From the NCBI GenBank assembly GCA_013150955.1, contig JAADJD010000038.1:62001-126000 (forward strand): a stretch of 64,000 nt of DNA. The letters are read 5' to 3'. A program made the translations under genes and the position numbers. The notes beneath the pieces were generated by a model. It ran no database searches, had not been told where the DNA came from, and saw only the letters and a list, made by a program, of their open reading frames with translations. The stretch is from Calditrichota bacterium. Lineage in GTDB: Bacteria > Calditrichota > Calditrichia > RBG-13-44-9 > J042. Positions 1 to 64,000 of this stretch are shown piece after piece. The stretch's first letter is position 1. Every line of letters starts with the position of its first letter.

Positions 1-81
1 CGCCGAACACCAGACAACCATACCAAAGAACGCTTGTTCCAAGCCTGAAAAATTTGCTGAATCCAGAAATTTCGGTATATC

Positions 82-137
82 ATTTGTAAACCCTATTTTA
101 CAAATAGACGTCTAAATGTAAAATACACTTTACAAAT
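82..137. promoter_or_regulatory. Two tandem operator-like palindromes upstream of the epimerase gene
   Basis: A perfect 9-bp dyad, ATTTGTAAA at 82-90 and TTTACAAAT at 97-105, is followed by a second imperfect dyad ending in the same TTTACAAAT at 129-137. The dyad centres are about 32 bp apart, roughly three helical turns, so two dimers could bind the same DNA face. The first dyad contains TTGTAAACC (84-92), identical to the half-site of the biotin repressor BirA, but no partner half-site lies at the canonical BirA spacing. It sits 150-200 bp before the epimerase start, a plausible regulator position. Which regulator binds is unknown. Confidence 0.45.
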
Positions 138-288
138 GGTCAAGTGATTTTCCGGGAATTTTGAACGAGACGGCTATAGAGTTGCCTTTACCCCCATCCG
201 CCAGCCCAAATTTTTCTTTTTTCCGTATTTTTTATTTCCCAACTTCCGCTAAATTTGGAAAAAAACAGGAAAACCAGGAGGTCTGTGA

Positions 289-1404
289 ATGCCAAGCAAC
301 CAATTACCCAACCTGAAGATTACCGCCATTCGCATTTTCAAAATGGACATCCCCCGCAAGGATGTGTTCACCATTGCTACCATGGCGCTGGAAAAAGCCG
401 AAAACGTGCTCATTGGCATCGAAACCAATGAGGGCATTACCGGCTGGGGGGAAGCATCGCCCTTTCATGCTCTGGTGGGGGAAACCCAGCGCATTGACCT
501 GGCAGTGGCACAGGATTTACGCGAGTTGCTGCTGGGGAAAAATCCGCTGGAAATTGGCGATCGCATTCGCGAAATGGATGCATTTTTGCCCCACAATCCC
601 ACCATCAAAAGTGCTTTCGATATGGCGTTGTACGACATTGCTGCGCAGGCAGCGGGTATGCCTCTCTACCAGTTCCTGGGTGGCACGCGGCGTCCTCTGG
701 AAACGGATTTCACCATCAGCATCGGAAAAGTGGAGGAAGCCGGGGAGAAGGCCCAACAGGTGGTGGACAGGGGGTTTCGCATGATTAAAATAAAAGTGGG
801 GATTTCGGACGAGGAAGACTTCCAGCGGGTGCAGACCATTCGCCAGACGGTGGGCGATGCCCTGCGCATTCGCATTGATGCCAACCAGGGGTGGGACCGC
901 ATGCAGGCAGTAGCTAATTTGCAGCGCCTGGCTCAATTCGATATTGAATTTTGTGAACAGCCCTGCCGGGTAAGCGACCGGGCCGGTATGAAGTACGTTT
1001 CCGATCATTCCCCCATTCCCATCATGGCGGACGAATCCGTATTTAGCCCCACCGATGCCCTGGAGCTGGTGCAAAACGATGTGGTACCCTATTTTAACAT
1101 TAAACTGTCCAAATCCGGGGGGATTTACCGCGCCCTGCAAATTGCCCACATTGCCGAAGCAGGTAGTCGCAAGTGCATGGTGGGTTGCATGTCCGAATCG
1201 CGCCTGGGGTTAACGGCTACGGCGCATCTGGGGGCCGCCAGTTCGGTGTTCCACTTTTTTGACCTGGATTCCTTCTTTGAACATGCGGAAGACCCCATTG
1301 TGGGTGGGGTGCAGGTTGAAGATGGGCACATTATTTTGCCGGAAGAACCGGGACTGGGGGCACGCCCGGATGAAAGCTATTTAAAACGTTGGCAGGAAAT
1401 TTAA
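289..1404 (+). CDS. Dipeptide epimerase (L-Ala-D/L-Glu epimerase-like, enolase superfamily)
   Basis: This 371-residue protein has the full enolase-superfamily architecture of the muconate-lactonizing-enzyme subgroup: an N-terminal capping domain (about 10-130) and a TIM barrel. Visible catalytic elements are the KIK pair (K167, K169), metal ligands D197 in RIDAN, E223 in CEQP and D248 in MADES, and the second acid/base lysine around K272/K275. The D325-L-D327 motif near the C-terminus is typical of epimerases that bind the alpha-ammonium group of a dipeptide. Such enzymes interconvert L-Ala-D-Glu and L-Ala-L-Glu in murein peptide recycling, though substrate range varies in this family. The ATG follows AGGAGGT at 276-282. 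It is probably co-transcribed with the PLP enzyme 28 bp downstream. Confidence 0.9.
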   Translation: MPSNQLPNLKITAIRIFKMDIPRKDVFTIATMALEKAENVLIGIETNEGITGWGEASPFHALVGETQRIDLAVAQDLRELLLGKNPLEIGDRIREMDAFLPHNPTIKSAFDMALYDIAAQAAGMPLYQFLGGTRRPLETDFTISIGKVEEAGEKAQQVVDRGFRMIKIKVGISDEEDFQRVQTIRQTVGDALRIRIDANQGWDRMQAVANLQRLAQFDIEFCEQPCRVSDRAGMKYVSDHSPIPIMADESVFSPTDALELVQNDVVPYFNIKLSKSGGIYRALQIAHIAEAGSRKCMVGCMSESRLGLTATAHLGAASSVFHFFDLDSFFEHAEDPIVGGVQVEDGHIILPEEPGLGARPDESYLKRWQEI

Positions 1405-1432
1405 CGCAACCGGGAAAGGTGGATGACTACCC

Positions 1433-2560
1433 ATGGATGCTAAACACGATGCCCTGGCCATTGGGCCCGTACTTAAGTTTGATGGTCCCAACCATGTGTG
1501 GTATGAAGGCAAGCGGTTGCTTTACTGTGCGGGGACGGATTACCACCGCCTGGGGTTTGAACCGGAGGTGCAGGAATCGGTTCAACAGGCATTACATCAG
1601 CAGGGACTGGGAGCAGGAGGTTCCCGTGTAACCACGGGCAACAATGCGCTGCTCCTGGAGCTTGAGGCTACCCTGGCCCAATTCTTTGGCGTGGAAGCCG
1701 CACTGATGGTGGGCAGTGGCTATCTGGCCAATCTGGTATTATTGCAGGCGGTGCGTCAGCAGTTTGACGTGGTACTTGCCGATGCTCAGGCCCACGCCAG
1801 TTTAATGGATGGTGTGCGAGCCGTGGGGCTCCCGGTGGAGCAGTTTGCTCATCGAGACAGTCAGGACCTGGAGCGGCGACTGCGCGCCTGGCAGGGCAAA
1901 TCCGTGCTGGTGGTAACCGATGGCATTTTTGCCGCACGGGGAGAAATCGCCCCGCTGGATGAATACTGGCAACTTACCCAAAACTACCAGGCACAGTTGC
2001 TGGTGGATGACGCCCACGGCATGGCCGTGCTGGGAACCCTTGGCCGCGGCACTGTGGAGCATTTCGGAATCCCATTTTCGGAAGTGTGGGTAACCGGTAC
2101 GCTGAGTAAAGGGTTTGGAGTATTCGGCGGAGTAATTCTGGGTAACCGACAACTGATTCAGCAGGTGGTGCAGCACAGTGCTGCTTTTGTGGGGCATACG
2201 CCCATGCCCGTTCCCATGATGGCCGGGGCACTTGCGGCGGTTAAATTTCTCCAGCAGCATCCTTCGCGAGTGACGTTACTGAACAAACGCGCCCTGGAAG
2301 CCAAACAGACGTTGCGTGACGCCGGCTACGCCATCGAAATTACACCCGTGCCCATCCTTTCAGTGGCCTTTCCGGAAAAGGATCGCGTTGAAGCATTTCG
2401 CCAGTACCTGCTGAAAAACGAGATCTTTCCACCATTCAACTGGTATCCCGGAGCGCCAGCGGGTGGGCATTTCCGTTTTGTCGTCACCAGTGCGCATCCG
2501 CAAGAACAAATCGATCGGCTTCTTGAAACTATCACCCGTTTCCTGCAAGGTCACTTTTGA
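1433..2560 (+). CDS. Alpha-oxoamine synthase-like PLP enzyme (BioF/KBL family)
   Basis: This fold-type I PLP-dependent enzyme has 375 residues, the usual length for 8-amino-7-oxononanoate synthase and 2-amino-3-ketobutyrate CoA ligase. Landmarks are GSGYLANL (94-101), DDAHG (192-196, the cofactor-ring Asp and His) and the PLP lysine K226 in TLSKGFG. Members condense an acyl-CoA with an amino acid. The exact substrate cannot be read from sequence, and the genomic partner is a dipeptide epimerase rather than other biotin genes, so I give no symbol. The ATG at 1433 is preceded by AAAGGTGG. The upstream palindrome with a BirA-like half-site is a faint hint of a biotin link, not proof. Confidence 0.85.
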   Translation: MDAKHDALAIGPVLKFDGPNHVWYEGKRLLYCAGTDYHRLGFEPEVQESVQQALHQQGLGAGGSRVTTGNNALLLELEATLAQFFGVEAALMVGSGYLANLVLLQAVRQQFDVVLADAQAHASLMDGVRAVGLPVEQFAHRDSQDLERRLRAWQGKSVLVVTDGIFAARGEIAPLDEYWQLTQNYQAQLLVDDAHGMAVLGTLGRGTVEHFGIPFSEVWVTGTLSKGFGVFGGVILGNRQLIQQVVQHSAAFVGHTPMPVPMMAGALAAVKFLQQHPSRVTLLNKRALEAKQTLRDAGYAIEITPVPILSVAFPEKDRVEAFRQYLLKNEIFPPFNWYPGAPAGGHFRFVVTSAHPQEQIDRLLETITRFLQGHF

Positions 2561-2611
2561 TTAAACGCCACCAGGCGCCCCATTCTTGTCGGATTGAAAA
2601 AATTTTCTTGC

Positions 2612-2771
2612 CTTAATCATTAAACCGCGAATCACGCCAATAAATTCGAAAGAAATCAACAAAATGGCGAATATATCCAGGAAAACATTTTCATTCAGAT
2701 AGAATCAAGTGCATTTTATTTTTTTTTCGTGTTCATTCGTGTCATTCGTAGGCTATTGCATCACCTGGGTT
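2612..2771 (+). repeat. Dispersed ~165-bp repeat, copy 1 (orientation A)
   Basis: This full-length copy begins near AACCGCGAATCACGCC and ends TCATTCGTAGGCTATTGCAT then CTGGGTT. The central segment (TTTTCATTCAGATAGAATCA) is shared with the other copies. The two ends are imperfect inverted repeats of about 35 bp. It is AT-rich compared with the flanking genes and carries no believable coding sequence. Confidence 0.8.
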
Positions 2772-2829
2772 CAATTATTTTTATTCGTGTTCATTCGTGC
2801 AATTCGCGGTTTAATGGATAATCCGGGAT
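2772..2829 (+). repeat. Half copy of the dispersed repeat abutting a stop codon
   Basis: A second repeat end (TTCGTGCAATTCGCGGTTTA then ATCCGGGATT) follows copy 1 directly. Its last base is part of the TAA stop of the minus-strand metallophosphoesterase gene (2829-2831). Confidence 0.7.
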
Positions 2830-3704
2830 TATCGCGTTCCGGTAATCGGCCCATGCCGGGTATCCCAGATGCACAAAGGTTCCAGAATTTCTGGATGGAT
2901 ATGATGATTCTGGCGTTCTCCCGGATATCCCAGGCAGAAGGAAATGTAGCGCACGCCCTGGATCACCCGATCGCGATTTCGATGCTGATGTCCATAAACA
3001 TGCAGCTGCGATCCCAGCAGCCGAATCTGTTCATCCAGCTGCCAGCACCCGGCCACGCGACTGAAATTAAAACTGGGGTAGCGATCCCGTTTCTCTGCCT
3101 CCCGGGGATCAAAATTTTCTGGAAAAATTAACTCCTGACGCGGTAGAAAATGGCTAAATGAAATAATCGGATGCGAATATTCCCGGCGAATGGCTGACTG
3201 ATTCAGTTGCAGAAAATATTGTGCTGCGGTCATGTCTTCCCCGTCAAACGGCCATTTCACGTAGTAATGATCCGCCCACATCCGCAGGGATGGATCCTCT
3301 CCCGGTTTGGGTAAAAACAGGCTCCCTTCCCCTTCCTCGGGCTTGATGTACCAGGAAAACAGGGGAACGATCCACACGGGATGCGGATGATTTTCTCCGA
3401 CCAAAAACGGTGTCGTCCACACGCCCAATCCGTCGCACAGCCGAAGGATCCGGTGAAATTTTTCCAGTGAGTCCGAAAAGGCCTCCCGCCGCACCCACAT
3501 TTCATGATTGCCGGGAACATAGGTCACCTGAGCAAACCGCTGTAGAAGGGCTTCCAACACAGCCTGAATTTTATTGAGATCATCTCCAATATCCCCGGCA
3601 ACAATCAAAACATCTTCCCGGTAATCCGATTGCGAAAGCCGCCTCACCCATTCCCAGTTTGGTGGATGATCCACATGCAAATCCGAAATTGCCCAGACTC
3701 TCAC
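2829..3704 (-). CDS. Metallophosphoesterase (calcineurin-like)
   Basis: The protein has all motifs of the calcineurin-like phosphoesterase fold: D8-L-H10, GD at 37-38, GNHE around 65-68, a SHFLP motif in the second half and GHQHRNRD near the C-terminus. These ligands bind two metal ions for phosphomono- or diester hydrolysis; the substrate is unknown. No signal peptide is visible, so it is probably cytoplasmic. I place the start at GTG 3704 (291 residues), because GGAGG lies eight bases upstream. The longer frame opens with TTG at 3719 and has no ribosome-binding site. Its stop codon touches the dispersed repeat. It stands alone on this strand, divergent from the BNR protein gene. Confidence 0.82.
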   Translation of the reverse strand: MRVWAISDLHVDHPPNWEWVRRLSQSDYREDVLIVAGDIGDDLNKIQAVLEALLQRFAQVTYVPGNHEMWVRREAFSDSLEKFHRILRLCDGLGVWTTPFLVGENHPHPVWIVPLFSWYIKPEEGEGSLFLPKPGEDPSLRMWADHYYVKWPFDGEDMTAAQYFLQLNQSAIRREYSHPIISFSHFLPRQELIFPENFDPREAEKRDRYPSFNFSRVAGCWQLDEQIRLLGSQLHVYGHQHRNRDRVIQGVRYISFCLGYPGERQNHHIHPEILEPLCIWDTRHGPITGTR

Positions 3705-4019
3705 CTCCTGCACCTCCAATCACGTTCCAGATTGTCCATTCAATAAAATAATCGCCTGCCCTGCTCGTTCCAATGAAATTTGTGATTGGTTTCCTCCTCC
3801 TTAAAACAGAACAACGTACCGGATGGATCGGACGACCATTCGCCCCCTTTTCCGGTAGCCAGAAAGAGCTTGACATTTCCCCGGCAATCCCATTTCATCG
3901 CTGGATGGGAATTCCCTGAGAAAATTCAAAATATTTTGCATAGAGCAAGCCCATTTCTAAACCTTTTCTCAGATTTCCGATAATTTTCATATCCACAAAA
4001 ATGGAACAAGGAGGTTAAA
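3705..4019. other. Divergent intergenic region, 315 bp
   Basis: No gene is supported here. It must hold the divergent promoters of the metallophosphoesterase and the BNR-repeat protein. A TTGACA hexamer lies at 3870-3875 on the plus strand, but no good -10 box follows at 17 bp. A strong ribosome-binding site (AAGGAGG) precedes the ATG at 4020. Confidence 0.4.
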
Positions 4020-6434
4020 ATGAGGTTACGTTACCAGGGATTGGTCTGGGCCATTCTCCTTGGCCTAACCGTAAGTTTCGCGCAGGTTCTGGTTCCCGAA
4101 ACGGAGGAGGTGTACGGAGGTCGCATTAACTGGATCCAGGCTATTGCCGTGGGGCCAACCACATCCCGTGTTTTCATCTCCACAGAAAGTCCCAATTCCA
4201 TGTTCTACGCGGAGGTGGATCATTCCACCACACCACCAACGTTTGGATCTTTTCAACCGGTACCGGATTTTGATGCGGATGACAACTTTGGGCCAGACAT
4301 TCGCCGTTTTGCGGTGGATGCCGTATCGGGATACGTGTTCGTCCGCCCGTTCAACCAACTTTTTGGTGCCAACCACCTGTCCGGCACCCGCAAACAATAC
4401 GAAAGCCACGGCGTGTCTGGATTAACGGTGTTTGAAGGCCGACTGATCTACCTGCGTACTAATCAACCGGATTCTCTGGAACTGGTGATGGGTACCATCG
4501 ACTCCGCCACGGGGAATTTCTCTCCCGACCCCGGCAGTCCGGTAAAACTGGCTTCACCCGCTGGCGGTATCGGATTTGAAGTTTCCCTCCAGGTACACCC
4601 GATCAATCGCTGCCTCTACCTTTTTACACCAGGATCATCGCCGCGCCTCTTTCGCACGTCCTCTCCCATCGATTCTCTGGATTCAACCACCACGCTGGTT
4701 GAAGTTTCCACCGGTGCGGTCAGCACCACGGCCACCATCTCTACCTTTGGCATTGCCCCGGATGGACGCCTATTTCTGGGGGGAGAAACAGGAACACCGC
4801 CTTCCCATTCCAAATTTGTTGCGTACAGCGACGATGATGGCGCCAGCTGGAATAACCTGAATACGGGCATTGGCGGCACCAGCGGGCAAAATTTTGCTTT
4901 TGCTGGGGATAGTTCGCAGTATCGGGTTTACTTTGGTACGGGTTTCAGTACCAGTCGGGGCGAAAGCGGCTCCTGGAAAATCCTGGGTGTTTCTGGCATC
5001 GAAACGCATCCCAACGACGGTTGTGTTGCCGTCGATCCCGTGAATCCAGCCATCGTCTATCTTACCACCGATATGGGTATTGGGGTCAGCCTGGACAGCG
5101 GCTACACCACGTTCGAAATCAACGAAGGCGTTACCGCGGTGATGGTTAACGATCTGGAAATGGATGATACCCACTCCACGGGATGGGTGGCATCAAAATC
5201 GGGAATTCGAAAGGTGACCGCCTATGGCACCAGCAGCGAGGATTGGGAACTGTTTTACCCCATGCAGGACGGATCGCCGTACTTTTCCATTGCTACAGAT
5301 CCCTCTCATCCCGATACCGTATATGCCGGCAATGTGCGACTCTACCGCAGTTTTGATGGCGGAACCAGCTGGGATCGCGTGTTCACCACGGAAGATCCCA
5401 CCTTTAATTTCGACTGGCGGAGTCGCATTGCGGCTGTGACGGTGAATCCAGACAATCCCCGCTTTGTGATACTGGGTGTGAACAGCGAAAGCGCCGGCGT
5501 TACCGGGGGCATCTTTGTCAGCAGCGATTACGGAACCAGCTGGCAACGGATTCCCACCGGGGTGTACAATCCAGAAGTGCTGGACATTCTGGCCGTTCCG
5601 GTGGACGGCGACTCCACCGTGTATTACATTGGCTGTGAATACGTAAACGATGGCACCACCTCGTCCTACGGTGTTAAAACGGTGACCTATTCTCCTTCAA
5701 CCGGTACATTCGCATTCCAGAACGATATGTGGGGTGAATCCGGCAGTCTGATCACCAACTTTGGATGCCACGGACTGGCCGTGGATTCCCTGGGAACCGT
5801 TTTTGCCTGCGGGGTGAACAGCAACCACGAGCCGCGCGTGTATCTGAAGGAAAAAGACTCCACATACTGGCAAATGCTGCCGGTAAATGGATTGCCTCCC
5901 CAGGGCTGGGCAACCGCCCTGACCATCGGGGAATCGCCAGCAGGTTCAAAGGCTCTTTTTGTGGCGGTGGAACACCAAATCTATTATCTGGAAAAGGGAA
6001 GCAGCGAGTGGACACTGGCCGTGGATTATCCCGTGGGCACCCAGATTAACGTACTGTACTGGGATGAGCTGATGGTGGGCACCAGCACCGGGCTCATCAG
6101 TTACCAGTGGGAATCGCCTACGCGAACGGATCGGCCGAACGCGCCGGGAGTGCCTTCCGGTTTCCGATTGTACCAGAATTTCCCCAACCCGTTTAATCCG
6201 GCAACCGTGTTCCGATTCGATTTACCCGAGAAGGCGCAGGTCACTCTGGAAATTTTCGACGTGCACGGAAAACGCGTGGCAACGGTCATCCAGAGCACCC
6301 TGAACGCCGGCACCCATCACATCCGCTGGCAGAGCCCATTGCCTTCCGGGGTGTACTTTTACCGACTCGTGGCAACCGTTTCCAATCCCCGCCGGACATA
6401 CCAGCAAGTCAAAAAATTCATTCAGTTAAAATAA
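4020..6434 (+). CDS. Secreted BNR/sialidase-repeat protein with T9SS-type C-terminal sorting domain
   Basis: This 804-residue exported protein has an N-terminal signal peptide ending near SFAQ (about residue 22). The body holds BNR/Asp-box-like motifs (DDGASWNNL, FDGGTSWDRV, SSDYGTSWQRI), as in sialidase and photosystem-assembly-like beta-propellers. About 85 C-terminal residues form a sorting domain beginning LYQNFPNPFNPAT and ending in QQVKKFIQLK, the type recognised by type IX-like secretion for surface attachment or release. The binding target is unknown; BNR propellers often bind glycans, but no catalytic sialidase residues are evident. The ATG follows a near-ideal AAGGAGG. The gene is monocistronic and closed by a strong terminator at 6443-6479. 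Confidence 0.85.
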   Translation: MRLRYQGLVWAILLGLTVSFAQVLVPETEEVYGGRINWIQAIAVGPTTSRVFISTESPNSMFYAEVDHSTTPPTFGSFQPVPDFDADDNFGPDIRRFAVDAVSGYVFVRPFNQLFGANHLSGTRKQYESHGVSGLTVFEGRLIYLRTNQPDSLELVMGTIDSATGNFSPDPGSPVKLASPAGGIGFEVSLQVHPINRCLYLFTPGSSPRLFRTSSPIDSLDSTTTLVEVSTGAVSTTATISTFGIAPDGRLFLGGETGTPPSHSKFVAYSDDDGASWNNLNTGIGGTSGQNFAFAGDSSQYRVYFGTGFSTSRGESGSWKILGVSGIETHPNDGCVAVDPVNPAIVYLTTDMGIGVSLDSGYTTFEINEGVTAVMVNDLEMDDTHSTGWVASKSGIRKVTAYGTSSEDWELFYPMQDGSPYFSIATDPSHPDTVYAGNVRLYRSFDGGTSWDRVFTTEDPTFNFDWRSRIAAVTVNPDNPRFVILGVNSESAGVTGGIFVSSDYGTSWQRIPTGVYNPEVLDILAVPVDGDSTVYYIGCEYVNDGTTSSYGVKTVTYSPSTGTFAFQNDMWGESGSLITNFGCHGLAVDSLGTVFACGVNSNHEPRVYLKEKDSTYWQMLPVNGLPPQGWATALTIGESPAGSKALFVAVEHQIYYLEKGSSEWTLAVDYPVGTQINVLYWDELMVGTSTGLISYQWESPTRTDRPNAPGVPSGFRLYQNFPNPFNPATVFRFDLPEKAQVTLEIFDVHGKRVATVIQSTLNAGTHHIRWQSPLPSGVYFYRLVATVSNPRRTYQQVKKFIQLK

Positions 6435-6442
6435 CCTATACC

Positions 6443-6479
6443 GGCTACCCGATGGTTTCATCGGGTAGCCCGTTTTTTT
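6443..6479 (+). terminator. Strong rho-independent terminator
   Basis: A perfect 12-bp stem (GGCTACCCGATG / CATCGGGTAGCC) with a GTTT loop is followed by CG and seven T residues, nine bases after the stop codon of the BNR-repeat protein gene. Confidence 0.95.
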
Positions 6480-6521
6480 CAGAATCGCAGCACCCCCCAT
6501 TCGGTTGCGTCAACTGTTACA

Positions 6522-6642
6522 CCCGGATTTTACATTCGCTTACGAATTGGACGAATTACCATGTACCACGAATAAAAGTAATAAAACCCGGATTATATGT
6601 TAGACCACGAATTACACGAATGAACACAAATAAAAAAATAAA
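6522..6642 (+). repeat. Partial dispersed-repeat units in tandem
   Basis: Two truncated left ends are stacked here: one begins CCCGGATTTTACATTCGCTT (6522 onward), the next CCCGGATTATATGTTAGACC (6588 onward). Both are fragments of the ~165-bp repeat and lead directly into the complete copy at 6643. Confidence 0.65.
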
Positions 6643-6809
6643 CCCAAATTATGCACTAAACCGCGAATCACACGAATGAAACCAAAAAATATCTACAAAA
6701 ACGCGAATGAATCAGGGAACATATTTTCATCCAGACACAATCTAATGTATTTTATTGGTTTTATTTGTGTTAATTCGTGTCATTCGTAGGCTATTGCTTA
6801 ATCTGGGAT
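6643..6809 (+). repeat. Dispersed ~165-bp repeat, copy 2 (orientation A)
   Basis: Full-length copy from CCCAAATTATGCACTAAACC to GGCTATTGCTTAATCTGGGA. The ends are inverted relative to each other and the central TTTTCATCCAGACACAATCT block is conserved. Confidence 0.8.
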
Positions 6810-6988
6810 AAATTGAATTGTTTCTGGATGAAAACTTGGTTTCTTGAATTATTTGCAATTTTGTGGATGGATTTTGGTTTAATTCGTGTGCTTCGCGGTT
6901 AAATGCATTTTTGGGGTTTAATCGCGATTTTGTGAATATGTTTTGACTCCATTTGGGTGATTCGTGGTTTAACGCATCATCTGGGTTA
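6810..6988 (+). repeat. Degenerate dispersed-repeat right ends
   Basis: Two eroded right-end modules follow copy 2: one around TTAATTCGTGTGCTTCGCGG and one ending GTGATTCGTGGTTTAACGCA then TCATCTGGGTT near 6988. Confidence 0.6.
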
Positions 6989-7418
6989 AATAGACGTTCT
7001 GATCACGCCCATCGTTTAAGGGGAGGTTGAGGGCCTCCTGATTTTTTTGATTCTTAAAAAATTGCTTTTCCATCAGCCAATTCCATTGCAAATTTGCAAC
7101 AATCGAAGGGTCGTGGGGAATTGCTGAAGATTGGGTGAAACATCTTTGAACCAAAACCAGGAGACCCGATGCACCATCCATTCGTTTTTGGGATATCCGC
7201 TTTAAGACAATCGATACGCCACGCCGGCTTCGTCATAAACCCCGGCACGCCTTTTTTGGAATCAATGGTCTGAGAGAACACTGGACGGTTAGCCGACCTT
7301 CAAGAATCCTGAAATGCCGTTGAGCGACATTTATCACATATTGATGCTTTTTGCAAAATAAATTTTTGACTTTAAATAAATCTCAGTTCGTGAAAGGCTT
7401 AAGCGTTGGGGGTGTTTT
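6989..7418. other. Non-coding stretch upstream of the subtilase gene
   Basis: About 430 bp with no gene I can support. Two short overlapping minus-strand frames (7054-7281 and 6969-7181) could be frameshifted remains of a lost gene, but I recognise no family. A TTGACT hexamer at 7366-7371 might belong to the subtilase promoter. GGGGGTG just before 7419 serves as its ribosome-binding site. Confidence 0.35.
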
Positions 7419-10400
7419 ATGAGACGCATTCCCTGGTATATTTTCTTATTCACCCAGTGGCTCTGGGCACAAACCGAAACCAACGTGGAGGCATTGCGGG
7501 CATTTGCACAGCAAAAGCAGCAAGAATGGCAACAATTGCGTCAGGCAGCTGAAGCGTTTGCGCGTGCCAATGGCATTCCCATCCGCCAGGAATTTCCCGA
7601 CGGGACGGTCATTGAAATTCAAAAACTGGTGGATGGCATCCTTTACGTCTACATCACCCACAACGCCAATGCTGCCGTCACCACCCGTACCGATCGGCTC
7701 TGGCCCGGTGGCAGTCTGGGACTTTCGTTAACTGGAAGTGGCTACACCCAATTGGGAGAATGGGACAGCGGGGCGGTACTGACCAGCCATCAGGAACTCA
7801 GTGGGCGGGTTACCCAGGTGGATGGGGCCACCAGTTTAAGCGACCATGCCACCCACGTGGCCGGCACGATGATCGCCAGCGGGGTAGACGCTCGGGCAAA
7901 AGGCATGGCCTATCAGGCCAATCTCCGGGCATTCGACTGGAACAACGATGAATCCGAAATGGCCAATGAGGCCGCTTCCGGATTGGAAATCTCCAACCAC
8001 AGCTACGGATTCATCACTGGATGGCATTTCGATGGGTTGAATTATCACTGGTACGGGGATGTCAATATCGATCAGAACGAATCGTATTATTTTGGGTTTT
8101 ACGATGCGACAGCCAGAGATTGGGATCAAATTGCTTACGATGCCCCCTATTACTTAATTGTCAAATCCGCCGGAAACGACCGGGACGACACCGCACCGGC
8201 TGCGGGAACAGCCCATACCCATAACGGGAGCGGCTCTTACACGGACACCCATTACGATGACGGCTGGGATAATGGCGGATTCGATGTGCTGCGCTCTGCA
8301 GCGGTTTCCAAGAACGTGCTCACCGTTGGTGCCGTGGGGGACATCAAAGACTATACCGACGCCACCAGCGTGCAGATGTCTTCTTTCAGCGGATGGGGCC
8401 CTACAGATGATGGCCGCATTAAGCCGGACATCAGTGCCAATGGTATCGATCTGTTTTCGTCCATCGCCAGCAGCAACACTGCATACGATACTTATAGTGG
8501 CACCTCCATGGCCACCCCCAATGTGAGCGGGACACTGGCCCTATTACAACAGCATTACAAGAATACTCACGGCGGTTCGGCCATGCGGGCGGCCACCCTG
8601 AAAGCCCTGGTCATTCACACCGCCGATGAAGCCGGCGACTATCCCGGCCCGGATTACTCCTTTGGCTGGGGATTGTTAAACGCCCGGAAGGCCGCCCTGG
8701 TCATTTCGGAAGATCAGTATCAAAATGTGATTGATGAACAGGTTTTGAACAATGGGGGAACCTATTCCCGCACCATCAATGCCACCGGCAATGAACCGTT
8801 AAAAGTAACCATCGTCTGGACGGATCCACCGGGTACCCCACCCGCAGCCGCGTTAGACCCACCGGATACCATGCTGGTAAACGATCTGGATCTGCGCATC
8901 GTGCGCAACAGCACCACCTATTATCCCTGGAAACTGGATCGGAATAATCCTACGGCAGCGGCAACCAACAATTCCGAAAACGATATCGATAATGTGGAGC
9001 AGGTGTACATCGAAAACCCCGCAGCGGGTTCCTACACCATCATCGTGGATCATGACGGTACGCTAACCAACGGATCACAGGCATTTTCCATCATCATCAG
9101 CGGAATCGACGAATTTACCAATCCGCCACAAAACTGTTCTCCCACGCTGATTTCCCCCTCAAACGGAGCAACGAATGTCCCCCTGTCCACCGTCATTGAA
9201 TGGGAAGAAGTCCCCGACGCCACCAGTTACGATCTGTACTTTGGTACCGATGGCGGCGGTACCAGCACCCCCACCAATATCGTAAACGGTCAAACCCAGA
9301 CCTCGAATACCTACGCCCCTGATCTGCAACCCAATACCACCTACTACATTCAGATTATTCCCCGAAACAGCCAGGGAACGAACAGCAGTTGCACCACCAT
9401 CTGGTCGTTTACCACGGAAGGTGCTACGGAAATCACCGCATTTCCCTACACTGAAAATTTCGATAACATGAGCGCCATTGGCACGGGCAACGACTGGGTA
9501 AACGACACCAATGACGATGGAGACTGGTATGTGAACTCGGGGAGCACACCGTCTACCGGCACCGGCCCGGATCAGGATCACACCACCGGGACCGGCAACT
9601 ATGTTTATGTGGAGGCCAGTGCCGGCGATGTGGGGTACCCCCATAAAACGGCGGTATTGCTCACTCCCTATTTCGACTTCAGCACCCAGAACAATCCCAC
9701 CATGGAATTCTGGTACCACATGTACGGTGCCAGCATGGGCAATCTATACGTCGACGTATATGCCAATGGCCAGTGGAATACCAGCGTGTATCAGCTGGAA
9801 GGGCAACAAAGCACCAGCGGAACGGACTGGAAGGTGGCCACCATTAATCTGGCGGACTACAAAGGAGGTAACGTCCAGCGGTTCCGCTTTCGTGGGGTAA
9901 CCGGAAACAGTTTCCAGAGCGACATTGCCATCGATGATGTGACCATCCGTGGAGAAGCCTTTCACACATTCCTGGCCGGTAGTACGGAGAAATACACCTT
10001 CCCCAACACCGGCGCATCGGTGCAGTTTACCGTGGCCAACAGCGGGGACGTAACCCTGGAAACGATTAAATACGATTCGGATCCCGGTGTGGTAGGAACC
10101 CTGCCTTCGGGGGTCATGAACATCTCCCGGGAACGTTACTGGAAAATTACCGCCATTTCGGGAACGGCCGATGGCACCTACAGCCTGAGCCTGGATCTGG
10201 CCGGCATGTCCGGCATCAATGATTATTCCACCCTCTACCTTCTGCGCCGGCCGGACAGTAGCAGTCCCTGGACAACCGTGGGCACCAATAATTACAGCGG
10301 TAGCGGTACGATTGTGGAATGGACGGGAATTACCGGTGGCTTTTCAGAATTTGCCATTGGTGGCGGGGCCGATAATCCACTTCCCGTGCAACTGGCGGCC

Positions 10401-10988
10401 TTCCAGGCCCGCTCCACCACCGAAGGCATTCTGCTCACCTGGCGCACCGAAAGCGAAGTGATGAACCAGGGATTCATCCTGTACCGAAAGTTAGAAAACG
10501 ACACCACCTGGGAAATCCGGGCCGATTACCTGCGGCACCCCGCACTGAAGGGACAGGGAACCACCTCGCGATCGACGGAATACCGCTTCCTGGATACCGA
10601 CGTGCAAAAAGGCAACACCTATCAGTATCAGCTGGCGGATGTGGACTACGAAGGTAAAATCACCCGATTGAAAACGGTGACCATCACGTTTACCGGAGAA
10701 GCCATTCCCGAAACGTTTGTGTTAAAAAATGCCTATCCCAATCCCTTTAATCCCGAAATTCACATCACGTTTGGGTTGCCCGAAAAACGGCATGTTCGGC
10801 TGGACATCTTTGACATCAACGGACGTAAAATCCGAACGTTGATCAATGATACCCGTAAGGCCGGCTGGCATACAGTCACCTGGAACGGGAAAAACGACCG
10901 GGGAATCTCGGTCAGCAGTGGCACCTATATCTTCCGTATCCAGGCGCAGCAGGATGTGGCCAGTCGAAAGATTGTTCTCTTACGATAG
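7419..10988 (+). CDS. Secreted multidomain subtilisin-like serine protease (S8) with sorting domain
   Basis: This 1189-residue exported peptidase has a signal peptide (1-18, cleavage near LWAQ) and an N-terminal pro-region to about 100. The S8 catalytic domain has D116 (EWDSG), H143 (HATHVAGT), oxyanion N253 (SAGN) and nucleophile S363 (GTSMATPNVSG). It is followed by a jelly-roll domain of the kind common in S8A proteases (around LVNDLDLRIV), a fibronectin-III-like domain (about 570-670) and a MAM-like domain (about 675-850). A sorting domain with AYPNPFNPE closes the protein. It probably degrades extracellular protein and is exported by a type IX-like route, like the BNR protein upstream. 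All catalytic residues are present, so it should be active. Dispersed repeats flank the gene on both sides. Confidence 0.92.
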   Translation: MRRIPWYIFLFTQWLWAQTETNVEALRAFAQQKQQEWQQLRQAAEAFARANGIPIRQEFPDGTVIEIQKLVDGILYVYITHNANAAVTTRTDRLWPGGSLGLSLTGSGYTQLGEWDSGAVLTSHQELSGRVTQVDGATSLSDHATHVAGTMIASGVDARAKGMAYQANLRAFDWNNDESEMANEAASGLEISNHSYGFITGWHFDGLNYHWYGDVNIDQNESYYFGFYDATARDWDQIAYDAPYYLIVKSAGNDRDDTAPAAGTAHTHNGSGSYTDTHYDDGWDNGGFDVLRSAAVSKNVLTVGAVGDIKDYTDATSVQMSSFSGWGPTDDGRIKPDISANGIDLFSSIASSNTAYDTYSGTSMATPNVSGTLALLQQHYKNTHGGSAMRAATLKALVIHTADEAGDYPGPDYSFGWGLLNARKAALVISEDQYQNVIDEQVLNNGGTYSRTINATGNEPLKVTIVWTDPPGTPPAAALDPPDTMLVNDLDLRIVRNSTTYYPWKLDRNNPTAAATNNSENDIDNVEQVYIENPAAGSYTIIVDHDGTLTNGSQAFSIIISGIDEFTNPPQNCSPTLISPSNGATNVPLSTVIEWEEVPDATSYDLYFGTDGGGTSTPTNIVNGQTQTSNTYAPDLQPNTTYYIQIIPRNSQGTNSSCTTIWSFTTEGATEITAFPYTENFDNMSAIGTGNDWVNDTNDDGDWYVNSGSTPSTGTGPDQDHTTGTGNYVYVEASAGDVGYPHKTAVLLTPYFDFSTQNNPTMEFWYHMYGASMGNLYVDVYANGQWNTSVYQLEGQQSTSGTDWKVATINLADYKGGNVQRFRFRGVTGNSFQSDIAIDDVTIRGEAFHTFLAGSTEKYTFPNTGASVQFTVANSGDVTLETIKYDSDPGVVGTLPSGVMNISRERYWKITAISGTADGTYSLSLDLAGMSGINDYSTLYLLRRPDSSSPWTTVGTNNYSGSGTIVEWTGITGGFSEFAIGGGADNPLPVQLAAFQARSTTEGILLTWRTESEVMNQGFILYRKLENDTTWEIRADYLRHPALKGQGTTSRSTEYRFLDTDVQKGNTYQYQLADVDYEGKITRLKTVTITFTGEAIPETFVLKNAYPNPFNPEIHITFGLPEKRHVRLDIFDINGRKIRTLINDTRKAGWHTVTWNGKNDRGISVSSGTYIFRIQAQQDVASRKIVLLR

Positions 10989-11112
10989 GAGAATCACCAG
11001 TGGCGCGAATCCACCGGTCTCCATATCGAATGGCCCTGATGCGCCTCAAGGATGCGTGAAACTGTGGAACCTTTTTTCATCCGGATAGGATCCATCGTAG
11101 GTTATTATTTTT

Positions 11113-11280
11113 ATCCCAGATTATGCAATAGCCTACGAATTACACGAATTAAAACGAATAATAACAATAAAATACATTAGTTGTATCTGAATAAAAAATA
11201 TTTTCGAGGATTATTCGCGATTTTGTTGATATTTTTTGGATTCATTCGTGTGATTCGTGGTTTGATGCATTATTTGGGTT
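11113..11280 (-). repeat. Dispersed ~165-bp repeat, copy 3 (orientation B)
   Basis: Full copy from ATCCCAGATTATGCAATAGC to GTGGTTTGATGCATTATTTG. It is the reverse complement arrangement of copies 1 and 2. It lies between the subtilase and DCC genes. Confidence 0.8.
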
Positions 11281-11360
11281 TATTCGTGGAAATTCTGGAT
11301 ATTTGTGGATGAATGCAAAATCGAAAAGGAAGGCAGCCCATAACCAGGAGTCAGTGAGCC

Positions 11361-11774
11361 ATGGCCTCACCCTATATCGTCGTATTTGATGGCTGCTGCA
11401 ATCTGTGTGAGGGATGGGTACAGTTTGTCATCCGCCGGGATACGAAGAGGATTTTCCAATTTGTTCCCGCGCAATCCCCTGAAGGGGAAGCCCTATTACA
11501 GCGGTGCGGTATTCCCCCCGATCGGCTGGAAACCCTGATCCTTTTGAAACATCAACAACTCTTCACCCGGAGCGATGCAGTGCTGGAAATACTTCGTCAT
11601 CTGAAAGGAAGATGGAAATGGCTGTTCTGGTTAAAGATCATTCCCCGCCCCTTTCGGGACTGGATATACAAATGCATTTCCCGCCATCGTTACCGCTGGT
11701 TTGGACGGAAGGTCGATTGCGCGATTCCCCGGGGCAACCGGCCCGACCACTTTCCCCTTCCTCCCTATGCTTAA
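11361..11774 (+). CDS. DCC-family (DUF393) thiol-disulfide oxidoreductase-like protein
   Basis: This 137-residue protein carries the signature of the DCC family near its N-terminus (VVFDGCCNLC, residues 7-16), where D-G-x-C-x-x-C is a thioredoxin-like redox motif. Length and the basic C-terminal half match the family. No signal peptide is seen. The physiological partner is unknown. The ATG at 11361 has AGGAG upstream at a suitable distance. The TAA stop (11772-11774) runs straight into the dispersed repeat, and another copy lies 81 bp before the start, so the gene is bracketed by repeats. Confidence 0.85.
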   Translation: MASPYIVVFDGCCNLCEGWVQFVIRRDTKRIFQFVPAQSPEGEALLQRCGIPPDRLETLILLKHQQLFTRSDAVLEILRHLKGRWKWLFWLKIIPRPFRDWIYKCISRHRYRWFGRKVDCAIPRGNRPDHFPLPPYA

Positions 11775-11854
11775 ACCCAAATAAGGCATGAAACCGCGAA
11801 CCACACGACTAAACCCCAAACACATTCTCATCCAGATATCATCAAATGGAATTT
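11774..11854 (+). repeat. Half copy of the dispersed repeat starting at a stop codon
   Basis: The left-end module (ACCCAAATAAGGCATGAAAC then CGCGAACCACACG) begins on the last base of the DCC gene stop codon and breaks off after CATCCAGATATCATCAAATG. Confidence 0.65.
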
Positions 11855-12023
11855 ATCCCAGATTATGCAATAGCTTACGAATGCCACGAATTAACACAAA
11901 TAAAACCAATAAAATATATTGGATTGTGTCTGGATGAAAATGTGATCCAGGGTTTATTCGCGATTTTGAAGATATTTTTTGGTTTCATTCGCGTGATTCG
12001 CGGTTTATTGCATAATTTGGGTT
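11855..12023 (-). repeat. Dispersed ~165-bp repeat, copy 4 (orientation B)
   Basis: Complete copy from ATCCCAGATTATGCAATAGC to CGCGGTTTATTGCATAATTT then GGGTT, nested between two half copies. Confidence 0.8.
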
Positions 12024-12080
12024 TATTATTTTCGTTCGTGTTTATTCGTGTCATTCGTAGGATAGTGCATCATCCGGGTT
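12024..12080 (+). repeat. Half copy of the dispersed repeat abutting the porin stop codon
   Basis: The right-end module (TTATTCGTGTCATTCGTAGG then ATAGTGCATCATCCGGGTT) ends inside the TAA stop of the minus-strand porin gene (12079-12081). Confidence 0.65.
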
Positions 12081-13164
12081 AAAAATTCACCGTAAACTGG
12101 CTGCGAATCAGAAAAACGGCTTCCAGCCGCTCATCCACAGGTTTCTCGTATTCCAGATTCATCTGGAAACGGGTTTGTTTTCCAAAATACACCGCCGGCC
12201 CCGCACGGAAGACCATCATCTCCACGTAACCGCTACCGGCATCGGGCTGGATGTAAGTTCCACCCCCGGCAAGTTCAACGGCATCCAGTCCGGCCAGCGC
12301 TTCCAGGGGAGCCGCCAGTTTTCGCTTCCAGCGGGCCGTTAAATCCATCAGCAGGAAGGTATCATCCTCCGGCGTGCCCAGGTAGGAGGCGCTCACCCGG
12401 CCGAAAACCAGCCCACCTTCCACATCCAGTCCCGCGGGCAGGTACAGCCCAAAATCCGGAGCCACCGCAGAGATGGTACCCCGATTATCCTGCTCCCCCG
12501 CAATGCGATAACCCACCTGATTTACCATGGCCGAGAGACCCACCTCAACCACCTTACCGACCGGCAAATTCACGCGGGCGGTGAGGAGCTTTCCGTTATT
12601 GACAAAATCGTCCTTTTTGCGACCGGCATCCTCCCGAACCCCGGCACCGGAACCATTGGAGTAATTCACTACAATGGTGGCCCCATTGCCAAAGGTTCGC
12701 CCGATTTCTATCCCGATCTGACGGGCAGAGAGCTGGTAATCACTTAAAAACTCGGCAACCAGACTCCGCTCCACCAGCAGTAATTTGCTGGATGATCGCA
12801 ATTCTTCTCGCCAGACGGGGACTTTAAATTGTCCCAACCGAAAGTACCCCTGTTCCCCCAGCTTTAACCGGGCTTCCAGATCCAGCACAGATGGGGACTT
12901 ATCGCGAACCGAAATTTGTAGCCTGGCCGAAACCCAATCGGTCAGCTTGGCCTTAACCCACAGGCGTCCCCGGCGCATCCGAAATCCGTTGTTGGTCGCC
13001 TCATCACCAGAAGTTATATTGGTATTGTACAGGTGTTGCAGCTGAACGCGACCACCCAATTGCCAGCTGCGCGAATCCTTTAAACGAAGCGACTGGCCAT
13101 AACCACCAATCGCCAGCACAAACACCAGCATTCCGGAAACCAGTAATCCCATTCTTCCTGCCAT
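12079..13164 (-). CDS. OprP/OprO-like outer-membrane porin
   Basis: This 361-residue outer-membrane beta-barrel has a signal peptide ending near GYGQ (about residue 24), a pattern of alternating amphipathic strands and a C-terminal phenylalanine (FTVNF), the usual signal for barrel assembly. The segment GFRMRRGRLWVKAKL and the following LRLGQFKVP-like strand (here YFRLGQFKVPV) are typical of the phosphate-selective porin O/P family. Substrate selectivity cannot be predicted. A good ribosome-binding site (AGGAGG) lies eight bases before the ATG, and 109 bp separate it from lptB, so it may have its own promoter. Its stop codon coincides with a repeat end. Confidence 0.78.
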   Translation of the reverse strand: MAGRMGLLVSGMLVFVLAIGGYGQSLRLKDSRSWQLGGRVQLQHLYNTNITSGDEATNNGFRMRRGRLWVKAKLTDWVSARLQISVRDKSPSVLDLEARLKLGEQGYFRLGQFKVPVWREELRSSSKLLLVERSLVAEFLSDYQLSARQIGIEIGRTFGNGATIVVNYSNGSGAGVREDAGRKKDDFVNNGKLLTARVNLPVGKVVEVGLSAMVNQVGYRIAGEQDNRGTISAVAPDFGLYLPAGLDVEGGLVFGRVSASYLGTPEDDTFLLMDLTARWKRKLAAPLEALAGLDAVELAGGGTYIQPDAGSGYVEMMVFRAGPAVYFGKQTRFQMNLEYEKPVDERLEAVFLIRSQFTVNF

Positions 13165-13273
13165 AAACCAGACCTCCTGTATGCATTCTAACCATTTCTA
13201 CTGTAATGCAAATTCATTATAAAAGTTACGCCGATTTGTCCCTCCTTCATCCATCCATCCAAATCCACACGCC

Positions 13274-14008
13274 TTATCGATACAGCCGGAATTTATCCCC
13301 CAGATACAACTTTCTGGCTTCGGGATCATTCGCCAGAAATTCGCTGTCACCTTCTTTCAGGATTTTCCCTTCATAAAGCAGGTAGGCGTGATCGGTAATG
13401 GATAGGGTTTCGTGAACGTTGTGATCGGTAATCAACACGCCGATGTTTTTATCCTTTAATCGCACCACGATGTTTTGAATATCTTCCACCGCAATGGGAT
13501 CCACCCCGGCGAACGGTTCGTCCAGCAGAATGAATTTGGGATTGGTCACCAGCGTGCGCGCAATTTCCGTCCGTCGCCGCTCGCCACCGGAAAGATTGTA
13601 TCCCTTGCTCCGGGCAATGTGGGCAATACCCAGTTCCTCCATCAGTTCCCGGGCTCGCTTTTGCCGCACCTCGCGGGGATATTTCAACGCTTCCATGATG
13701 GCCAGTAAATTTTCCTCTACCGTCAGCTTGCGAAAAATCGAAGGTTCCTGCGGCAGGTAAGCAATGCCCAGACGGGCCCGCCTGTACATGGGGAGCGGTG
13801 TCAGATCCCGATCATCCAGAAAAATGCGCCCTTCATTGGGACGAATGAAGCCGGTAATCATGTAAAATGTGGTGGTTTTTCCCGCACCGTTCGGCCCCAG
13901 CAGTCCCACAATCTCCCCCTGACGAACCTGCAGGGACACCCGGTTGACCACTGTTCGCTTACCATAAATCTTCACCAGATCCTGTGCTTTTAAAACAGAA
14001 CGTTCCAT
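13274..14008 (-). CDS. lptB: LPS export ABC transporter ATP-binding protein LptB
   Basis: This 244-residue ABC ATPase shows Walker A (GPNGAGKTT, 38-46), Q-loop (YLPQEPSIF), the signature [13 protein letters not shown], Walker B ([13 protein letters not shown]) and the switch histidine (ITDHNVHET). [13 protein letters not shown] and [11 protein letters not shown] are characteristic of LptB, which powers lipopolysaccharide extraction from the inner membrane with LptF/G. LptFG are not in this window. It lies 18 bp after the lptA-like gene and near lptC, an arrangement conserved in many Gram-negative bacteria. Confidence 0.95.
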
Positions 14009-14026
14009 GCGCTTTTACATTCCCCT

Positions 14027-15109
14027 TTACGGTTCGATGGTTCCCTGATAGTTTGCAGGATAAAAAGTTCCCTGGGCGCCGCCCTTTACGGCAATGCTAT
14101 CCAGTTCTCCGGATTTAAAAAACACCCGGATGGTATCCGCGGTGGCGGTGTTCACTCCCTGATCCCTGCCATCCTCCAGAATGTAATACACACTCCTTGC
14201 CTGGCGAATGGCTGCCAGGGAGCTCAATTTTCCGTCGGTCAGGTAAACGGTAATCTCATCGCCTTCCAGTCGATTTTCCTTTCCCAGAAGGCTATCCACC
14301 ACCGATATGGCCCGCGCCTGATCCTGCACAATGATGCGCTGCAATTGCATGTTTTGCATTTCCAGGATCATCCGCTTACCGCTCATGAAATTTTCTTCCT
14401 GCCGGGCACGGGGACGCCGTTCCAGCACTGCCCGTTCCTCGTCCAGCAAATAAACGGCAGAGTCACAACGGGCCACCAGGGCCTGTCGCATGATGCGTAC
14501 CGAGTCCCGCGCAATGGCCTTTCGAACCGGGCGAAAATGGTATTCCAGCCGACGCGCATAAATGTGGAGGGTATCGGTTCCGGTGGTATCGATTTGCCAC
14601 AGGTGCGCCTGCCGTTGAACATACGCACGATCCTCCTGTGGGAGGTACTCGCCTTCTCTGGCGGTAATATACACCCGCTGCTGGGCATCGTGCAGCAACA
14701 CATTTCCCCGTACCAGCGCCTGATCGGTATCGTAATCGTATTCCAGATAATCGGTAAAAAGCTCCTGATCCGGCCGCTGAAGGTGCACCCTTCCCTCAGC
14801 GATCGCAATGCGGGTTTCCTCGTAATAGGTGATGCGTCGGGCGGTAAGCGATTCTTTTCCTCGCAGGATTTTCACGTTGCCCTCAAAAATCAACCGGGCG
14901 GCCTGAGGATCGTAGATGGCCTGATCGCAAAAAATATCGATGGTGTCCTGCCGGATGTGCACGTTCCCTTCCAGGATTTTCAACGATACACCATCCCGAA
15001 CCTCCCCTCTGGAAACATCGGCATGCACCAGTTCCACCCGCGATTGCGCCGTTGCTTCGAACAGCGCCATTACGGTGATTAGAATTCCCCATCCAAGGAA
15101 GCGTATCAT
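14027..15109 (-). CDS. lptA: LptA/OstA-like periplasmic LPS transport protein
   Basis: This 360-residue exported protein (signal peptide ending near EATAQ) contains repeated OstA/LptA beta-jelly-roll strands. Examples are LKILEGNVHIRQD, LIFEGNVKILRGKE and EGRVHLQRPDQELF, with LVRGNVLLHDAQQ further on. LptA bridges the periplasm between LptC and LptD. At twice the length of E. coli LptA, this version probably has two stacked OstA modules, a form common in the FCB group. The first ATG is at 15109; a TTG codon precedes it in frame. It sits directly before lptB and downstream of lptC and the DUF4920 gene. Confidence 0.82.
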   Translation of the reverse strand: MIRFLGWGILITVMALFEATAQSRVELVHADVSRGEVRDGVSLKILEGNVHIRQDTIDIFCDQAIYDPQAARLIFEGNVKILRGKESLTARRITYYEETRIAIAEGRVHLQRPDQELFTDYLEYDYDTDQALVRGNVLLHDAQQRVYITAREGEYLPQEDRAYVQRQAHLWQIDTTGTDTLHIYARRLEYHFRPVRKAIARDSVRIMRQALVARCDSAVYLLDEERAVLERRPRARQEENFMSGKRMILEMQNMQLQRIIVQDQARAISVVDSLLGKENRLEGDEITVYLTDGKLSSLAAIRQARSVYYILEDGRDQGVNTATADTIRVFFKSGELDSIAVKGGAQGTFYPANYQGTIEP

Positions 15110-15213
15110 CAATGAACATTCGCTTTTGATTTTAAATCATAAAGATGGGGCAAATTCGGAAGATAATCAAACATTTTCAAAGAAAAATGAGGTGGTGGGT
15201 ATTTGCCAGAAAA

Positions 15214-15247
15214 GCCGGGCGATCGTTTTTGCAACGCACCGCCCGGC
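15214..15247 (-). terminator. Possible terminator after the DUF4920 gene
   Basis: An 8-bp GC-only stem (GCCGGGCG / CGCCCGGC) with an 18-nt loop is followed on the minus strand by CTTTTCTGG. It lies 14 bp after the DUF4920 stop codon. The long loop and short T run make it a weak terminator that may only attenuate transcription into lptA. Confidence 0.4.
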
Positions 15248-15260
15248 CAGATCCAGCCAT

Positions 15261-15725
15261 TCATTCGATGACAATTCCCAGTCCCTTAATGCGATAAATG
15301 GTCATCGGCCCGGTCACTGTGGAGGGATCGAACGGTTCACCATGTTCCTTTGCGTGATGCTCCTTGTATTTGATGGCCTCTTCCCGGGTATATTCCAGTT
15401 TCTCCACCTCGCCTTCCACCAGGGCCACCCGGCCTTTCGACTCCTGCGGAAACACAATCTCGCCATCCTTTACCTTCACCCGAATTTTCTCGGCATCCGT
15501 TTTTCCCACAAGATCGATCCAGCATCCCATGCGGTCGCAGACACCCACAATCTTGCCCTTCACCAGCACCTTTTTTCCCACAAAGGCCTCGGGATTGGCC
15601 AGAATGTTACCGATGGCCACCGTGTCGGTTAAGGTGATTTCTTTCCCCAATTTCAAAGGTTCATCGGCAAAAGAGATTGCCACCCATAAGATCATTACCA
15701 GGAAACCCTGCAATACACCCTTCAT
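15261..15725 (-). CDS. DUF4920 domain exported protein
   Basis: This 154-residue protein has a signal peptide (MKGVLQGFLVMILWVAISFA) followed by one DUF4920-type domain. That domain is an OB-fold-like unit recognisable by GKKVLVKGKIVGVC and RMGCWIDL, ending in a hydrophobic strand (YRIKGLGIVIE). The two cysteines (VCDRMGCW) are a family hallmark and might bind a metal or form a disulfide. Function is unknown. AGGAGG lies seven bases before the ATG at 15725; a GTG directly precedes it. It sits between lptC and lptA, which suggests a periplasmic role near LPS export, but only by position. Confidence 0.75.
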   Translation of the reverse strand: MKGVLQGFLVMILWVAISFADEPLKLGKEITLTDTVAIGNILANPEAFVGKKVLVKGKIVGVCDRMGCWIDLVGKTDAEKIRVKVKDGEIVFPQESKGRVALVEGEVEKLEYTREEAIKYKEHHAKEHGEPFDPSTVTGPMTIYRIKGLGIVIE

Positions 15726-15838
15726 CACTCATCCTCCTGTGTTTTGGGATTGACTTAAGGGAACGTCTCAAAGATCGGTACGTGATGTTTCATGCCTGGT
15801 CAAACTTAATGCCGGAAAGGAATCCAGGGGAGAACTTT

Positions 15839-16423
15839 TTAATTTTTTTCTTCCGTAGATTTTCTCAACGGCACCGCCCGTCGTGAATAACCCCGGGGAT
15901 TACGAATTTCGTAACGATTCAGATCGGGATCGGAGATAAACGAATCGCCTTCGATGGTATCGGTCTGGGTAGTAAAAATGACCGGCACATCGCTGATGAT
16001 TTTCTGCCGGCGATTATCCCAGCGCAGTTCTTCCGTTTGCAGCACCACACCACTGTCGGAGACCACCACCACATTCCCCCGGGCCAGCAAATCGTTGGTG
16101 CGATTGAATACCACTCCTTCTCTGGCGGTCAACACGGAGTTGTGATTGCCCTCCCGATCATAAAAATCCACGTGGATGCTATCCTTCAGCACGGTTTGCT
16201 GTTTCTTTTTATAATAGGCAATGTAGCCGGCCCATACCTCTGCCACCTTCCGGCCATCCCGGGTAATGACGATGGTGGATTCCCAGCTTTCCTGATCGGG
16301 ATATTCCTGCTCAGCCGCCGGTGTGGTGGGTGGGGCCTCTTCCTCACTGGAACATCCCACCAGAGCCATGAGCATCCCTCCCAGCAGGACGATTCCCAGA
16401 ATTTTCCAGTTAAAACGGTTCAT
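15839..16423 (-). CDS. lptC: LptC-family lipoprotein (LPS export)
   Basis: This is a lipoprotein of about 194 residues: MNRFNWKILGIVLLGG leads to a lipobox ending LVGC, with C24 as the acylation site. An LptC/OstA-like domain follows, with strands such as LTAREGVVFNRTNDLLARGN and VVFNR-type turns. LptC normally anchors LptA to the LptBFG complex. The Bacteroidota/Calditrichota-type proteins are lipoproteins instead of single-span membrane proteins, as here. I chose ATG 16423 because it gives a normal lipoprotein signal. An upstream GTG at 16468, with AAGGA before it, would add 15 residues. It begins shortly after the mnmA stop, suggesting co-transcription. Confidence 0.8.
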   Translation of the reverse strand: MNRFNWKILGIVLLGGMLMALVGCSSEEEAPPTTPAAEQEYPDQESWESTIVITRDGRKVAEVWAGYIAYYKKKQQTVLKDSIHVDFYDREGNHNSVLTAREGVVFNRTNDLLARGNVVVVSDSGVVLQTEELRWDNRRQKIISDVPVIFTTQTDTIEGDSFISDPDLNRYEIRNPRGYSRRAVPLRKSTEEKN

Positions 16424-16476
16424 GATGTTTAAACTATACGGAACGGTTTCCTTTTTTGATCCACCCACTTATCCTT

Positions 16477-17538
16477 TTACTGCAATGCGGCAATCACGCC
16501 ACCCCCCAGACACACATCGCCGTCGTAAAACACTGCATACTGTCCGGGCGCGGTGCCTTTATCGCCTTCCGACAGGTGCAGATGAACGTCTCCATTATCC
16601 TGTATGGTAATATGGCACGCCTGCATATGGGGCCCGTGACGCAACTTCACGCTCAAATCCGTTTTCTCCGGCACGCCGGAAATCCAGTTCACATCGGTCA
16701 CAATTAGCTGCTTGCGGTAATACTTTAAAATGTGTTCCCGATGGGTTACGTAAATAATATTCCGGGCCGCGTCCTTGTTGACCACGTACCAGGGGCCACC
16801 GCTTAATTTCAATCCCTGCCGCTGACCAATGGTGTAGAACCAGTATCCGCGATGCTGACCGATGATCCGACCGGTCTCGATATCCACAATATCGCCGGGC
16901 TTTTCCCCCAGATTGGCCTTCACAAAATCGGGGTATTTGATGCGCCCCAGGAAACAAATGCCCTGGCTGTCCGGCCGGTCTTTAGTGGGCAGATCGAATT
17001 CATGTGCCAGCCGCCGGACATCTTTTTTGGTGAACTGACCAATCGGGAACAGCGCCCGGGACAGCTGTTCCTGGCTAAGGTACGACAGGAAGTAGGTCTG
17101 ATCTTTCACCGGATCGGGCGCCCGCAACAACCAGTAGCGCCCATCCCGCTGTTCAATCCGGGCGTAATGGCCGGATGCAACCTTCTGGTACCGGGAGTCA
17201 ATCTTGTCGAAAAAGGCGCCAAACTTAATCCGCTGGTTGCACAGGATGTCCGGACTGGGCGTCCGTCCCGCCCGCAATTCCCGCAGGGCATGCTCCACCA
17301 CCCGATCGTAATATTCCTTCTGCAGGGAGATGACCTCCAGAGGGACATCCAGCTTCTCGCACACCGCCCGCGCGAACTTCAAATCCGTTTCCCAGGGACA
17401 CTCCCCCAGAAAGGCCAGCTCGTCCTCCAGCCAGATCTTGATGTAAAATGCAGTAATATCCGTATATCCCTGCTGTTTTAGCAGGTACAGGGCCACGGAG
17501 CTATCGACGCCCCCGGACAACAATACGGCAATTTTCAT
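16477..17538 (-). CDS. mnmA: tRNA-specific 2-thiouridylase MnmA
   Basis: MnmA installs the 2-thio group on the wobble uridine (U34) of tRNA-Lys, -Glu and -Gln, using ATP and a persulfide relay. The PP-loop SGGVDSSV lies at the N-terminus, the nucleophile Cys is in DILCNQRIKFG and the second redox Cys is in SQGICFLG. The length (353 residues) is normal. The start is uncertain between ATG 17538, 17547 and 17556; I use the one placed just before KIAVLLSGG, as in homologues. It lies inside the Kdo/Lpt block, 175 bp after kdsD, which is unusual company but may only reflect shared transcription. Confidence 0.95.
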   Translation of the reverse strand: MKIAVLLSGGVDSSVALYLLKQQGYTDITAFYIKIWLEDELAFLGECPWETDLKFARAVCEKLDVPLEVISLQKEYYDRVVEHALRELRAGRTPSPDILCNQRIKFGAFFDKIDSRYQKVASGHYARIEQRDGRYWLLRAPDPVKDQTYFLSYLSQEQLSRALFPIGQFTKKDVRRLAHEFDLPTKDRPDSQGICFLGRIKYPDFVKANLGEKPGDIVDIETGRIIGQHRGYWFYTIGQRQGLKLSGGPWYVVNKDAARNIIYVTHREHILKYYRKQLIVTDVNWISGVPEKTDLSVKLRHGPHMQACHITIQDNGDVHLHLSEGDKGTAPGQYAVFYDGDVCLGGGVIAALQ

Positions 17539-17713
17539 GTGGTTCATCTTCGGCATATTTTCTCGCAAAAAAGAAATTTAACGTCCTGTAGATATTAAAA
17601 CAAGGTGGGGAAATTTTGTTTCCCATCAGGCAAGAATCGAATGATCCGGCGTTTGCGTGGGGTTTCCGGGACCATTCTGCCAAATAGGAGACTGAAACGG
17701 AATGGAACCAGCG

Positions 17714-18703
17714 TTACACAATGCCTGCGCGCATGATATCGTGCAAATGAATCACCCCAATCAACTGTTCCTGCTCGTTGATCACGGGCATGGCAATGAT
17801 CCGGTAATGCTCCATTTTCTTGTAGGCCGTATAGGCCAGGGTACCCGTACGAATCACCTTGGGATTGGGATTCATCACGTCGATGACCGGGATGTGGAAG
17901 AATTGTTCGGTCCGTTCCACCAGCCGATTGAGATCCCCGGTGGTAATCACGCCCAGAATTTTCTGTTCCGGGCTCACCACCACACAGATGCCCCTTTTGG
18001 AAGCCATCTGCAGCACGGCCTCCTTCATGGTGGCCTCCCGCGGCACAACAGCCACACGATCCCCGGTCTCCATCAGATCGTCCACCTTCAACAGCAGGCG
18101 ACGTCCCAGGGTTCCAGCGGGATGAAGGAATGCAAAATCCTCCCGCGTAAAATTGCGTTTCTCCAGCAGGGCAATGGCCAGCGCATCGCCCAGCACCAGC
18201 ATGGCCGTGGTACTGGAGGTCGGGGCCAGATCGTGTGGGCAGGCCTCTTCCTTGACACCAATGTTTAACACCACATCGCTGTGCCTGGCCAGGGCCGATT
18301 CCGGGTTGGCGGTGATGGCAATAATGGGCACCCCAATTCGCTGAAATACCGGCAACAGGTGAAACAGCTCGTCAGTGTTTCCGCTTTTGGAAAGGCAGAC
18401 GACCACGTCTTCTCGATTGACGATTCCCAGATCACCGTGGACCCCCTCTGCGGCGTGCAGAAAATAGGAGGCGGTTCCTGTGGAGGCGAAGGTGGCGGCA
18501 ATCTTTCGCCCGATGGCGCCCGATTTTCCCAGTCCCGTAACAATGACCCGTCCCCGGCAGTTGTAAATCAGATTCACCGCCCGGGCAAAATTTTCGTCCA
18601 GGTACCGCTTCAGGTTTTCAACGGCCCGCGCTTCCATATCAATTACCCGTCGGGCCGTCTCCAGCACGGCCTTCGGATCCCATGTTTCTTTCTTCTCGCT
18701 CAT
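17714..18703 (-). CDS. kdsD: D-arabinose 5-phosphate isomerase KdsD
   Basis: This 329-residue enzyme converts ribulose 5-phosphate to arabinose 5-phosphate, the first step toward Kdo. The SIS sugar isomerase domain (about 30-190) shows VTGLGKSGAIGRK, the SKSGNTDE phosphate-binding loop and HPAGTLGRRL. Two C-terminal CBS domains follow (VDDLMETGD and VIDVMNPNP regions), the standard KdsD layout. I take ATG 18703 as start; a GTG at 18742 would add 13 residues and lies only 12 bases after the kdsC stop. It is part of the continuous kds gene series. Confidence 0.95.
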   Translation of the reverse strand: MSEKKETWDPKAVLETARRVIDMEARAVENLKRYLDENFARAVNLIYNCRGRVIVTGLGKSGAIGRKIAATFASTGTASYFLHAAEGVHGDLGIVNREDVVVCLSKSGNTDELFHLLPVFQRIGVPIIAITANPESALARHSDVVLNIGVKEEACPHDLAPTSSTTAMLVLGDALAIALLEKRNFTREDFAFLHPAGTLGRRLLLKVDDLMETGDRVAVVPREATMKEAVLQMASKRGICVVVSPEQKILGVITTGDLNRLVERTEQFFHIPVIDVMNPNPKVIRTGTLAYTAYKKMEHYRIIAMPVINEQEQLIGVIHLHDIMRAGIV

Positions 18704-18754
18704 GACCCATCCATCTCCAGCATCCTTTTCCCCTTGCCGCACAGGTTCCCGCGT

Positions 18755-19314
18755 CTATTCTCGTGAATCTTCCGGTGACAAAATCTTCTCAATGGCCTGC
18801 TCCAGTTTCCCCTGTGCTTTTAAAATGGCTTCAATGACTTCGCGAATGGCGCCTCGTCCCCCCTCCGTTTCGGTCACAAAGGGAATTTCCTGCTTAATGC
18901 GCCAGTTGGCATTTTGTACGGCCACCGGCAATCCTACCCGTCGCAACACCGGTAGATCGGGAATGTCATCCCCAATGTAGCAGATCTCTTCATCCCGGTA
19001 GCCATGATCGTGTTTTAACTTCTCGTAAGCCGAGATTTTGTAGAATTGTTTCAGGTACAGGTAATCGATGTGTAGTTCCCGGGCACGGCGCTGTACGGCG
19101 GGACTTTCCCGCTGGGAGATAATGGCCGTCTTTAACCCCACCCGTCGCGCCATGACCAGCCCAATGCCATCGTGGGCATGAAACATCTTCATCTCGGGCT
19201 TTTCGTCTTCCAGGATGATGTGCCCTTCGGTCAGGACACCATCCACATCCATGATGATCAGCCGAATTTTTTGGGCACGTTCCTGAAATTCCTTCTTGAG
19301 TTCCGGAGGTATAA

Positions 19315-19318
<4 letters not shown>
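18755..19318 (-). CDS. kdsC: 3-deoxy-D-manno-octulosonate 8-phosphate phosphatase KdsC
   Basis: This 187-residue HAD-superfamily phosphatase of the small, cap-less C0 type removes phosphate from Kdo-8-phosphate. Motif I is [11 protein letters not shown], with the nucleophilic Asp and the acid/base Asp. Motif II Ser/Thr lies in AIISQRES, and motif IV is [10 protein letters not shown]. KdsC acts as a tetramer. Its ATG (19318) overlaps the kdsA stop by four bases (ATGA), implying translational coupling. A longer frame reading into kdsA is spurious. Confidence 0.95.
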
Positions 19319-22551
<3,233 letters not shown>

Positions 22552-22555
<4 letters not shown>

Positions 22556-22839
22556 TTCACAACCTTTGGTACTTTAAAGAAATTTCCCTGCCGGGATGGC
22601 GCGTTCTTTAATACCTCCTCCAGAGGTAACGATCCGGTGACCCGATCCGATCGCATCACGTTGGTAATTTCCGTTGTGTGGCTTAACGGTTCCACATTGG
22701 ATGTATCCAGCTCATTCAACTTTTCCACATATTCCAGAATGCGGTTCAACTCCCGCGTAAATCGTTCCTTTTCCTCTGGCGTAAATTCCAGTTTGGCCAA
22801 TCGGGCAATATGCTCCACCTGCTCAATGGTAATGGCCAT
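22552..22839 (-). CDS. gatC: Asp-tRNA(Asn)/Glu-tRNA(Gln) amidotransferase subunit C
   Basis: GatC is the small stabilising subunit of the GatCAB transamidosome. The 95-residue product shows the family pattern: VEHIARLAKLEFTPEE at the N-terminus and VEPLSHTTEITNVMRSD followed by LKNAPSRQGNFFKVPKV at the C-terminus. The start at ATG 22839 is preceded by GGGGA; a longer frame adds 13 unrelated residues. gatA and gatB are not here. As first gene of the coupled run it may carry the promoter of the kds operon in the 145 bp upstream, before the repeat at 22985. Confidence 0.93.
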
Positions 22840-22984
22840 AATATTTTCCCCAGCATTTTGTGAATTTAAACAATTCAAAATTTAAGATACAAAACCAGAC
22901 CGTGCATCATCTAAATAAATTTGCTTGAGGAAATTAGGATGTTTCAGCGGAACATACAACTCAAAATCGGCGGGAAGCCATTTT

Positions 22985-23153
22985 ATCCCGGATTGTGCAT
23001 TCGACCACGAAGGACACGAATGAACACAAATAAAAATAATCAAATGCACTTGATTCTATCTGGATAAAAACGTTTTCTCGGATACATTCGTTATTTTGTT
23101 GAAATGATTCGAATTCATTCGCGTGATTCGTGGTTTAACGCATTATTTGGGAT
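22985..23153 (-). repeat. Dispersed ~165-bp repeat, copy 5 (orientation B)
   Basis: Complete copy from ATCCCGGATTGTGCATTCGA to GTGGTTTAACGCATTATTTG then GGAT, with the conserved centre TGATTCTATCTGGATAAAAA. Confidence 0.8.
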
Positions 23154-23221
23154 AATCGCGATTTTGTGGGTATGGTTTGGTTTCATTCGCGTGATTCGCG
23201 GTTTAATGCATCATTCGGGAT
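23154..23221 (-). repeat. Half copy of the dispersed repeat abutting a stop codon
   Basis: A second right-end module (TTCATTCGCGTGATTCGCGG then TTTAATGCATCATTCGGGAT) ends on the TGA stop (23221-23223) of the DtxR-type regulator gene. Confidence 0.7.
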
Positions 23222-23874
23222 CAATCCATCAATTTCTTGACGTAAATATCCCGGCAAATCTCATCATCCAGCGCCAGGGTGGTACCTCCGATTTCAATCA
23301 CGTAAGAAGGCCGTTTCTGAATCAGCTTGATGGTATTGCCGGGAAACACTCCAAACTGATGCAGCTGTCCCCAGCGCTTTTTATGCACCGGAAAGATATA
23401 CACAATGCGTGCTTTCTGCCCCAACGAAAGGGTGGTCAGCGGTTGCACCAGCGGCTTGACGTCATTCACAAAGGAAACACAGCACTTTCCCTGTGGAATG
23501 GGGCGATTGTGGGGACACACGCGGGGATGCCCCAGAAAGGTGCACACGCTATCGGTTACCTCGGGAGATAGAATATGCTCGAAATTACAGGCCAGCCATT
23601 CGTAATCGCTTTGAGGAATTTCCAGCAGGTCGGCAAACAAGCGCTCCGCCAGCCGGTAACGGCGAATGATTTCCTCACCTGCACGCTTTCCCTGCGCGGT
23701 AAACTGAATCTCATCGCCTTTTACAGTCACCAGCTTTTCCTGAATGAGCAGCTGCAGGACTTCTGAAAAATCATCGTTCCCGTACTCCTTTTCGATCGCC
23801 TTCAGCTCTGGTGCCTCTTTTTCGTAGGCCATCCAGATGATTCGCAACAGGTGATCCACGCGCCGATCAGACAT
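23221..23874 (-). CDS. DtxR/MntR-family metal-dependent transcriptional regulator
   Basis: This 217-residue regulator has an N-terminal winged helix (about 1-70), a metal-binding dimerisation domain (about 70-145) and a C-terminal SH3-like FeoA-type domain (about 150-215). The second domain has the motif NFEHILSPEV, with the conserved E and H of DtxR/MntR, and a GHPRVCPHNRPIP segment rich in His and Cys. Such proteins bind Fe(II) or Mn(II) and repress uptake genes when metal is plentiful. Its location directly after feoB supports iron as the effector. It overlaps the preceding Cys-rich gene by eight bases, so feoB, this gene and the small one form one unit. Confidence 0.9.
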   Translation of the reverse strand: MSDRRVDHLLRIIWMAYEKEAPELKAIEKEYGNDDFSEVLQLLIQEKLVTVKGDEIQFTAQGKRAGEEIIRRYRLAERLFADLLEIPQSDYEWLACNFEHILSPEVTDSVCTFLGHPRVCPHNRPIPQGKCCVSFVNDVKPLVQPLTTLSLGQKARIVYIFPVHKKRWGQLHQFGVFPGNTIKLIQKRPSYVIEIGGTTLALDDEICRDIYVKKLMD

Positions 23875-24064
23875 GCTTCAAATCCTTGCTCTCCGATTTT
23901 CGGGAAAATACCCGTTTAAACAATTTCACCATTTTCGTTTCCGGGGGCATTTCGTAACCGCAATTGGGACAACAGATGATCTGGCACCCGTGATTTAACG
24001 GACACTGACTGCAACGACTGGTGTTACCGGCATCAAAAGTGTATCCACAAAGTGAACATTTCAT
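23867..24064 (-). CDS. Small Cys-rich zinc-ribbon-like protein in the feo cluster
   Basis: This 65-residue protein has eight cysteines, arranged as CSLC near the N-terminus, CSQC at 18-21, then C27 and CCPNC at 31-35, and a basic tail (FKRVFSRKSESKDLKH). The spacing suits two metal sites, probably zinc or iron. It lies one base from the feoB stop and overlaps the DtxR-type regulator by eight bases. Position is like that of FeoC or other small Feo accessory proteins, but it lacks the FeoC winged-helix pattern. Function is inferred only as feo-associated. Confidence 0.75.
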   Translation of the reverse strand: MKCSLCGYTFDAGNTSRCSQCPLNHGCQIICCPNCGYEMPPETKMVKLFKRVFSRKSESKDLKHV

Positions 24065-24065
24065 G

Positions 24066-26069
24066 TTAAAATTTTACCCCCAACAGGTTTAAAGACATGT
24101 TGAGCAATCCACCCACCAGAAGGGCAAATGGCAGAATGAACGCCGTCATTTGCAGCGCAATTTTCAAACCGCGCTCTTTTATGATCATCAAAAAATTGGC
24201 AATGCAGGGAATAAAGAGTGTGATGGTCACGATACTGACCAACACCTGGTTGCTGGTCAGCATGCCTTCCCGGGACAATTGAAACAGGCCGGCTGCACCA
24301 TAATCGCGACGCAGAAAACCGATCAAAAACGCGTCGGTGGCTTCCATGGGCAATCCCAGCCACTTCACAATAACCGGACTGGCCGCAACCCGAATGATGG
24401 AAAGAATGTGCAATTTATCCAGGACAAACAGGATGGCCGTCCCCAGAATAAACAGAGGAATCACTTCCTTCAGGTACCATTCGATTCGCGCCAGGGTTTT
24501 GTAAAAGATGTTGGAAAAAGCTGGCAGCCGAATCGGTGGCAATTCAATGATAAAGTCAGATTTGGGGCCACCCACCAGTTTTGCAGAAAGGTACCCCACC
24601 ATGAACAATACACCCAGGATAATGCTAATCCAGATCAGGGTTGCGCTGAAAGGTAGCACACTGGTCATGGCCAGGATGACGCCCAGCTGGGCCGAACAGG
24701 GTACCCCCAGGGCCAGCAGCAGGGTCACAATAACCCGTTCCTTTCGGGTTTCCAGAATTCGAGTGGTGAGGGTGGCCATGGTATCGCATCCCAGCCCCAG
24801 CACCATGGGCAGGATGGCCTTACCGTTCAGCCCCATCACCCGGAAAATGCGGTTCATCATTGCCGCCAGCCGCGGCAAATAGCCCGAATCTTCCAGAATG
24901 CTGAACAGAAAGAAGAAAGTCGCCACAATGGGAAGAATAATGGCAAATCCATAGGCCAGGGCCATGGTGATCATGCCATACTCGCCCACCAGAAAATCCC
25001 TGACCAGGGCAAAGGGCACCAGCTGATCCACCACATAGCGGGCCGCGGGATTGATCCATTCCCCGAAAATTACGTTTTCAAAGAAATCGACCATTGTTCC
25101 CGCGCCAAAGACCCCTACAATCTGATACATCCCGTACAGCACCAACAGCAGAATGGGCACCCCCCAGACGGGATGGATGGCCAGGTCTCCCAGAAACCGA
25201 CTGACCGTGTTGACTTCTTTGACTTCCTGATGTTGTACCTGGCGGAGAATTTCGTTCACCTTGCGGATGCGCACCCGGGAAATGACCACATCCAGCGGTT
25301 CATCATATTTCTGGGCCAGTTCGGTCACCACGCGACCGATCTCGGCGATGGTTTCCACAGATAGCCATTGCTTTAACCATTCCAGCAGGGTTTCATCGCC
25401 CGAAATCAGCATCAACGCCAGCGCCCTTTTCGAAACATGGAATGCAGGCAGCAGCGATTCAATTTTCTGGATGGCATCCTCGATGAGCCCCCCGTAGTTG
25501 ACAAAAAAGTCTGTGGGAGTACTCATGACCACCTTGGGCAGGATGGTATCCAGTCCCTGCTTGCGAATCGCTACCGACTGGTTAATGGCCACCTGCAAAA
25601 TCGATTCCAGCCGATCCAGATCCACTTCGACCCCGCTGGAACGGGCTTCGTCCATCATGTTCAGGTTTAAAATCAGGGGCAGGCGGGTCTCCAGCAACTG
25701 GATGGTCAGATACAGGGTGCGGAACAAATTCTTGGCATCGCCAATCTGGATGATGGCACTAACGTGTCCGCCCAGAATAATATCGCGGGTCACCTTTTCA
25801 TCTTCGGAATTGGGTAGCAGACTGTTGGTGCCCGGCGTATCGATGAGCCGGTAGGTTTTCCCTTTATAGTGAACCTTTCCCTGGGCAATCTCGACGGTGG
25901 TACCCGGATAATTCGAAACCGTCACATATTTTTTGGTCAAATAACCGAAGACCACGCTTTTACCCACGTTGGGATTTCCCACCAGAACAATCGTTGGCGT
26001 GGCTTCGGTGTCGGGCATTTTACGGGATGTTAAAGAACGACTCTCTATTTTTTGCCGGATTAATTCCAT
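24066..26069 (-). CDS. feoB: Ferrous iron transport protein B
   Basis: This 667-residue FeoB has an N-terminal G domain: G1 GNPNVGKS (31-38), G3 DTPGT and G4 NMMD. A helical GDI-like spacer follows, then a polytopic membrane region with two nucleoside-recognition-type gate domains, including LGCDTMATLTTRILE and LGVPCSAQLGVILAM. It imports Fe(II) across the inner membrane. No separate feoA is in the window; the FeoA-like SH3 domain is instead part of the regulator two genes downstream. The start at ATG 26069 lacks a clear ribosome-binding site, and ATG 26015 is an alternative. Confidence 0.95.
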   Translation of the reverse strand: MELIRQKIESRSLTSRKMPDTEATPTIVLVGNPNVGKSVVFGYLTKKYVTVSNYPGTTVEIAQGKVHYKGKTYRLIDTPGTNSLLPNSEDEKVTRDIILGGHVSAIIQIGDAKNLFRTLYLTIQLLETRLPLILNLNMMDEARSSGVEVDLDRLESILQVAINQSVAIRKQGLDTILPKVVMSTPTDFFVNYGGLIEDAIQKIESLLPAFHVSKRALALMLISGDETLLEWLKQWLSVETIAEIGRVVTELAQKYDEPLDVVISRVRIRKVNEILRQVQHQEVKEVNTVSRFLGDLAIHPVWGVPILLLVLYGMYQIVGVFGAGTMVDFFENVIFGEWINPAARYVVDQLVPFALVRDFLVGEYGMITMALAYGFAIILPIVATFFFLFSILEDSGYLPRLAAMMNRIFRVMGLNGKAILPMVLGLGCDTMATLTTRILETRKERVIVTLLLALGVPCSAQLGVILAMTSVLPFSATLIWISIILGVLFMVGYLSAKLVGGPKSDFIIELPPIRLPAFSNIFYKTLARIEWYLKEVIPLFILGTAILFVLDKLHILSIIRVAASPVIVKWLGLPMEATDAFLIGFLRRDYGAAGLFQLSREGMLTSNQVLVSIVTITLFIPCIANFLMIIKERGLKIALQMTAFILPFALLVGGLLNMSLNLLGVKF

Positions 26070-26118
26070 CTATATAACATCAACCCATCTTCTACACATT
26101 CGACTTCATTTTTAAGCA

Positions 26119-26131
26119 ATTCAATTTGAAT
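26119..26131. promoter_or_regulatory. Palindrome upstream of feoB
   Basis: ATTCAATTTGAAT is a perfect 13-bp dyad located 50 bp before the feoB start. Since a DtxR-type regulator is encoded in the same operon, this is a candidate operator, but it does not match a known DtxR, MntR or Fur consensus closely. Confidence 0.25.
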
Positions 26132-26226
26132 AGATGGGTGGGGTAAAACAAGGCTCTTGGAAATTAATAATGACTATTAGTTAAAAGGCGTGTAAAAATT
26201 GACGGTGGATAGAAAAAGATGGCGGA

Positions 26227-27138
26227 TTAATCTGGCAAGAAATAATCTCTGGGATTAACCGCCTTGCCCCGGTAGTGAATTTCGTAATGGAGATGAGGAT
26301 TGGTGGACAGACCGGTATTCCCGACCTCGCCGATTTTATCCCCCCGTTTTACGAACTGCCCCGGTCTCACATAAATCTTTTGCAAATGCCCGTAAAATGT
26401 TTCGAACCCGTAACGGTGGTTGATCTGAACAAATTTCCCAAATCCACCATTTTTCCCGGCAAAGGTCACATAGCCGTCCGCTGGAGCAATGATGGGGGTT
26501 CCCTTGGGTGCTGCCAGATCCACGCCTTTGTGGAAACGATAGCGTTTTAAGATGGGATGCAGGCGATTCCCAAAGCCATCCGTGATGCGAGAATTGGGAA
26601 CGGGACGCAGCACTGGAAGGTATCGCAGAGAGTCTTCCCGTCGCTCAATCACCGCCAGCAATTTCTGGTAACTTTCCTTCTCCAGTTTAATCTCCCGCTC
26701 CAGGCGTTCCAGCAAATTTAAATTTTCGATCAACGTTTCGCCGAAAGGCAGACCGCTGAGCTCCATGGTCTTCTTCAGGTTCACCTCGGAACCGCCAACC
26801 CCCACCTGTCGCACATCTTCGGAAATGGGTGGCAATTCCAGCATTGCCCGTACCTGATCGTCCATGCGCTCCAGCTCATCCAGGTGGGCCCGCATGGTTT
26901 CCATCTTTTCCATGATGCGCTTTAATTCCGCTTCCAGAATGGCATTCTGTTTCCGCAACTGGGCGATTCGGGAATTCTGACTGAAGTCAATGATGTAATC
27001 GATGGAATATTTCAAAAGGAGAGCACCGAGGATGATGATGGAGAACGTGATAATGGCTAATTTGGTGTATGAAATCTGAAATTCTTTAACTTTCGTGCTC
27101 TTCGGATCAATATAAACCAGTACCGGTTTCTTCTCCAT
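26227..27138 (-). CDS. M23-family metallopeptidase with transmembrane anchor and coiled coil
   Basis: This 303-residue protein has a short cytoplasmic N-terminus, one transmembrane segment (LAIITFSIIILGALLLKY, about 26-43), a coiled-coil region (about 55-165) and a C-terminal M23/LytM domain. Zinc ligands are visible in HKGVDLAAP (H and D) and HLHYEIH. YVRPGQFVKRGDKIGEVGNT is also typical of the fold. It probably cleaves or remodels peptidoglycan peptide bridges, or acts as an EnvC/NlpD-like activator. Because the zinc ligands are intact I favour an enzyme. The start is ATG 27138 with GAGG eight bases upstream; a TTG at 27159 lies in frame. Confidence 0.9.
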   Translation of the reverse strand: MEKKPVLVYIDPKSTKVKEFQISYTKLAIITFSIIILGALLLKYSIDYIIDFSQNSRIAQLRKQNAILEAELKRIMEKMETMRAHLDELERMDDQVRAMLELPPISEDVRQVGVGGSEVNLKKTMELSGLPFGETLIENLNLLERLEREIKLEKESYQKLLAVIERREDSLRYLPVLRPVPNSRITDGFGNRLHPILKRYRFHKGVDLAAPKGTPIIAPADGYVTFAGKNGGFGKFVQINHRYGFETFYGHLQKIYVRPGQFVKRGDKIGEVGNTGLSTNPHLHYEIHYRGKAVNPRDYFLPD

Positions 27139-27228
27139 CGACCGCCTCGATTTTTGCAAATGGGCTACAAGTTAAGAATTTTTAATAATTTTGTCAATAG
27201 AACTTCAAACATTTTCTACAATCCATTT

Positions 27229-28035
27229 TTAATGCAGCCATTCAAAGACCACCCGCATGCCGCGGTCGGCTGGTTGGAAAGCCAGCCGAAACCGATCGCC
27301 AACCCGTGGCGTCCACACATACGACCAGTTACTGCATTCCCCTGCTCGACAAACTCGTTTCTGATCCTGATAAATCTCCAGCCCCAGATACAGCAAATCC
27401 CCTTCTTCCCTTCCAATATCATATTCGACGGCGTACTGGAATTTTGTAGGTTGCCACTCCAGCACGGTAAAGGAAAGGGGAACATCCACGTCTTCGAACA
27501 ATCCAGAGACCAAAACGCCGTTTAAATGCTGCAGGACGTCCATCGTCACCGTTTGATCGATCCGCTGTGTTGCATCCATCACCCCACCGGCCAGTCGGGC
27601 GCGATTGGGTAACCAGAGCCTGGGGGAAAATCGCAGCTGCTGCAGGACATGGACATCCTCGTCGTACAACAGCTGCCCGAAAAACTCATGCACCATCACG
27701 TCCACCGGTTCCGGGGGCTCAAACTGTTCGATGGGTTCATGCACCACGGTAATGTTCGGGAAGGGTTTGAGCCGCGATCGCGCAATTTCGACCAGGAGGG
27801 GATTAGCCTCTACAGCATAAATTTTTCGTGCGCCCAACCGCGCCATCTCCCGGGAAAAAATGCCGAATCCACACCCTGCATCCACACAAACGGCGCCCTG
27901 AATCCAATGCCGATGCGACCTCAATAACGAAAGGTAGGCCTGAGTCCGGTTCTCATCATCATAAATACTGATGAAGGCCAGCAGATCATCCACTTCTGCA
28001 AAGCGGCGGGGAGGTATGTCGTTTAAAATATCCAA
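27229..28035 (-). CDS. PRMT-like class I SAM-dependent methyltransferase
   Basis: This 268-residue protein has a Rossmann methyltransferase core with motif I VDAGCGFGIF (51-60) and the SAM-ribose acid E76 in AVEAN. The segment VHEFFGQLLYDE (115-126) places E117 and E126 nine residues apart around a Gly, matching the double-E loop of protein arginine methyltransferases. The C-terminal half is beta-rich, as in PRMT beta barrels. A PRMT-like activity on protein arginine or another guanidino/amine substrate is therefore inferred; the substrate is unknown. It begins with TTG at 28035, supported by AGGAGG five bases before it. No operon partner is clear; the M23 gene starts 91 bp downstream. Confidence 0.75.
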   Translation of the reverse strand: MDILNDIPPRRFAEVDDLLAFISIYDDENRTQAYLSLLRSHRHWIQGAVCVDAGCGFGIFSREMARLGARKIYAVEANPLLVEIARSRLKPFPNITVVHEPIEQFEPPEPVDVMVHEFFGQLLYDEDVHVLQQLRFSPRLWLPNRARLAGGVMDATQRIDQTVTMDVLQHLNGVLVSGLFEDVDVPLSFTVLEWQPTKFQYAVEYDIGREEGDLLYLGLEIYQDQKRVCRAGECSNWSYVWTPRVGDRFRLAFQPADRGMRVVFEWLH

Positions 28036-28162
28036 GTTCCCTCCTGGTTACCGAAAATCCCTTTTCATTTCTTTAAAAAGGAAAGTTTGTCCCATCTTCA
28101 GTGAACAAACGCACACAACGGCCATTTTATTTTTTAAAAAAGATCGGAAACGTGTGATGGGC

Positions 28163-28555
28163 CTAACGGAAGAGCGCCTTGATACTGCCCCAGGTCCGCT
28201 TAATGGAACTGATTTTGGGAATCACCGGCAGGGCCTCGGTGAATTGATCGCTGCTATTGGACATCTTAATGCGTAATCGATAGTAGAAAATGTTTTTCAA
28301 TTGGGAAAGATTTTTATCTTCGAATCGATATTCGCTGTTATCGCCTTTGGGATTTACCTCGCCGATTTTTACAAAATCCTTATTGTTCAAACTCTTTTCG
28401 ACAACAAACAATTCCACATTCTTCTCGCTACCGGTTCTCCAGGTTAGAACAATCTTGTCCCGATACGGTTCCGCACGGAATTCCACCACCACGGCACCGG
28501 CAAACAACGCACCCGCCAGCAGCAACAGCACCAACCATTTCAGATGATTTTTCAT
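28163..28555 (-). CDS. Small exported protein with one Ig/fibronectin-like domain
   Basis: This 130-residue protein has a signal peptide (about 1-20) and a single beta-sandwich-like domain. Its pattern, IVLTWRTGSEKNVELFVVEK followed by YRFEDKNL and FYYRLRI, resembles the FN3-like domain found before sorting domains in FCB-group exported proteins. The same pattern occurs in the subtilase of this window at LLTWRTESEVMNQGFILYRK. It has no sorting domain of its own and ends in a short basic tail. Function is unknown. Confidence 0.65.
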   Translation of the reverse strand: MKNHLKWLVLLLLAGALFAGAVVVEFRAEPYRDKIVLTWRTGSEKNVELFVVEKSLNNKDFVKIGEVNPKGDNSEYRFEDKNLSQLKNIFYYRLRIKMSNSSDQFTEALPVIPKISSIKRTWGSIKALFR

Positions 28556-28798
28556 GAGTCTTGAAAATTTTAACTGGGATAATTTATAATAAATTTCGAA
28601 AAAATCAAATTGTTATTAACTTTTCTTTCTTTTTCAGTGGACCATCCGTACTTTACAACCACAACCAAAATACACAAACTGCACCCGCAGAAATTTGATT
28701 GTCGACAAATCCGCAACAAAAAACACCGTTTTTTTCTTTTGTGCACCAGATGACATTCAACGACTGGTTCTCGAAAAGTTTCCCGGAAAAATCATTTT

Positions 28799-28966
28799 AT
28801 ACCAGATTATGCATTCGCCTACGAATGACACGAATGAACACAAATAAAAATATATAAAATGCACTTGATTCTATCTGGATGAAAATGTTTTCCTGGATAT
28901 TCGCTATTTTGTTGATTTTTTTCGAATTCATTCGCGGGATTCGTGGTTTAACGCTTTATTTGGGTT
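28799..28966 (-). repeat. Dispersed ~165-bp repeat, copy 6 (orientation B)
   Basis: Complete copy from ATACCAGATTATGCATTCGC to GTGGTTTAACGCTTTATTTG then GGTT. Its end forms part of the TAA stop (28965-28967) of the patatin-like gene. Confidence 0.8.
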
Positions 28967-31652
28967 AAAAATCAAATCCAATGGTAAAATACACCATGGT
29001 GCGGTGATTGACCAGGCGGGAAACGGTAAACTGGATGGGGCCCAGCAGGGTATTCACCGCCAGCGTACTGCTGATCGAATGCAGGAAGTCCGAGCGACGA
29101 ATACGATCGTCCGGTCGTTCCCAGCTCCCACCCACCGCGTATTTAAAAAACAAAAAGGTTTCAGGCAATCGGAATGGAAAACGATACCGCAACTCAATGC
29201 CGGTTAACAGAAACTGCCGACCCAATTTTTCCCGTTCGTACAATCCTGGAAACAGAAATTGCCCTCCAAAACCAAAGTACTCCGTAAAGGGTACGGTTAC
29301 GTCACCACTGCCGGCAAAAACAAATGGATGGTAATTAAAATGCTTTGAAATGGGGTAATACCCTTCCAGTCCCAGAAAAATTCGGGTGTACGATGTACTG
29401 GACAATAACAGGCGGCTGCTACCCGATTCCCAGAACCAGCGATTGTAAATGCCACTGTTGGGAAAGGGCAACCGATCCCGTTTGTCCACCACCGAACGAA
29501 TGACCAGCGACCGAAGATGCAACGTCCGGGAGTGGCGAAATTCCGGGATGGCAGAGAGCGTGGAGACACCCTCCATCCGAAGTTCTGCCGAAATCAATCC
29601 CAGTCGCTGAATCTGCTGGCCAATGGAGAAATTTATCCCCCGGCGGATAATCTTGTACGTCCCCTGTAACTCAAAATCGCGAAAGTATTGATCGACCCGC
29701 TCGCGATAATACAAACGCAATCGAGACGTCAGCAGGGTGTTGAAGATGCGGATGGTGTACAGGGACAGTTCCGCCTCCCGCCGATATTCCCCAATGATGC
29801 CCATCAGGCTCATTTTAATGGACTGACCGAACAGATTGTCCTCCAGGAACTCCAGAAAGGCATCGCTTTTTCGTTCCAGGGAGGCATGCGCCCCCAGACG
29901 CATCAACAGGTAATGTTTTTCCTTCACCTTGATGATCAAAACATTACCGCCATCGTCCTTTTCCACATTCACCGACACGCGGTCGAACAGCCCCGTGCTG
30001 TAAATATTTTGTATCCCCTGTACGGCCGCATCGCCTTTGAATACGTCACCCGCCTTTAAGGGAAATTCCCGCAAAATGATTGACCGGCGGGTTCGACGGT
30101 TGCCAATGATTTCAATTCGCGAAATCGTTCCCGGATTGAACCGGACGACCAGTTCCTTCCGTTCTGGTAAATATTGAATTCCCTCGATTGAAAACAGGGT
30201 GTAGCCTTCTTCAATCAGGGTATTGCGAATGTCCTCCACCGCCTCCAAAAAGCGCTGAATATTAAACGGGCGCTGCAACGCGGTCTGGATCACACGTTGC
30301 CTCAGGGAATCGGGAATCTCCTGTCCATCCATCAGCTGCACCTGTTGCACCCGTGGAAACAACGTTCCTTGAAACACAAACATGCGTTCCCCGGGCGTCC
30401 CTTTTACACACACCCGTACGTCCTGGAAAAGGCCCGTCTGATCCAGCAATCGGAGATCTGACAACACATCCAGCCGGTAAATGTGATCGCCTTCCCGGGT
30501 ACGAAATCTTTTTTGTAGGGTGCGGTGGATGGAATCGGGAATGCCTTCGAAGTGTACCCGGGCAGCCAGGCCAAGATATCGATTCTCCCCCCAGAGATTT
30601 TTCCGCCGCTGGCGCAGGTTCCGGCGAATGGCATCCAGCTTATCCATAGCCGCCTGGTAGCCCTTCTGGATAATGGAATCAATATTAGAAAAATCGCCAC
30701 TTTTCTGATTGCCCAGATCCGGTACAATCAGCACATCCGCTTCCTGCCGACGCTCTTCGGTGGGGCCAGACATCATGATAGTGGTCACCTGATCGGCAAT
30801 TTCCCAGGGCGCCCGAATCTCGTGCCGTTCCCGCAATGGTGAGGTGGCATCCACGGCAATGATAAATTCCGCTCCCAGATCCCGCGCCACATCCACCGGC
30901 AGATTATCGGTGATACCACCATCCACCAGCAGCATATCGGCCCATTCCACCGGGGCAAAAAGCAGCGGCACCGCCATGCTGGCATTCATGGCCTCTGCCA
31001 GATCCCCGCTGTTCAAAACCACCCGGCGGCCCGATAGCAAATCGGTGGCCACCGCACGAAAGGGGATCTTTAAATTATCAAAATTGTTCGCCGCCTGAAA
31101 ATTGGCCTTCAATAATCGCGAATAGAGAATTTGCAGCACCTTCTGTCCCTGGGAGATCGATGTGGGGATGTAGGGAATGAAGCCATCGAAACGCAGCTGC
31201 ACCACGTGGCGCCGGGGAATATTTTTCTGAGAAACAAACAGGTTGGTTCGATAGGTCTCATCGGTAAACAAATTTTCCCAGTCGATGTTGTGAACAATTT
31301 GAATGATTTGATCGGCTGAATAGCCGGCAGCGTAAAATCCCCCAATGACACTGCCAATGCTGGTACCCACGATCAGATCTACCGGAATGCGGTGTTCTTC
31401 CAGCGCTTTGAGTACCCCAATGTGGGCCAACCCTCGCGCACCGCCTCCGCTCAACACCAATCCCACTTTAATTGATTTGACCGGTCGATAATTTAATCCT
31501 TCGATGTTTACCCGGGGTGCTGTTTCCCGTTGCAGGGTAATGATGGACTCACAGGATTGCGCCGTCAGGTAGCTAAGAACTGCCGCCCCCAGAATACTCA
31601 GAAGTCCCCAGACAAAGCCGCTTCGAATTCCCTGTAACCACAAAATTTTCAT
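28965..31652 (-). CDS. Patatin-like phospholipase fused to POTRA/Omp85-type outer-membrane barrel
   Basis: This 895-residue protein starts with a signal-like hydrophobic segment (FVWGLLSILGAAVLSYL) and then a patatin domain: oxyanion loop GGGARG (69-74), nucleophile S98 in GTSIGS and catalytic D244 in VDGG. About 390-600 hold POTRA-like repeats (ISRIEIIGNRRTRRSIILRE), and the rest is a bacterial surface antigen beta-barrel ending in YFTIGFDF, with a C-terminal Phe. This is the layout of PlpD-like type Vd proteins: a lipase linked to its own outer-membrane pore. It may hydrolyse phospholipids at the surface or help membrane homeostasis. ATG 31652 was chosen because a longer frame adds 30 residues without a signal peptide. 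Repeats flank both sides of the gene. Confidence 0.92.
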   Translation of the reverse strand: MKILWLQGIRSGFVWGLLSILGAAVLSYLTAQSCESIITLQRETAPRVNIEGLNYRPVKSIKVGLVLSGGGARGLAHIGVLKALEEHRIPVDLIVGTSIGSVIGGFYAAGYSADQIIQIVHNIDWENLFTDETYRTNLFVSQKNIPRRHVVQLRFDGFIPYIPTSISQGQKVLQILYSRLLKANFQAANNFDNLKIPFRAVATDLLSGRRVVLNSGDLAEAMNASMAVPLLFAPVEWADMLLVDGGITDNLPVDVARDLGAEFIIAVDATSPLRERHEIRAPWEIADQVTTIMMSGPTEERRQEADVLIVPDLGNQKSGDFSNIDSIIQKGYQAAMDKLDAIRRNLRQRRKNLWGENRYLGLAARVHFEGIPDSIHRTLQKRFRTREGDHIYRLDVLSDLRLLDQTGLFQDVRVCVKGTPGERMFVFQGTLFPRVQQVQLMDGQEIPDSLRQRVIQTALQRPFNIQRFLEAVEDIRNTLIEEGYTLFSIEGIQYLPERKELVVRFNPGTISRIEIIGNRRTRRSIILREFPLKAGDVFKGDAAVQGIQNIYSTGLFDRVSVNVEKDDGGNVLIIKVKEKHYLLMRLGAHASLERKSDAFLEFLEDNLFGQSIKMSLMGIIGEYRREAELSLYTIRIFNTLLTSRLRLYYRERVDQYFRDFELQGTYKIIRRGINFSIGQQIQRLGLISAELRMEGVSTLSAIPEFRHSRTLHLRSLVIRSVVDKRDRLPFPNSGIYNRWFWESGSSRLLLSSTSYTRIFLGLEGYYPISKHFNYHPFVFAGSGDVTVPFTEYFGFGGQFLFPGLYEREKLGRQFLLTGIELRYRFPFRLPETFLFFKYAVGGSWERPDDRIRRSDFLHSISSTLAVNTLLGPIQFTVSRLVNHRTMVYFTIGFDF

Positions 31653-31823
31653 GCGCCTATTTTGCGAAAAATCTCTTCCTAAAGCAACTGCATTCGACTT
31701 TCTCCCTGGAACGGAATGGGGCCGGATTCCGGGGACAGCCATCCCTCTTCAGGATAACAGGAGAAACCGGTCGAGATTGACAGATTACTCATCCACCTTC
31801 ACAATAAATCCAAATTCTGTTTT

Positions 31824-31991
31824 AACCCAGATTTTATGGTCACCTACGAATGACACGAATTCACACAAATAAACCAATAAAATACATTGGATTATATCTG
31901 GATGAAAATGGGTTCCGGGATAGGGCAATAATTATGTTGATATTTTTTGGATGGATGCGCGGGCTTTGTGGTTTCATGCATTATCCGGGTT
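31824..31991 (-). repeat. Dispersed repeat, degenerate copy 7 (orientation B)
   Basis: It runs from AACCCAGATTTTATGGTCAC to GTGGTTTCATGCATTATCCG then GGTT. The middle is more eroded than in other copies. Confidence 0.7.
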
Positions 31992-32055
31992 TAAGGCTGG
32001 CCAGGATTTTTCAACGAGTCGGCGGGAAAAGGTGAATGGGGAGAAAAAACCCTTT

Positions 32056-32181
32056 ATCCCAGATTATGCAATAGCCTACGAATGACACGAATAAATACGA
32101 ACAAAAATAATAAAATGCATTTGATTCTATCTGGATGAAAATGTTTCCAGGATATATTCGCTATTTTGTTGATTTATTTTG
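32056..32181 (-). repeat. Dispersed repeat, right-truncated copy 8 (orientation B)
   Basis: It starts ATCCCAGATTATGCAATAGC and continues to ATTTTGTTGATTTATTTTG, where it is interrupted by the left end of the next copy. Confidence 0.7.
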
Positions 32182-32350
32182 AACCCAAATTACGCTTTAG
32201 ACCACGAATTGCACGAATTAACACAAATAAAAACAATAAAATCCATTGATTTAGATCTGGATGAAAATTCGCTTAGAGGTTTATTCGTGATTTTATTGAT
32301 ATTTTTTGTGTTCATTCGCGTGATTCGCGGTTTAACGCATTGTTTGTGTT
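32182..32350 (-). repeat. Dispersed ~165-bp repeat, copy 9 (orientation B)
   Basis: Complete copy from AACCCAAATTACGCTTTAGA to CGCGGTTTAACGCATTGTTT then GTGTT. Its last T is the first base of the TAA stop (32350-32352) of the DUF4175-type gene. Confidence 0.8.
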
Positions 32351-35300
32351 TATCGCGGTTGTGCTTTTTGTCGCACCAGTGCTTCGTAATATTGGCGAAT
32401 CAGTTGCTGATATTCCCAGGAATAACCTTCTTCCAGCGATCTGAGCATTTCCTTGCGCAGCAGATCCTCTCTGTATATCTGCTCTTTTTGCAACTCCGGT
32501 GGCGATTTGACCAGCGGAGCTTTTTCCCATTCCGCCTTTCGCTTCCTGGAATATTCTTTTTCGCGGATGGATTTCTGGGCATCCAGCAGCCGGGACAGGA
32601 TCCGTTCCTGCCGTTCAATCACCTTCCGATCCAATTTTTTCCGCCGCAATTCCTTAACCACCTCCTCCATTTCCTGAGCCAGATTGTCCAGCCGGCCCAG
32701 CACATCCCCGCGATGTTGGCCGGACGTTTCCATCAATCTTTCCAGGGAACGGCGAATCATTTCCTGTTGAGCGGCCAATCGCGCCAGCGCTTCATCGCTC
32801 AACTGCAACCGCCCGCTCTGCATTTGCTGAAACAGGCTCATGGTCTGCTGGTTCAATTGCCCCTGTTGCCCGGCCATCTGTTGTAATTGTTTTAAAAATT
32901 CCTCGAAACCCGATGCGGAACTGGCCTGAGCCAGTTGCTGCATGGCGCTGCGCATGGATAAAATGGCCTGATTTAAATTGGCCATCACTTCCTTCTGGGC
33001 ATGGGCGGCAGAACGGGGATTCCGCTCTTCCAGTCGCCGCAGGGATTGCCCGATGTTCAGCATCATGTTGCGCAGGATGCTGTTAAGCTGGGGAGACAGG
33101 AAAAAGGTCTTATTTCCGATCTGGATCAATTGCTCAATCATATGGCGAACATTCTCGCGAATCTGTGACTGACGACGGGCAATGTCGGTAATTCGTGGCG
33201 AGGCCATGTCGATTTTGCGGGACTGCTGCATGAGTTTTTCCTGACGGAAGGACGTTTGCAACATTTCCTCGGTAACCTTGCGCATGGCCTGCAGCAGCTG
33301 TTCCTTCTGTTCGGTCACCATTTGCTCGCGGGTCTGTTGCATCATACTCTGAAGGGTTTCCAGACGCGATTGAATTTGCTGCCCCGTTTGTCCCGCCTGG
33401 TGCTGTTGCCCCGCTTGAATTTGCTGCCTCATGCTATCCATCCGCGCACCCACACGCTGCTCCCGCAAAAACTGCTGCGCTTTCTCCAGCTCCCGGGACA
33501 CCGAGGCCATTTCCTGCTGAAACGTTTGTTTGGTTTTCTCCAGCTTTTGCTCCAGAAAATCCAGCTCCTTGCGCAAACTCCCTTCCTGGTTGGCCAGCTG
33601 TTGCCGTTCCTGTGGCGACAATGACTTTTCCGACAATTTGCGATTAATCTCCTTTTGTTTTTCCCGGAGCTTCTCGGCCAGATTCACCAGCTCATCCATC
33701 ATGCGTTCCATCTGCACCTGCTTAAACAATTCATAGGTGCGCTCCACCCGGCGCTCGAACTCTTCCAGTGAAAACTGGAAATTCTCCAGCGCTTTTTTGA
33801 TCTTTCGGGGATCCATCTTCTCCAGGGCTTCCTGAAGCTTTTCCATGGCCTTTTGCAGCTCCGGAGTGGCCAATTCCTGGAACATCTTCTGCAATTCGAA
33901 GAATTTTTCCAGGGTTTCGGGACTTAGCAGCTGCTGTTCATCCAGCTGGCGAACCGTTTCTTCAATCTTCTTTTGAATTTCATCCAGTTTCTTCTGCAGC
34001 TGGCGATGTTGTTCCAGTTTTTCCTCCAGTGCCTTCCGCTGTTCCCAGGTCAATTCTTTCTGCCGCTTAATTTCACGCGCGATTTCTTCCAGCTTCTTCT
34101 TCAACTCCCGCTGCTCTTCCACCACTTCCCGGGTCTCTTCCAATCGATCGGTCAAAGCCGTTTCGCTTTCTTCCAGGATATCGATCAGCGATGGCAGTCG
34201 AATCACAAACGTTCGCGATTTCCCCACGCCCGGCCCGGAAACGGTATTATTGTCCCACACCTCAGCGAAATATTCGATGTAATCATCCGGCACCAGGTAA
34301 AAATTGGTGAGATCCCAGTGGAACTGGCTCAGCGCCTGTTGATCACTGATGGGCTGAAACGGCACCTCCAGTGAAAATTGACTGGTGTCCCCCGTGGAAC
34401 CCGCCCGGATGACCTGCCCCTTTATCCACAGCTTCTGAAAGCCAAAGTCGTCCTGCAACTTTATCCGAACCGGCACCACCAGTTCGTCACCCAGATCCAC
34501 ATCCTGACCGGGCTGAAGGATTTCCACCGTGGGTGGTTCATCCGGCAGCGCAAAGACGGCATGCTGCACCGGCTGGTAGTTGGGAATGCTGTCCACATCC
34601 ACCACGCGGATCTGATACTGATCGTTCCGCCAGATGGAGAAATGGCCTTTGGCCCGGTTGCCCAGCGGCGTTAAATCCACCCGCGTGGAATCCTGAAAAA
34701 GCAAATAGGCCTCCCGCAGGGGTTTGTTGGCCTCGATTTCTACTTCCACCCGCGTACCGATCAAGGCGTAAATTTCCCCATTGTTGGCCTCCAGCAATTC
34801 CGGGGACTGCCCGGTGTAGGCCGGGGGAATTAACTTAATTTGCAGGTTGCGGATAAAGGGTCGCTCCCGCACTTCCACAATGCCCACCTCACTGCGGGCC
34901 ACCCGCCCCTTAAAAGGCGCTACTTCCAGGCTCCCCTCGAACCAATAGCGAAAATCTTCCATGACATGGGGAATTTCGTAGCGGAAGGTACTACCGGTGT
35001 GCCCGGATAACTCCATGCGTTCCTGCACGGTCGCTTCCCCATTGGGAGCGGTCATTTCGGTGACAAACCAGAGGCGATCCGGTACCGTCCCCTCGATGCG
35101 CCCTTCCAGCACCACCGGATCGTTCTTCAACACCTGGATGTCTCCTGTCAGATTGATTAACCGAAACGGGAGAGCCGGTTCGAAGGATTCGCCAGGGAAA
35201 ATGACCCGTAAAAAAGCAGTTTGAATGCTTCCAGGAAAAAGAAAGAGCAGCACCAGAAACAGCAGGCCTGAAAGCAGGATTTTCCGCACATCCCGCGTCA

Positions 35301-35769
35301 ATGCGCCAAACCGAATGCCATCCGAAAATGCCGCGTCTCGAAACCGTCGATACAATTGCTGCAAGGACGCCAGACGGATAACCGGATCGGTGTCCGATGC
35401 CCGGCCTTCGTAGATCTGGAGAAAGTCAATTAACGCATCCTGAATATCCGGCCGGTGTTTACCCACCTCGCGGGCCGTTCGAATGATTTCTTCATGTTCG
35501 GGAAATAAACAGAGTTTCAATGGCGAGAACAGCCGCCAGAAAAAGTACACCAGCGCAAAGCCAATCCCCAGTCCCCAGAAACCCCAGCGGATCGCAGAAG
35601 GCAGGTCAAAAAGGAGCTCGATAAAGATGAATCCCAGAAAGGCCAGCAAAACATACAGCGCTCCCGTTAAGAAGCGCTGAAGAAACATAAAAAGGTACTT
35701 TTTCCGCGTGGTGACGAAAAGTTTATGATAGGTTTCCTGATAAATCCGATCGATCCGGTCATTCTGCAT
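32350..35769 (-). CDS. DUF4175-type large membrane protein with long coiled coil
   Basis: This 1139-residue protein has transmembrane segments near the N-terminus (about 26-48 and 57-75) and again near 163-180. Beta-rich periplasmic domains (about 200-540) include the repeated Ig-like phrase FRLINLTGDIQVLKND. A very long Glu/Gln/Lys/Arg-rich coiled coil (about 560-1110) has heptads such as LDEIQKKIEETVRQLDEQQ. This matches the DUF4175 family, which is usually linked to MoxR-type ATPase or DUF4159 loci. No enzymatic motif is visible; an envelope-spanning scaffold is plausible. It follows DUF4159 by 21 bp and DUF456, forming one unit. Its stop codon touches the repeat. Confidence 0.8.
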   Translation of the reverse strand: MQNDRIDRIYQETYHKLFVTTRKKYLFMFLQRFLTGALYVLLAFLGFIFIELLFDLPSAIRWGFWGLGIGFALVYFFWRLFSPLKLCLFPEHEEIIRTAREVGKHRPDIQDALIDFLQIYEGRASDTDPVIRLASLQQLYRRFRDAAFSDGIRFGALTRDVRKILLSGLLFLVLLFLFPGSIQTAFLRVIFPGESFEPALPFRLINLTGDIQVLKNDPVVLEGRIEGTVPDRLWFVTEMTAPNGEATVQERMELSGHTGSTFRYEIPHVMEDFRYWFEGSLEVAPFKGRVARSEVGIVEVRERPFIRNLQIKLIPPAYTGQSPELLEANNGEIYALIGTRVEVEIEANKPLREAYLLFQDSTRVDLTPLGNRAKGHFSIWRNDQYQIRVVDVDSIPNYQPVQHAVFALPDEPPTVEILQPGQDVDLGDELVVPVRIKLQDDFGFQKLWIKGQVIRAGSTGDTSQFSLEVPFQPISDQQALSQFHWDLTNFYLVPDDYIEYFAEVWDNNTVSGPGVGKSRTFVIRLPSLIDILEESETALTDRLEETREVVEEQRELKKKLEEIAREIKRQKELTWEQRKALEEKLEQHRQLQKKLDEIQKKIEETVRQLDEQQLLSPETLEKFFELQKMFQELATPELQKAMEKLQEALEKMDPRKIKKALENFQFSLEEFERRVERTYELFKQVQMERMMDELVNLAEKLREKQKEINRKLSEKSLSPQERQQLANQEGSLRKELDFLEQKLEKTKQTFQQEMASVSRELEKAQQFLREQRVGARMDSMRQQIQAGQQHQAGQTGQQIQSRLETLQSMMQQTREQMVTEQKEQLLQAMRKVTEEMLQTSFRQEKLMQQSRKIDMASPRITDIARRQSQIRENVRHMIEQLIQIGNKTFFLSPQLNSILRNMMLNIGQSLRRLEERNPRSAAHAQKEVMANLNQAILSMRSAMQQLAQASSASGFEEFLKQLQQMAGQQGQLNQQTMSLFQQMQSGRLQLSDEALARLAAQQEMIRRSLERLMETSGQHRGDVLGRLDNLAQEMEEVVKELRRKKLDRKVIERQERILSRLLDAQKSIREKEYSRKRKAEWEKAPLVKSPPELQKEQIYREDLLRKEMLRSLEEGYSWEYQQLIRQYYEALVRQKAQPR

Positions 35770-35790
35770 AACATCGGTACCTGTCGTAGA

Positions 35791-36453
35791 TTAATATAAT
35801 AATGCGTAAAGGATGATGTTCGTTCCCATTTTCAGAGCCTGGCGACGAATTTCCGGGGGATCCCCGTGAATATCGGGATCTTCGCATCCATCGCTGATGT
35901 CCGTATTAAAACTGTAAAATGCGACCATGCGGCCTTCGTAAAACAGGCCGTAGCCATGCGGTGGCCCACCCGCATGTTTGTGAACCTTGGGCAGTCCATT
36001 AGGAAAATTGAAATACACATGATAAATTGGATGCGAAAACGGCAGTTCCACCCACTCGGCTTCCGGGAACACTTTTTTCATCTCCCGACGAAAATAAGGA
36101 TCCATTCCATAATCATCGTCCGCCCATAAAAATCCGCCCCCAATCAAGTACTGGCGCAACCGCTGCACTTCCTCATCGGTAAAGCGAATGTTTCCATGGC
36201 CGGCAATATACGCAATGGGATATTTAAAAAAATTCTCATCGGTGATCTTCATGGAAACTTCCCGTTCAGCGGTGACCACATTGGTCTGTTCCCGCATGAA
36301 TCGGAACAAATTCACAAACGTGGTGCGATTGCCGTACCAATCTCCACCCCCGCCATACTGAATACGCACCACGGTCACCGGCATTTGCGCCGACGTCTGC
36401 CCAATCAAACACAGCATAAATACAATGATGAATAATCGGAAGGCTGGCGTCAT
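35791..36453 (-). CDS. DUF4159 exported protein
   Basis: This 220-residue protein has a signal peptide (about 1-22, ending QTSAQ) and a DUF4159 domain. Its glutamine-amidotransferase-like fold is suggested by the AYIAGHG turn, FLWADDDYGMDPYFRREM and YEGRMVAFYSFNTD; the amidotransferase cysteine seems absent. Function is unknown; the family often neighbours DUF4175 or MoxR/VWA genes, as it does here (DUF4175 follows 21 bp downstream). It lies 10 bp after the DUF456 stop. Confidence 0.82.
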   Translation of the reverse strand: MTPAFRLFIIVFMLCLIGQTSAQMPVTVVRIQYGGGGDWYGNRTTFVNLFRFMREQTNVVTAEREVSMKITDENFFKYPIAYIAGHGNIRFTDEEVQRLRQYLIGGGFLWADDDYGMDPYFRREMKKVFPEAEWVELPFSHPIYHVYFNFPNGLPKVHKHAGGPPHGYGLFYEGRMVAFYSFNTDISDGCEDPDIHGDPPEIRRQALKMGTNIILYALLY

Positions 36454-36463
36454 GTTGGCCTGA

Positions 36464-36970
36464 TCATAAAAACAGTTTGTATCCCACGATCACGATCATG
36501 GTCAGGGTGCCGATGGCCTTCACGGTCAGTGGCCCCAACCGGCCGATTAATGCGCCCAGCATCACCTGCTTTGCTTGGCGCAAATTATTCTTCTTGATTA
36601 GCACCTCAAACACGATCGTCCCCACAATCAAACCAATCACCCCCCCGGTGATGGTACCCAGCACGGGAGAAGCAAACGCGCCGCTGATGGCACCCAATAG
36701 CCCACCGGCAATGGCACCAATGACCAGAATACGATTGGCGCTGTATCCTCTTTTCCCGAAGGCAATGACGATGTATTCCAGCAATTCGATAAGCAGGGCA
36801 ATCAAAATGAGGGAGATAATAAAGGAAAATTTATAGCGTTCAAAACGCGTTGCCAGACCATACCACAACGCATCGATGACAATAATAAAATTTCCCGGAA
36901 TGCTTAAAAATATCCCCACCAGACTGAATGCCAGAATTACCAAAAAAATAATTTCCAGTGTTCCAACCAT
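36464..36970 (-). CDS. DUF456 family membrane protein
   Basis: This 168-residue polytopic membrane protein has four or more hydrophobic segments. Glycine-rich stretches (GAIAGGLLGAISGAFASPVLG, here with the repeated G-x-x-x-G pattern, and GGVIGLIVGTIVFE) are typical of DUF456. It may oligomerise or conduct, but no function is established. ATG 36970 is preferred to the TTG at 36982. It is the first gene of the DUF456-DUF4159-DUF4175 unit, 123 bp after the STAS gene. Confidence 0.8.
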   Translation of the reverse strand: MVGTLEIIFLVILAFSLVGIFLSIPGNFIIVIDALWYGLATRFERYKFSFIISLILIALLIELLEYIVIAFGKRGYSANRILVIGAIAGGLLGAISGAFASPVLGTITGGVIGLIVGTIVFEVLIKKNNLRQAKQVMLGALIGRLGPLTVKAIGTLTMIVIVGYKLFL

Positions 36971-37093
36971 ACCACAACCCAAATTTTTTACAGAATGAAA
37001 TTTAGGTATAAACGGTGCTTTCAGGCAAACAAATTCTTTTGCACAGGGAAACGATGTAAGGGGAATCGGTGGTTTTGTTCAAATCCGGATGAT

Positions 37094-37894
37094 TTAAACG
37101 CTGGCTTCCTGCACATTTTGCAACGAATACCGGGATCGATGCCGCAGGGCAAAATTCTGCCGTTTTTGACGGGTATCCAGATTGAGCTTTTTTAGCAGAC
37201 TCCGCACCTTAAACCAACCGACTTTTTCATTTCCGAATTCCGGCGAGCGCAACCGCCGATTGATCCGAAACGCCCCGTAATCCGGATAATTGGATACAAT
37301 ATATTTGATTTTTTCTTCCAGGGGTAACCGCTTCAGGCTCACCGGTGCACTGCTGGTTTTGGGCTGAGTTTCGGAAGTTGTCAGCGGTTGTTCGCTTACG
37401 GGCCGGGTTGCCGTTGGTTGATCCACACTGACCGGGCGTTCCGGTTGGTGGGTGGTTTCACTGGCCTGGGCGACTTCCTCGGCCCTGGCCGCCTGAGCGC
37501 GCTCAAAAGCAGCCGCACTGGGCTCGCTGGCCGCCTCGGCCTGCTCAAATTTCATCACCGCACCTTCCACCGTATCGTAAACATCCAGAATGTGATGAAA
37601 TTCCAGCAATTCAAAAATTTCATAAACATCGGGGATCATCCCCACCAATTTTAAATCCCCGTTATTTTCCCGAATGGTCTTGATTTCGCTGATAAAAATA
37701 CCCCACCCCGCACTGCTGATATAGTCCACATTGCTCAGATCAATGATAATATTGTATCTCCCCTGCTTTAACAGACTATTCAGGGCACGCTCTACCTCCG
37801 AAGATGTCGTGGTGTCGATATATCCGCCCACCTTAATCACCGAAATCTGATTGCGACTCCCCGCCGTATGCGTGGAAACTTGGATGCCTTCCAT
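37094..37894 (-). CDS. STAS-domain anti-sigma-antagonist-like protein with C-terminal HTH-like module
   Basis: This protein of about 266 residues has an N-terminal STAS domain (about 1-112) with IIDLSNVDYISSAGWG. The Ser pair S60/S61 there corresponds to the phosphorylated Ser of SpoIIAA/RsbV. A low-complexity Ala/Glu/Pro/Gln/Thr linker (about 117-190) leads to a basic, helical domain (about 191-257). That domain aligns without gaps to the phosphatase encoded just upstream (198-251 here against 738-791 there, 16/54 identical) and resembles transposase-type HTH domains. The presumed cycle is that the kinase domain of the partner phosphorylates STAS and the SpoIIE domain removes the phosphate. 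ATG 37894 follows GGAGGG; ATG 37906 and TTG 37909 are alternatives. Confidence 0.82.
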   Translation of the reverse strand: MEGIQVSTHTAGSRNQISVIKVGGYIDTTTSSEVERALNSLLKQGRYNIIIDLSNVDYISSAGWGIFISEIKTIRENNGDLKLVGMIPDVYEIFELLEFHHILDVYDTVEGAVMKFEQAEAASEPSAAAFERAQAARAEEVAQASETTHQPERPVSVDQPTATRPVSEQPLTTSETQPKTSSAPVSLKRLPLEEKIKYIVSNYPDYGAFRINRRLRSPEFGNEKVGWFKVRSLLKKLNLDTRQKRQNFALRHRSRYSLQNVQEASV

Positions 37895-37920
37895 CAAACC
37901 CTCCATCAATTAATAAAAGG

Positions 37921-40680
37921 TCAGCGATTTTCCTCTTTATCCTGTTGTTCTACATTATCATCGGCAACGACATCATTTCCAATAACTTCTTCATCGATTT
38001 TGTCCCTTTCGGGCTCATTTCCGTCGGAGTCGGTCACCGGTGTTTCCACCGGTTTTTCCTCATCCTGCGCATTTTCTTCCGTCAACTGTGCCTTGCGCCT
38101 TTCCTCTTCTTCGGAAATTTGCTCCGCAGTGATCAATCGCTTTCCACTCACGGAAATAATTTTCTCTTTCGATCGTTTGCCGGCACCTGCACTGGGAATG
38201 TAATGATAGGTGGTTTCAAACATATCTTCGCTACGGAACCCAACCATGACCTCGCCATCCAGCGTCAACAGCGGGGTACCCGGCGGTTTCAACCGCTGCT
38301 TACCGCCCCGCTTCACAAATTGAATCCGCTGCTGCTTGGTGTTCAATTTTGCCCGTTTTAATTCCTCGTAAATCAATTTCGGCGGTACCTTGGTATAGCC
38401 GTATTTCTCTGTATTCAACATGTCACTGATCTTTTTTGGGCCAAATTCAGGATGCTGCCGGATAATATCATATATTTTGGTCTTTATTTCAATACTTAAA
38501 TGCTTCAACCCCAGATTAGTATAGCCGTGCAACATTTCCCGCAAATAGGTGTAGCCGCCCTTCTCGTAAATTTTCTTGTAACGGTAATAGGTCGATGGGG
38601 AGATTCCCAGTTCCCGACAGGCTTCCACCAGTGTTTTTCCGTTGGTTCCCTTTTTCCGCTCAAACAATTCCTTGAACAGATTTACTTTGATATCCACCGC
38701 TTCCATATTTTCTTTGATGGCCACCAGGGTGATGTCGTCATTCTGCTCATACCCGCCGGTAAAATTCAAAATCTCGTTCTTAATGCTTTTCACGAAGTCC
38801 ACCACATCCAGGTGACCATACTTGCGAATGGCGGCCAGGAACCGTTCTTCCCCGAAGAGTTCCCGTTTGGCATTCATGGCTTCGGTAATTCCATCGGTGT
38901 AGAGCACCAGAATGTCGTCCGGATGCAGCCGAATTCGATCGGCCTGGATTTTTTCGGCAAACAGATTGATGTCCGGCAGGGTAATTCCCACCGGAAAGCC
39001 AGATGGATTCAAATAGTAGGTTTCCTTGGTCTTTCCGCGGAACAGGATCATGGGGTTATGCCCGGCACTGGCAAAGTAGACCATGCGTTCCCGGGAATCC
39101 AGGATGACATAGAACATGGTCACAAACATGCCCTTCTTAATATCCTCAGTCACAAAGGCGTTAACCCTGGTGAGCACGTCGGCTGGATTTTTATTCCCCC
39201 GCGCTTCCAGCCGCAGGGCGGTGCGGATCATGGTCATCACCAGGGAACCGGGAACGCCTTTTCCGGACACATCAGCCACACAAATGCCGATGCTCTGATC
39301 GTCCACCTCCACAAAATCAAACAGATCCCCACCCACTTCTTTGGCGGCCTGATAGTAGGACGCAATGTCGTATCCGATGACTTCCGGGAAGTCATCCGGC
39401 AACAGCATTTGTTGAATTTCCTGGGCCACCTGCAATTCCTTTTGCAGGCGCTGTTGCTCCACCAGATTGATCTGCGCTTCCCGGAACTTGCTGGTCATCT
39501 CATTAAAGGCCTGGGCAATCTCGCCCAGCTCGTCACTGGCGTCAATGTCAATCTCGTCTTCATCCACCGTACCTTCACCCACCTGACGCACCCACTCGGC
39601 CAATTTGTGGAAAGGTTCGGTAATCAGGCTAATGAGCAGGAAGAGGCCAATATAGCCAGCCACCAGAAAGAGTAAGAGATACAGGATCAGGTTGCGCCGG
39701 GCAATGGCAATCTGTTTCAGAATGTATGCCTCTTCCACCCACAGCTGGTAGTACCCCGCTGGCTCGTCTTCTAGTCCCGCCAGAGCAATGGGGGCCACGA
39801 AATAGAAAATGGCCGAATCCCCCACCGCGCGCCGATAGACTTCCACATTCTCCATTCGGGTGACCAGCTGGGCATGTTTCCAGTCCACTTTCTGGCGGAT
39901 CATCTCCACCTGAATGGGATACACCGCCACCACCTGCGAATCCCGATCGGTGATTACGGCCATGCGGATCATTTCGGGCTTGCTTTCCTTGACCGATTTG
40001 GCATTCTGGAACAGAGGAATATCGGTACCCCCTTCCAGCGCCACCGTCAGTGGCTCGTAGGAGATTTCCGCCAGATTTTGAACCATGGAACTGGCCTGGG
40101 AAAAGGTCAATTCGTAAATGTCGGTATTCAAACGGGCGTTAAACACAAAGAAGGCAATGATGATGATGATGGTCAAACCCACCGAGCCGACCAGGGAGAA
40201 TTTGGTGCGCAGGGTAAGCGAATCCCAGATGTCCAGCAACCGGGTTTTTTCCACTTCATCGCGCACCTTGGTGAGGCGCAATTCGTTGCCCCGGCTGGTT
40301 ACATTGTAACGGATGTCGTCCATCAACTTGCGCATCATGAAGATGCCCAGACCGCCCTTTTTCCCGATCTGGACGTATTTCTGGAGATCGGGATTTTTCA
40401 CCTGCCGGGGGTCAAAACTGATGCCCTGATCGATGATCACCATGGTCAGGCTGCGGCGGCGGATGATGGCCCGGATGGTGATCTTGCCATCCTTAATATC
40501 GCGATAACCGTGGCGGATGATGTTCGTGCAGGCTTCGTCGACAACCAGTTTAAAGGAATTGATAATCTTATCGGGGAACTTGTACTTTTTGCCAATGAAC
40601 TCGATAAAATCCCGCACCTCGCGCAGATAACTCATCTGGGCGGGGATCTGAATTTCTTCTTTAGAAACGTTCTTAAACAT
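37921..40680 (-). CDS. Membrane SpoIIE-type phosphatase with HATPase, HAMP and C-terminal HTH modules
   Basis: This 919-residue fusion carries a complete partner-switching toolkit. Residues 1-145 form an RsbW-like HATPase (VDEACTNIIRHG with E49/N53, D84 and GGLG 109-112). TM1 is 163-180, a periplasmic sensor region spans 181-328, TM2 is 331-354 and HAMP is 355-405. A PP2C/SpoIIE phosphatase (425-657) has metal Asp D452 (GDLFDF), D470 (ADVSGKG), D596 (TDGITEA) and D648/D649. Residues 678-705 look like a transposase OrfA-type helix-turn-helix (ACRELGISPSTYYRYKKIY). Residues 725-795 form a second module shared with the STAS protein, then an acidic tail. HATPase and SpoIIE in one chain are known; the appended HTH modules are unusual. 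The STAS gene follows, 26 bp away from its chosen ATG. Confidence 0.88.
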   Translation of the reverse strand: MFKNVSKEEIQIPAQMSYLREVRDFIEFIGKKYKFPDKIINSFKLVVDEACTNIIRHGYRDIKDGKITIRAIIRRRSLTMVIIDQGISFDPRQVKNPDLQKYVQIGKKGGLGIFMMRKLMDDIRYNVTSRGNELRLTKVRDEVEKTRLLDIWDSLTLRTKFSLVGSVGLTIIIIIAFFVFNARLNTDIYELTFSQASSMVQNLAEISYEPLTVALEGGTDIPLFQNAKSVKESKPEMIRMAVITDRDSQVVAVYPIQVEMIRQKVDWKHAQLVTRMENVEVYRRAVGDSAIFYFVAPIALAGLEDEPAGYYQLWVEEAYILKQIAIARRNLILYLLLFLVAGYIGLFLLISLITEPFHKLAEWVRQVGEGTVDEDEIDIDASDELGEIAQAFNEMTSKFREAQINLVEQQRLQKELQVAQEIQQMLLPDDFPEVIGYDIASYYQAAKEVGGDLFDFVEVDDQSIGICVADVSGKGVPGSLVMTMIRTALRLEARGNKNPADVLTRVNAFVTEDIKKGMFVTMFYVILDSRERMVYFASAGHNPMILFRGKTKETYYLNPSGFPVGITLPDINLFAEKIQADRIRLHPDDILVLYTDGITEAMNAKRELFGEERFLAAIRKYGHLDVVDFVKSIKNEILNFTGGYEQNDDITLVAIKENMEAVDIKVNLFKELFERKKGTNGKTLVEACRELGISPSTYYRYKKIYEKGGYTYLREMLHGYTNLGLKHLSIEIKTKIYDIIRQHPEFGPKKISDMLNTEKYGYTKVPPKLIYEELKRAKLNTKQQRIQFVKRGGKQRLKPPGTPLLTLDGEVMVGFRSEDMFETTYHYIPSAGAGKRSKEKIISVSGKRLITAEQISEEEERRKAQLTEENAQDEEKPVETPVTDSDGNEPERDKIDEEVIGNDVVADDNVEQQDKEENR

Positions 40681-40750
40681 TTTCGTCCACTATTTCAAAT
40701 TCCTGCAAAATACAGCAAAAAAATCAATTTCAAAATACTTTTAACGTAAT

Positions 40751-42655
40751 TTAATTCTCTTTAGTTCTTTTAAGCAAATCTTCGGCTTTTTTTATGGCTT
40801 CCTGAATCTTCTGGTTGTATGGATATTTCCTGGCCAGCTCTCGCCACACCTCCAGTGCTTCCTGATAGCGTCCGGTCAGGAACAACTCGGTTCCCACAAT
40901 ATACTGCTTCTCGGCCTGCGGATCGAGCTCCTCTTCGCCTTCCCCCAGACCGCGTCGGGCGCGTTCCATGTACTGACGCAGCACTTCGTTGGCCGGATCC
41001 AGATTGAGCGCTTCCTGAAACAGTGCCAGGGCCTCCTGATACCGTCCCTGATCATACAACTGCAGCGCCTGTTGCACATACTGTTGCACTTTCACCCGAT
41101 TGGCCAGCGCATCCACTTCTCGTTTCAACTGAGGATCATCCGGGGACAGCACCAGCGCCTCGCTCAAGATGCGCAATGCTTCCGAAAGATTGCGATTCTG
41201 AAATTCCCGCCGGGCCTGGGTCACCAGACGACGCACTTCCTGGTTCAACCGACGTTTGGTGGTCTGAATGGCCTGAAGAATAATCGGGTCATCGGGAGAC
41301 CGTTCCAGTGCCAGATTAAAGGCGATTAACGCTTCGTTAAATCGCTTCTGCTGCAGGTACAACTGCCCTTTTTCGAACTGCAATTCCACAAAGCGCTTGT
41401 TTTCCTTGGCCAGCTCTTTGTCTACCGCCTGGGCGATGAGCTGTTCCTGGCGAGCCTGCAGCTCGCGCTGGATCAACGTATTGGCGCTATCCAGCATGAT
41501 CTTGGCCGTCTTGTTAAACGGATCTTCTGAAATGACCATCTGAAATTCGGTAGCGGCATCAAAGTACTTTTGCTGTTCAAACAATTCCTTTCCTTTGGCC
41601 AGATGCTCGGCAATGAAGCGTTGCCGTTCTTCCTCCTTGGTACGCTCCACCAATTCTTTTTCCCGCCGCCGACGTTCTTCTTCGGCCAGGCGAATCAATT
41701 CCTCGCGGGTCTTGCCCAGATTAAACGTGATAGAGAATCGATGGGTGGGCGGCCAATCCCCCTGATAACTCAGGTTCCCGAAGGAATAATCGATCTGGAC
41801 AAAAGAATAGCGCACCCCGGCGCCAAAGGCCAGATTGTTGCGATCGAACCCCACGCGAATGGTTCCCAGATCGCGGAAATTGTATTCGGTACCCATGTGA
41901 ACGCGCATGGGCTCAAATTCGGACTTACTGAAATCCAGCAGCACATTCACTCGACCGCTGAGACCAACCGGGAAGGCCTTCAGGATGCCCAGCCGAAATT
42001 GTGCCGGTAGAACTTCCCGCTCCACCCCCAGCTTCAACTCCGGTTTTAGCAGATTCTGGTAATGAAACCCGATGGACAGATCCCGTAAGAAGCGATTGTC
42101 CCATCGCGGCTTGTACATGAGGCCCAGATCCAGACCGATGCCACTGGTGACCAGATTCAAAAAGGTAAATTCCTGACGATCGATTTTGAATGTAATTCCT
42201 GTGGTAAGGTTAAAGGGCAGTTTCTTGGCGTAAGAAATGTAAAGCTCGCTATATTCGAAACGGGACACCCCTTCCTGAACGTTGAATTGATTGACCACCG
42301 GGATATCCCCCACCCCGATGCGGGCATACCCAACGCCAACCGTTCCGAATTGCAGCGTGGGATAGACAAATCCCAGGAAGTCGTACACGGCGCCTTCATA
42401 AAGGGGCGCATGCAGCAGGGAGATGGTCAGGCGCGGTACAAATTCCAGTCCCGCGGGATTCCAGAACACCGCGGCCGGGTCATCCGCCAGGGCCACGTAC
42501 GCCCGACCCAATCCCAGCGCCCGCGCACTGGCACCGATGTTCATTAAACTGGTGGTGCCGGCACTGCCCTCCTGGGCCTGTATTGGCGGCACGGCTCCTG
42601 CAAGAACAACCAGCATGGCCAGTGCAAAAATGAGTGTCTTTGCCCGGTGTTTCAT
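40751..42655 (-). CDS. PorV/PorQ-family outer-membrane protein fused to TPR repeats
   Basis: This 634-residue protein has a signal peptide (1-27, ending PIQAQ). A FadL-like beta-barrel of the PorV/PorQ family (28-330) opens with MNIGASARALGLGRAYVALA and DDPAAVFWNPAGLE, a family signature. A charged coiled coil (about 335-375, EELIRLAEEERRRREKELV) leads into TPR repeats to the C-terminus (for example RYQEALALFQEALNLDPANE). PorV carries type IX substrates from the translocon to the attachment complex. Here it lies 12 bp after the giant sorting-domain protein, so it may be its dedicated handling factor, with the TPR part as a periplasmic docking arm. That pairing is inferred from position. Confidence 0.85.
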   Translation of the reverse strand: MKHRAKTLIFALAMLVVLAGAVPPIQAQEGSAGTTSLMNIGASARALGLGRAYVALADDPAAVFWNPAGLEFVPRLTISLLHAPLYEGAVYDFLGFVYPTLQFGTVGVGYARIGVGDIPVVNQFNVQEGVSRFEYSELYISYAKKLPFNLTTGITFKIDRQEFTFLNLVTSGIGLDLGLMYKPRWDNRFLRDLSIGFHYQNLLKPELKLGVEREVLPAQFRLGILKAFPVGLSGRVNVLLDFSKSEFEPMRVHMGTEYNFRDLGTIRVGFDRNNLAFGAGVRYSFVQIDYSFGNLSYQGDWPPTHRFSITFNLGKTREELIRLAEEERRRREKELVERTKEEERQRFIAEHLAKGKELFEQQKYFDAATEFQMVISEDPFNKTAKIMLDSANTLIQRELQARQEQLIAQAVDKELAKENKRFVELQFEKGQLYLQQKRFNEALIAFNLALERSPDDPIILQAIQTTKRRLNQEVRRLVTQARREFQNRNLSEALRILSEALVLSPDDPQLKREVDALANRVKVQQYVQQALQLYDQGRYQEALALFQEALNLDPANEVLRQYMERARRGLGEGEEELDPQAEKQYIVGTELFLTGRYQEALEVWRELARKYPYNQKIQEAIKKAEDLLKRTKEN

Positions 42656-42667
42656 ATGTGTCGATCT

Positions 42668-45600
42668 CTATTTTATAAATGCGACCTTGGTCTTAAACAT
42701 TTTGGTTTCCCCGTTCTGGTATTTCACCCGAAGCACCGCCAGGTAAACGCCATTCAACACGCGGTAACCCCGTTCGTTGCGACCATCCCAGACGATCTTT
42801 CCGTCGTACAATCCTTTCTGCAATCCTTTTTCCTCTTTCTTCCACACCAGCTCTCCCAACAGCGTGTAAATCCGCAATTCCACATCGGCGGGACTTTCCA
42901 GGTAAAAGACGAATTTGGTGTATTCATCCCGCAACCCGAAGGGATTGGGATAATTACCAAAACTCTTCTTGGGATCCGAAGGCACCACGGAAATCGATTG
43001 CGATTGCAGCTTGTTGTTCAACGTATCGATCGGATTGCCAATGGAATCGGTCACCTCCACGCTGTAGAAATCGCCGGCAAATTTCTGAAAGGCCACCACG
43101 CCGTCCAGTCCCACATGAAAATTCCGGTTGGGTGCATTCTGCGCAATGTCGAACAACACCACCAGCTCGTGTTTTTCGCCGGGTAGTAGAACGTCCTGGT
43201 TCACGTTAAAAGGAACCGATGCCGGATTGGCTGTTGTATCCGTAACCGGCACATCGGCAAAGATGTCCGGGATCTGTCCAGCGGCTTTCTTTTTCAACAA
43301 TTCGCGATAGTATTTCAAGCTGACCACCTTAATCCGCGAGATCATGTTGACCAGATCGGCGTAGGGACGATTGCCTTCAGCAGGATTCCTCAGCGAGATG
43401 AGCACCTTCTTCACGTACAGCGTGTCGTCGATCTGCGGATTGCTCATGGAAAATCCGAGTACCGCTACATCTTTCTGTCCCTGCACGTAATTGGATTCGG
43501 GAATGATGTCCTCCAGTTTTTCTACGATCAACCGCTTGGGGATCATGTTCACATCAATGACCACCCGATTGCTGTCCGGGTGCACATCGACCGGTGCATT
43601 GGTATTGGCATCCTGCGGCAACTGACCGAACGTAATGTTCATCAATGTGTTTATGTTGGAATCGGGGGCCATGAGCTTCCAGGTAATTCGGGTATCTTTA
43701 TTTGCACCCAGGGAGAAAGACTTCTCGGATGTTTCGCCGGGGGCGAGCAAAATTCCATTCAATTCAATGCGGACGCTGCCGCTGCCACTCACCGGCGCCT
43801 CGCCCGTGTTTACCACCCGCACGGACACATCAAACCGCTGCTTTTGCGACAGTCGATACGCCCGCTGCACCCCTTCCAGTCGTAATACGGCGCGCCGCTG
43901 CACCTCGATGGGCAACATGTTGCTGGTCTGACTCAGGGCTTCGCCAGTGTTCTTTTCCACGGCGTAAGCCTGCAGGAAAAAGGGCGTCCCCTGGGTGGTT
44001 TTTAACACATCCATGACCTTAAAGACTTTAGAGCGCGCTTCGGCCATCACCGGCTTCATTTTTTCGAATCCCAGAATGCGGAGTGCATCATCTCCGGTTC
44101 TCTTGCCAAACTTTCGTGGCGGCAATTTTCCGGCGGTTGAAGATTTCCCCGTTTTTCCGGGCTTTGTGGGTTTCTGTCTGGGTTCTGGCCCTTCGTTAAC
44201 AAATTTTTTACGGGGCGATTGTGCCACCATCGCCGCGGGTACGCCAGGGACGGCTCCGGAACCGGGCACAAAATCGGGTGCCAGAACGTCCCAGGTCACG
44301 GTGACCTGATCACCCCTGTCGGATACCACCTGCACACTATCGCCCAGAATGCGGAAGCCGGTGGCGGGATCAAACACCAGCGCAACCAGCCGATTTTCTG
44401 GAGCCACGCTGCCGCGAAATTCAACCTCGCCTTTCAGGCGGAAGGTTTGTCCGGTGGAAATGGTCGAATCCCTGGCCCCCTCCGGCCAATCGATGCTTAA
44501 TTGGGTCACAATTAAACCGCGCTGCTCGATGACGTAAGCAAATCGCACGGTGTCGCTCACCCGTGCCACACGGGCATTTTCAAAATTGTTGTTTTCATCC
44601 CGTGCAAGGGAATCGGTGATGGCAACAATCAACGTATCGGCTCCCACGTTCGCGGTGGCCGAGACGGCTAAATGTGCCGCTCCCGAGCGGGTTTCCGGGT
44701 CAATGGCGATGTACTGCGTGGCCGGGGTGCCCAGCAGGGTCAGGCCCTGCCCCATTTGAACAATCTGCACCCGTACCGAATCGGGCACCACTCGCGCATC
44801 TCCCAGATTCCGCAACTCCACGGTCAGCAGACCGGTTTGTCCGGTGGACATCACCGTATCGCCGCTGACGCTGAGCTGCAACAACGCTTTTCGCACAACC
44901 CGAATGGGAATGCGCACCAGATTATTGACGATTGCAGCCGGTTCCAGGGTGTTCTCGTCGCGGGCCACTTCCTGGAGCTGCACCACGATGTTTTGCAAGG
45001 GCAACGGATTGTTTAACGTACGCAATGTGAGGGTGGTATCCTGAATCCCCAGTTGAATGCTTAACGTATCCCCGGATCGATCGGCGAACTGAATGCCTGC
45101 CGGCAATTGAATGCGAATCCGGTTGCGCGAGGTGTCCAGAATACCGGCCTGCCCCACATTCAGGGTTTGAATCTTCAACTGGAAGAGTTGATCGGTGGAC
45201 AATTCTCCGTCCACCGCGCCTTCAGGGGCTGCAATGGCTGCCTGCAGCCGAATCCTGGCCCCATCCACCACGTTAACCACCAGCGTCTGCACATCGGTAA
45301 TTTCTTCGAAGGTATTTTCATCCTTACCGCGATTGATAATCCGCAACGTGTCTGGCCCGCTGGGGGTTGCCGGGGTGTTGATGCGCCACACAACTTCCTG
45401 CACCACGCCCTGGGGTTCCACATCCACCCGCGTGCGACCTTCCACCGAGTAACCGGTGGGGACAATGACTTCCGCCACCCGGTCGCTGCGGGCAACCTGC
45501 CCCAGGAAGAAGATGGTGTTCTTCAACAGAAATTGCTGTCCGGTGGTCAATTCCCGATCCACGGCCCCCACGGGGTCAATAATTTCCACAGTAGAGACTA

Positions 45601-48600
45601 TCCGCGCAGAGGTATCTGTTCGCACCGGGATTTTCACCGTATCGATGGCCACACCGGCCGGCTGATTGGTGTTCACATCCAGCGGCAACTGACGCAGGTG
45701 CACCAGCAGGGTGTCGTTCAATCCCTGCGTTAAGTCCATGGCCTTCACCTTCCAGAACCCGCTCCGGTTGGTTGGACTGATGGTCTGTACCGCATCGGGC
45801 GTTTCCGGGGTAAGCTGGTAGTTTGGCGGCAACACCAGCTCCACCTGTCCGGTCGACCATTCACTTTCTCCTGTGGTGGAAATCCGGTAATCCACGGTAA
45901 ATTCCTGCACCTGGGAGAGCGTGCTATCCGATGCCGTGGCCGAGAGCGTCAGCACCACCGGCTGCTGGATAAACAGATTTTCCGTATTGTCTACCGGCTG
46001 TCCCACAAAAACCTGATTCCCGGTGATTCGGGAAAAGGCGCTGTCAATCGTCGCGCGGAACAGCTGCGTCTGGCTGACCGAATCGGCCCGAAACGTGTAA
46101 GTAAATTTGGTAATGCGATTGGGCAATAGCACAGGAATGGTATCGCGAATAAAGATTTCTGCATCCTTGAAAATGGTCACATGCACCTGACTGAGGGTGT
46201 CATCACCCGAATTGGCCAGGTACAGCTCCAGCGCCACCGGCTGGCCATAATTAACAAAAGGCGGATTGGGCACCTGAGCCAGTTTCAACTGACTGACAAA
46301 GGCACTGGAAAACTGAATGATGCGTACCTGATCGGTGACGGCCCCACTGGTGAAATTCCGCTCATCGTCTGGTTTGCGCAGGTCGTTGTATGCCCCATTC
46401 AGTCCGGCAAATGCCGGGCCCAGTGGAGCGGTATCCAGAATGTTGTATTTTCGGATAAAGGTGACCTGTTCGCCCGGCAGAATCGTAAAAGGCAGGTTGT
46501 GCGAATTGAAGACAGTAATCCATTGATCCGTCATTTCCTGCCCGGCACTGTCCACAAACACACTATTCAGCTCATTCACCTGCGCCCCGGATGCCCCCTT
46601 GTTACTCAAATAGTAGCGCACTTCCACAAAACTCTGTCCGCGGGTCACCACCTGAGGAACGATGTCAATGGAATCCACCACCACCAGGGCTTCGGGCAAA
46701 ACGGTCAACTGGTGTTGTCCGACCAGGGTATCCCCTTCAAAGGGTTGATCGTTGGGAAGCTTTCCGTGCATCACCACCTGAATGGGTAAAATGAGATTGG
46801 GAGCAAAATCGGGCGGCACCGTCTCGGTCACAAACGGCACCGTGTTTTCCCGTGGCGTCTGGGTTAGCGTCCCCCGAATGGTGATGTTCCCATCCACGTT
46901 GGCGCGGAAAACCCGAACGCCATCGGTGAATTCCAGATACGAACTGTCCGGATTCACGATCAGATCGGTATTTCCACTGTTTTCAACGATTACCGAGAAC
47001 GTGACCGTCTCACCAGGAACAATACTATCCGGTTCCAGGGATCCATTCTGATAACTGAGCAGCACACCGGATTTAATCAGGAAGGTATCCGGTAAAAGCG
47101 AGACCTTGGTCAGGGTACCGTTGTTGAAACTGATAATCGCCTTCACCGTTACCCGTCCCACACGGGCGTCATCGGGGACGTCAAACAACCACTGCAGCGT
47201 TTCGAAAGAACCTGGTGGCGTGGTATGCAGGGTATCCAGATTGTCCACCCGTCGATTGGGTGCAAACAGAATCTCTCCGTTGTCCACATAACGGAAATCC
47301 AGCATGGTGCCCTGCTCATCGATCTTTAGCGGCGGGCCGGCGTTGGTAACGCGCACAAACACGTCCACATTCTTTTGGCCGGGCACCACCTGATCCGGAT
47401 TCACCTGCACATCGGTGATCGAAACATTGCCACCGATGTTGATCACCACCGTATTCAAATTCTCGGCGTAGGGAATTTCATTCGAGGTGCCTCGAATCCG
47501 GGTCACCGGCACGTACTCCCCGGTCTGGGAAAGCACCAGCGGCTGAAAGACCAGTACCGTGGTTTCCGCCGGTGCCACGGTCATATCGGTGGCCAGAGGA
47601 TCGATGTAGGTAATCATCGCCGGTTCGGAAGGGATTTCCAGATGCGTCTGATTATTCAGGTGCACGATGCTTCCGCCGGCATTCACCACGGTCACGGTGA
47701 ATTGCACCGTGTCCCCATCGTCAAAAACGGTGTAGGGGCCCAGTTCCAGAAATTCAAAATCCGCGGGATTGACCACGGTTAAATAGGCCAGGGAGTCGGC
47801 CGTGGTGTTCAGCGAGGCCTCGGAATACACATCCTGAGCCGTCAGGCGCGTGCCCGCATAAATCAACGTATCCTGATAGGTGTCCAGCGAAATGCTATTG
47901 GGCACGTCCACCGAATAGGTCAAATCCACCGTATTGCCGCCGGCAACGGTCACCGGAAGCAACGGATTCTGCAGCGTCTGTGTGAAAGGATACGACACAT
48001 AAAACTGCAGGGTATTGCTAAAAATCTCGGCTCCGGCTTCCCCGGTATTTCGGATGCGCACCACATATTGCACGTCTTCCTGGCCCACATGTGCCGTATC
48101 GGGGGCAATGGCAATGGATTCTACCACCAGACGGGCCTGCTGGACAACCTGCAGGTCGTCGCTGGTGCTGGCATCCTCAAACAGCAGTGCCTGCTGATCG
48201 TTTTCATCCCGGTAATGCACCCGCGCGGTGAACGTGTACCGATTGCTGGCCGCGGTGGGTTTTACCTCTATGCGATAGTTCAGGCTGCTGGAAGCTCCAT
48301 TGGGAAGCGTCACCGGCAAACTGAATAATCGCACAATGTTAAAATTACTGGTGTCGAAAGCCACGTTATTGGCCAGAATTTCAATGGAATCGATGCGTGC
48401 AGTGGCGGTGGGATTGCCCTGCCCCTGATTCTTGATGGTAAAGGCCAGCAGCACGTTCGTCTGTCCCGTGCTGGCGGTGTCCTGATCCACCGCAAAGCTG
48501 GTGTAGGCAAGTACCGGACGCTGTTGCACCGTCCAGGACGCGGTGGTCTGCGCTGCCGGTGCCTGAACCCGACTTCCAGAGACGGCATTCCGCCCGGAAG

Positions 48601-51600
48601 CAGCCGCATCGATGACATCCGCACCCAGTGTGGCCGTGGTGGAAACATCCACATACAACAGCACCACCGCGGTATCGCCACCGGCAATGGTCTTATTCAA
48701 ATTGGAACGAACGATATTACTATAATTGGCATTACCGCTGGAGAAATTCAACCGCACCGTATCCAGCACCACATCGCCACCACCATTATTGACCAGGTTT
48801 ACCTTAACCCGTACTCCGGTCTGCCCCCGACTCACGGTGCTCTGACTGGCAACCACCGAGGTGATGGCCAGATCGGGGTTTTCCTGGATCAACCAGTCAA
48901 ACGCCGGCGAAACCTGGGTGGTGATCGCATTCTGACTCAATTCATCCCGGCCCCGTACGGTCAGGGCGATGGAATCGCGACCGGTGGCGGAATTGTCTTC
49001 CACCCGGAATTGATAAAACAGATTCACCGTCTGTCCCGGCGGAATCTGCTGTACGTTATGCTGTGCAGTGATGGTGTAGACCCCCATGTTCGGCGTAAAT
49101 TGAATCTGATCCAACAGGGCAGCCACCTCACCCCGATTTCGCAGGGTGATTTTCACCGAATCGACCGTCTGACCGGTGGTTACCGTATCCGGGGCAACGG
49201 CCTGCACAAAATCGATGGTGGCTTTCTTCAGCACAAACACCTGGGTCAGCGAATCGGTGCGGTTCTGGCGATTGATGTTCACATCCCGCCAGATCACCCG
49301 AACGGTGTAGGGATAGTTCCCCTGCACGGTGGTATCCAGCGAGGCATTGGCCGTGGGTAGCATCAGAACGGTATTGGGAGTGGCCTGCTGGCCAACATAT
49401 TCTCGAATTCCCAGTTCCGGAATGAGCAGGGAGTCGATGATCGCATTGGCCCGACTGGCACCATCGTTGCGCACCGCCACCTGAATGGAAAACACCTGCT
49501 CCTGGGACACCGTATCGGGAGCCGTGATGGTATGGATTACCACCTTCGCCGAATCGTAAACGGTGATGGTAATGGGACTCAGCACCGTGGATTTGTAAAA
49601 ACCATTTTCAAAATAGTTATTGGCGTAGAGCTGTCCATCGATGCTACCGGTGGGCAACTGAATGGTTTTATTTTCAAAATACAGGTATTTGATGCGGTTT
49701 CCTTCCACCCAGGTGTCGTTCTTTAAATAATAGCGGGTGCCGGCAAAATCCAGGTAGGTCGAAGCGGCAAACAGCTTCATGTTGGCCTGACCTTCGTTTT
49801 CCACCTCGACCCGAAAACCAACCACCTGTCCGTTGCTCACCTCGTTTGGTGAGATGCTGGTGTAAATCAGTTTTCCGGGCACCACCATGCGCCAGCTGTC
49901 GGTGGTATCGGCACCGGAATCGGTCAGGCGCATGTTCGAATGGCTATCCCGTCCCGCCCCTCGCGCATTCAGGGTAACGCTTCGTGGACTGTTGGAACTC
50001 AACACATCGATGGCAAAATCGATTTGTCGGGTGGCTCCCGCCGCAATTTCCAGCGCCGGGGCGAACACCGTGTCCTGCCCCGCAAACGAACCGGTCGAGA
50101 AGGTCACCTGCAGGGTATCCAGCAACAGAGGGGTATTGCCGGTATTTTTCACCCGCACGTGTACTGGCACATCATTGGAGCCAATGGATACCGAATCGAA
50201 GGCAAAGGTGGGACTGCTGGCATCCACCGCCAGGATGCGCAGTTCCGCCGGTCGGGTGACGGTCAGGGTCGGCCCCTCGGCCGCCGTGGAGGAATCCTTC
50301 ACCGTCTCCTGCTTGTTGGTCTCAATGCCTTCCACGGTGGAGGTGATGGTGTAATTGCCCTCGCTGGCACTGGAGAGAACTTCCAGAGAAAAGTAAGCAA
50401 TGTTGTTCCCGCTGAACGGATCGCTGCTTAATGAATCCAGATTCTGATAAAAACCGGTGGTGGCACCATTGAAGTAGAGCGTCACCTCGGTGACGTCCAC
50501 CAGCGCCTGTCCGGGATTCTGGAAATACACCCGAACGGGGATCCCCTTCTGGCCGACGGAGACCGCCGTCACCGGAGTGGTAACGCTGTCGATTTGCACA
50601 GAACCGGCGCTTTGCACCAGAACGGTCGCCGGAGCGGTGGAAGTCACCGGCCCCAGAGAACGGTTATCCACCAGATCCGTTCCCCGCGCTTCAAAGTCGA
50701 TGGTGTCGGTCACCGTCTGGGCGGTGAGTTTAACGGTCATGCGGTAAATGAACTTCACACTATCGCCACCGGCAATGGTGGGCAAGTCCACCGGCGAGAC
50801 GCGTTCCATCGTAAAACCGGCCGCATCCGGCGAGATGCTTGGTGTGAATGCATCCAGCCGCAGATCGGCCATGCCGGTGTTTTTCACAAAGGTCGTCACC
50901 TCCACGTCCTGCTGTCCCTGACTCACCGTATCCCGGCTGACCTGAACGGCATTGACGATCAGATTGGCCGGTGTTAACACATTCACGCTGTCCGTCCGGC
51001 TGGCACCCACCTCCCGGTACTGCTGGTTGGAATTCAGATCCGTGAACACCGCCCGCACGTCCAGCGGAATGATGCCCGTATCGGCCGTTGTGCTGATGCT
51101 CAAAAGGAAGTTGTAAGTCCGGGAGCTCTTTCCGGGTAAAATTCCCAACGCGCTTACCAGAGAATCCTTTACACCGGGTTGATTGGCAAAAATCCGCAGC
51201 GAATCGATGCGCGCATCCGCCTCGGCCAGATTGGTCAACTTGACCTTGGCGGAAATACCACTCTGTCCCTGATTGACGTTGAACTGGCTGACATCCAGGG
51301 AATTAATGGTGATTAAATTGGTGTCTGCAGCGGATTCCACATAAATCGTGTCTGCATTGTTTCGTTTTTCGGTGGTAATGGCGCCCGTGCGGACGTTAGA
51401 ATAAATCACCGTGCCGTTTACCGGATCCGGCCCCAGTGCCGACTTGCTGTTGATGGTATATTTAAATTGCAGGGTATCCGTACTGCCGGCCAGAATGGTG
51501 ACCGGCAGGGGCGGTGTAATGCTTTCCAGACTGTGCTGATTGTTGAAACTTAAATAGGCGCTGTCCACACCCACGTGACCGTTCACTTCGCCACTGTTCT

Positions 51601-54600
51601 GCAATACCATGTTAAAGGTTACCCCGGTCTGTCCCTGACTTACCGTATCGCTCCCAACTACCTGTACCGAGAGAATGGTAATCGTGGTTTTCTTTAATAT
51701 CCGAATGGAGTCGATTTGTGTGGTCTGATCCTCATACACGTAACGCTGGTTCGAATTGGAATCCGCATAGGTTGTACGTGCCCACAGCTTCTGCATTCCC
51801 ACAGGAAATGCGTCGTGAAAACGCAGCTGGAACTGAAATGTACCGGATTGTCCCGCCTGCAACACGACGGGATAGGCAGAAGGTGCGGGGGAAATGGCGG
51901 TGGCATACACCGTGTCCACGGATTTGATCACAATATCGTCAGCAGATTGGATGACCAGCGGCGCTCCCAGGTTGGCATTATTTTGCATCACCAGGGTTAA
52001 CGGAATGTTTCCCTCTCCCTGACTGGCCTGGGTAGAATCTACCACAAAACTGGTGTACACCAGCGACGGTTGATTCTGCACCCGCAGCGAATCAAAATTG
52101 GTCAGCGTATCCGTATAGGTTGCCTGGCCTTCCAATCCGTATAAATACAGGGTGGCCCGGTAGCGACTCACCGCAGCGTTGCTCTTTACGGTGTCCCTTT
52201 CAAAATCCAGCATCAGGCTGCTGTTACCGTTCACCACCTGATCCTTATCCAGATAAAAAGTATCCACTCCAAACACCATGAACGTTCGGGTGGAATCCAG
52301 CGTTACTTCGGCCTGTCCGGTATTCTGAATCTTCAGCTGGAAGGCGAAAGGCAGGCCATTGGTCACCTGCCGGGGAGACAGGCTATTGGCCACGTAGGAA
52401 ATCGTTGCCGCGGAGATAATTTGAATCACATCCGGGGTATTGGCCGTGGAATCGGCCACTGCCTGACCATTTTCCACAATCGTTCCGTTAATGACCCCGT
52501 CGATGTAAAAACTGCCCAGCGGAAAATTCACCGGAACGGTCAACCGGTACTGGAAATTGACCGTCTGATCCGGCCCGATGGAGGTCACCGCACTCAGGGT
52601 TTGAGAAGGCAGCAGATAGGTCTGTCCGCCATCGCGCAAATAAACGTAAGTATTGGCGGTGTCCACATTAATGGTCACATTACCGGCGTTCCGCACCGTC
52701 ATGGTCACATCAAAGGTGTTGCCGCGCTCGATCCGATCCGGTGCGGTGGCCGTGCTTAAAATGTCGATGGTAAAAATGCGCAACTCCTGCGTATCGGTGT
52801 ATAATGAGCCACGAAAGTCCGCATCCACACCCCGGCCTTTTAAGGCAATCTCTGGCGTGTATCGCCCGGTGGTTAATTGATTGGAAATGGTCACCGGATC
52901 GAAAGACAACGTCCAGCCGGTGGCGTTGGCCGGAATGCTGTCTGTTTGATTGAGATACGTGGTGATGGTGATCGAACCGTCGGTAAAGGTCAGATAACTA
53001 TTATTGGTATCCAGCCGCACGGGATAAGGGCCGGGATTGGTGACCTGAATCTGAAACGTCTCCGTGGTACCCAGACGCGCAATATCGGGCGTTAAGGAGC
53101 CGGCCGTATACTGCAATCGGTAAAAATGGATGGGCAGGGTGTCCACCCCGGCAATGTAGGCATTCACGATCGTCAGCGTGGCGGCATCGTCAATCTTCAC
53201 CGAATTTTTTACCACACCGTTGGTATCCGCCGTGGCGGACGATTCGGTCAGCAGGGCATTGGCACCGGAAGCAATGGAAAATTGAATGGTGGTATTTCCT
53301 ACAATATTTCCATACTGATCCCGCACCCGTACGGAAAATGGGGTCGCATAGGTGGGCAGGGTGGTGACCGAATCGCTGGCGATGTTGCGGATGCTTACCA
53401 GCTGCAGCTGTCGGGGCGCATCGGAGATGGCCGTGGCGGTCAGGGTGTCGGAAATAATCGTACCGGCGCTGTTCCGTGCACGCAAATAATAGGTACCGCG
53501 GGTTGTACCCAGCGTCCAGGTGGTGGAGGCAAAACCGTTGGCATCGGTCACCGCGGAGGTGGGAGACACGCTGCCACCGTTCAACGGTTCAAACACAATG
53601 GTTTCGCCGGAAATGGGATTCTCATACGCGTCCACCAGCTTGACCTTGACCGGGGTGGGTAGCGCCTGCCCCACCGTGTCCGTCTGGCCATCTCCATTAA
53701 TCACCAGGATGGCATTGGCCGCCGCCGGCTGATTGGCCACACCGGTAAAATCCAGTCGCGCCGGCGTGGTGGACGCAAAAGCAGACACCCGATACGTCCC
53801 CAGCTTACTCCCCAGTGTAAGAGACGTTTCCGCATAACCATTGGCATCGGTAAACGCCGAATCCGCCGAAAGGGATTGATTCACGGCCCCATCCGGCTCA
53901 CTGGTAATGGCAAAGCTAACCTTGGTGCCACTGACCGGGTTGTTTAAACTGTCCAGGATCTGTACCCGGAAGGGCCCCACCACACCATTCACCGCTCCCG
54001 TATCCGATGTGGCCGAGGCATAAATCATGGTATCGGCCTTGGTGCTGGTGGGAAATCCGTAAAAAGTGACCGTGTCCGGATTGGTGGTATAAGTTGCCAG
54101 ATAAGCCTTCACCGAGTCCGGATCGGTGGTGGGATGCAGCGTCCAGGTGGTGGACGCATAGCCCTGTGAATTGGTGGTCGAAACAGTTGGATTCACCGAG
54201 CCTCCGCCCACGGGATTCCAGGTGACCTGCACATTGGGCACCGGGTTGCTGTAAGCATCCAGCACCCGCACTTTCAAATCGCGCGGCACCACCGTTCCCG
54301 GCGATGCCGTCTGACTGTCTGTGGAGGCCACCTTGGTCAGGGTGGCAGGATTGGCCGGTTTTACGGTAATGGTGGAAGTCTGATCCAGTAATCCCCCACT
54401 GGCCGTCACCGCCTTAATGACCGTATTGCCTGACTTGCGCGCTTCGAACACGTTCGTGGCGGTGGGATTCGGAGTCTGGAACACTCCAATGGTATCGGGA
54501 ATATGCGACCAGTTGGACGACTGATCGGCAATGAAATTGTCCTTGGCATCGTACCCGCTGGCGTAAAGGTTCAGGGTGGTGCCCGCGGTCATGGTCAGGG

Positions 54601-57600
54601 TGTCGATTTCCGAGCCCGCACTGCCCGAGACATCCTGAATCACGATATAATCCAGCGTCCCCACATCGAGGGTGATGTTATTGGTCGAGTCGTTGGTAAC
54701 CGTGGTGGACGTGGTGTAAATAAAGAAGTTATCGGGAGCCACCTGCGGATCGAACTGTATGTAGCTGCGGCTGCCAGACGGCACTGTGTTCAGCGTGCTG
54801 GAGATGGCCCAGGTAACGGGTAAATCGCCCACAAAGTTGCCGCGGGAATCGTAATGGGCGGCATACAGGTACAGGGTGGTGTCCGTGGTAATCGTTACAT
54901 TGAGTTGATCGTAGCGCTGCCCGCCACCATTCGCCTGCGTGCGAATCACAATGTAGCTGGCGCTTCCCGCCTGGACGGTAATAATGCCAGATTCATCACT
55001 GATGCTGGAATTCGCCACGCTGACGGCCTGGATGGTACCATTGCCAGCACTGTCGGCCGTCATGGTGCCCGAGGTACCGGTGAATGTGGCCTGTCCATTC
55101 CCCCACTTTCCAATCGAAGAGGGGTTAATCGTCCAATCGCTATTGATGAGCCCCAGATAATTCAAGTCGCTATCGTAGCCCACGGCATAAACGGTAAGGG
55201 TGGAACCGGCAGCGATGGTCGAATCGCCCAGCTGCTTTCCGCCACTGTCGGGAACCGTTTGAATGTACAGGTAAGCCAGGGCACCATCGTTCACGGTGAC
55301 CACTCCGGTGGAATCGCCCGCAATGGCGGCATTCCCGGCAATTTCCACATGAATTTTTCCGGTCACCCCGCTGGTGGTGGGCTCAAAGGTCATTTTGCGA
55401 GCGGTGACGTTCACCACCGGTTTCAATCCGCCACTGGAAAACCAGTGGGCCGAATCGATATCGGCAATATAGTTTCCATATCGATCGTATCCGGCGGCGT
55501 AATAGGTCAGGCTTTCGTCCGCGGTGATGATCGTGTCCAGCAACGAAACCGCCCGTCCGCCGTTGTTGGCATCGGTGCGAATCTTGAGCTCCGCCAGCGC
55601 GGCGGGATTGATCGTAAAGGTATTCGATGTTGCTGACTTCCCGGTGGCATCGCTAACGGTAAAGGTCACTCCACTTTCCTTCACCGTATCGATGGCAGTA
55701 AACGTGGCCGTTCCGTTCACCAGATTCTGTGGATTGGCCGAGGTAAACACCACACCGGTACCGTTCGAAGAAAGTGTCACCTGCCGACTGGAGGTGGTGA
55801 CTACATTCCCGTAAACATCATAAGCGGTCACATTCAGGGTGATGGTCTCTCCGGCGTTGTACGTGTACACCCCTCCACTCGGTTCGATGGTGTAGTAAGA
55901 AACATCCGCCGGTTGCAGGGTCAACACCACGTAAATGCTATCCGCCGTACCGTAATACACCAGAATGGAATCGGTGGTTAACGCGGTGCTTTCGGAAGCG
56001 ATGTATGACGTCTCCGCAATGCCGTTCTGATCGGTCAACACATCGATAGTGTCCACACCGGTGTTGACAAACGTCCCGGTTCCCCGAATGCGCCGAAACT
56101 TCACCGTGGAGTCGCTCAGGGTGTTCTGGTACTGATCCTTCAGCCGCACACGGATCAATACCTCGCTCCCCACGGTGGTATTGCCCGATCCCTGCAGTTC
56201 CTCCAGCAAAAATGCATTTGCGGGATTGACCGTGATGGCACCGCTCTGACCATTGACATTCGGATCCGTGGATTTTTCCGCCTTCACGTAATAGGTTTCG
56301 GCCACTGTATCGGTTACCGAGATGGTTACCACCGTATCGGCGGCAAAGGTAACACTGGTACCCGGAGAAAACGTCACCCCGGTACCATTGATGGTGCTTA
56401 AATTGATCTGATCGGAGTTGGAAACGGGGTTATCGTAAATATCTCTGGCAATGATTTTGAAATTCAACGCCACTCCGGCACGGGTGGTCTGGGCGGTGGA
56501 GGGCACAAATTCGTAATAGCTCACCGCATCGGGTTGAAGGGGGAGGACAATCGTATCCCGCACGGTGGTTTGCCAGGACACCTGAATTTGATCATTCACG
56601 AATTGGGTGCTGGTACTGGCGGTGTAGTTGGCCTCGGCAATACCGCTGGAATTGGTTTTGACGTGGGCACTGTCCAGACCGTTATCAAACGTACCGCTGC
56701 CATTAATGCGTTGAAACACCACCAGGCTATCTTTAATGCGATTGCCATAAACGTCCTCCAGGGCCACCTGCAGGAGCCGGGATTCCCCCACTGTAATGGC
56801 ACTCTGGCTGGAAAGAATCAAAAACCGATTGGGTGCCGCGGGATTCACCGTAATTTGCCCGCTTTCCCCATTAATATTGGCATCGGTGCTTTTTTCGGCA
56901 CGCACGGTGAACGATTCCGCCACCGTATCCGTCACACTAAAATTCACCGAGGAACCCCCACCAAAAGATAGCGTGGTTCCCGGAGAAAAGGTCACTCCCG
57001 TTCCCCCGATGGCCGAAAGGATCACCTGATCGGAATTATTGACCGCATTGCCGTACACATCCCGCGCCGTGATGGTAAAATTCAGGGTCGTTCCTGCCGT
57101 GGTGGTTTGATTGGTGGACGGGGAAAACGAATAATAACTCACCGCATCGGGTTGCAGCGGCAGGATGATGGTGTCGATCACCGTTCCCCGCCAGGACACC
57201 CGGATGCTATCGTTGACGTGCTGGGTGGTGGTGCTGGCCGTGTAGGTCACCTCCGCCACACCGGAGGCGTTGGTCTTCACATGCGCACTATCCAGCCCAT
57301 TGGAAAAAGTCCCATTCCCGGTCAGCCGCTGAAATACCAGCAGACTGTCCTTATGCCGGTTGCCGTAGGCATCTTCCAGCGCCACCTGGAGCAGTCGGCT
57401 GGTTCCCACGGTAATAGCCGACTGACTGGAAAGAATCACCATCTGGCTGGGGGTATTGGGATTTACCGTCACCAGGCCACTTTCCCCATCGATGTTGGGA
57501 TCGGTGGACTTTTCTGCCCGGATGGTAAAATCTCCCACCACGGTATCGGAAACCGAAAAGTGAACCGTATCCTGCCCGTTAAAAGGAATGGGATTGGCCC

Positions 57601-58930
57601 GATTAAACGTGGCCGTACTGCTGCCCACTGCGGTCAGGTTTACACTATCGTTATTGGGCACGGGATTGCCAAAAGGATCAACGGCGGTCAAGACGTACTG
57701 CAAATTTTGACCGGCACGTACCGTTTGATCGGCCGCCGGCGTGAACTCGTAGCGGGCCACCTGAGTGGTCTGCACCGTGAAACTGGACGCCGCGGTGGCC
57801 GCACGTGCCTTTTCCAGGTCGGCGTAAACGTGAGTATTGAAGGTGTACGTGCCCGTGGACGTGGGGGCATCTTCAACAAACACTACCTTTATGGAATCTC
57901 GAATGGCGAACGGGGGCAGCAAAATGTACAGGCTATCCACCGTGTTGTTGTAATACCAGGTGGCAAATCCCAGATCGGTGGGTGGGGTGGTGGATTTTTT
58001 CAGGTAATAGCTCTGCCCGTCCACCACAATTTCGGTCACGTAAATGGGATCGGTAACCGTGGTGTTAATGGGATTGCTGATGCGCACCACATCGGCCTTG
58101 CCCATTAAATTCAATCGGGAGGCCGTGGAGGTCAGCCCGGTTAAATTCAGGGTAAATGTTTGATTGTTAATGGCGGGTTCGGTGGTCGCCGGGGATAAAC
58201 TGGAGTTCACACTTAGATTCCCAGCTGGATAAAAAATAATGGCCAGACTGTCCGACAGCACCGGCTGGTTGTAAGAATAGACCAGATTGTCGAAGAATGA
58301 GGTGCCGGTAAACTTCAACCCGATGGTGGCACTGGCACCTTTTTCCTCGGGTGTCAGACCATCCCCGATGCGTAAATATTGAAACTTGATGATGTTGGTG
58401 GTCTCGTACAGAATCACTTCAAATTCGAATGGCCCATCGGCCAGATTCGCCCGACGTACCACATCCCGAAACTCGATGATCACCTGTCGGTAAGGCGCCT
58501 CCCCCTGCACATCCACAAATACCCCACCGGTACTGGTGTTTAAGAATTGCAGATCGTCCCAGAACACCGCCAGAATCGAATCCGGCGACGTCCCCTGGGC
58601 CAGATTATCGTTGGTTGGAAAACTATTGGTGCCATAATTGTGAAAGGTAATGTATCCGTTAGAACTGATGTAAATCTGGGTAAATGGTCGGGAATAAAAA
58701 TAAAACGCAAACGGCAGGGTGTAGGTGTAAACTGTATCGTTATCTGGCGGTGTGGCCAGGTTGGTGGCATCGGAAGTTAAGCGAATCCAGTCGAAGGTCA
58801 CATGTTGCGAATCGGCCCAGGCAAATCCTTCGGCAGAAGGGCCTCCCTTATCGGCCCAGACACGCGCAGCAGATCCCAACAGCAAAAGCACGATCAAACT
58901 GGAAAAGAGCGGTAGCTTAAATTTCATCAT
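42668..58930 (-). CDS. Giant (5420-residue) secreted CARDB/Ig-repeat surface protein with sorting domain
   Basis: This single uninterrupted frame encodes a secreted protein of roughly 575 kDa. The signal peptide is 1-26 (cleavage near RVWA). Residues 30-240 resemble a NIDO-like/adhesin head. Residues 296-370 form a small domain also found in the upstream 154-residue protein. Residues 394-1013 contain three ~206-residue Big_1/invasin-like units, followed by further Ig-like units to about 1870. Some 26 CARDB-like repeats follow, each opening with a T/S-x-G-Q-type motif and N-x-G about 14 residues on (DTVSQGQTGV, STVSRGQTGV). A 90-residue basic insertion lies at 4888-4977. The C-terminal sorting-type domain starts near GNYPNPFGLRDEY. 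A fibrous adhesin or sheath protein is the likely role; the ligand is unknown. ATG 58930 is followed by a second ATG. Confidence 0.9.
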   Translation of the reverse strand: MMKFKLPLFSSLIVLLLLGSAARVWADKGGPSAEGFAWADSQHVTFDWIRLTSDATNLATPPDNDTVYTYTLPFAFYFYSRPFTQIYISSNGYITFHNYGTNSFPTNDNLAQGTSPDSILAVFWDDLQFLNTSTGGVFVDVQGEAPYRQVIIEFRDVVRRANLADGPFEFEVILYETTNIIKFQYLRIGDGLTPEEKGASATIGLKFTGTSFFDNLVYSYNQPVLSDSLAIIFYPAGNLSVNSSLSPATTEPAINNQTFTLNLTGLTSTASRLNLMGKADVVRISNPINTTVTDPIYVTEIVVDGQSYYLKKSTTPPTDLGFATWYYNNTVDSLYILLPPFAIRDSIKVVFVEDAPTSTGTYTFNTHVYADLEKARAATAASSFTVQTTQVARYEFTPAADQTVRAGQNLQYVLTAVDPFGNPVPNNDSVNLTAVGSSTATFNRANPIPFNGQDTVHFSVSDTVVGDFTIRAEKSTDPNIDGESGLVTVNPNTPSQMVILSSQSAITVGTSRLLQVALEDAYGNRHKDSLLVFQRLTGNGTFSNGLDSAHVKTNASGVAEVTYTASTTTQHVNDSIRVSWRGTVIDTIILPLQPDAVSYYSFSPSTNQTTTAGTTLNFTITARDVYGNAVNNSDQVILSAIGGTGVTFSPGTTLSFGGGSSVNFSVTDTVAESFTVRAEKSTDANINGESGQITVNPAAPNRFLILSSQSAITVGESRLLQVALEDVYGNRIKDSLVVFQRINGSGTFDNGLDSAHVKTNSSGIAEANYTASTSTQFVNDQIQVSWQTTVRDTIVLPLQPDAVSYYEFVPSTAQTTRAGVALNFKIIARDIYDNPVSNSDQINLSTINGTGVTFSPGTSVTFAADTVVTISVTDTVAETYYVKAEKSTDPNVNGQSGAITVNPANAFLLEELQGSGNTTVGSEVLIRVRLKDQYQNTLSDSTVKFRRIRGTGTFVNTGVDTIDVLTDQNGIAETSYIASESTALTTDSILVYYGTADSIYVVLTLQPADVSYYTIEPSGGVYTYNAGETITLNVTAYDVYGNVVTTSSRQVTLSSNGTGVVFTSANPQNLVNGTATFTAIDTVKESGVTFTVSDATGKSATSNTFTINPAALAELKIRTDANNGGRAVSLLDTIITADESLTYYAAGYDRYGNYIADIDSAHWFSSGGLKPVVNVTARKMTFEPTTSGVTGKIHVEIAGNAAIAGDSTGVVTVNDGALAYLYIQTVPDSGGKQLGDSTIAAGSTLTVYAVGYDSDLNYLGLINSDWTINPSSIGKWGNGQATFTGTSGTMTADSAGNGTIQAVSVANSSISDESGIITVQAGSASYIVIRTQANGGGQRYDQLNVTITTDTTLYLYAAHYDSRGNFVGDLPVTWAISSTLNTVPSGSRSYIQFDPQVAPDNFFIYTTSTTVTNDSTNNITLDVGTLDYIVIQDVSGSAGSEIDTLTMTAGTTLNLYASGYDAKDNFIADQSSNWSHIPDTIGVFQTPNPTATNVFEARKSGNTVIKAVTASGGLLDQTSTITVKPANPATLTKVASTDSQTASPGTVVPRDLKVRVLDAYSNPVPNVQVTWNPVGGGSVNPTVSTTNSQGYASTTWTLHPTTDPDSVKAYLATYTTNPDTVTFYGFPTSTKADTMIYASATSDTGAVNGVVGPFRVQILDSLNNPVSGTKVSFAITSEPDGAVNQSLSADSAFTDANGYAETSLTLGSKLGTYRVSAFASTTPARLDFTGVANQPAAANAILVINGDGQTDTVGQALPTPVKVKLVDAYENPISGETIVFEPLNGGSVSPTSAVTDANGFASTTWTLGTTRGTYYLRARNSAGTIISDTLTATAISDAPRQLQLVSIRNIASDSVTTLPTYATPFSVRVRDQYGNIVGNTTIQFSIASGANALLTESSATADTNGVVKNSVKIDDAATLTIVNAYIAGVDTLPIHFYRLQYTAGSLTPDIARLGTTETFQIQVTNPGPYPVRLDTNNSYLTFTDGSITITTYLNQTDSIPANATGWTLSFDPVTISNQLTTGRYTPEIALKGRGVDADFRGSLYTDTQELRIFTIDILSTATAPDRIERGNTFDVTMTVRNAGNVTINVDTANTYVYLRDGGQTYLLPSQTLSAVTSIGPDQTVNFQYRLTVPVNFPLGSFYIDGVINGTIVENGQAVADSTANTPDVIQIISAATISYVANSLSPRQVTNGLPFAFQLKIQNTGQAEVTLDSTRTFMVFGVDTFYLDKDQVVNGNSSLMLDFERDTVKSNAAVSRYRATLYLYGLEGQATYTDTLTNFDSLRVQNQPSLVYTSFVVDSTQASQGEGNIPLTLVMQNNANLGAPLVIQSADDIVIKSVDTVYATAISPAPSAYPVVLQAGQSGTFQFQLRFHDAFPVGMQKLWARTTYADSNSNQRYVYEDQTTQIDSIRILKKTTITILSVQVVGSDTVSQGQTGVTFNMVLQNSGEVNGHVGVDSAYLSFNNQHSLESITPPLPVTILAGSTDTLQFKYTINSKSALGPDPVNGTVIYSNVRTGAITTEKRNNADTIYVESAADTNLITINSLDVSQFNVNQGQSGISAKVKLTNLAEADARIDSLRIFANQPGVKDSLVSALGILPGKSSRTYNFLLSISTTADTGIIPLDVRAVFTDLNSNQQYREVGASRTDSVNVLTPANLIVNAVQVSRDTVSQGQQDVEVTTFVKNTGMADLRLDAFTPSISPDAAGFTMERVSPVDLPTIAGGDSVKFIYRMTVKLTAQTVTDTIDFEARGTDLVDNRSLGPVTSTAPATVLVQSAGSVQIDSVTTPVTAVSVGQKGIPVRVYFQNPGQALVDVTEVTLYFNGATTGFYQNLDSLSSDPFSGNNIAYFSLEVLSSASEGNYTITSTVEGIETNKQETVKDSSTAAEGPTLTVTRPAELRILAVDASSPTFAFDSVSIGSNDVPVHVRVKNTGNTPLLLDTLQVTFSTGSFAGQDTVFAPALEIAAGATRQIDFAIDVLSSNSPRSVTLNARGAGRDSHSNMRLTDSGADTTDSWRMVVPGKLIYTSISPNEVSNGQVVGFRVEVENEGQANMKLFAASTYLDFAGTRYYLKNDTWVEGNRIKYLYFENKTIQLPTGSIDGQLYANNYFENGFYKSTVLSPITITVYDSAKVVIHTITAPDTVSQEQVFSIQVAVRNDGASRANAIIDSLLIPELGIREYVGQQATPNTVLMLPTANASLDTTVQGNYPYTVRVIWRDVNINRQNRTDSLTQVFVLKKATIDFVQAVAPDTVTTGQTVDSVKITLRNRGEVAALLDQIQFTPNMGVYTITAQHNVQQIPPGQTVNLFYQFRVEDNSATGRDSIALTVRGRDELSQNAITTQVSPAFDWLIQENPDLAITSVVASQSTVSRGQTGVRVKVNLVNNGGGDVVLDTVRLNFSSGNANYSNIVRSNLNKTIAGGDTAVVLLYVDVSTTATLGADVIDAAASGRNAVSGSRVQAPAAQTTASWTVQQRPVLAYTSFAVDQDTASTGQTNVLLAFTIKNQGQGNPTATARIDSIEILANNVAFDTSNFNIVRLFSLPVTLPNGASSSLNYRIEVKPTAASNRYTFTARVHYRDENDQQALLFEDASTSDDLQVVQQARLVVESIAIAPDTAHVGQEDVQYVVRIRNTGEAGAEIFSNTLQFYVSYPFTQTLQNPLLPVTVAGGNTVDLTYSVDVPNSISLDTYQDTLIYAGTRLTAQDVYSEASLNTTADSLAYLTVVNPADFEFLELGPYTVFDDGDTVQFTVTVVNAGGSIVHLNNQTHLEIPSEPAMITYIDPLATDMTVAPAETTVLVFQPLVLSQTGEYVPVTRIRGTSNEIPYAENLNTVVINIGGNVSITDVQVNPDQVVPGQKNVDVFVRVTNAGPPLKIDEQGTMLDFRYVDNGEILFAPNRRVDNLDTLHTTPPGSFETLQWLFDVPDDARVGRVTVKAIISFNNGTLTKVSLLPDTFLIKSGVLLSYQNGSLEPDSIVPGETVTFSVIVENSGNTDLIVNPDSSYLEFTDGVRVFRANVDGNITIRGTLTQTPRENTVPFVTETVPPDFAPNLILPIQVVMHGKLPNDQPFEGDTLVGQHQLTVLPEALVVVDSIDIVPQVVTRGQSFVEVRYYLSNKGASGAQVNELNSVFVDSAGQEMTDQWITVFNSHNLPFTILPGEQVTFIRKYNILDTAPLGPAFAGLNGAYNDLRKPDDERNFTSGAVTDQVRIIQFSSAFVSQLKLAQVPNPPFVNYGQPVALELYLANSGDDTLSQVHVTIFKDAEIFIRDTIPVLLPNRITKFTYTFRADSVSQTQLFRATIDSAFSRITGNQVFVGQPVDNTENLFIQQPVVLTLSATASDSTLSQVQEFTVDYRISTTGESEWSTGQVELVLPPNYQLTPETPDAVQTISPTNRSGFWKVKAMDLTQGLNDTLLVHLRQLPLDVNTNQPAGVAIDTVKIPVRTDTSARIVSTVEIIDPVGAVDRELTTGQQFLLKNTIFFLGQVARSDRVAEVIVPTGYSVEGRTRVDVEPQGVVQEVVWRINTPATPSGPDTLRIINRGKDENTFEEITDVQTLVVNVVDGARIRLQAAIAAPEGAVDGELSTDQLFQLKIQTLNVGQAGILDTSRNRIRIQLPAGIQFADRSGDTLSIQLGIQDTTLTLRTLNNPLPLQNIVVQLQEVARDENTLEPAAIVNNLVRIPIRVVRKALLQLSVSGDTVMSTGQTGLLTVELRNLGDARVVPDSVRVQIVQMGQGLTLLGTPATQYIAIDPETRSGAAHLAVSATANVGADTLIVAITDSLARDENNNFENARVARVSDTVRFAYVIEQRGLIVTQLSIDWPEGARDSTISTGQTFRLKGEVEFRGSVAPENRLVALVFDPATGFRILGDSVQVVSDRGDQVTVTWDVLAPDFVPGSGAVPGVPAAMVAQSPRKKFVNEGPEPRQKPTKPGKTGKSSTAGKLPPRKFGKRTGDDALRILGFEKMKPVMAEARSKVFKVMDVLKTTQGTPFFLQAYAVEKNTGEALSQTSNMLPIEVQRRAVLRLEGVQRAYRLSQKQRFDVSVRVVNTGEAPVSGSGSVRIELNGILLAPGETSEKSFSLGANKDTRITWKLMAPDSNINTLMNITFGQLPQDANTNAPVDVHPDSNRVVIDVNMIPKRLIVEKLEDIIPESNYVQGQKDVAVLGFSMSNPQIDDTLYVKKVLISLRNPAEGNRPYADLVNMISRIKVVSLKYYRELLKKKAAGQIPDIFADVPVTDTTANPASVPFNVNQDVLLPGEKHELVVLFDIAQNAPNRNFHVGLDGVVAFQKFAGDFYSVEVTDSIGNPIDTLNNKLQSQSISVVPSDPKKSFGNYPNPFGLRDEYTKFVFYLESPADVELRIYTLLGELVWKKEEKGLQKGLYDGKIVWDGRNERGYRVLNGVYLAVLRVKYQNGETKMFKTKVAFIK
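55892..57751 (-). repeat. Three tandem ~206-residue Big_1-like units within the giant gene
   Basis: Protein residues 394-600, 601-806 and 807-1013 repeat the same plan. Each begins with an F-x-P-S/A-x-x-Q-T-like start, then D-x-Y/F-G/D-N-P/A-V, EKSTD-x-N-G-S-G, an AIT-V-G-like strand, VALED-Y-GN, HVKTN-SG-AE and finally LQPD-VSYY. Copies 1 and 2 are most alike; copy 3 has diverged in its second half. The DNA copies differ throughout, so the duplication is not recent. Confidence 0.8.
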
Positions 58931-58941
58931 CCGTTTCCGGG

Positions 58942-59406
58942 CTATTTTTTCAATGTAATTTTGGATGTTACATCGACCAAACCCGATGGATTAAAAACGG
59001 AAGTACTTCCGGCCCAGACCCGCAATTGTTGCACGGGGGTGCGCCGATCCACCGGAAGTAAGCGAATTTGCATTCGATTGAAATCCGCCCGTCGATCGGG
59101 ATGGAAGATAATCGTCAACATGCGACGGGTGGAATCGTAGTTCCAGTGCACCACGTCCGGATGCGCCGGCGGCTGATCCGATTGTTTCAGCCAGAGCGAT
59201 TGGCCATCCACCCACACCTCGCCCACCGCCAGCGCCGCCTCGCTGGTATCCTGCACAAATAGCACGACGGCCGCTTGCGGCAAATCCGCGGCAGCCAGCT
59301 CCACATCCAGATGACGGGTAACCGCCTCCTGCGCCAGCGCCATTGTCCCCAGCGAAAGCATCCCCAGGATCCAGCTCACTTTCAGGAACAGCGATTTTAT
59401 CATCAT
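58942..59406 (-). CDS. Small exported protein sharing a domain with the giant surface protein
   Basis: This 154-residue protein has a signal peptide (about 1-26, ending MALAQ) and a domain at 61-132. That domain aligns without gaps to residues 298-336 of the giant protein encoded just downstream, with 17 of 39 positions identical, including VDGQS, LK-S, PP, W-Y and T. It may be a stand-alone version of the giant protein's N-terminal domain, perhaps an interacting subunit or chaperone. It lies 11 bp before the giant gene. ATG 59406 is preferred to the upstream TTG at 59418. No other family is recognised. Confidence 0.72.
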   Translation of the reverse strand: MMIKSLFLKVSWILGMLSLGTMALAQEAVTRHLDVELAAADLPQAAVVLFVQDTSEAALAVGEVWVDGQSLWLKQSDQPPAHPDVVHWNYDSTRRMLTIIFHPDRRADFNRMQIRLLPVDRRTPVQQLRVWAGSTSVFNPSGLVDVTSKITLKK

Positions 59407-59475
59407 GATCTTTACCAACCGATTTTTTCGCCTATTGTTGAGATTTTCAAAATATCCGCACTTTTACCCGATAAG

Positions 59476-59491
59476 GGTGATAACAATCACA
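59476..59491. promoter_or_regulatory. CRP/FNR-like palindrome upstream of the surface-protein operon
   Basis: On the minus strand this reads TGTGATTGTTATCACC. It fits TGTGA-N6-TCAC, the core of a CRP-family site, with GTGAT/ATCAC as a perfect 5-bp dyad. It lies 70 bp before the start of the small exported protein and could control it and the giant gene. No CRP-family regulator is in the window. Confidence 0.35.
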
Positions 59492-59523
59492 AGGATTTTA
59501 ATAGATTTACGGTTTTTCTCCCG

Positions 59524-60687
59524 TCAGACAATGGCTTTGATGAGTGCCAGAAATTCCCGGCTATCATTTTCAATAATGCGACGATTTTTGGCGGCCTTCT
59601 CAAAATTGGGATTGATGCGGGTGGCCTCCCGGAAATAATCCTTGCCCTGCAAAAAGTAGTGCCGGCACTGCATCAGGTGGATTAACCCGATGTAATACCA
59701 CAAATCCGGATAATTAATGCGGGCATCAATGGCCTGCTGTAACCGTTCTTCAAATCGTTCCAGCAAGCTGAAGGTCACCTCGTCGCTGTAATATTTTAAA
59801 AATAAGTAAAATTGATGACCAATGAGTTCCGGAGGGAATCGTTTTTCAAAATGCTTTTCGAAAAACTCATCGGCGTAGGCCACGGCTTTATTAATTGCCC
59901 CTTTCTGAATCTGCTGGAACAGCTGCTGCACAAACTTTCGGGTGGAGTCATCGCCAATCTCGTGCACCTTTTGCATGGTGATTTTCAGGAACGAAATCAC
60001 CTTATTTTTCTCTTCGGGACGATTTTCGGCACGCAAAAACTGAATTCGCCGCAGCAACACGCGCATCAAATTCACGTGGGCTTCCACGTATTCGGGATTG
60101 TAATGAAGGGCTTGCTTTAAATACTGGAGGGCCTGAATGTATTGCTTGCGTTCCAGGGAAATGAGGCCAAACAAATTGTAGAAATCGGGATACTGAATGT
60201 TGTACTTGAGTAGATTGGACAACACGGCATGCGCCTGCTGAAATTTCCGTTGCCGGTAATAGGTGCGTCCCAGGTAAACGCCGCTGCTGTAGCGCTGGGG
60301 ATCCAGCTCCATGGCGCGGGAAAAGTGAAATTCCGCTTTATCGTACACGTGCATGAATAAAAAGATGCGGCCGATTTTTTCGTGAGCCTGGGCATCGTTT
60401 TCCTGATTGACCCGCTCGGAGATGTGAAAGAGGGCTTCGATTTCTTCCACGATGGTGCGGTGGAACTGATCGGCCAGCTGACGAATCCGGCGCTCCAGCC
60501 CTTTATCGTCCTGCTGGCGACGCCGTTCGTAATAATACAGCTCCGAATACAACAACCGTCCCTGTTCGAACACCTCGCTTTTGATAAACCCGCCATCAAT
60601 ATTGGTCGATGTCTGGATATGAAACTTCCGTTGATCGACTTCCAGATTACTATTCAAGCCAACATCAGCCATTGGGGTACCGATCAT
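59524..60687 (-). CDS. TPR-repeat protein
   Basis: This protein of about 387 residues consists mainly of tetratricopeptide repeats, for example KIGRIFLFMHVYDKAEFHFS, SRAMELDPQRYSSGVYLGR and YLKQALHYNPEYVEAHVNL. A C-terminal segment repeats the pattern (ATRINPNFEKAAKN). No signal peptide is present, so it is probably cytoplasmic. It may scaffold a complex; the partner is unknown. The start is uncertain: ATG 60687 is used, TTG 60714 and ATG 60672 are possible. It is 117 bp upstream of the small exported protein, with the CRP-like site between them. Confidence 0.75.
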   Translation of the reverse strand: MIGTPMADVGLNSNLEVDQRKFHIQTSTNIDGGFIKSEVFEQGRLLYSELYYYERRRQQDDKGLERRIRQLADQFHRTIVEEIEALFHISERVNQENDAQAHEKIGRIFLFMHVYDKAEFHFSRAMELDPQRYSSGVYLGRTYYRQRKFQQAHAVLSNLLKYNIQYPDFYNLFGLISLERKQYIQALQYLKQALHYNPEYVEAHVNLMRVLLRRIQFLRAENRPEEKNKVISFLKITMQKVHEIGDDSTRKFVQQLFQQIQKGAINKAVAYADEFFEKHFEKRFPPELIGHQFYLFLKYYSDEVTFSLLERFEERLQQAIDARINYPDLWYYIGLIHLMQCRHYFLQGKDYFREATRINPNFEKAAKNRRIIENDSREFLALIKAIV

Positions 60688-60798
60688 CCGTTCCGATTTT
60701 TCATTCAGGATCAATTAACCAAAAAATCATTTAAAGTTAGGCATCGAATGCAGGTAATTCAAGAAAATTCATCGTCTGGCGCAAATTGTCGTTTCAGG

Positions 60799-61185
60799 CT
60801 ACCGTTTTTCTTTCAATACATCCAGGAAGGCCCGAATGGCACGCGCCACGGCCGCCAGCGTGGTAAAGGTTTCTACAAATGGATCCTCTATGCGGCGTTT
60901 GATGTCTTTCTCCAACTGGACAATATCATCTACCATGCCCTTCACCTCCTGGGCCGCTTCTTCCAGCATCATCACCTGCCGGCGACCCGAGGTTAAAATG
61001 CTGGTGAGATTGGTGGTGATTTCATCCAGGTTGGTCAAAATCGCGGGTAGATGGTGATTCAATGAATCGGAAATCACCTCTACCCGCTTGGCCGTTCGCC
61101 GCAACTGAACGATGGTGGGCACCAGAAAGGCAACCAGAATCACAAATCCAATGCTCACGATCAGTAAACTGATTTCCCAGATCAT
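60799..61185 (-). CDS. DUF948 membrane protein
   Basis: This 128-residue protein has one N-terminal transmembrane helix (ISLLIVSIGFVILVAFLV) followed by amphipathic helices (VEVISDSLNHHLPAILTNLD), the DUF948 pattern. Many members are found near YtxH-type proteins in Gram-positive and FCB bacteria, as here. Function is unknown; a general stress link is proposed for some. The ATG is preceded by GGGAGAAG. Confidence 0.8.
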   Translation of the reverse strand: MIWEISLLIVSIGFVILVAFLVPTIVQLRRTAKRVEVISDSLNHHLPAILTNLDEITTNLTSILTSGRRQVMMLEEAAQEVKGMVDDIVQLEKDIKRRIEDPFVETFTTLAAVARAIRAFLDVLKEKR

Positions 61186-61218
61186 GGATTCTTCTCCCTT
61201 TTATTCACCGCAGTGGAT

Positions 61219-61626
61219 TCAGGCCTTCTTCTTGCTTTCCTTCTTCTCTTTCTTTTCTTTCTCTTCCATAAATGCGGTCTTCCCCGCCTCAATGGCTTTT
61301 TTCAATCGGGACTTGCTCTCTTCCACCTCTTCCTTGCCCTTTTCCACCATCTCTTCCACCAGGTGCTCCATTTCTTCGGCTTTTTTCTTGGCCTCTTCTT
61401 CCAGTTCTTTCAGCCGGGCCATTGCCTTTTCGTACGATTTCTTTGCAGCTTCCAGTGCCCGGTCGTAATCCTTCTTCGCCTGTTCGTAAAACTCCTCCGC
61501 CTTCTGGCTCAGCTCCTCACGCGTCTCCCGCCCACTCTTCGGGGCATACAATAAGGCCACAATTGCACCGACTGCACCACCAATAATAAATCCCTTCAGA
61601 AAATCCAGACCTCGATTTTCCGCCAT
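61219..61626 (-). CDS. YtxH-domain protein
   Basis: This 135-residue protein opens with a YtxH glycine-rich transmembrane helix (FLKGFIIGGAVGAIVALLYAPK) and the family motif APKSGRETREEL. A long, highly charged Glu/Lys-rich coiled coil follows. YtxH proteins are small envelope proteins often stress-induced. A strong AAAGGAGG precedes the ATG, suggesting high expression. It leads a two-gene unit with DUF948, 33 bp apart. Confidence 0.85.
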   Translation of the reverse strand: MAENRGLDFLKGFIIGGAVGAIVALLYAPKSGRETREELSQKAEEFYEQAKKDYDRALEAAKKSYEKAMARLKELEEEAKKKAEEMEHLVEEMVEKGKEEVEESKSRLKKAIEAGKTAFMEEKEKKEKKESKKKA

Positions 61627-61758
61627 GATGACCCTCCTTTAGTTTCATTCATTTTTTTCAAACGATCCTGTTGTTTCCGAGATTCCCTTTGTGCAAAAAA
61701 TTAACCGCAAAAGGATTATTTTACAAGCATATTCGAGAAAGGCAGGGTCAGAGTTGAG

Positions 61759-61926
61759 CCCCAAATCATGCAGTGAACCACGAATCACGCGAATGAATTC
61801 GAAAAAAATTAACAAAATAGCGAATATATCCGGGAAAATATTTTCATCCAGATAGAATCAAGTGCATTTTGTTATTTTTATTGGTGTTAATTCGTGTCAT
61901 TCGTAGGCTAATGCATAATCTGGGTT
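61759..61926 (+). repeat. Dispersed ~165-bp repeat, copy 10 (orientation A)
   Basis: Complete copy from CCCCAAATCATGCAGTGAAC to GGCTAATGCATAATCTGGGT. The inverted ends are the clearest here: CCCAAATCATGCAGTGAACC against the reverse complement of the right end, CCCAGATTATGCATTAGCCT. It lies between the YtxH start and the stop of the lipoprotein gene. Confidence 0.8.
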
Positions 61927-61979
61927 TATAAGAAGAATCTCTCAAAAGGGAATGTTTTCCTCCGACAATTTTCCAATGT

Positions 61980-62918
61980 TTACTGGACTATCGGGATGCG
62001 CGCAGCGACCGGCCGATGGTCGGAAACGTCCTGATAAAAATTGCTCAGGAGCTGATCCAGTTTAATGATCTGGGTTTCGATATTGGGATACGCCTGCTGA
62101 ATGCTGGTGGTGATTAAAATGTGGTCAATCAGGCTGCGGTAATTTCCCACATAATACGATACTTCGCCATTCTTTGCCAGCGGAAGCGTCAGGAAGATAA
62201 ACTGCTCCGGATTATTCAAAAACGGCAGAAACACATTGTGCAGGTCTTCGTCGGTGAGTTCATCGTTCCAGTCGCCGGCCAGGATAAAATCAGGATCGGC
62301 ACCCGCGGCGATCTGATCTTCCACGTACTTCTTTAACTTCTGTACTGCACTGCGCCGACGATCCTCGTTTTCGGCACCACTAAACGCCTTTAAATGCAGG
62401 ACAATCAGGTAAAAATCAAAATCCACCGTGCCAAAATCGGCGGTGACATACACCTGAAGCGGCGGCCGGGGAAAACTGAACCGGTCGTTCCAGTACAGCT
62501 GCTTTTTATCGGCCAGCGTCACCAGCTGCTTTTTGTAAATCACCCCGGTCTTTTGATACCAGCTGGAGTAGGTATCGGCGGAATAAATTCCCTCATAATC
62601 GGGAAGCCGCTGCAGCAACTGCCGGAACGCCACCGTGTCCTGAATCTCCTGCACCGCATAAACATCAATGTTCAGGGACTGGATAATCTCGGCCAGCAAT
62701 TTCAGGGTGTTCTCTCCGGCCTTGGGAAAATTTTGAATATTCCAGGTGGCAATTTCGAAGGTCTGGTCGCTACCAAAAGCCGGAATCCGGGATTTTTCTC
62801 CGTCTTCCGGGGTTACCGGCAAATCGCCATTGGTGACCCGCTTATTGCACCCGAAGATTCCCAGCAGGAATAGGCCGATCAGCAAGAACAATCGGATAAA
62901 CGGGGTCAGTCGCGTCAT
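61980..62918 (-). CDS. Endonuclease/exonuclease/phosphatase-family lipoprotein
   Basis: This lipoprotein of about 312 residues has a signal peptide ending in LGIFGC (C24 acylated). The EEP domain carries WNIQNF (catalytic Asn), AVQEIQD (metal Glu), LHLKAF, GDWNDEL and the terminal SDHRPV. Such enzymes hydrolyse nucleic acids or phosphoesters; here it would act in the periplasm or at the cell surface, for example in extracellular DNA use. I start at ATG 62918, since the longer frame runs backward over ndk. The YtxH gene lies beyond the repeat. Confidence 0.85.
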   Translation of the reverse strand: MTRLTPFIRLFLLIGLFLLGIFGCNKRVTNGDLPVTPEDGEKSRIPAFGSDQTFEIATWNIQNFPKAGENTLKLLAEIIQSLNIDVYAVQEIQDTVAFRQLLQRLPDYEGIYSADTYSSWYQKTGVIYKKQLVTLADKKQLYWNDRFSFPRPPLQVYVTADFGTVDFDFYLIVLHLKAFSGAENEDRRRSAVQKLKKYVEDQIAAGADPDFILAGDWNDELTDEDLHNVFLPFLNNPEQFIFLTLPLAKNGEVSYYVGNYRSLIDHILITTSIQQAYPNIETQIIKLDQLLSNFYQDVSDHRPVAARIPIVQ

Positions 62919-62997
62919 GGTCAAAGCAAAGCCCTGCGGACAGGCGCTGTCGGCAGGGCCTCTGGTTTCGTTTCCTTCCATTTTCTCTAACGTTCCA

Positions 62998-63417
62998 TCA
63001 ATCCATGATTTCCCGATCGGAGAAATAAAAATAAATTTCCCGGACGGCATTTTCCGGGGAATCGGAGGCGTGCACACAATTCATCTGAATGTCCTTTCCA
63101 AACTCCTTACGGATGGTGCCCTCGGCCGCCTCTTTGGGATTGGTGGCTCCAATGAAGTTTCGAAAATCGGCAATGCAATTTTCTTTTTCCAGCACCATGG
63201 CCACAATCGGGCCGCTGCTCATGTATTCGGTTAATTCCCCATAAAAAGGGCGTTCCCGGTGCACTTCATAAAACTTTTCGGCTTCTCGCCTGGATAATTG
63301 CAACATCTTGATGGCTTTAATCCGAAAGCCAGCCTTTTCAATTCGGGAAATCACATCCCCGATGTGCTTTTCGGCCACACACTCCGGCTTAATTAACGTC
63401 AGTGTTCGTTCTACCAC
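62998..63417 (-). CDS. ndk: Nucleoside diphosphate kinase
   Basis: This 139-residue kinase balances NTP pools by phosphohistidine transfer. The active-site motif NCVHASDSPE holds the catalytic His, and TLTLIKPECV near the N-terminus is the usual start of the fold. The initiator is GTG at 63417, supported by AGGAGGAACAAG directly upstream. It lies between sucD and the lipoprotein gene. Confidence 0.97.
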   Translation of the reverse strand: MVERTLTLIKPECVAEKHIGDVISRIEKAGFRIKAIKMLQLSRREAEKFYEVHRERPFYGELTEYMSSGPIVAMVLEKENCIADFRNFIGATNPKEAAEGTIRKEFGKDIQMNCVHASDSPENAVREIYFYFSDREIMD

Positions 63418-63604
63418 CTTGTTCCTCCTGTTCCTTTAAATATGACCTTTCCTTTTTGCCGCGTAAAATTAGCGCGCAATGATTCGGTTCCCAAATGCTG
63501 ATTTATTTTTTCGCCTCCGCAACCGAACGATCCGATGTTCCGTTACCCATTTCCACACGCGAGCCCCCACGGTCACCACAGCGGTTCGGTTGAATGCCCG
63601 GATT

Positions 63605-64000
63605 TTATTTTCCCAGCACTTCGGCAACCGTGCGACCAATCACCGCCGGGCTTTCCACCACGGTAATGCCCGCATCCCGCAGCGCCTTCATCTTTTCCGC
63701 CGCCGTGCCTTTTCCACCGCTGATGATGGCACCGGCATGACCCATTCGCTTACCCGGAGGCGCAGTTTGTCCGGCAATAAAGGCCACCACCGGCTTGTTA
63801 AAATGCTCTTTAATCCAGGCCGCCGCTTCTTCCTCCGCCGTACCCCCAATCTCCCCAATCAGCACCACCGCTTCTGTTTCGTCATCTTCTTTGAACAGCT
63901 TCAACGCGTCGATGAATCGGGTGCCAATGACCGGATCGCCGCCAATCCCGATGCAGGTGGATTGCCCCAGCCCCATTTTGGTGATCTGATCCACCGCCTC
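63605..64000 (-). CDS. sucD: Succinyl-CoA synthetase alpha subunit, C-terminal part (runs off the window)
   Basis: The visible 132 residues are the C-terminal ligase domain of the alpha subunit, which couples succinyl-CoA hydrolysis to nucleoside triphosphate synthesis in the TCA cycle. [16 protein letters not shown] binds and positions the substrate, and the phosphohistidine lies in [13 protein letters not shown]. The frame continues past 64000, so the CoA-binding N-terminal half is not seen. sucC is not visible. It is followed by ndk 187 bp downstream. Confidence 0.95.

Follow-up and report, generated by a model that had tools for sequence, protein, structure and literature searches.

The locus considered here raises the question of what a bacterial partner switch may act on when no sigma factor is linked to its genes. 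The window, that is, the whole stretch of 64,000 nt that was analysed, comes from a Calditrichota bacterium (GTDB lineage Bacteria; Calditrichota; Calditrichia; RBG-13-44-9; J042; GCA_013150955.1, contig JAADJD010000038.1, positions 62,001-126,000, forward strand), and it encodes a membrane kinase/phosphatase and, adjoining it on the same strand, a STAS protein, here called STAS-A (Table 1). The true start of STAS-A is Met6 (ATG 37894), not TTG 37909, because MEGIQVS is where its homologues begin or where their alignment to it sets in; this ATG is also closely preceded by a GGAGGG. Ser66 and the module at residues 197-258 are nevertheless counted from TTG 37909, whereas the residues 198-251 of the preliminary description of this DNA were counted from Met6.

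Table 1. Genes and protein features of the locus, in positions of the window
Feature	Position	Strand	Basis or remark
DUF4175 protein, downstream neighbour	32350..35769	minus	conserved in Calditrichota
DUF4159 protein, downstream neighbour	35791..36453	minus	conserved in Calditrichota
DUF456 membrane protein, downstream neighbour	36464..36982	minus	conserved in Calditrichota
STAS-A protein, 266 aa, corrected start ATG 37894	37094..37894	minus	homologue alignment, GGAGGG
Shared module of STAS-A, residues 197-258 from TTG, HTH_21-like	37136..37321	minus	profiles, structure model
STAS domain of STAS-A, residues 19-117, E 2e-20	37559..37855	minus	Pfam
Predicted phosphoacceptor serine, Ser66 from TTG / Ser61 from Met6	37712..37714	minus	alignment
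Membrane kinase/phosphatase, 919 aa: HATPase_c_2 - TM - sensor - TM - HAMP - SpoIIE - HTH - shared module	37921..40680	minus	Pfam, sequence
Linear motif PGTPLLTLDG, 3' of the phosphatase module	38254..38283	minus	homologue alignment
Shared module of the phosphatase, residues 732-793	38302..38487	minus	profiles, structure model
First HTH of the phosphatase, residues 680-713, HTH_23/HTH_28/HTH_Tnp_1, E about 2e-5	38542..38643	minus	Pfam
SpoIIE/PPM phosphatase domain, Pfam match residues 460-656, E 5e-51	38713..39303	minus	Pfam
HAMP domain, residues 348-398	39487..39639	minus	Pfam
RsbW/SpoIIAB-type serine-kinase domain, residues 12-138	40267..40647	minus	Pfam
PorV/PorQ-family outer-membrane protein with TPR repeats	40751..42655	minus	upstream of the phosphatase

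The pair had been described as a complete partner-switching set of HATPase, sensor, HAMP, SpoIIE and STAS domains, and both the Pfam matches and the active residues bear this out. The HATPase_c_2 domain (residues 12-138, E 1e-28) has the N, G1 and G2 boxes of a GHKL serine kinase, with Glu49, Asn53, Asp84, Gly110 and Gly112 retained in every homologue that covers the residue; the metal-binding aspartates of the PPM/SpoIIE phosphatase, Asp452 (just before the Pfam match), Asp470, Asp596, Asp648 and Asp649, are invariant (19/19); and Ser66 of STAS-A, the predicted phosphoacceptor, aligns to the serine of 'DSAG' in TM1442 and is present in 20 of 20 homologues. Two transmembrane segments of the phosphatase, at about residues 160-183 and 330-353, were read from the sequence, and the motif PGTPLLTLDG is almost invariant in the phosphatases of both Calditrichota and KSB1. 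Phosphatases of other Calditrichota families (L066-L073) have a helical domain of about 100 residues at the extreme C-terminus, which the window protein lacks, and the phosphatase of genome G009 (L072:7013-10270) is split into frames of 724 and 356 aa by a frameshift or an assembly error.

The C-terminal module common to the two proteins is homologous in them. The 54 ungapped positions and 16 identities originally reported between phosphatase residues 738-791 and STAS-A residues 203-256 (198-251 from Met6) are exact; BLASTP gives E 6e-6, the Smith-Waterman score of 85 is reached by none of 3000 shuffles (maximum 62), and the two family profiles align over 62 columns, free of gaps, with a probability of 98.8 and E 4.7e-17. 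The suggestion that the module is a transposase-like, DNA-binding type, with a further HTH ahead of it in the phosphatase, also withstood profile searches: an IS481 transposase N-terminal region matches phosphatase residues 679-784, which take in the first HTH and the module, with E 1e-8 (E 6.7e-15 in a homologue of another lineage), HTH_23 and HTH_32 are matched by 17 of 19 phosphatase homologues, and HTH_21, the second HTH of IS3-type transposases, by 22 of 33 STAS modules (best E 8.5e-6). No Pfam match to the DDE catalytic domain of IS481/IS3 transposases was found in the pair. The structural side of the suggestion stood in part, as the models show an all-helical HTH bundle in both modules, with pLDDT about 90 over the module, but a Foldseek comparison with the PDB gave no match with E below 0.001, the weak hits including several HTH proteins (FapR with DNA, PadR-family proteins, the FtsK gamma domain and Pax5). 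Searches of PDB chain sequences with the module profiles returned nothing convincing: for the STAS modules, the RED subdomain of the Sleeping Beauty transposase came first (E 0.47), and the phosphatase tail matched the Listeria protein Lin0861 weakly, through its first HTH (E 0.0076). The assignment of a DNA-binding-type fold therefore rests mainly on the sequence profiles and the helical arrangement.

Charge and the putative recognition helix, helix 3, bear on whether such a module binds DNA. The net charge of the module is +3 to +13 in STAS-A and +7 to +12 in its paralogue STAS-B, with a median of +9 for the two together, a value reached by 1.2% of random 60-residue windows, and in helix 3 the STAS proteins conserve aromatic residues and arginine, fixed as Trp-Phe-x-Val-Arg in STAS-A; together, basic charge and a conserved helix 3 favour DNA binding by the STAS proteins. 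The case is weaker for the phosphatase module, whose charge among homologues is +1 to +11, whose helix 2 is polar or acidic, and whose helix 3 reads x-x-Ile-Tyr-x-Glu: the Tyr is fixed and the Glu nearly so, at positions that in STAS-A hold Arg and variable residues. Since the putative recognition helices are fixed differently, joint binding of the STAS protein and the phosphatase to one DNA site is unlikely. The positions common to both kinds of module are mostly core and turn residues, and so point to a fold in common rather than to a DNA site in common. Accordingly, of the two roles first proposed, a switch acting directly on DNA is plausible, with CapS (see below) as a precedent, whereas a module uniting both proteins on DNA is weakly supported, the core residues being common to both but the putative recognition helices differing.

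The same observations may also reflect an HTH of transposase origin that now serves contacts between proteins, either in docking of the STAS protein on the phosphatase or in oligomerisation, with some protein partner as the output. The presence of the module in both enzyme and substrate, the common core residues, the invariant KxK-x-x-D face and the nearly invariant helix 3 Glu of the phosphatase modules are in line with such contacts, as are the giant SpoIIE proteins of KSB1 (L152-L156; 1638-1990 aa, ending in very long acidic tails and lacking an evident first HTH), which keep the fold at a near neutral charge of -3 to +5 and from which it follows that the module is able to lose its basic face. 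Nevertheless, the STAS modules remain basic in both phyla, the tails of a third group of STAS proteins, STAS-C, have the appearance of plain HTHs (VSRSTVYRWLRQ), with matches to IS3/IS481 models, and it is usually by the STAS domain itself that STAS proteins dock on kinases, as is established for SpoIIAA/SpoIIAB; a module given over to protein contact is thus rather unlikely, although it is the best placed of the alternatives.

The system extends far beyond the window. A search for the same fusion in other genomes, proposed at the outset, found the phosphatase tail in 40 of 40 Calditrichota genomes examined (weakly in two) and the tail profile in 77 of 79 genomes sampled around a KSB1 genome, while the STAS module occurred in 2 of 77 further genomes sampled across the domain, namely G165, which has the KSB1 gene arrangement, and G173, which has a PorV-phosphatase pair with STAS-A on another contig. 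The order PorV/TPR, phosphatase, STAS-A is common to Calditrichota and KSB1, the PorV/PorQ gene lying upstream of the phosphatase in nearly all loci sequenced on that side in both phyla, and DUF456, DUF4159 and DUF4175 come after STAS-A in most Calditrichota loci. Upstream of the PorV-family gene, the window also encodes a repetitive protein of 5420 aa with a type IX secretion-like C-terminus (42668-58930). PADLOC, applied to the pair and STAS-B only, returned nothing beyond a borderline partial DrmC hit.

The observation that no sigma factor is encoded beside the pair holds across this range, as no sigma homologue was found in 61 neighbourhoods over two phyla with 12 sigma queries, several of which were fragments; the linked target of the classical Spo/Rsb switch was thus not found there. 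A conventional partner switch, in which STAS-A counteracts an anti-sigma factor whose gene lies elsewhere and the tails play an accessory part, could draw on the 12 places in the genome that match Sigma70_r2, on its other RsbW-like kinases and on a linked STAS-RsbW pair on contig C23. It is nonetheless improbable in view of those neighbourhoods, of a kinase that is fused to its own phosphatase in the membrane protein, and of the tails, which every genome of the phylum conserves, unlike the linker. Post-transcriptional action of the STAS protein on an enzyme, as of SiaC on the cyclase SiaD, with the tail as a targeting element, is very improbable, since the loci have no identified cyclase gene beside them and the conserved tail resembles a DNA-binding fold, even though the curated models closest to the phosphatase half include SiaA (E 1.9e-22) and SypE/SypA and SiaABC govern biofilm.

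Beyond what the preliminary description could see, the system is phylum-wide and has a paralogue tied to polysaccharide export genes. STAS-B, another STAS protein of the genome that also ends in the module (contig G000:C23; 52% identity in the module), is followed in Calditrichota by wza and then wzc, another ORF having been picked at the wza position in one locus, and the same wza-wzc order is found at the KSB1 STAS-B loci; this linkage belongs to STAS-B and not to the STAS-A of the window. A separate RsbW-like kinase lies about 4 kb from STAS-B (L074:13933-14439, G000:C23; likewise in L075 and L076), and is a possible kinase for it. STAS-C (L157, L158, L159, L165) is longer, at 537-568 aa, and adjoins wza/wzc in three of four loci; in three KSB1 loci it is placed 3' of the wza-wzc genes. 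In L175, a STAS fusion of 910 aa was rejected as an assembly artefact, as a run of N lies inside it.

Of the 30 genomes that have STAS-B, 18 carry the 15-mer TGACNKGGCGRAGCT upstream of its operon, and over 40 genomes the 15-mer occurs 56 times, against 12 for a reversed control. The element TGTAAKTGACRKGGCGRAGCTRTA, conserved upstream of polysaccharide operons across Calditrichota, is found at L074:12433 (G000:C23:82418-82432, minus strand) and also in L075, L076, L080-L083 and L085-L088, with other sites in L207-L226. Among the other 15-mer sites examined are some at the starts of genes for polysaccharide export, sugar modification and glycosyltransferases, and two lie directly 5' of genes for NusG paralogues (L222:671-1180 and L226:2615-3148). 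RfaH is recruited by the ops element, GGCGGTAG, which the sequence GGCGGAGC resembles. PMC2871177 prints an ops-like sequence. The 15-mer was therefore rejected as an operator of the HTH, since it also precedes other polysaccharide and NusG-paralogue genes and resembles ops/JUMPStart, and a role as an antitermination element is likelier for it than one as a STAS-protein operator. Rfam gave nothing above threshold at the STAS-B loci or in the window, a permissive scan yielding only chance-level hits.

In the literature searched for STAS plus HTH, the only close precedent is CapS, a STAS-wHTH repressor that leaves DNA once the GHKL kinase CapK phosphorylates its STAS serine (EMBO J 2026, PMC13373217). 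Both systems have a GHKL kinase, a STAS protein with a C-terminal HTH and a conserved STAS serine, and no sigma factor, and CapK and the window phosphatase alike carry an HTH of their own. However, CapS has a MarR-like winged HTH, whereas STAS-A matches HTH_21 and its model is all-helical, with no wing strands; CapK is arranged as HTH-STAS-GHKL, and the window protein as HATPase-sensor-HAMP-SpoIIE-HTH, a membrane sensor with a fused phosphatase; CapK/CapS senses ssDNA and sits by immune operons, in contrast to the PorV/DUF neighbours here and wza/wzc for STAS-B; and only in the window pair is a transposase-type HTH homologous in both partners. The window pair would work in the manner of CapK/CapS, although it falls outside that family. 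In SypE/SypA of Vibrio fischeri, a single protein both phosphorylates and dephosphorylates a STAS protein (PMC4517449), as is predicted here, and the system controls polysaccharide-dependent biofilm, the polysaccharide link here being that of STAS-B; SypE is a response regulator, however, unlike the window membrane protein, and SypA consists of the STAS domain only. Judged by its domains, the window system combines a CapS-like STAS-HTH and a SypE-like dual enzyme with a different, transposase-type HTH. SiaA/SiaB/SiaC/SiaD of Pseudomonas aeruginosa likewise has a SpoIIE-type membrane phosphatase and a STAS-like protein and is sigma-free, but its output is a diguanylate cyclase and HTH tails are lacking, and SpoIIAB/SpoIIAA and RsbW/RsbV share the kinase fold, the STAS fold and the phosphoserine site, but have a sigma factor as output and an HTH in neither protein. 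The N-terminal regions of IS481/IS3 transposases (HTH_23/HTH_32, HTH_21) share the sequence profile of both modules, although in the window proteins the HTH is fused to signalling domains and the DDE domain is missing.

The preferred reading is a sigma-free partner switch in which the STAS protein itself is the output, through an HTH tail controlled by phosphorylation of the STAS domain, and it is given about an even chance of being correct. Its sequence-based parts are the domains, the module homology, the intact active residues, the conservation, the gene linkage and the lack of linked sigma genes. From the intact kinase, phosphatase and STAS residues, and from known partner switches, we infer that the membrane protein, as serine kinase (HATPase_c_2) and serine phosphatase (SpoIIE) under the control of its sensor and HAMP domain, would reversibly phosphorylate Ser66 of STAS-A; DNA binding, the effect of phosphorylation and polysaccharide control we infer as well. 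The STAS-A module, an HTH_21/IS3-IS481-type HTH on its variable linker, would bind DNA at promoters; a change of dimerisation on phosphorylation of the STAS domain may in turn alter this binding, as in CapS. The phosphatase, which retains the fuller, two-HTH transposase segment, may bind DNA or use the segment to position the enzyme, but its tail is probably not a reader of the STAS site. The STAS paralogues with the same tail beside wza-wzc would extend the switch to polysaccharide export, so that it may control genes directly, probably including those for polysaccharide export, with no sigma factor. That both halves of a partner switch took up a transposase-type DNA-binding segment early in the Calditrichota/KSB1 lineage, giving a DNA-touching membrane kinase/phosphatase and STAS transcription factors that replace sigma control and govern polysaccharide export and the surface-protein operon, is a more sweeping proposal and, taken whole, an unlikely one.

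For several partner switches of biofilm and motility, including SypA, HmpV and RbaV, the STAS protein still lacks a known target (PMC8256260). STAS-A carries its own candidate output domain, and the question of the STAS target thus becomes a direct test of DNA binding. If the preferred reading is true, STAS transcription factors would, together with CapS, have arisen more than once and from unrelated HTH types, and Calditrichota and KSB1, where little regulation has been described, would have a conserved regulator.
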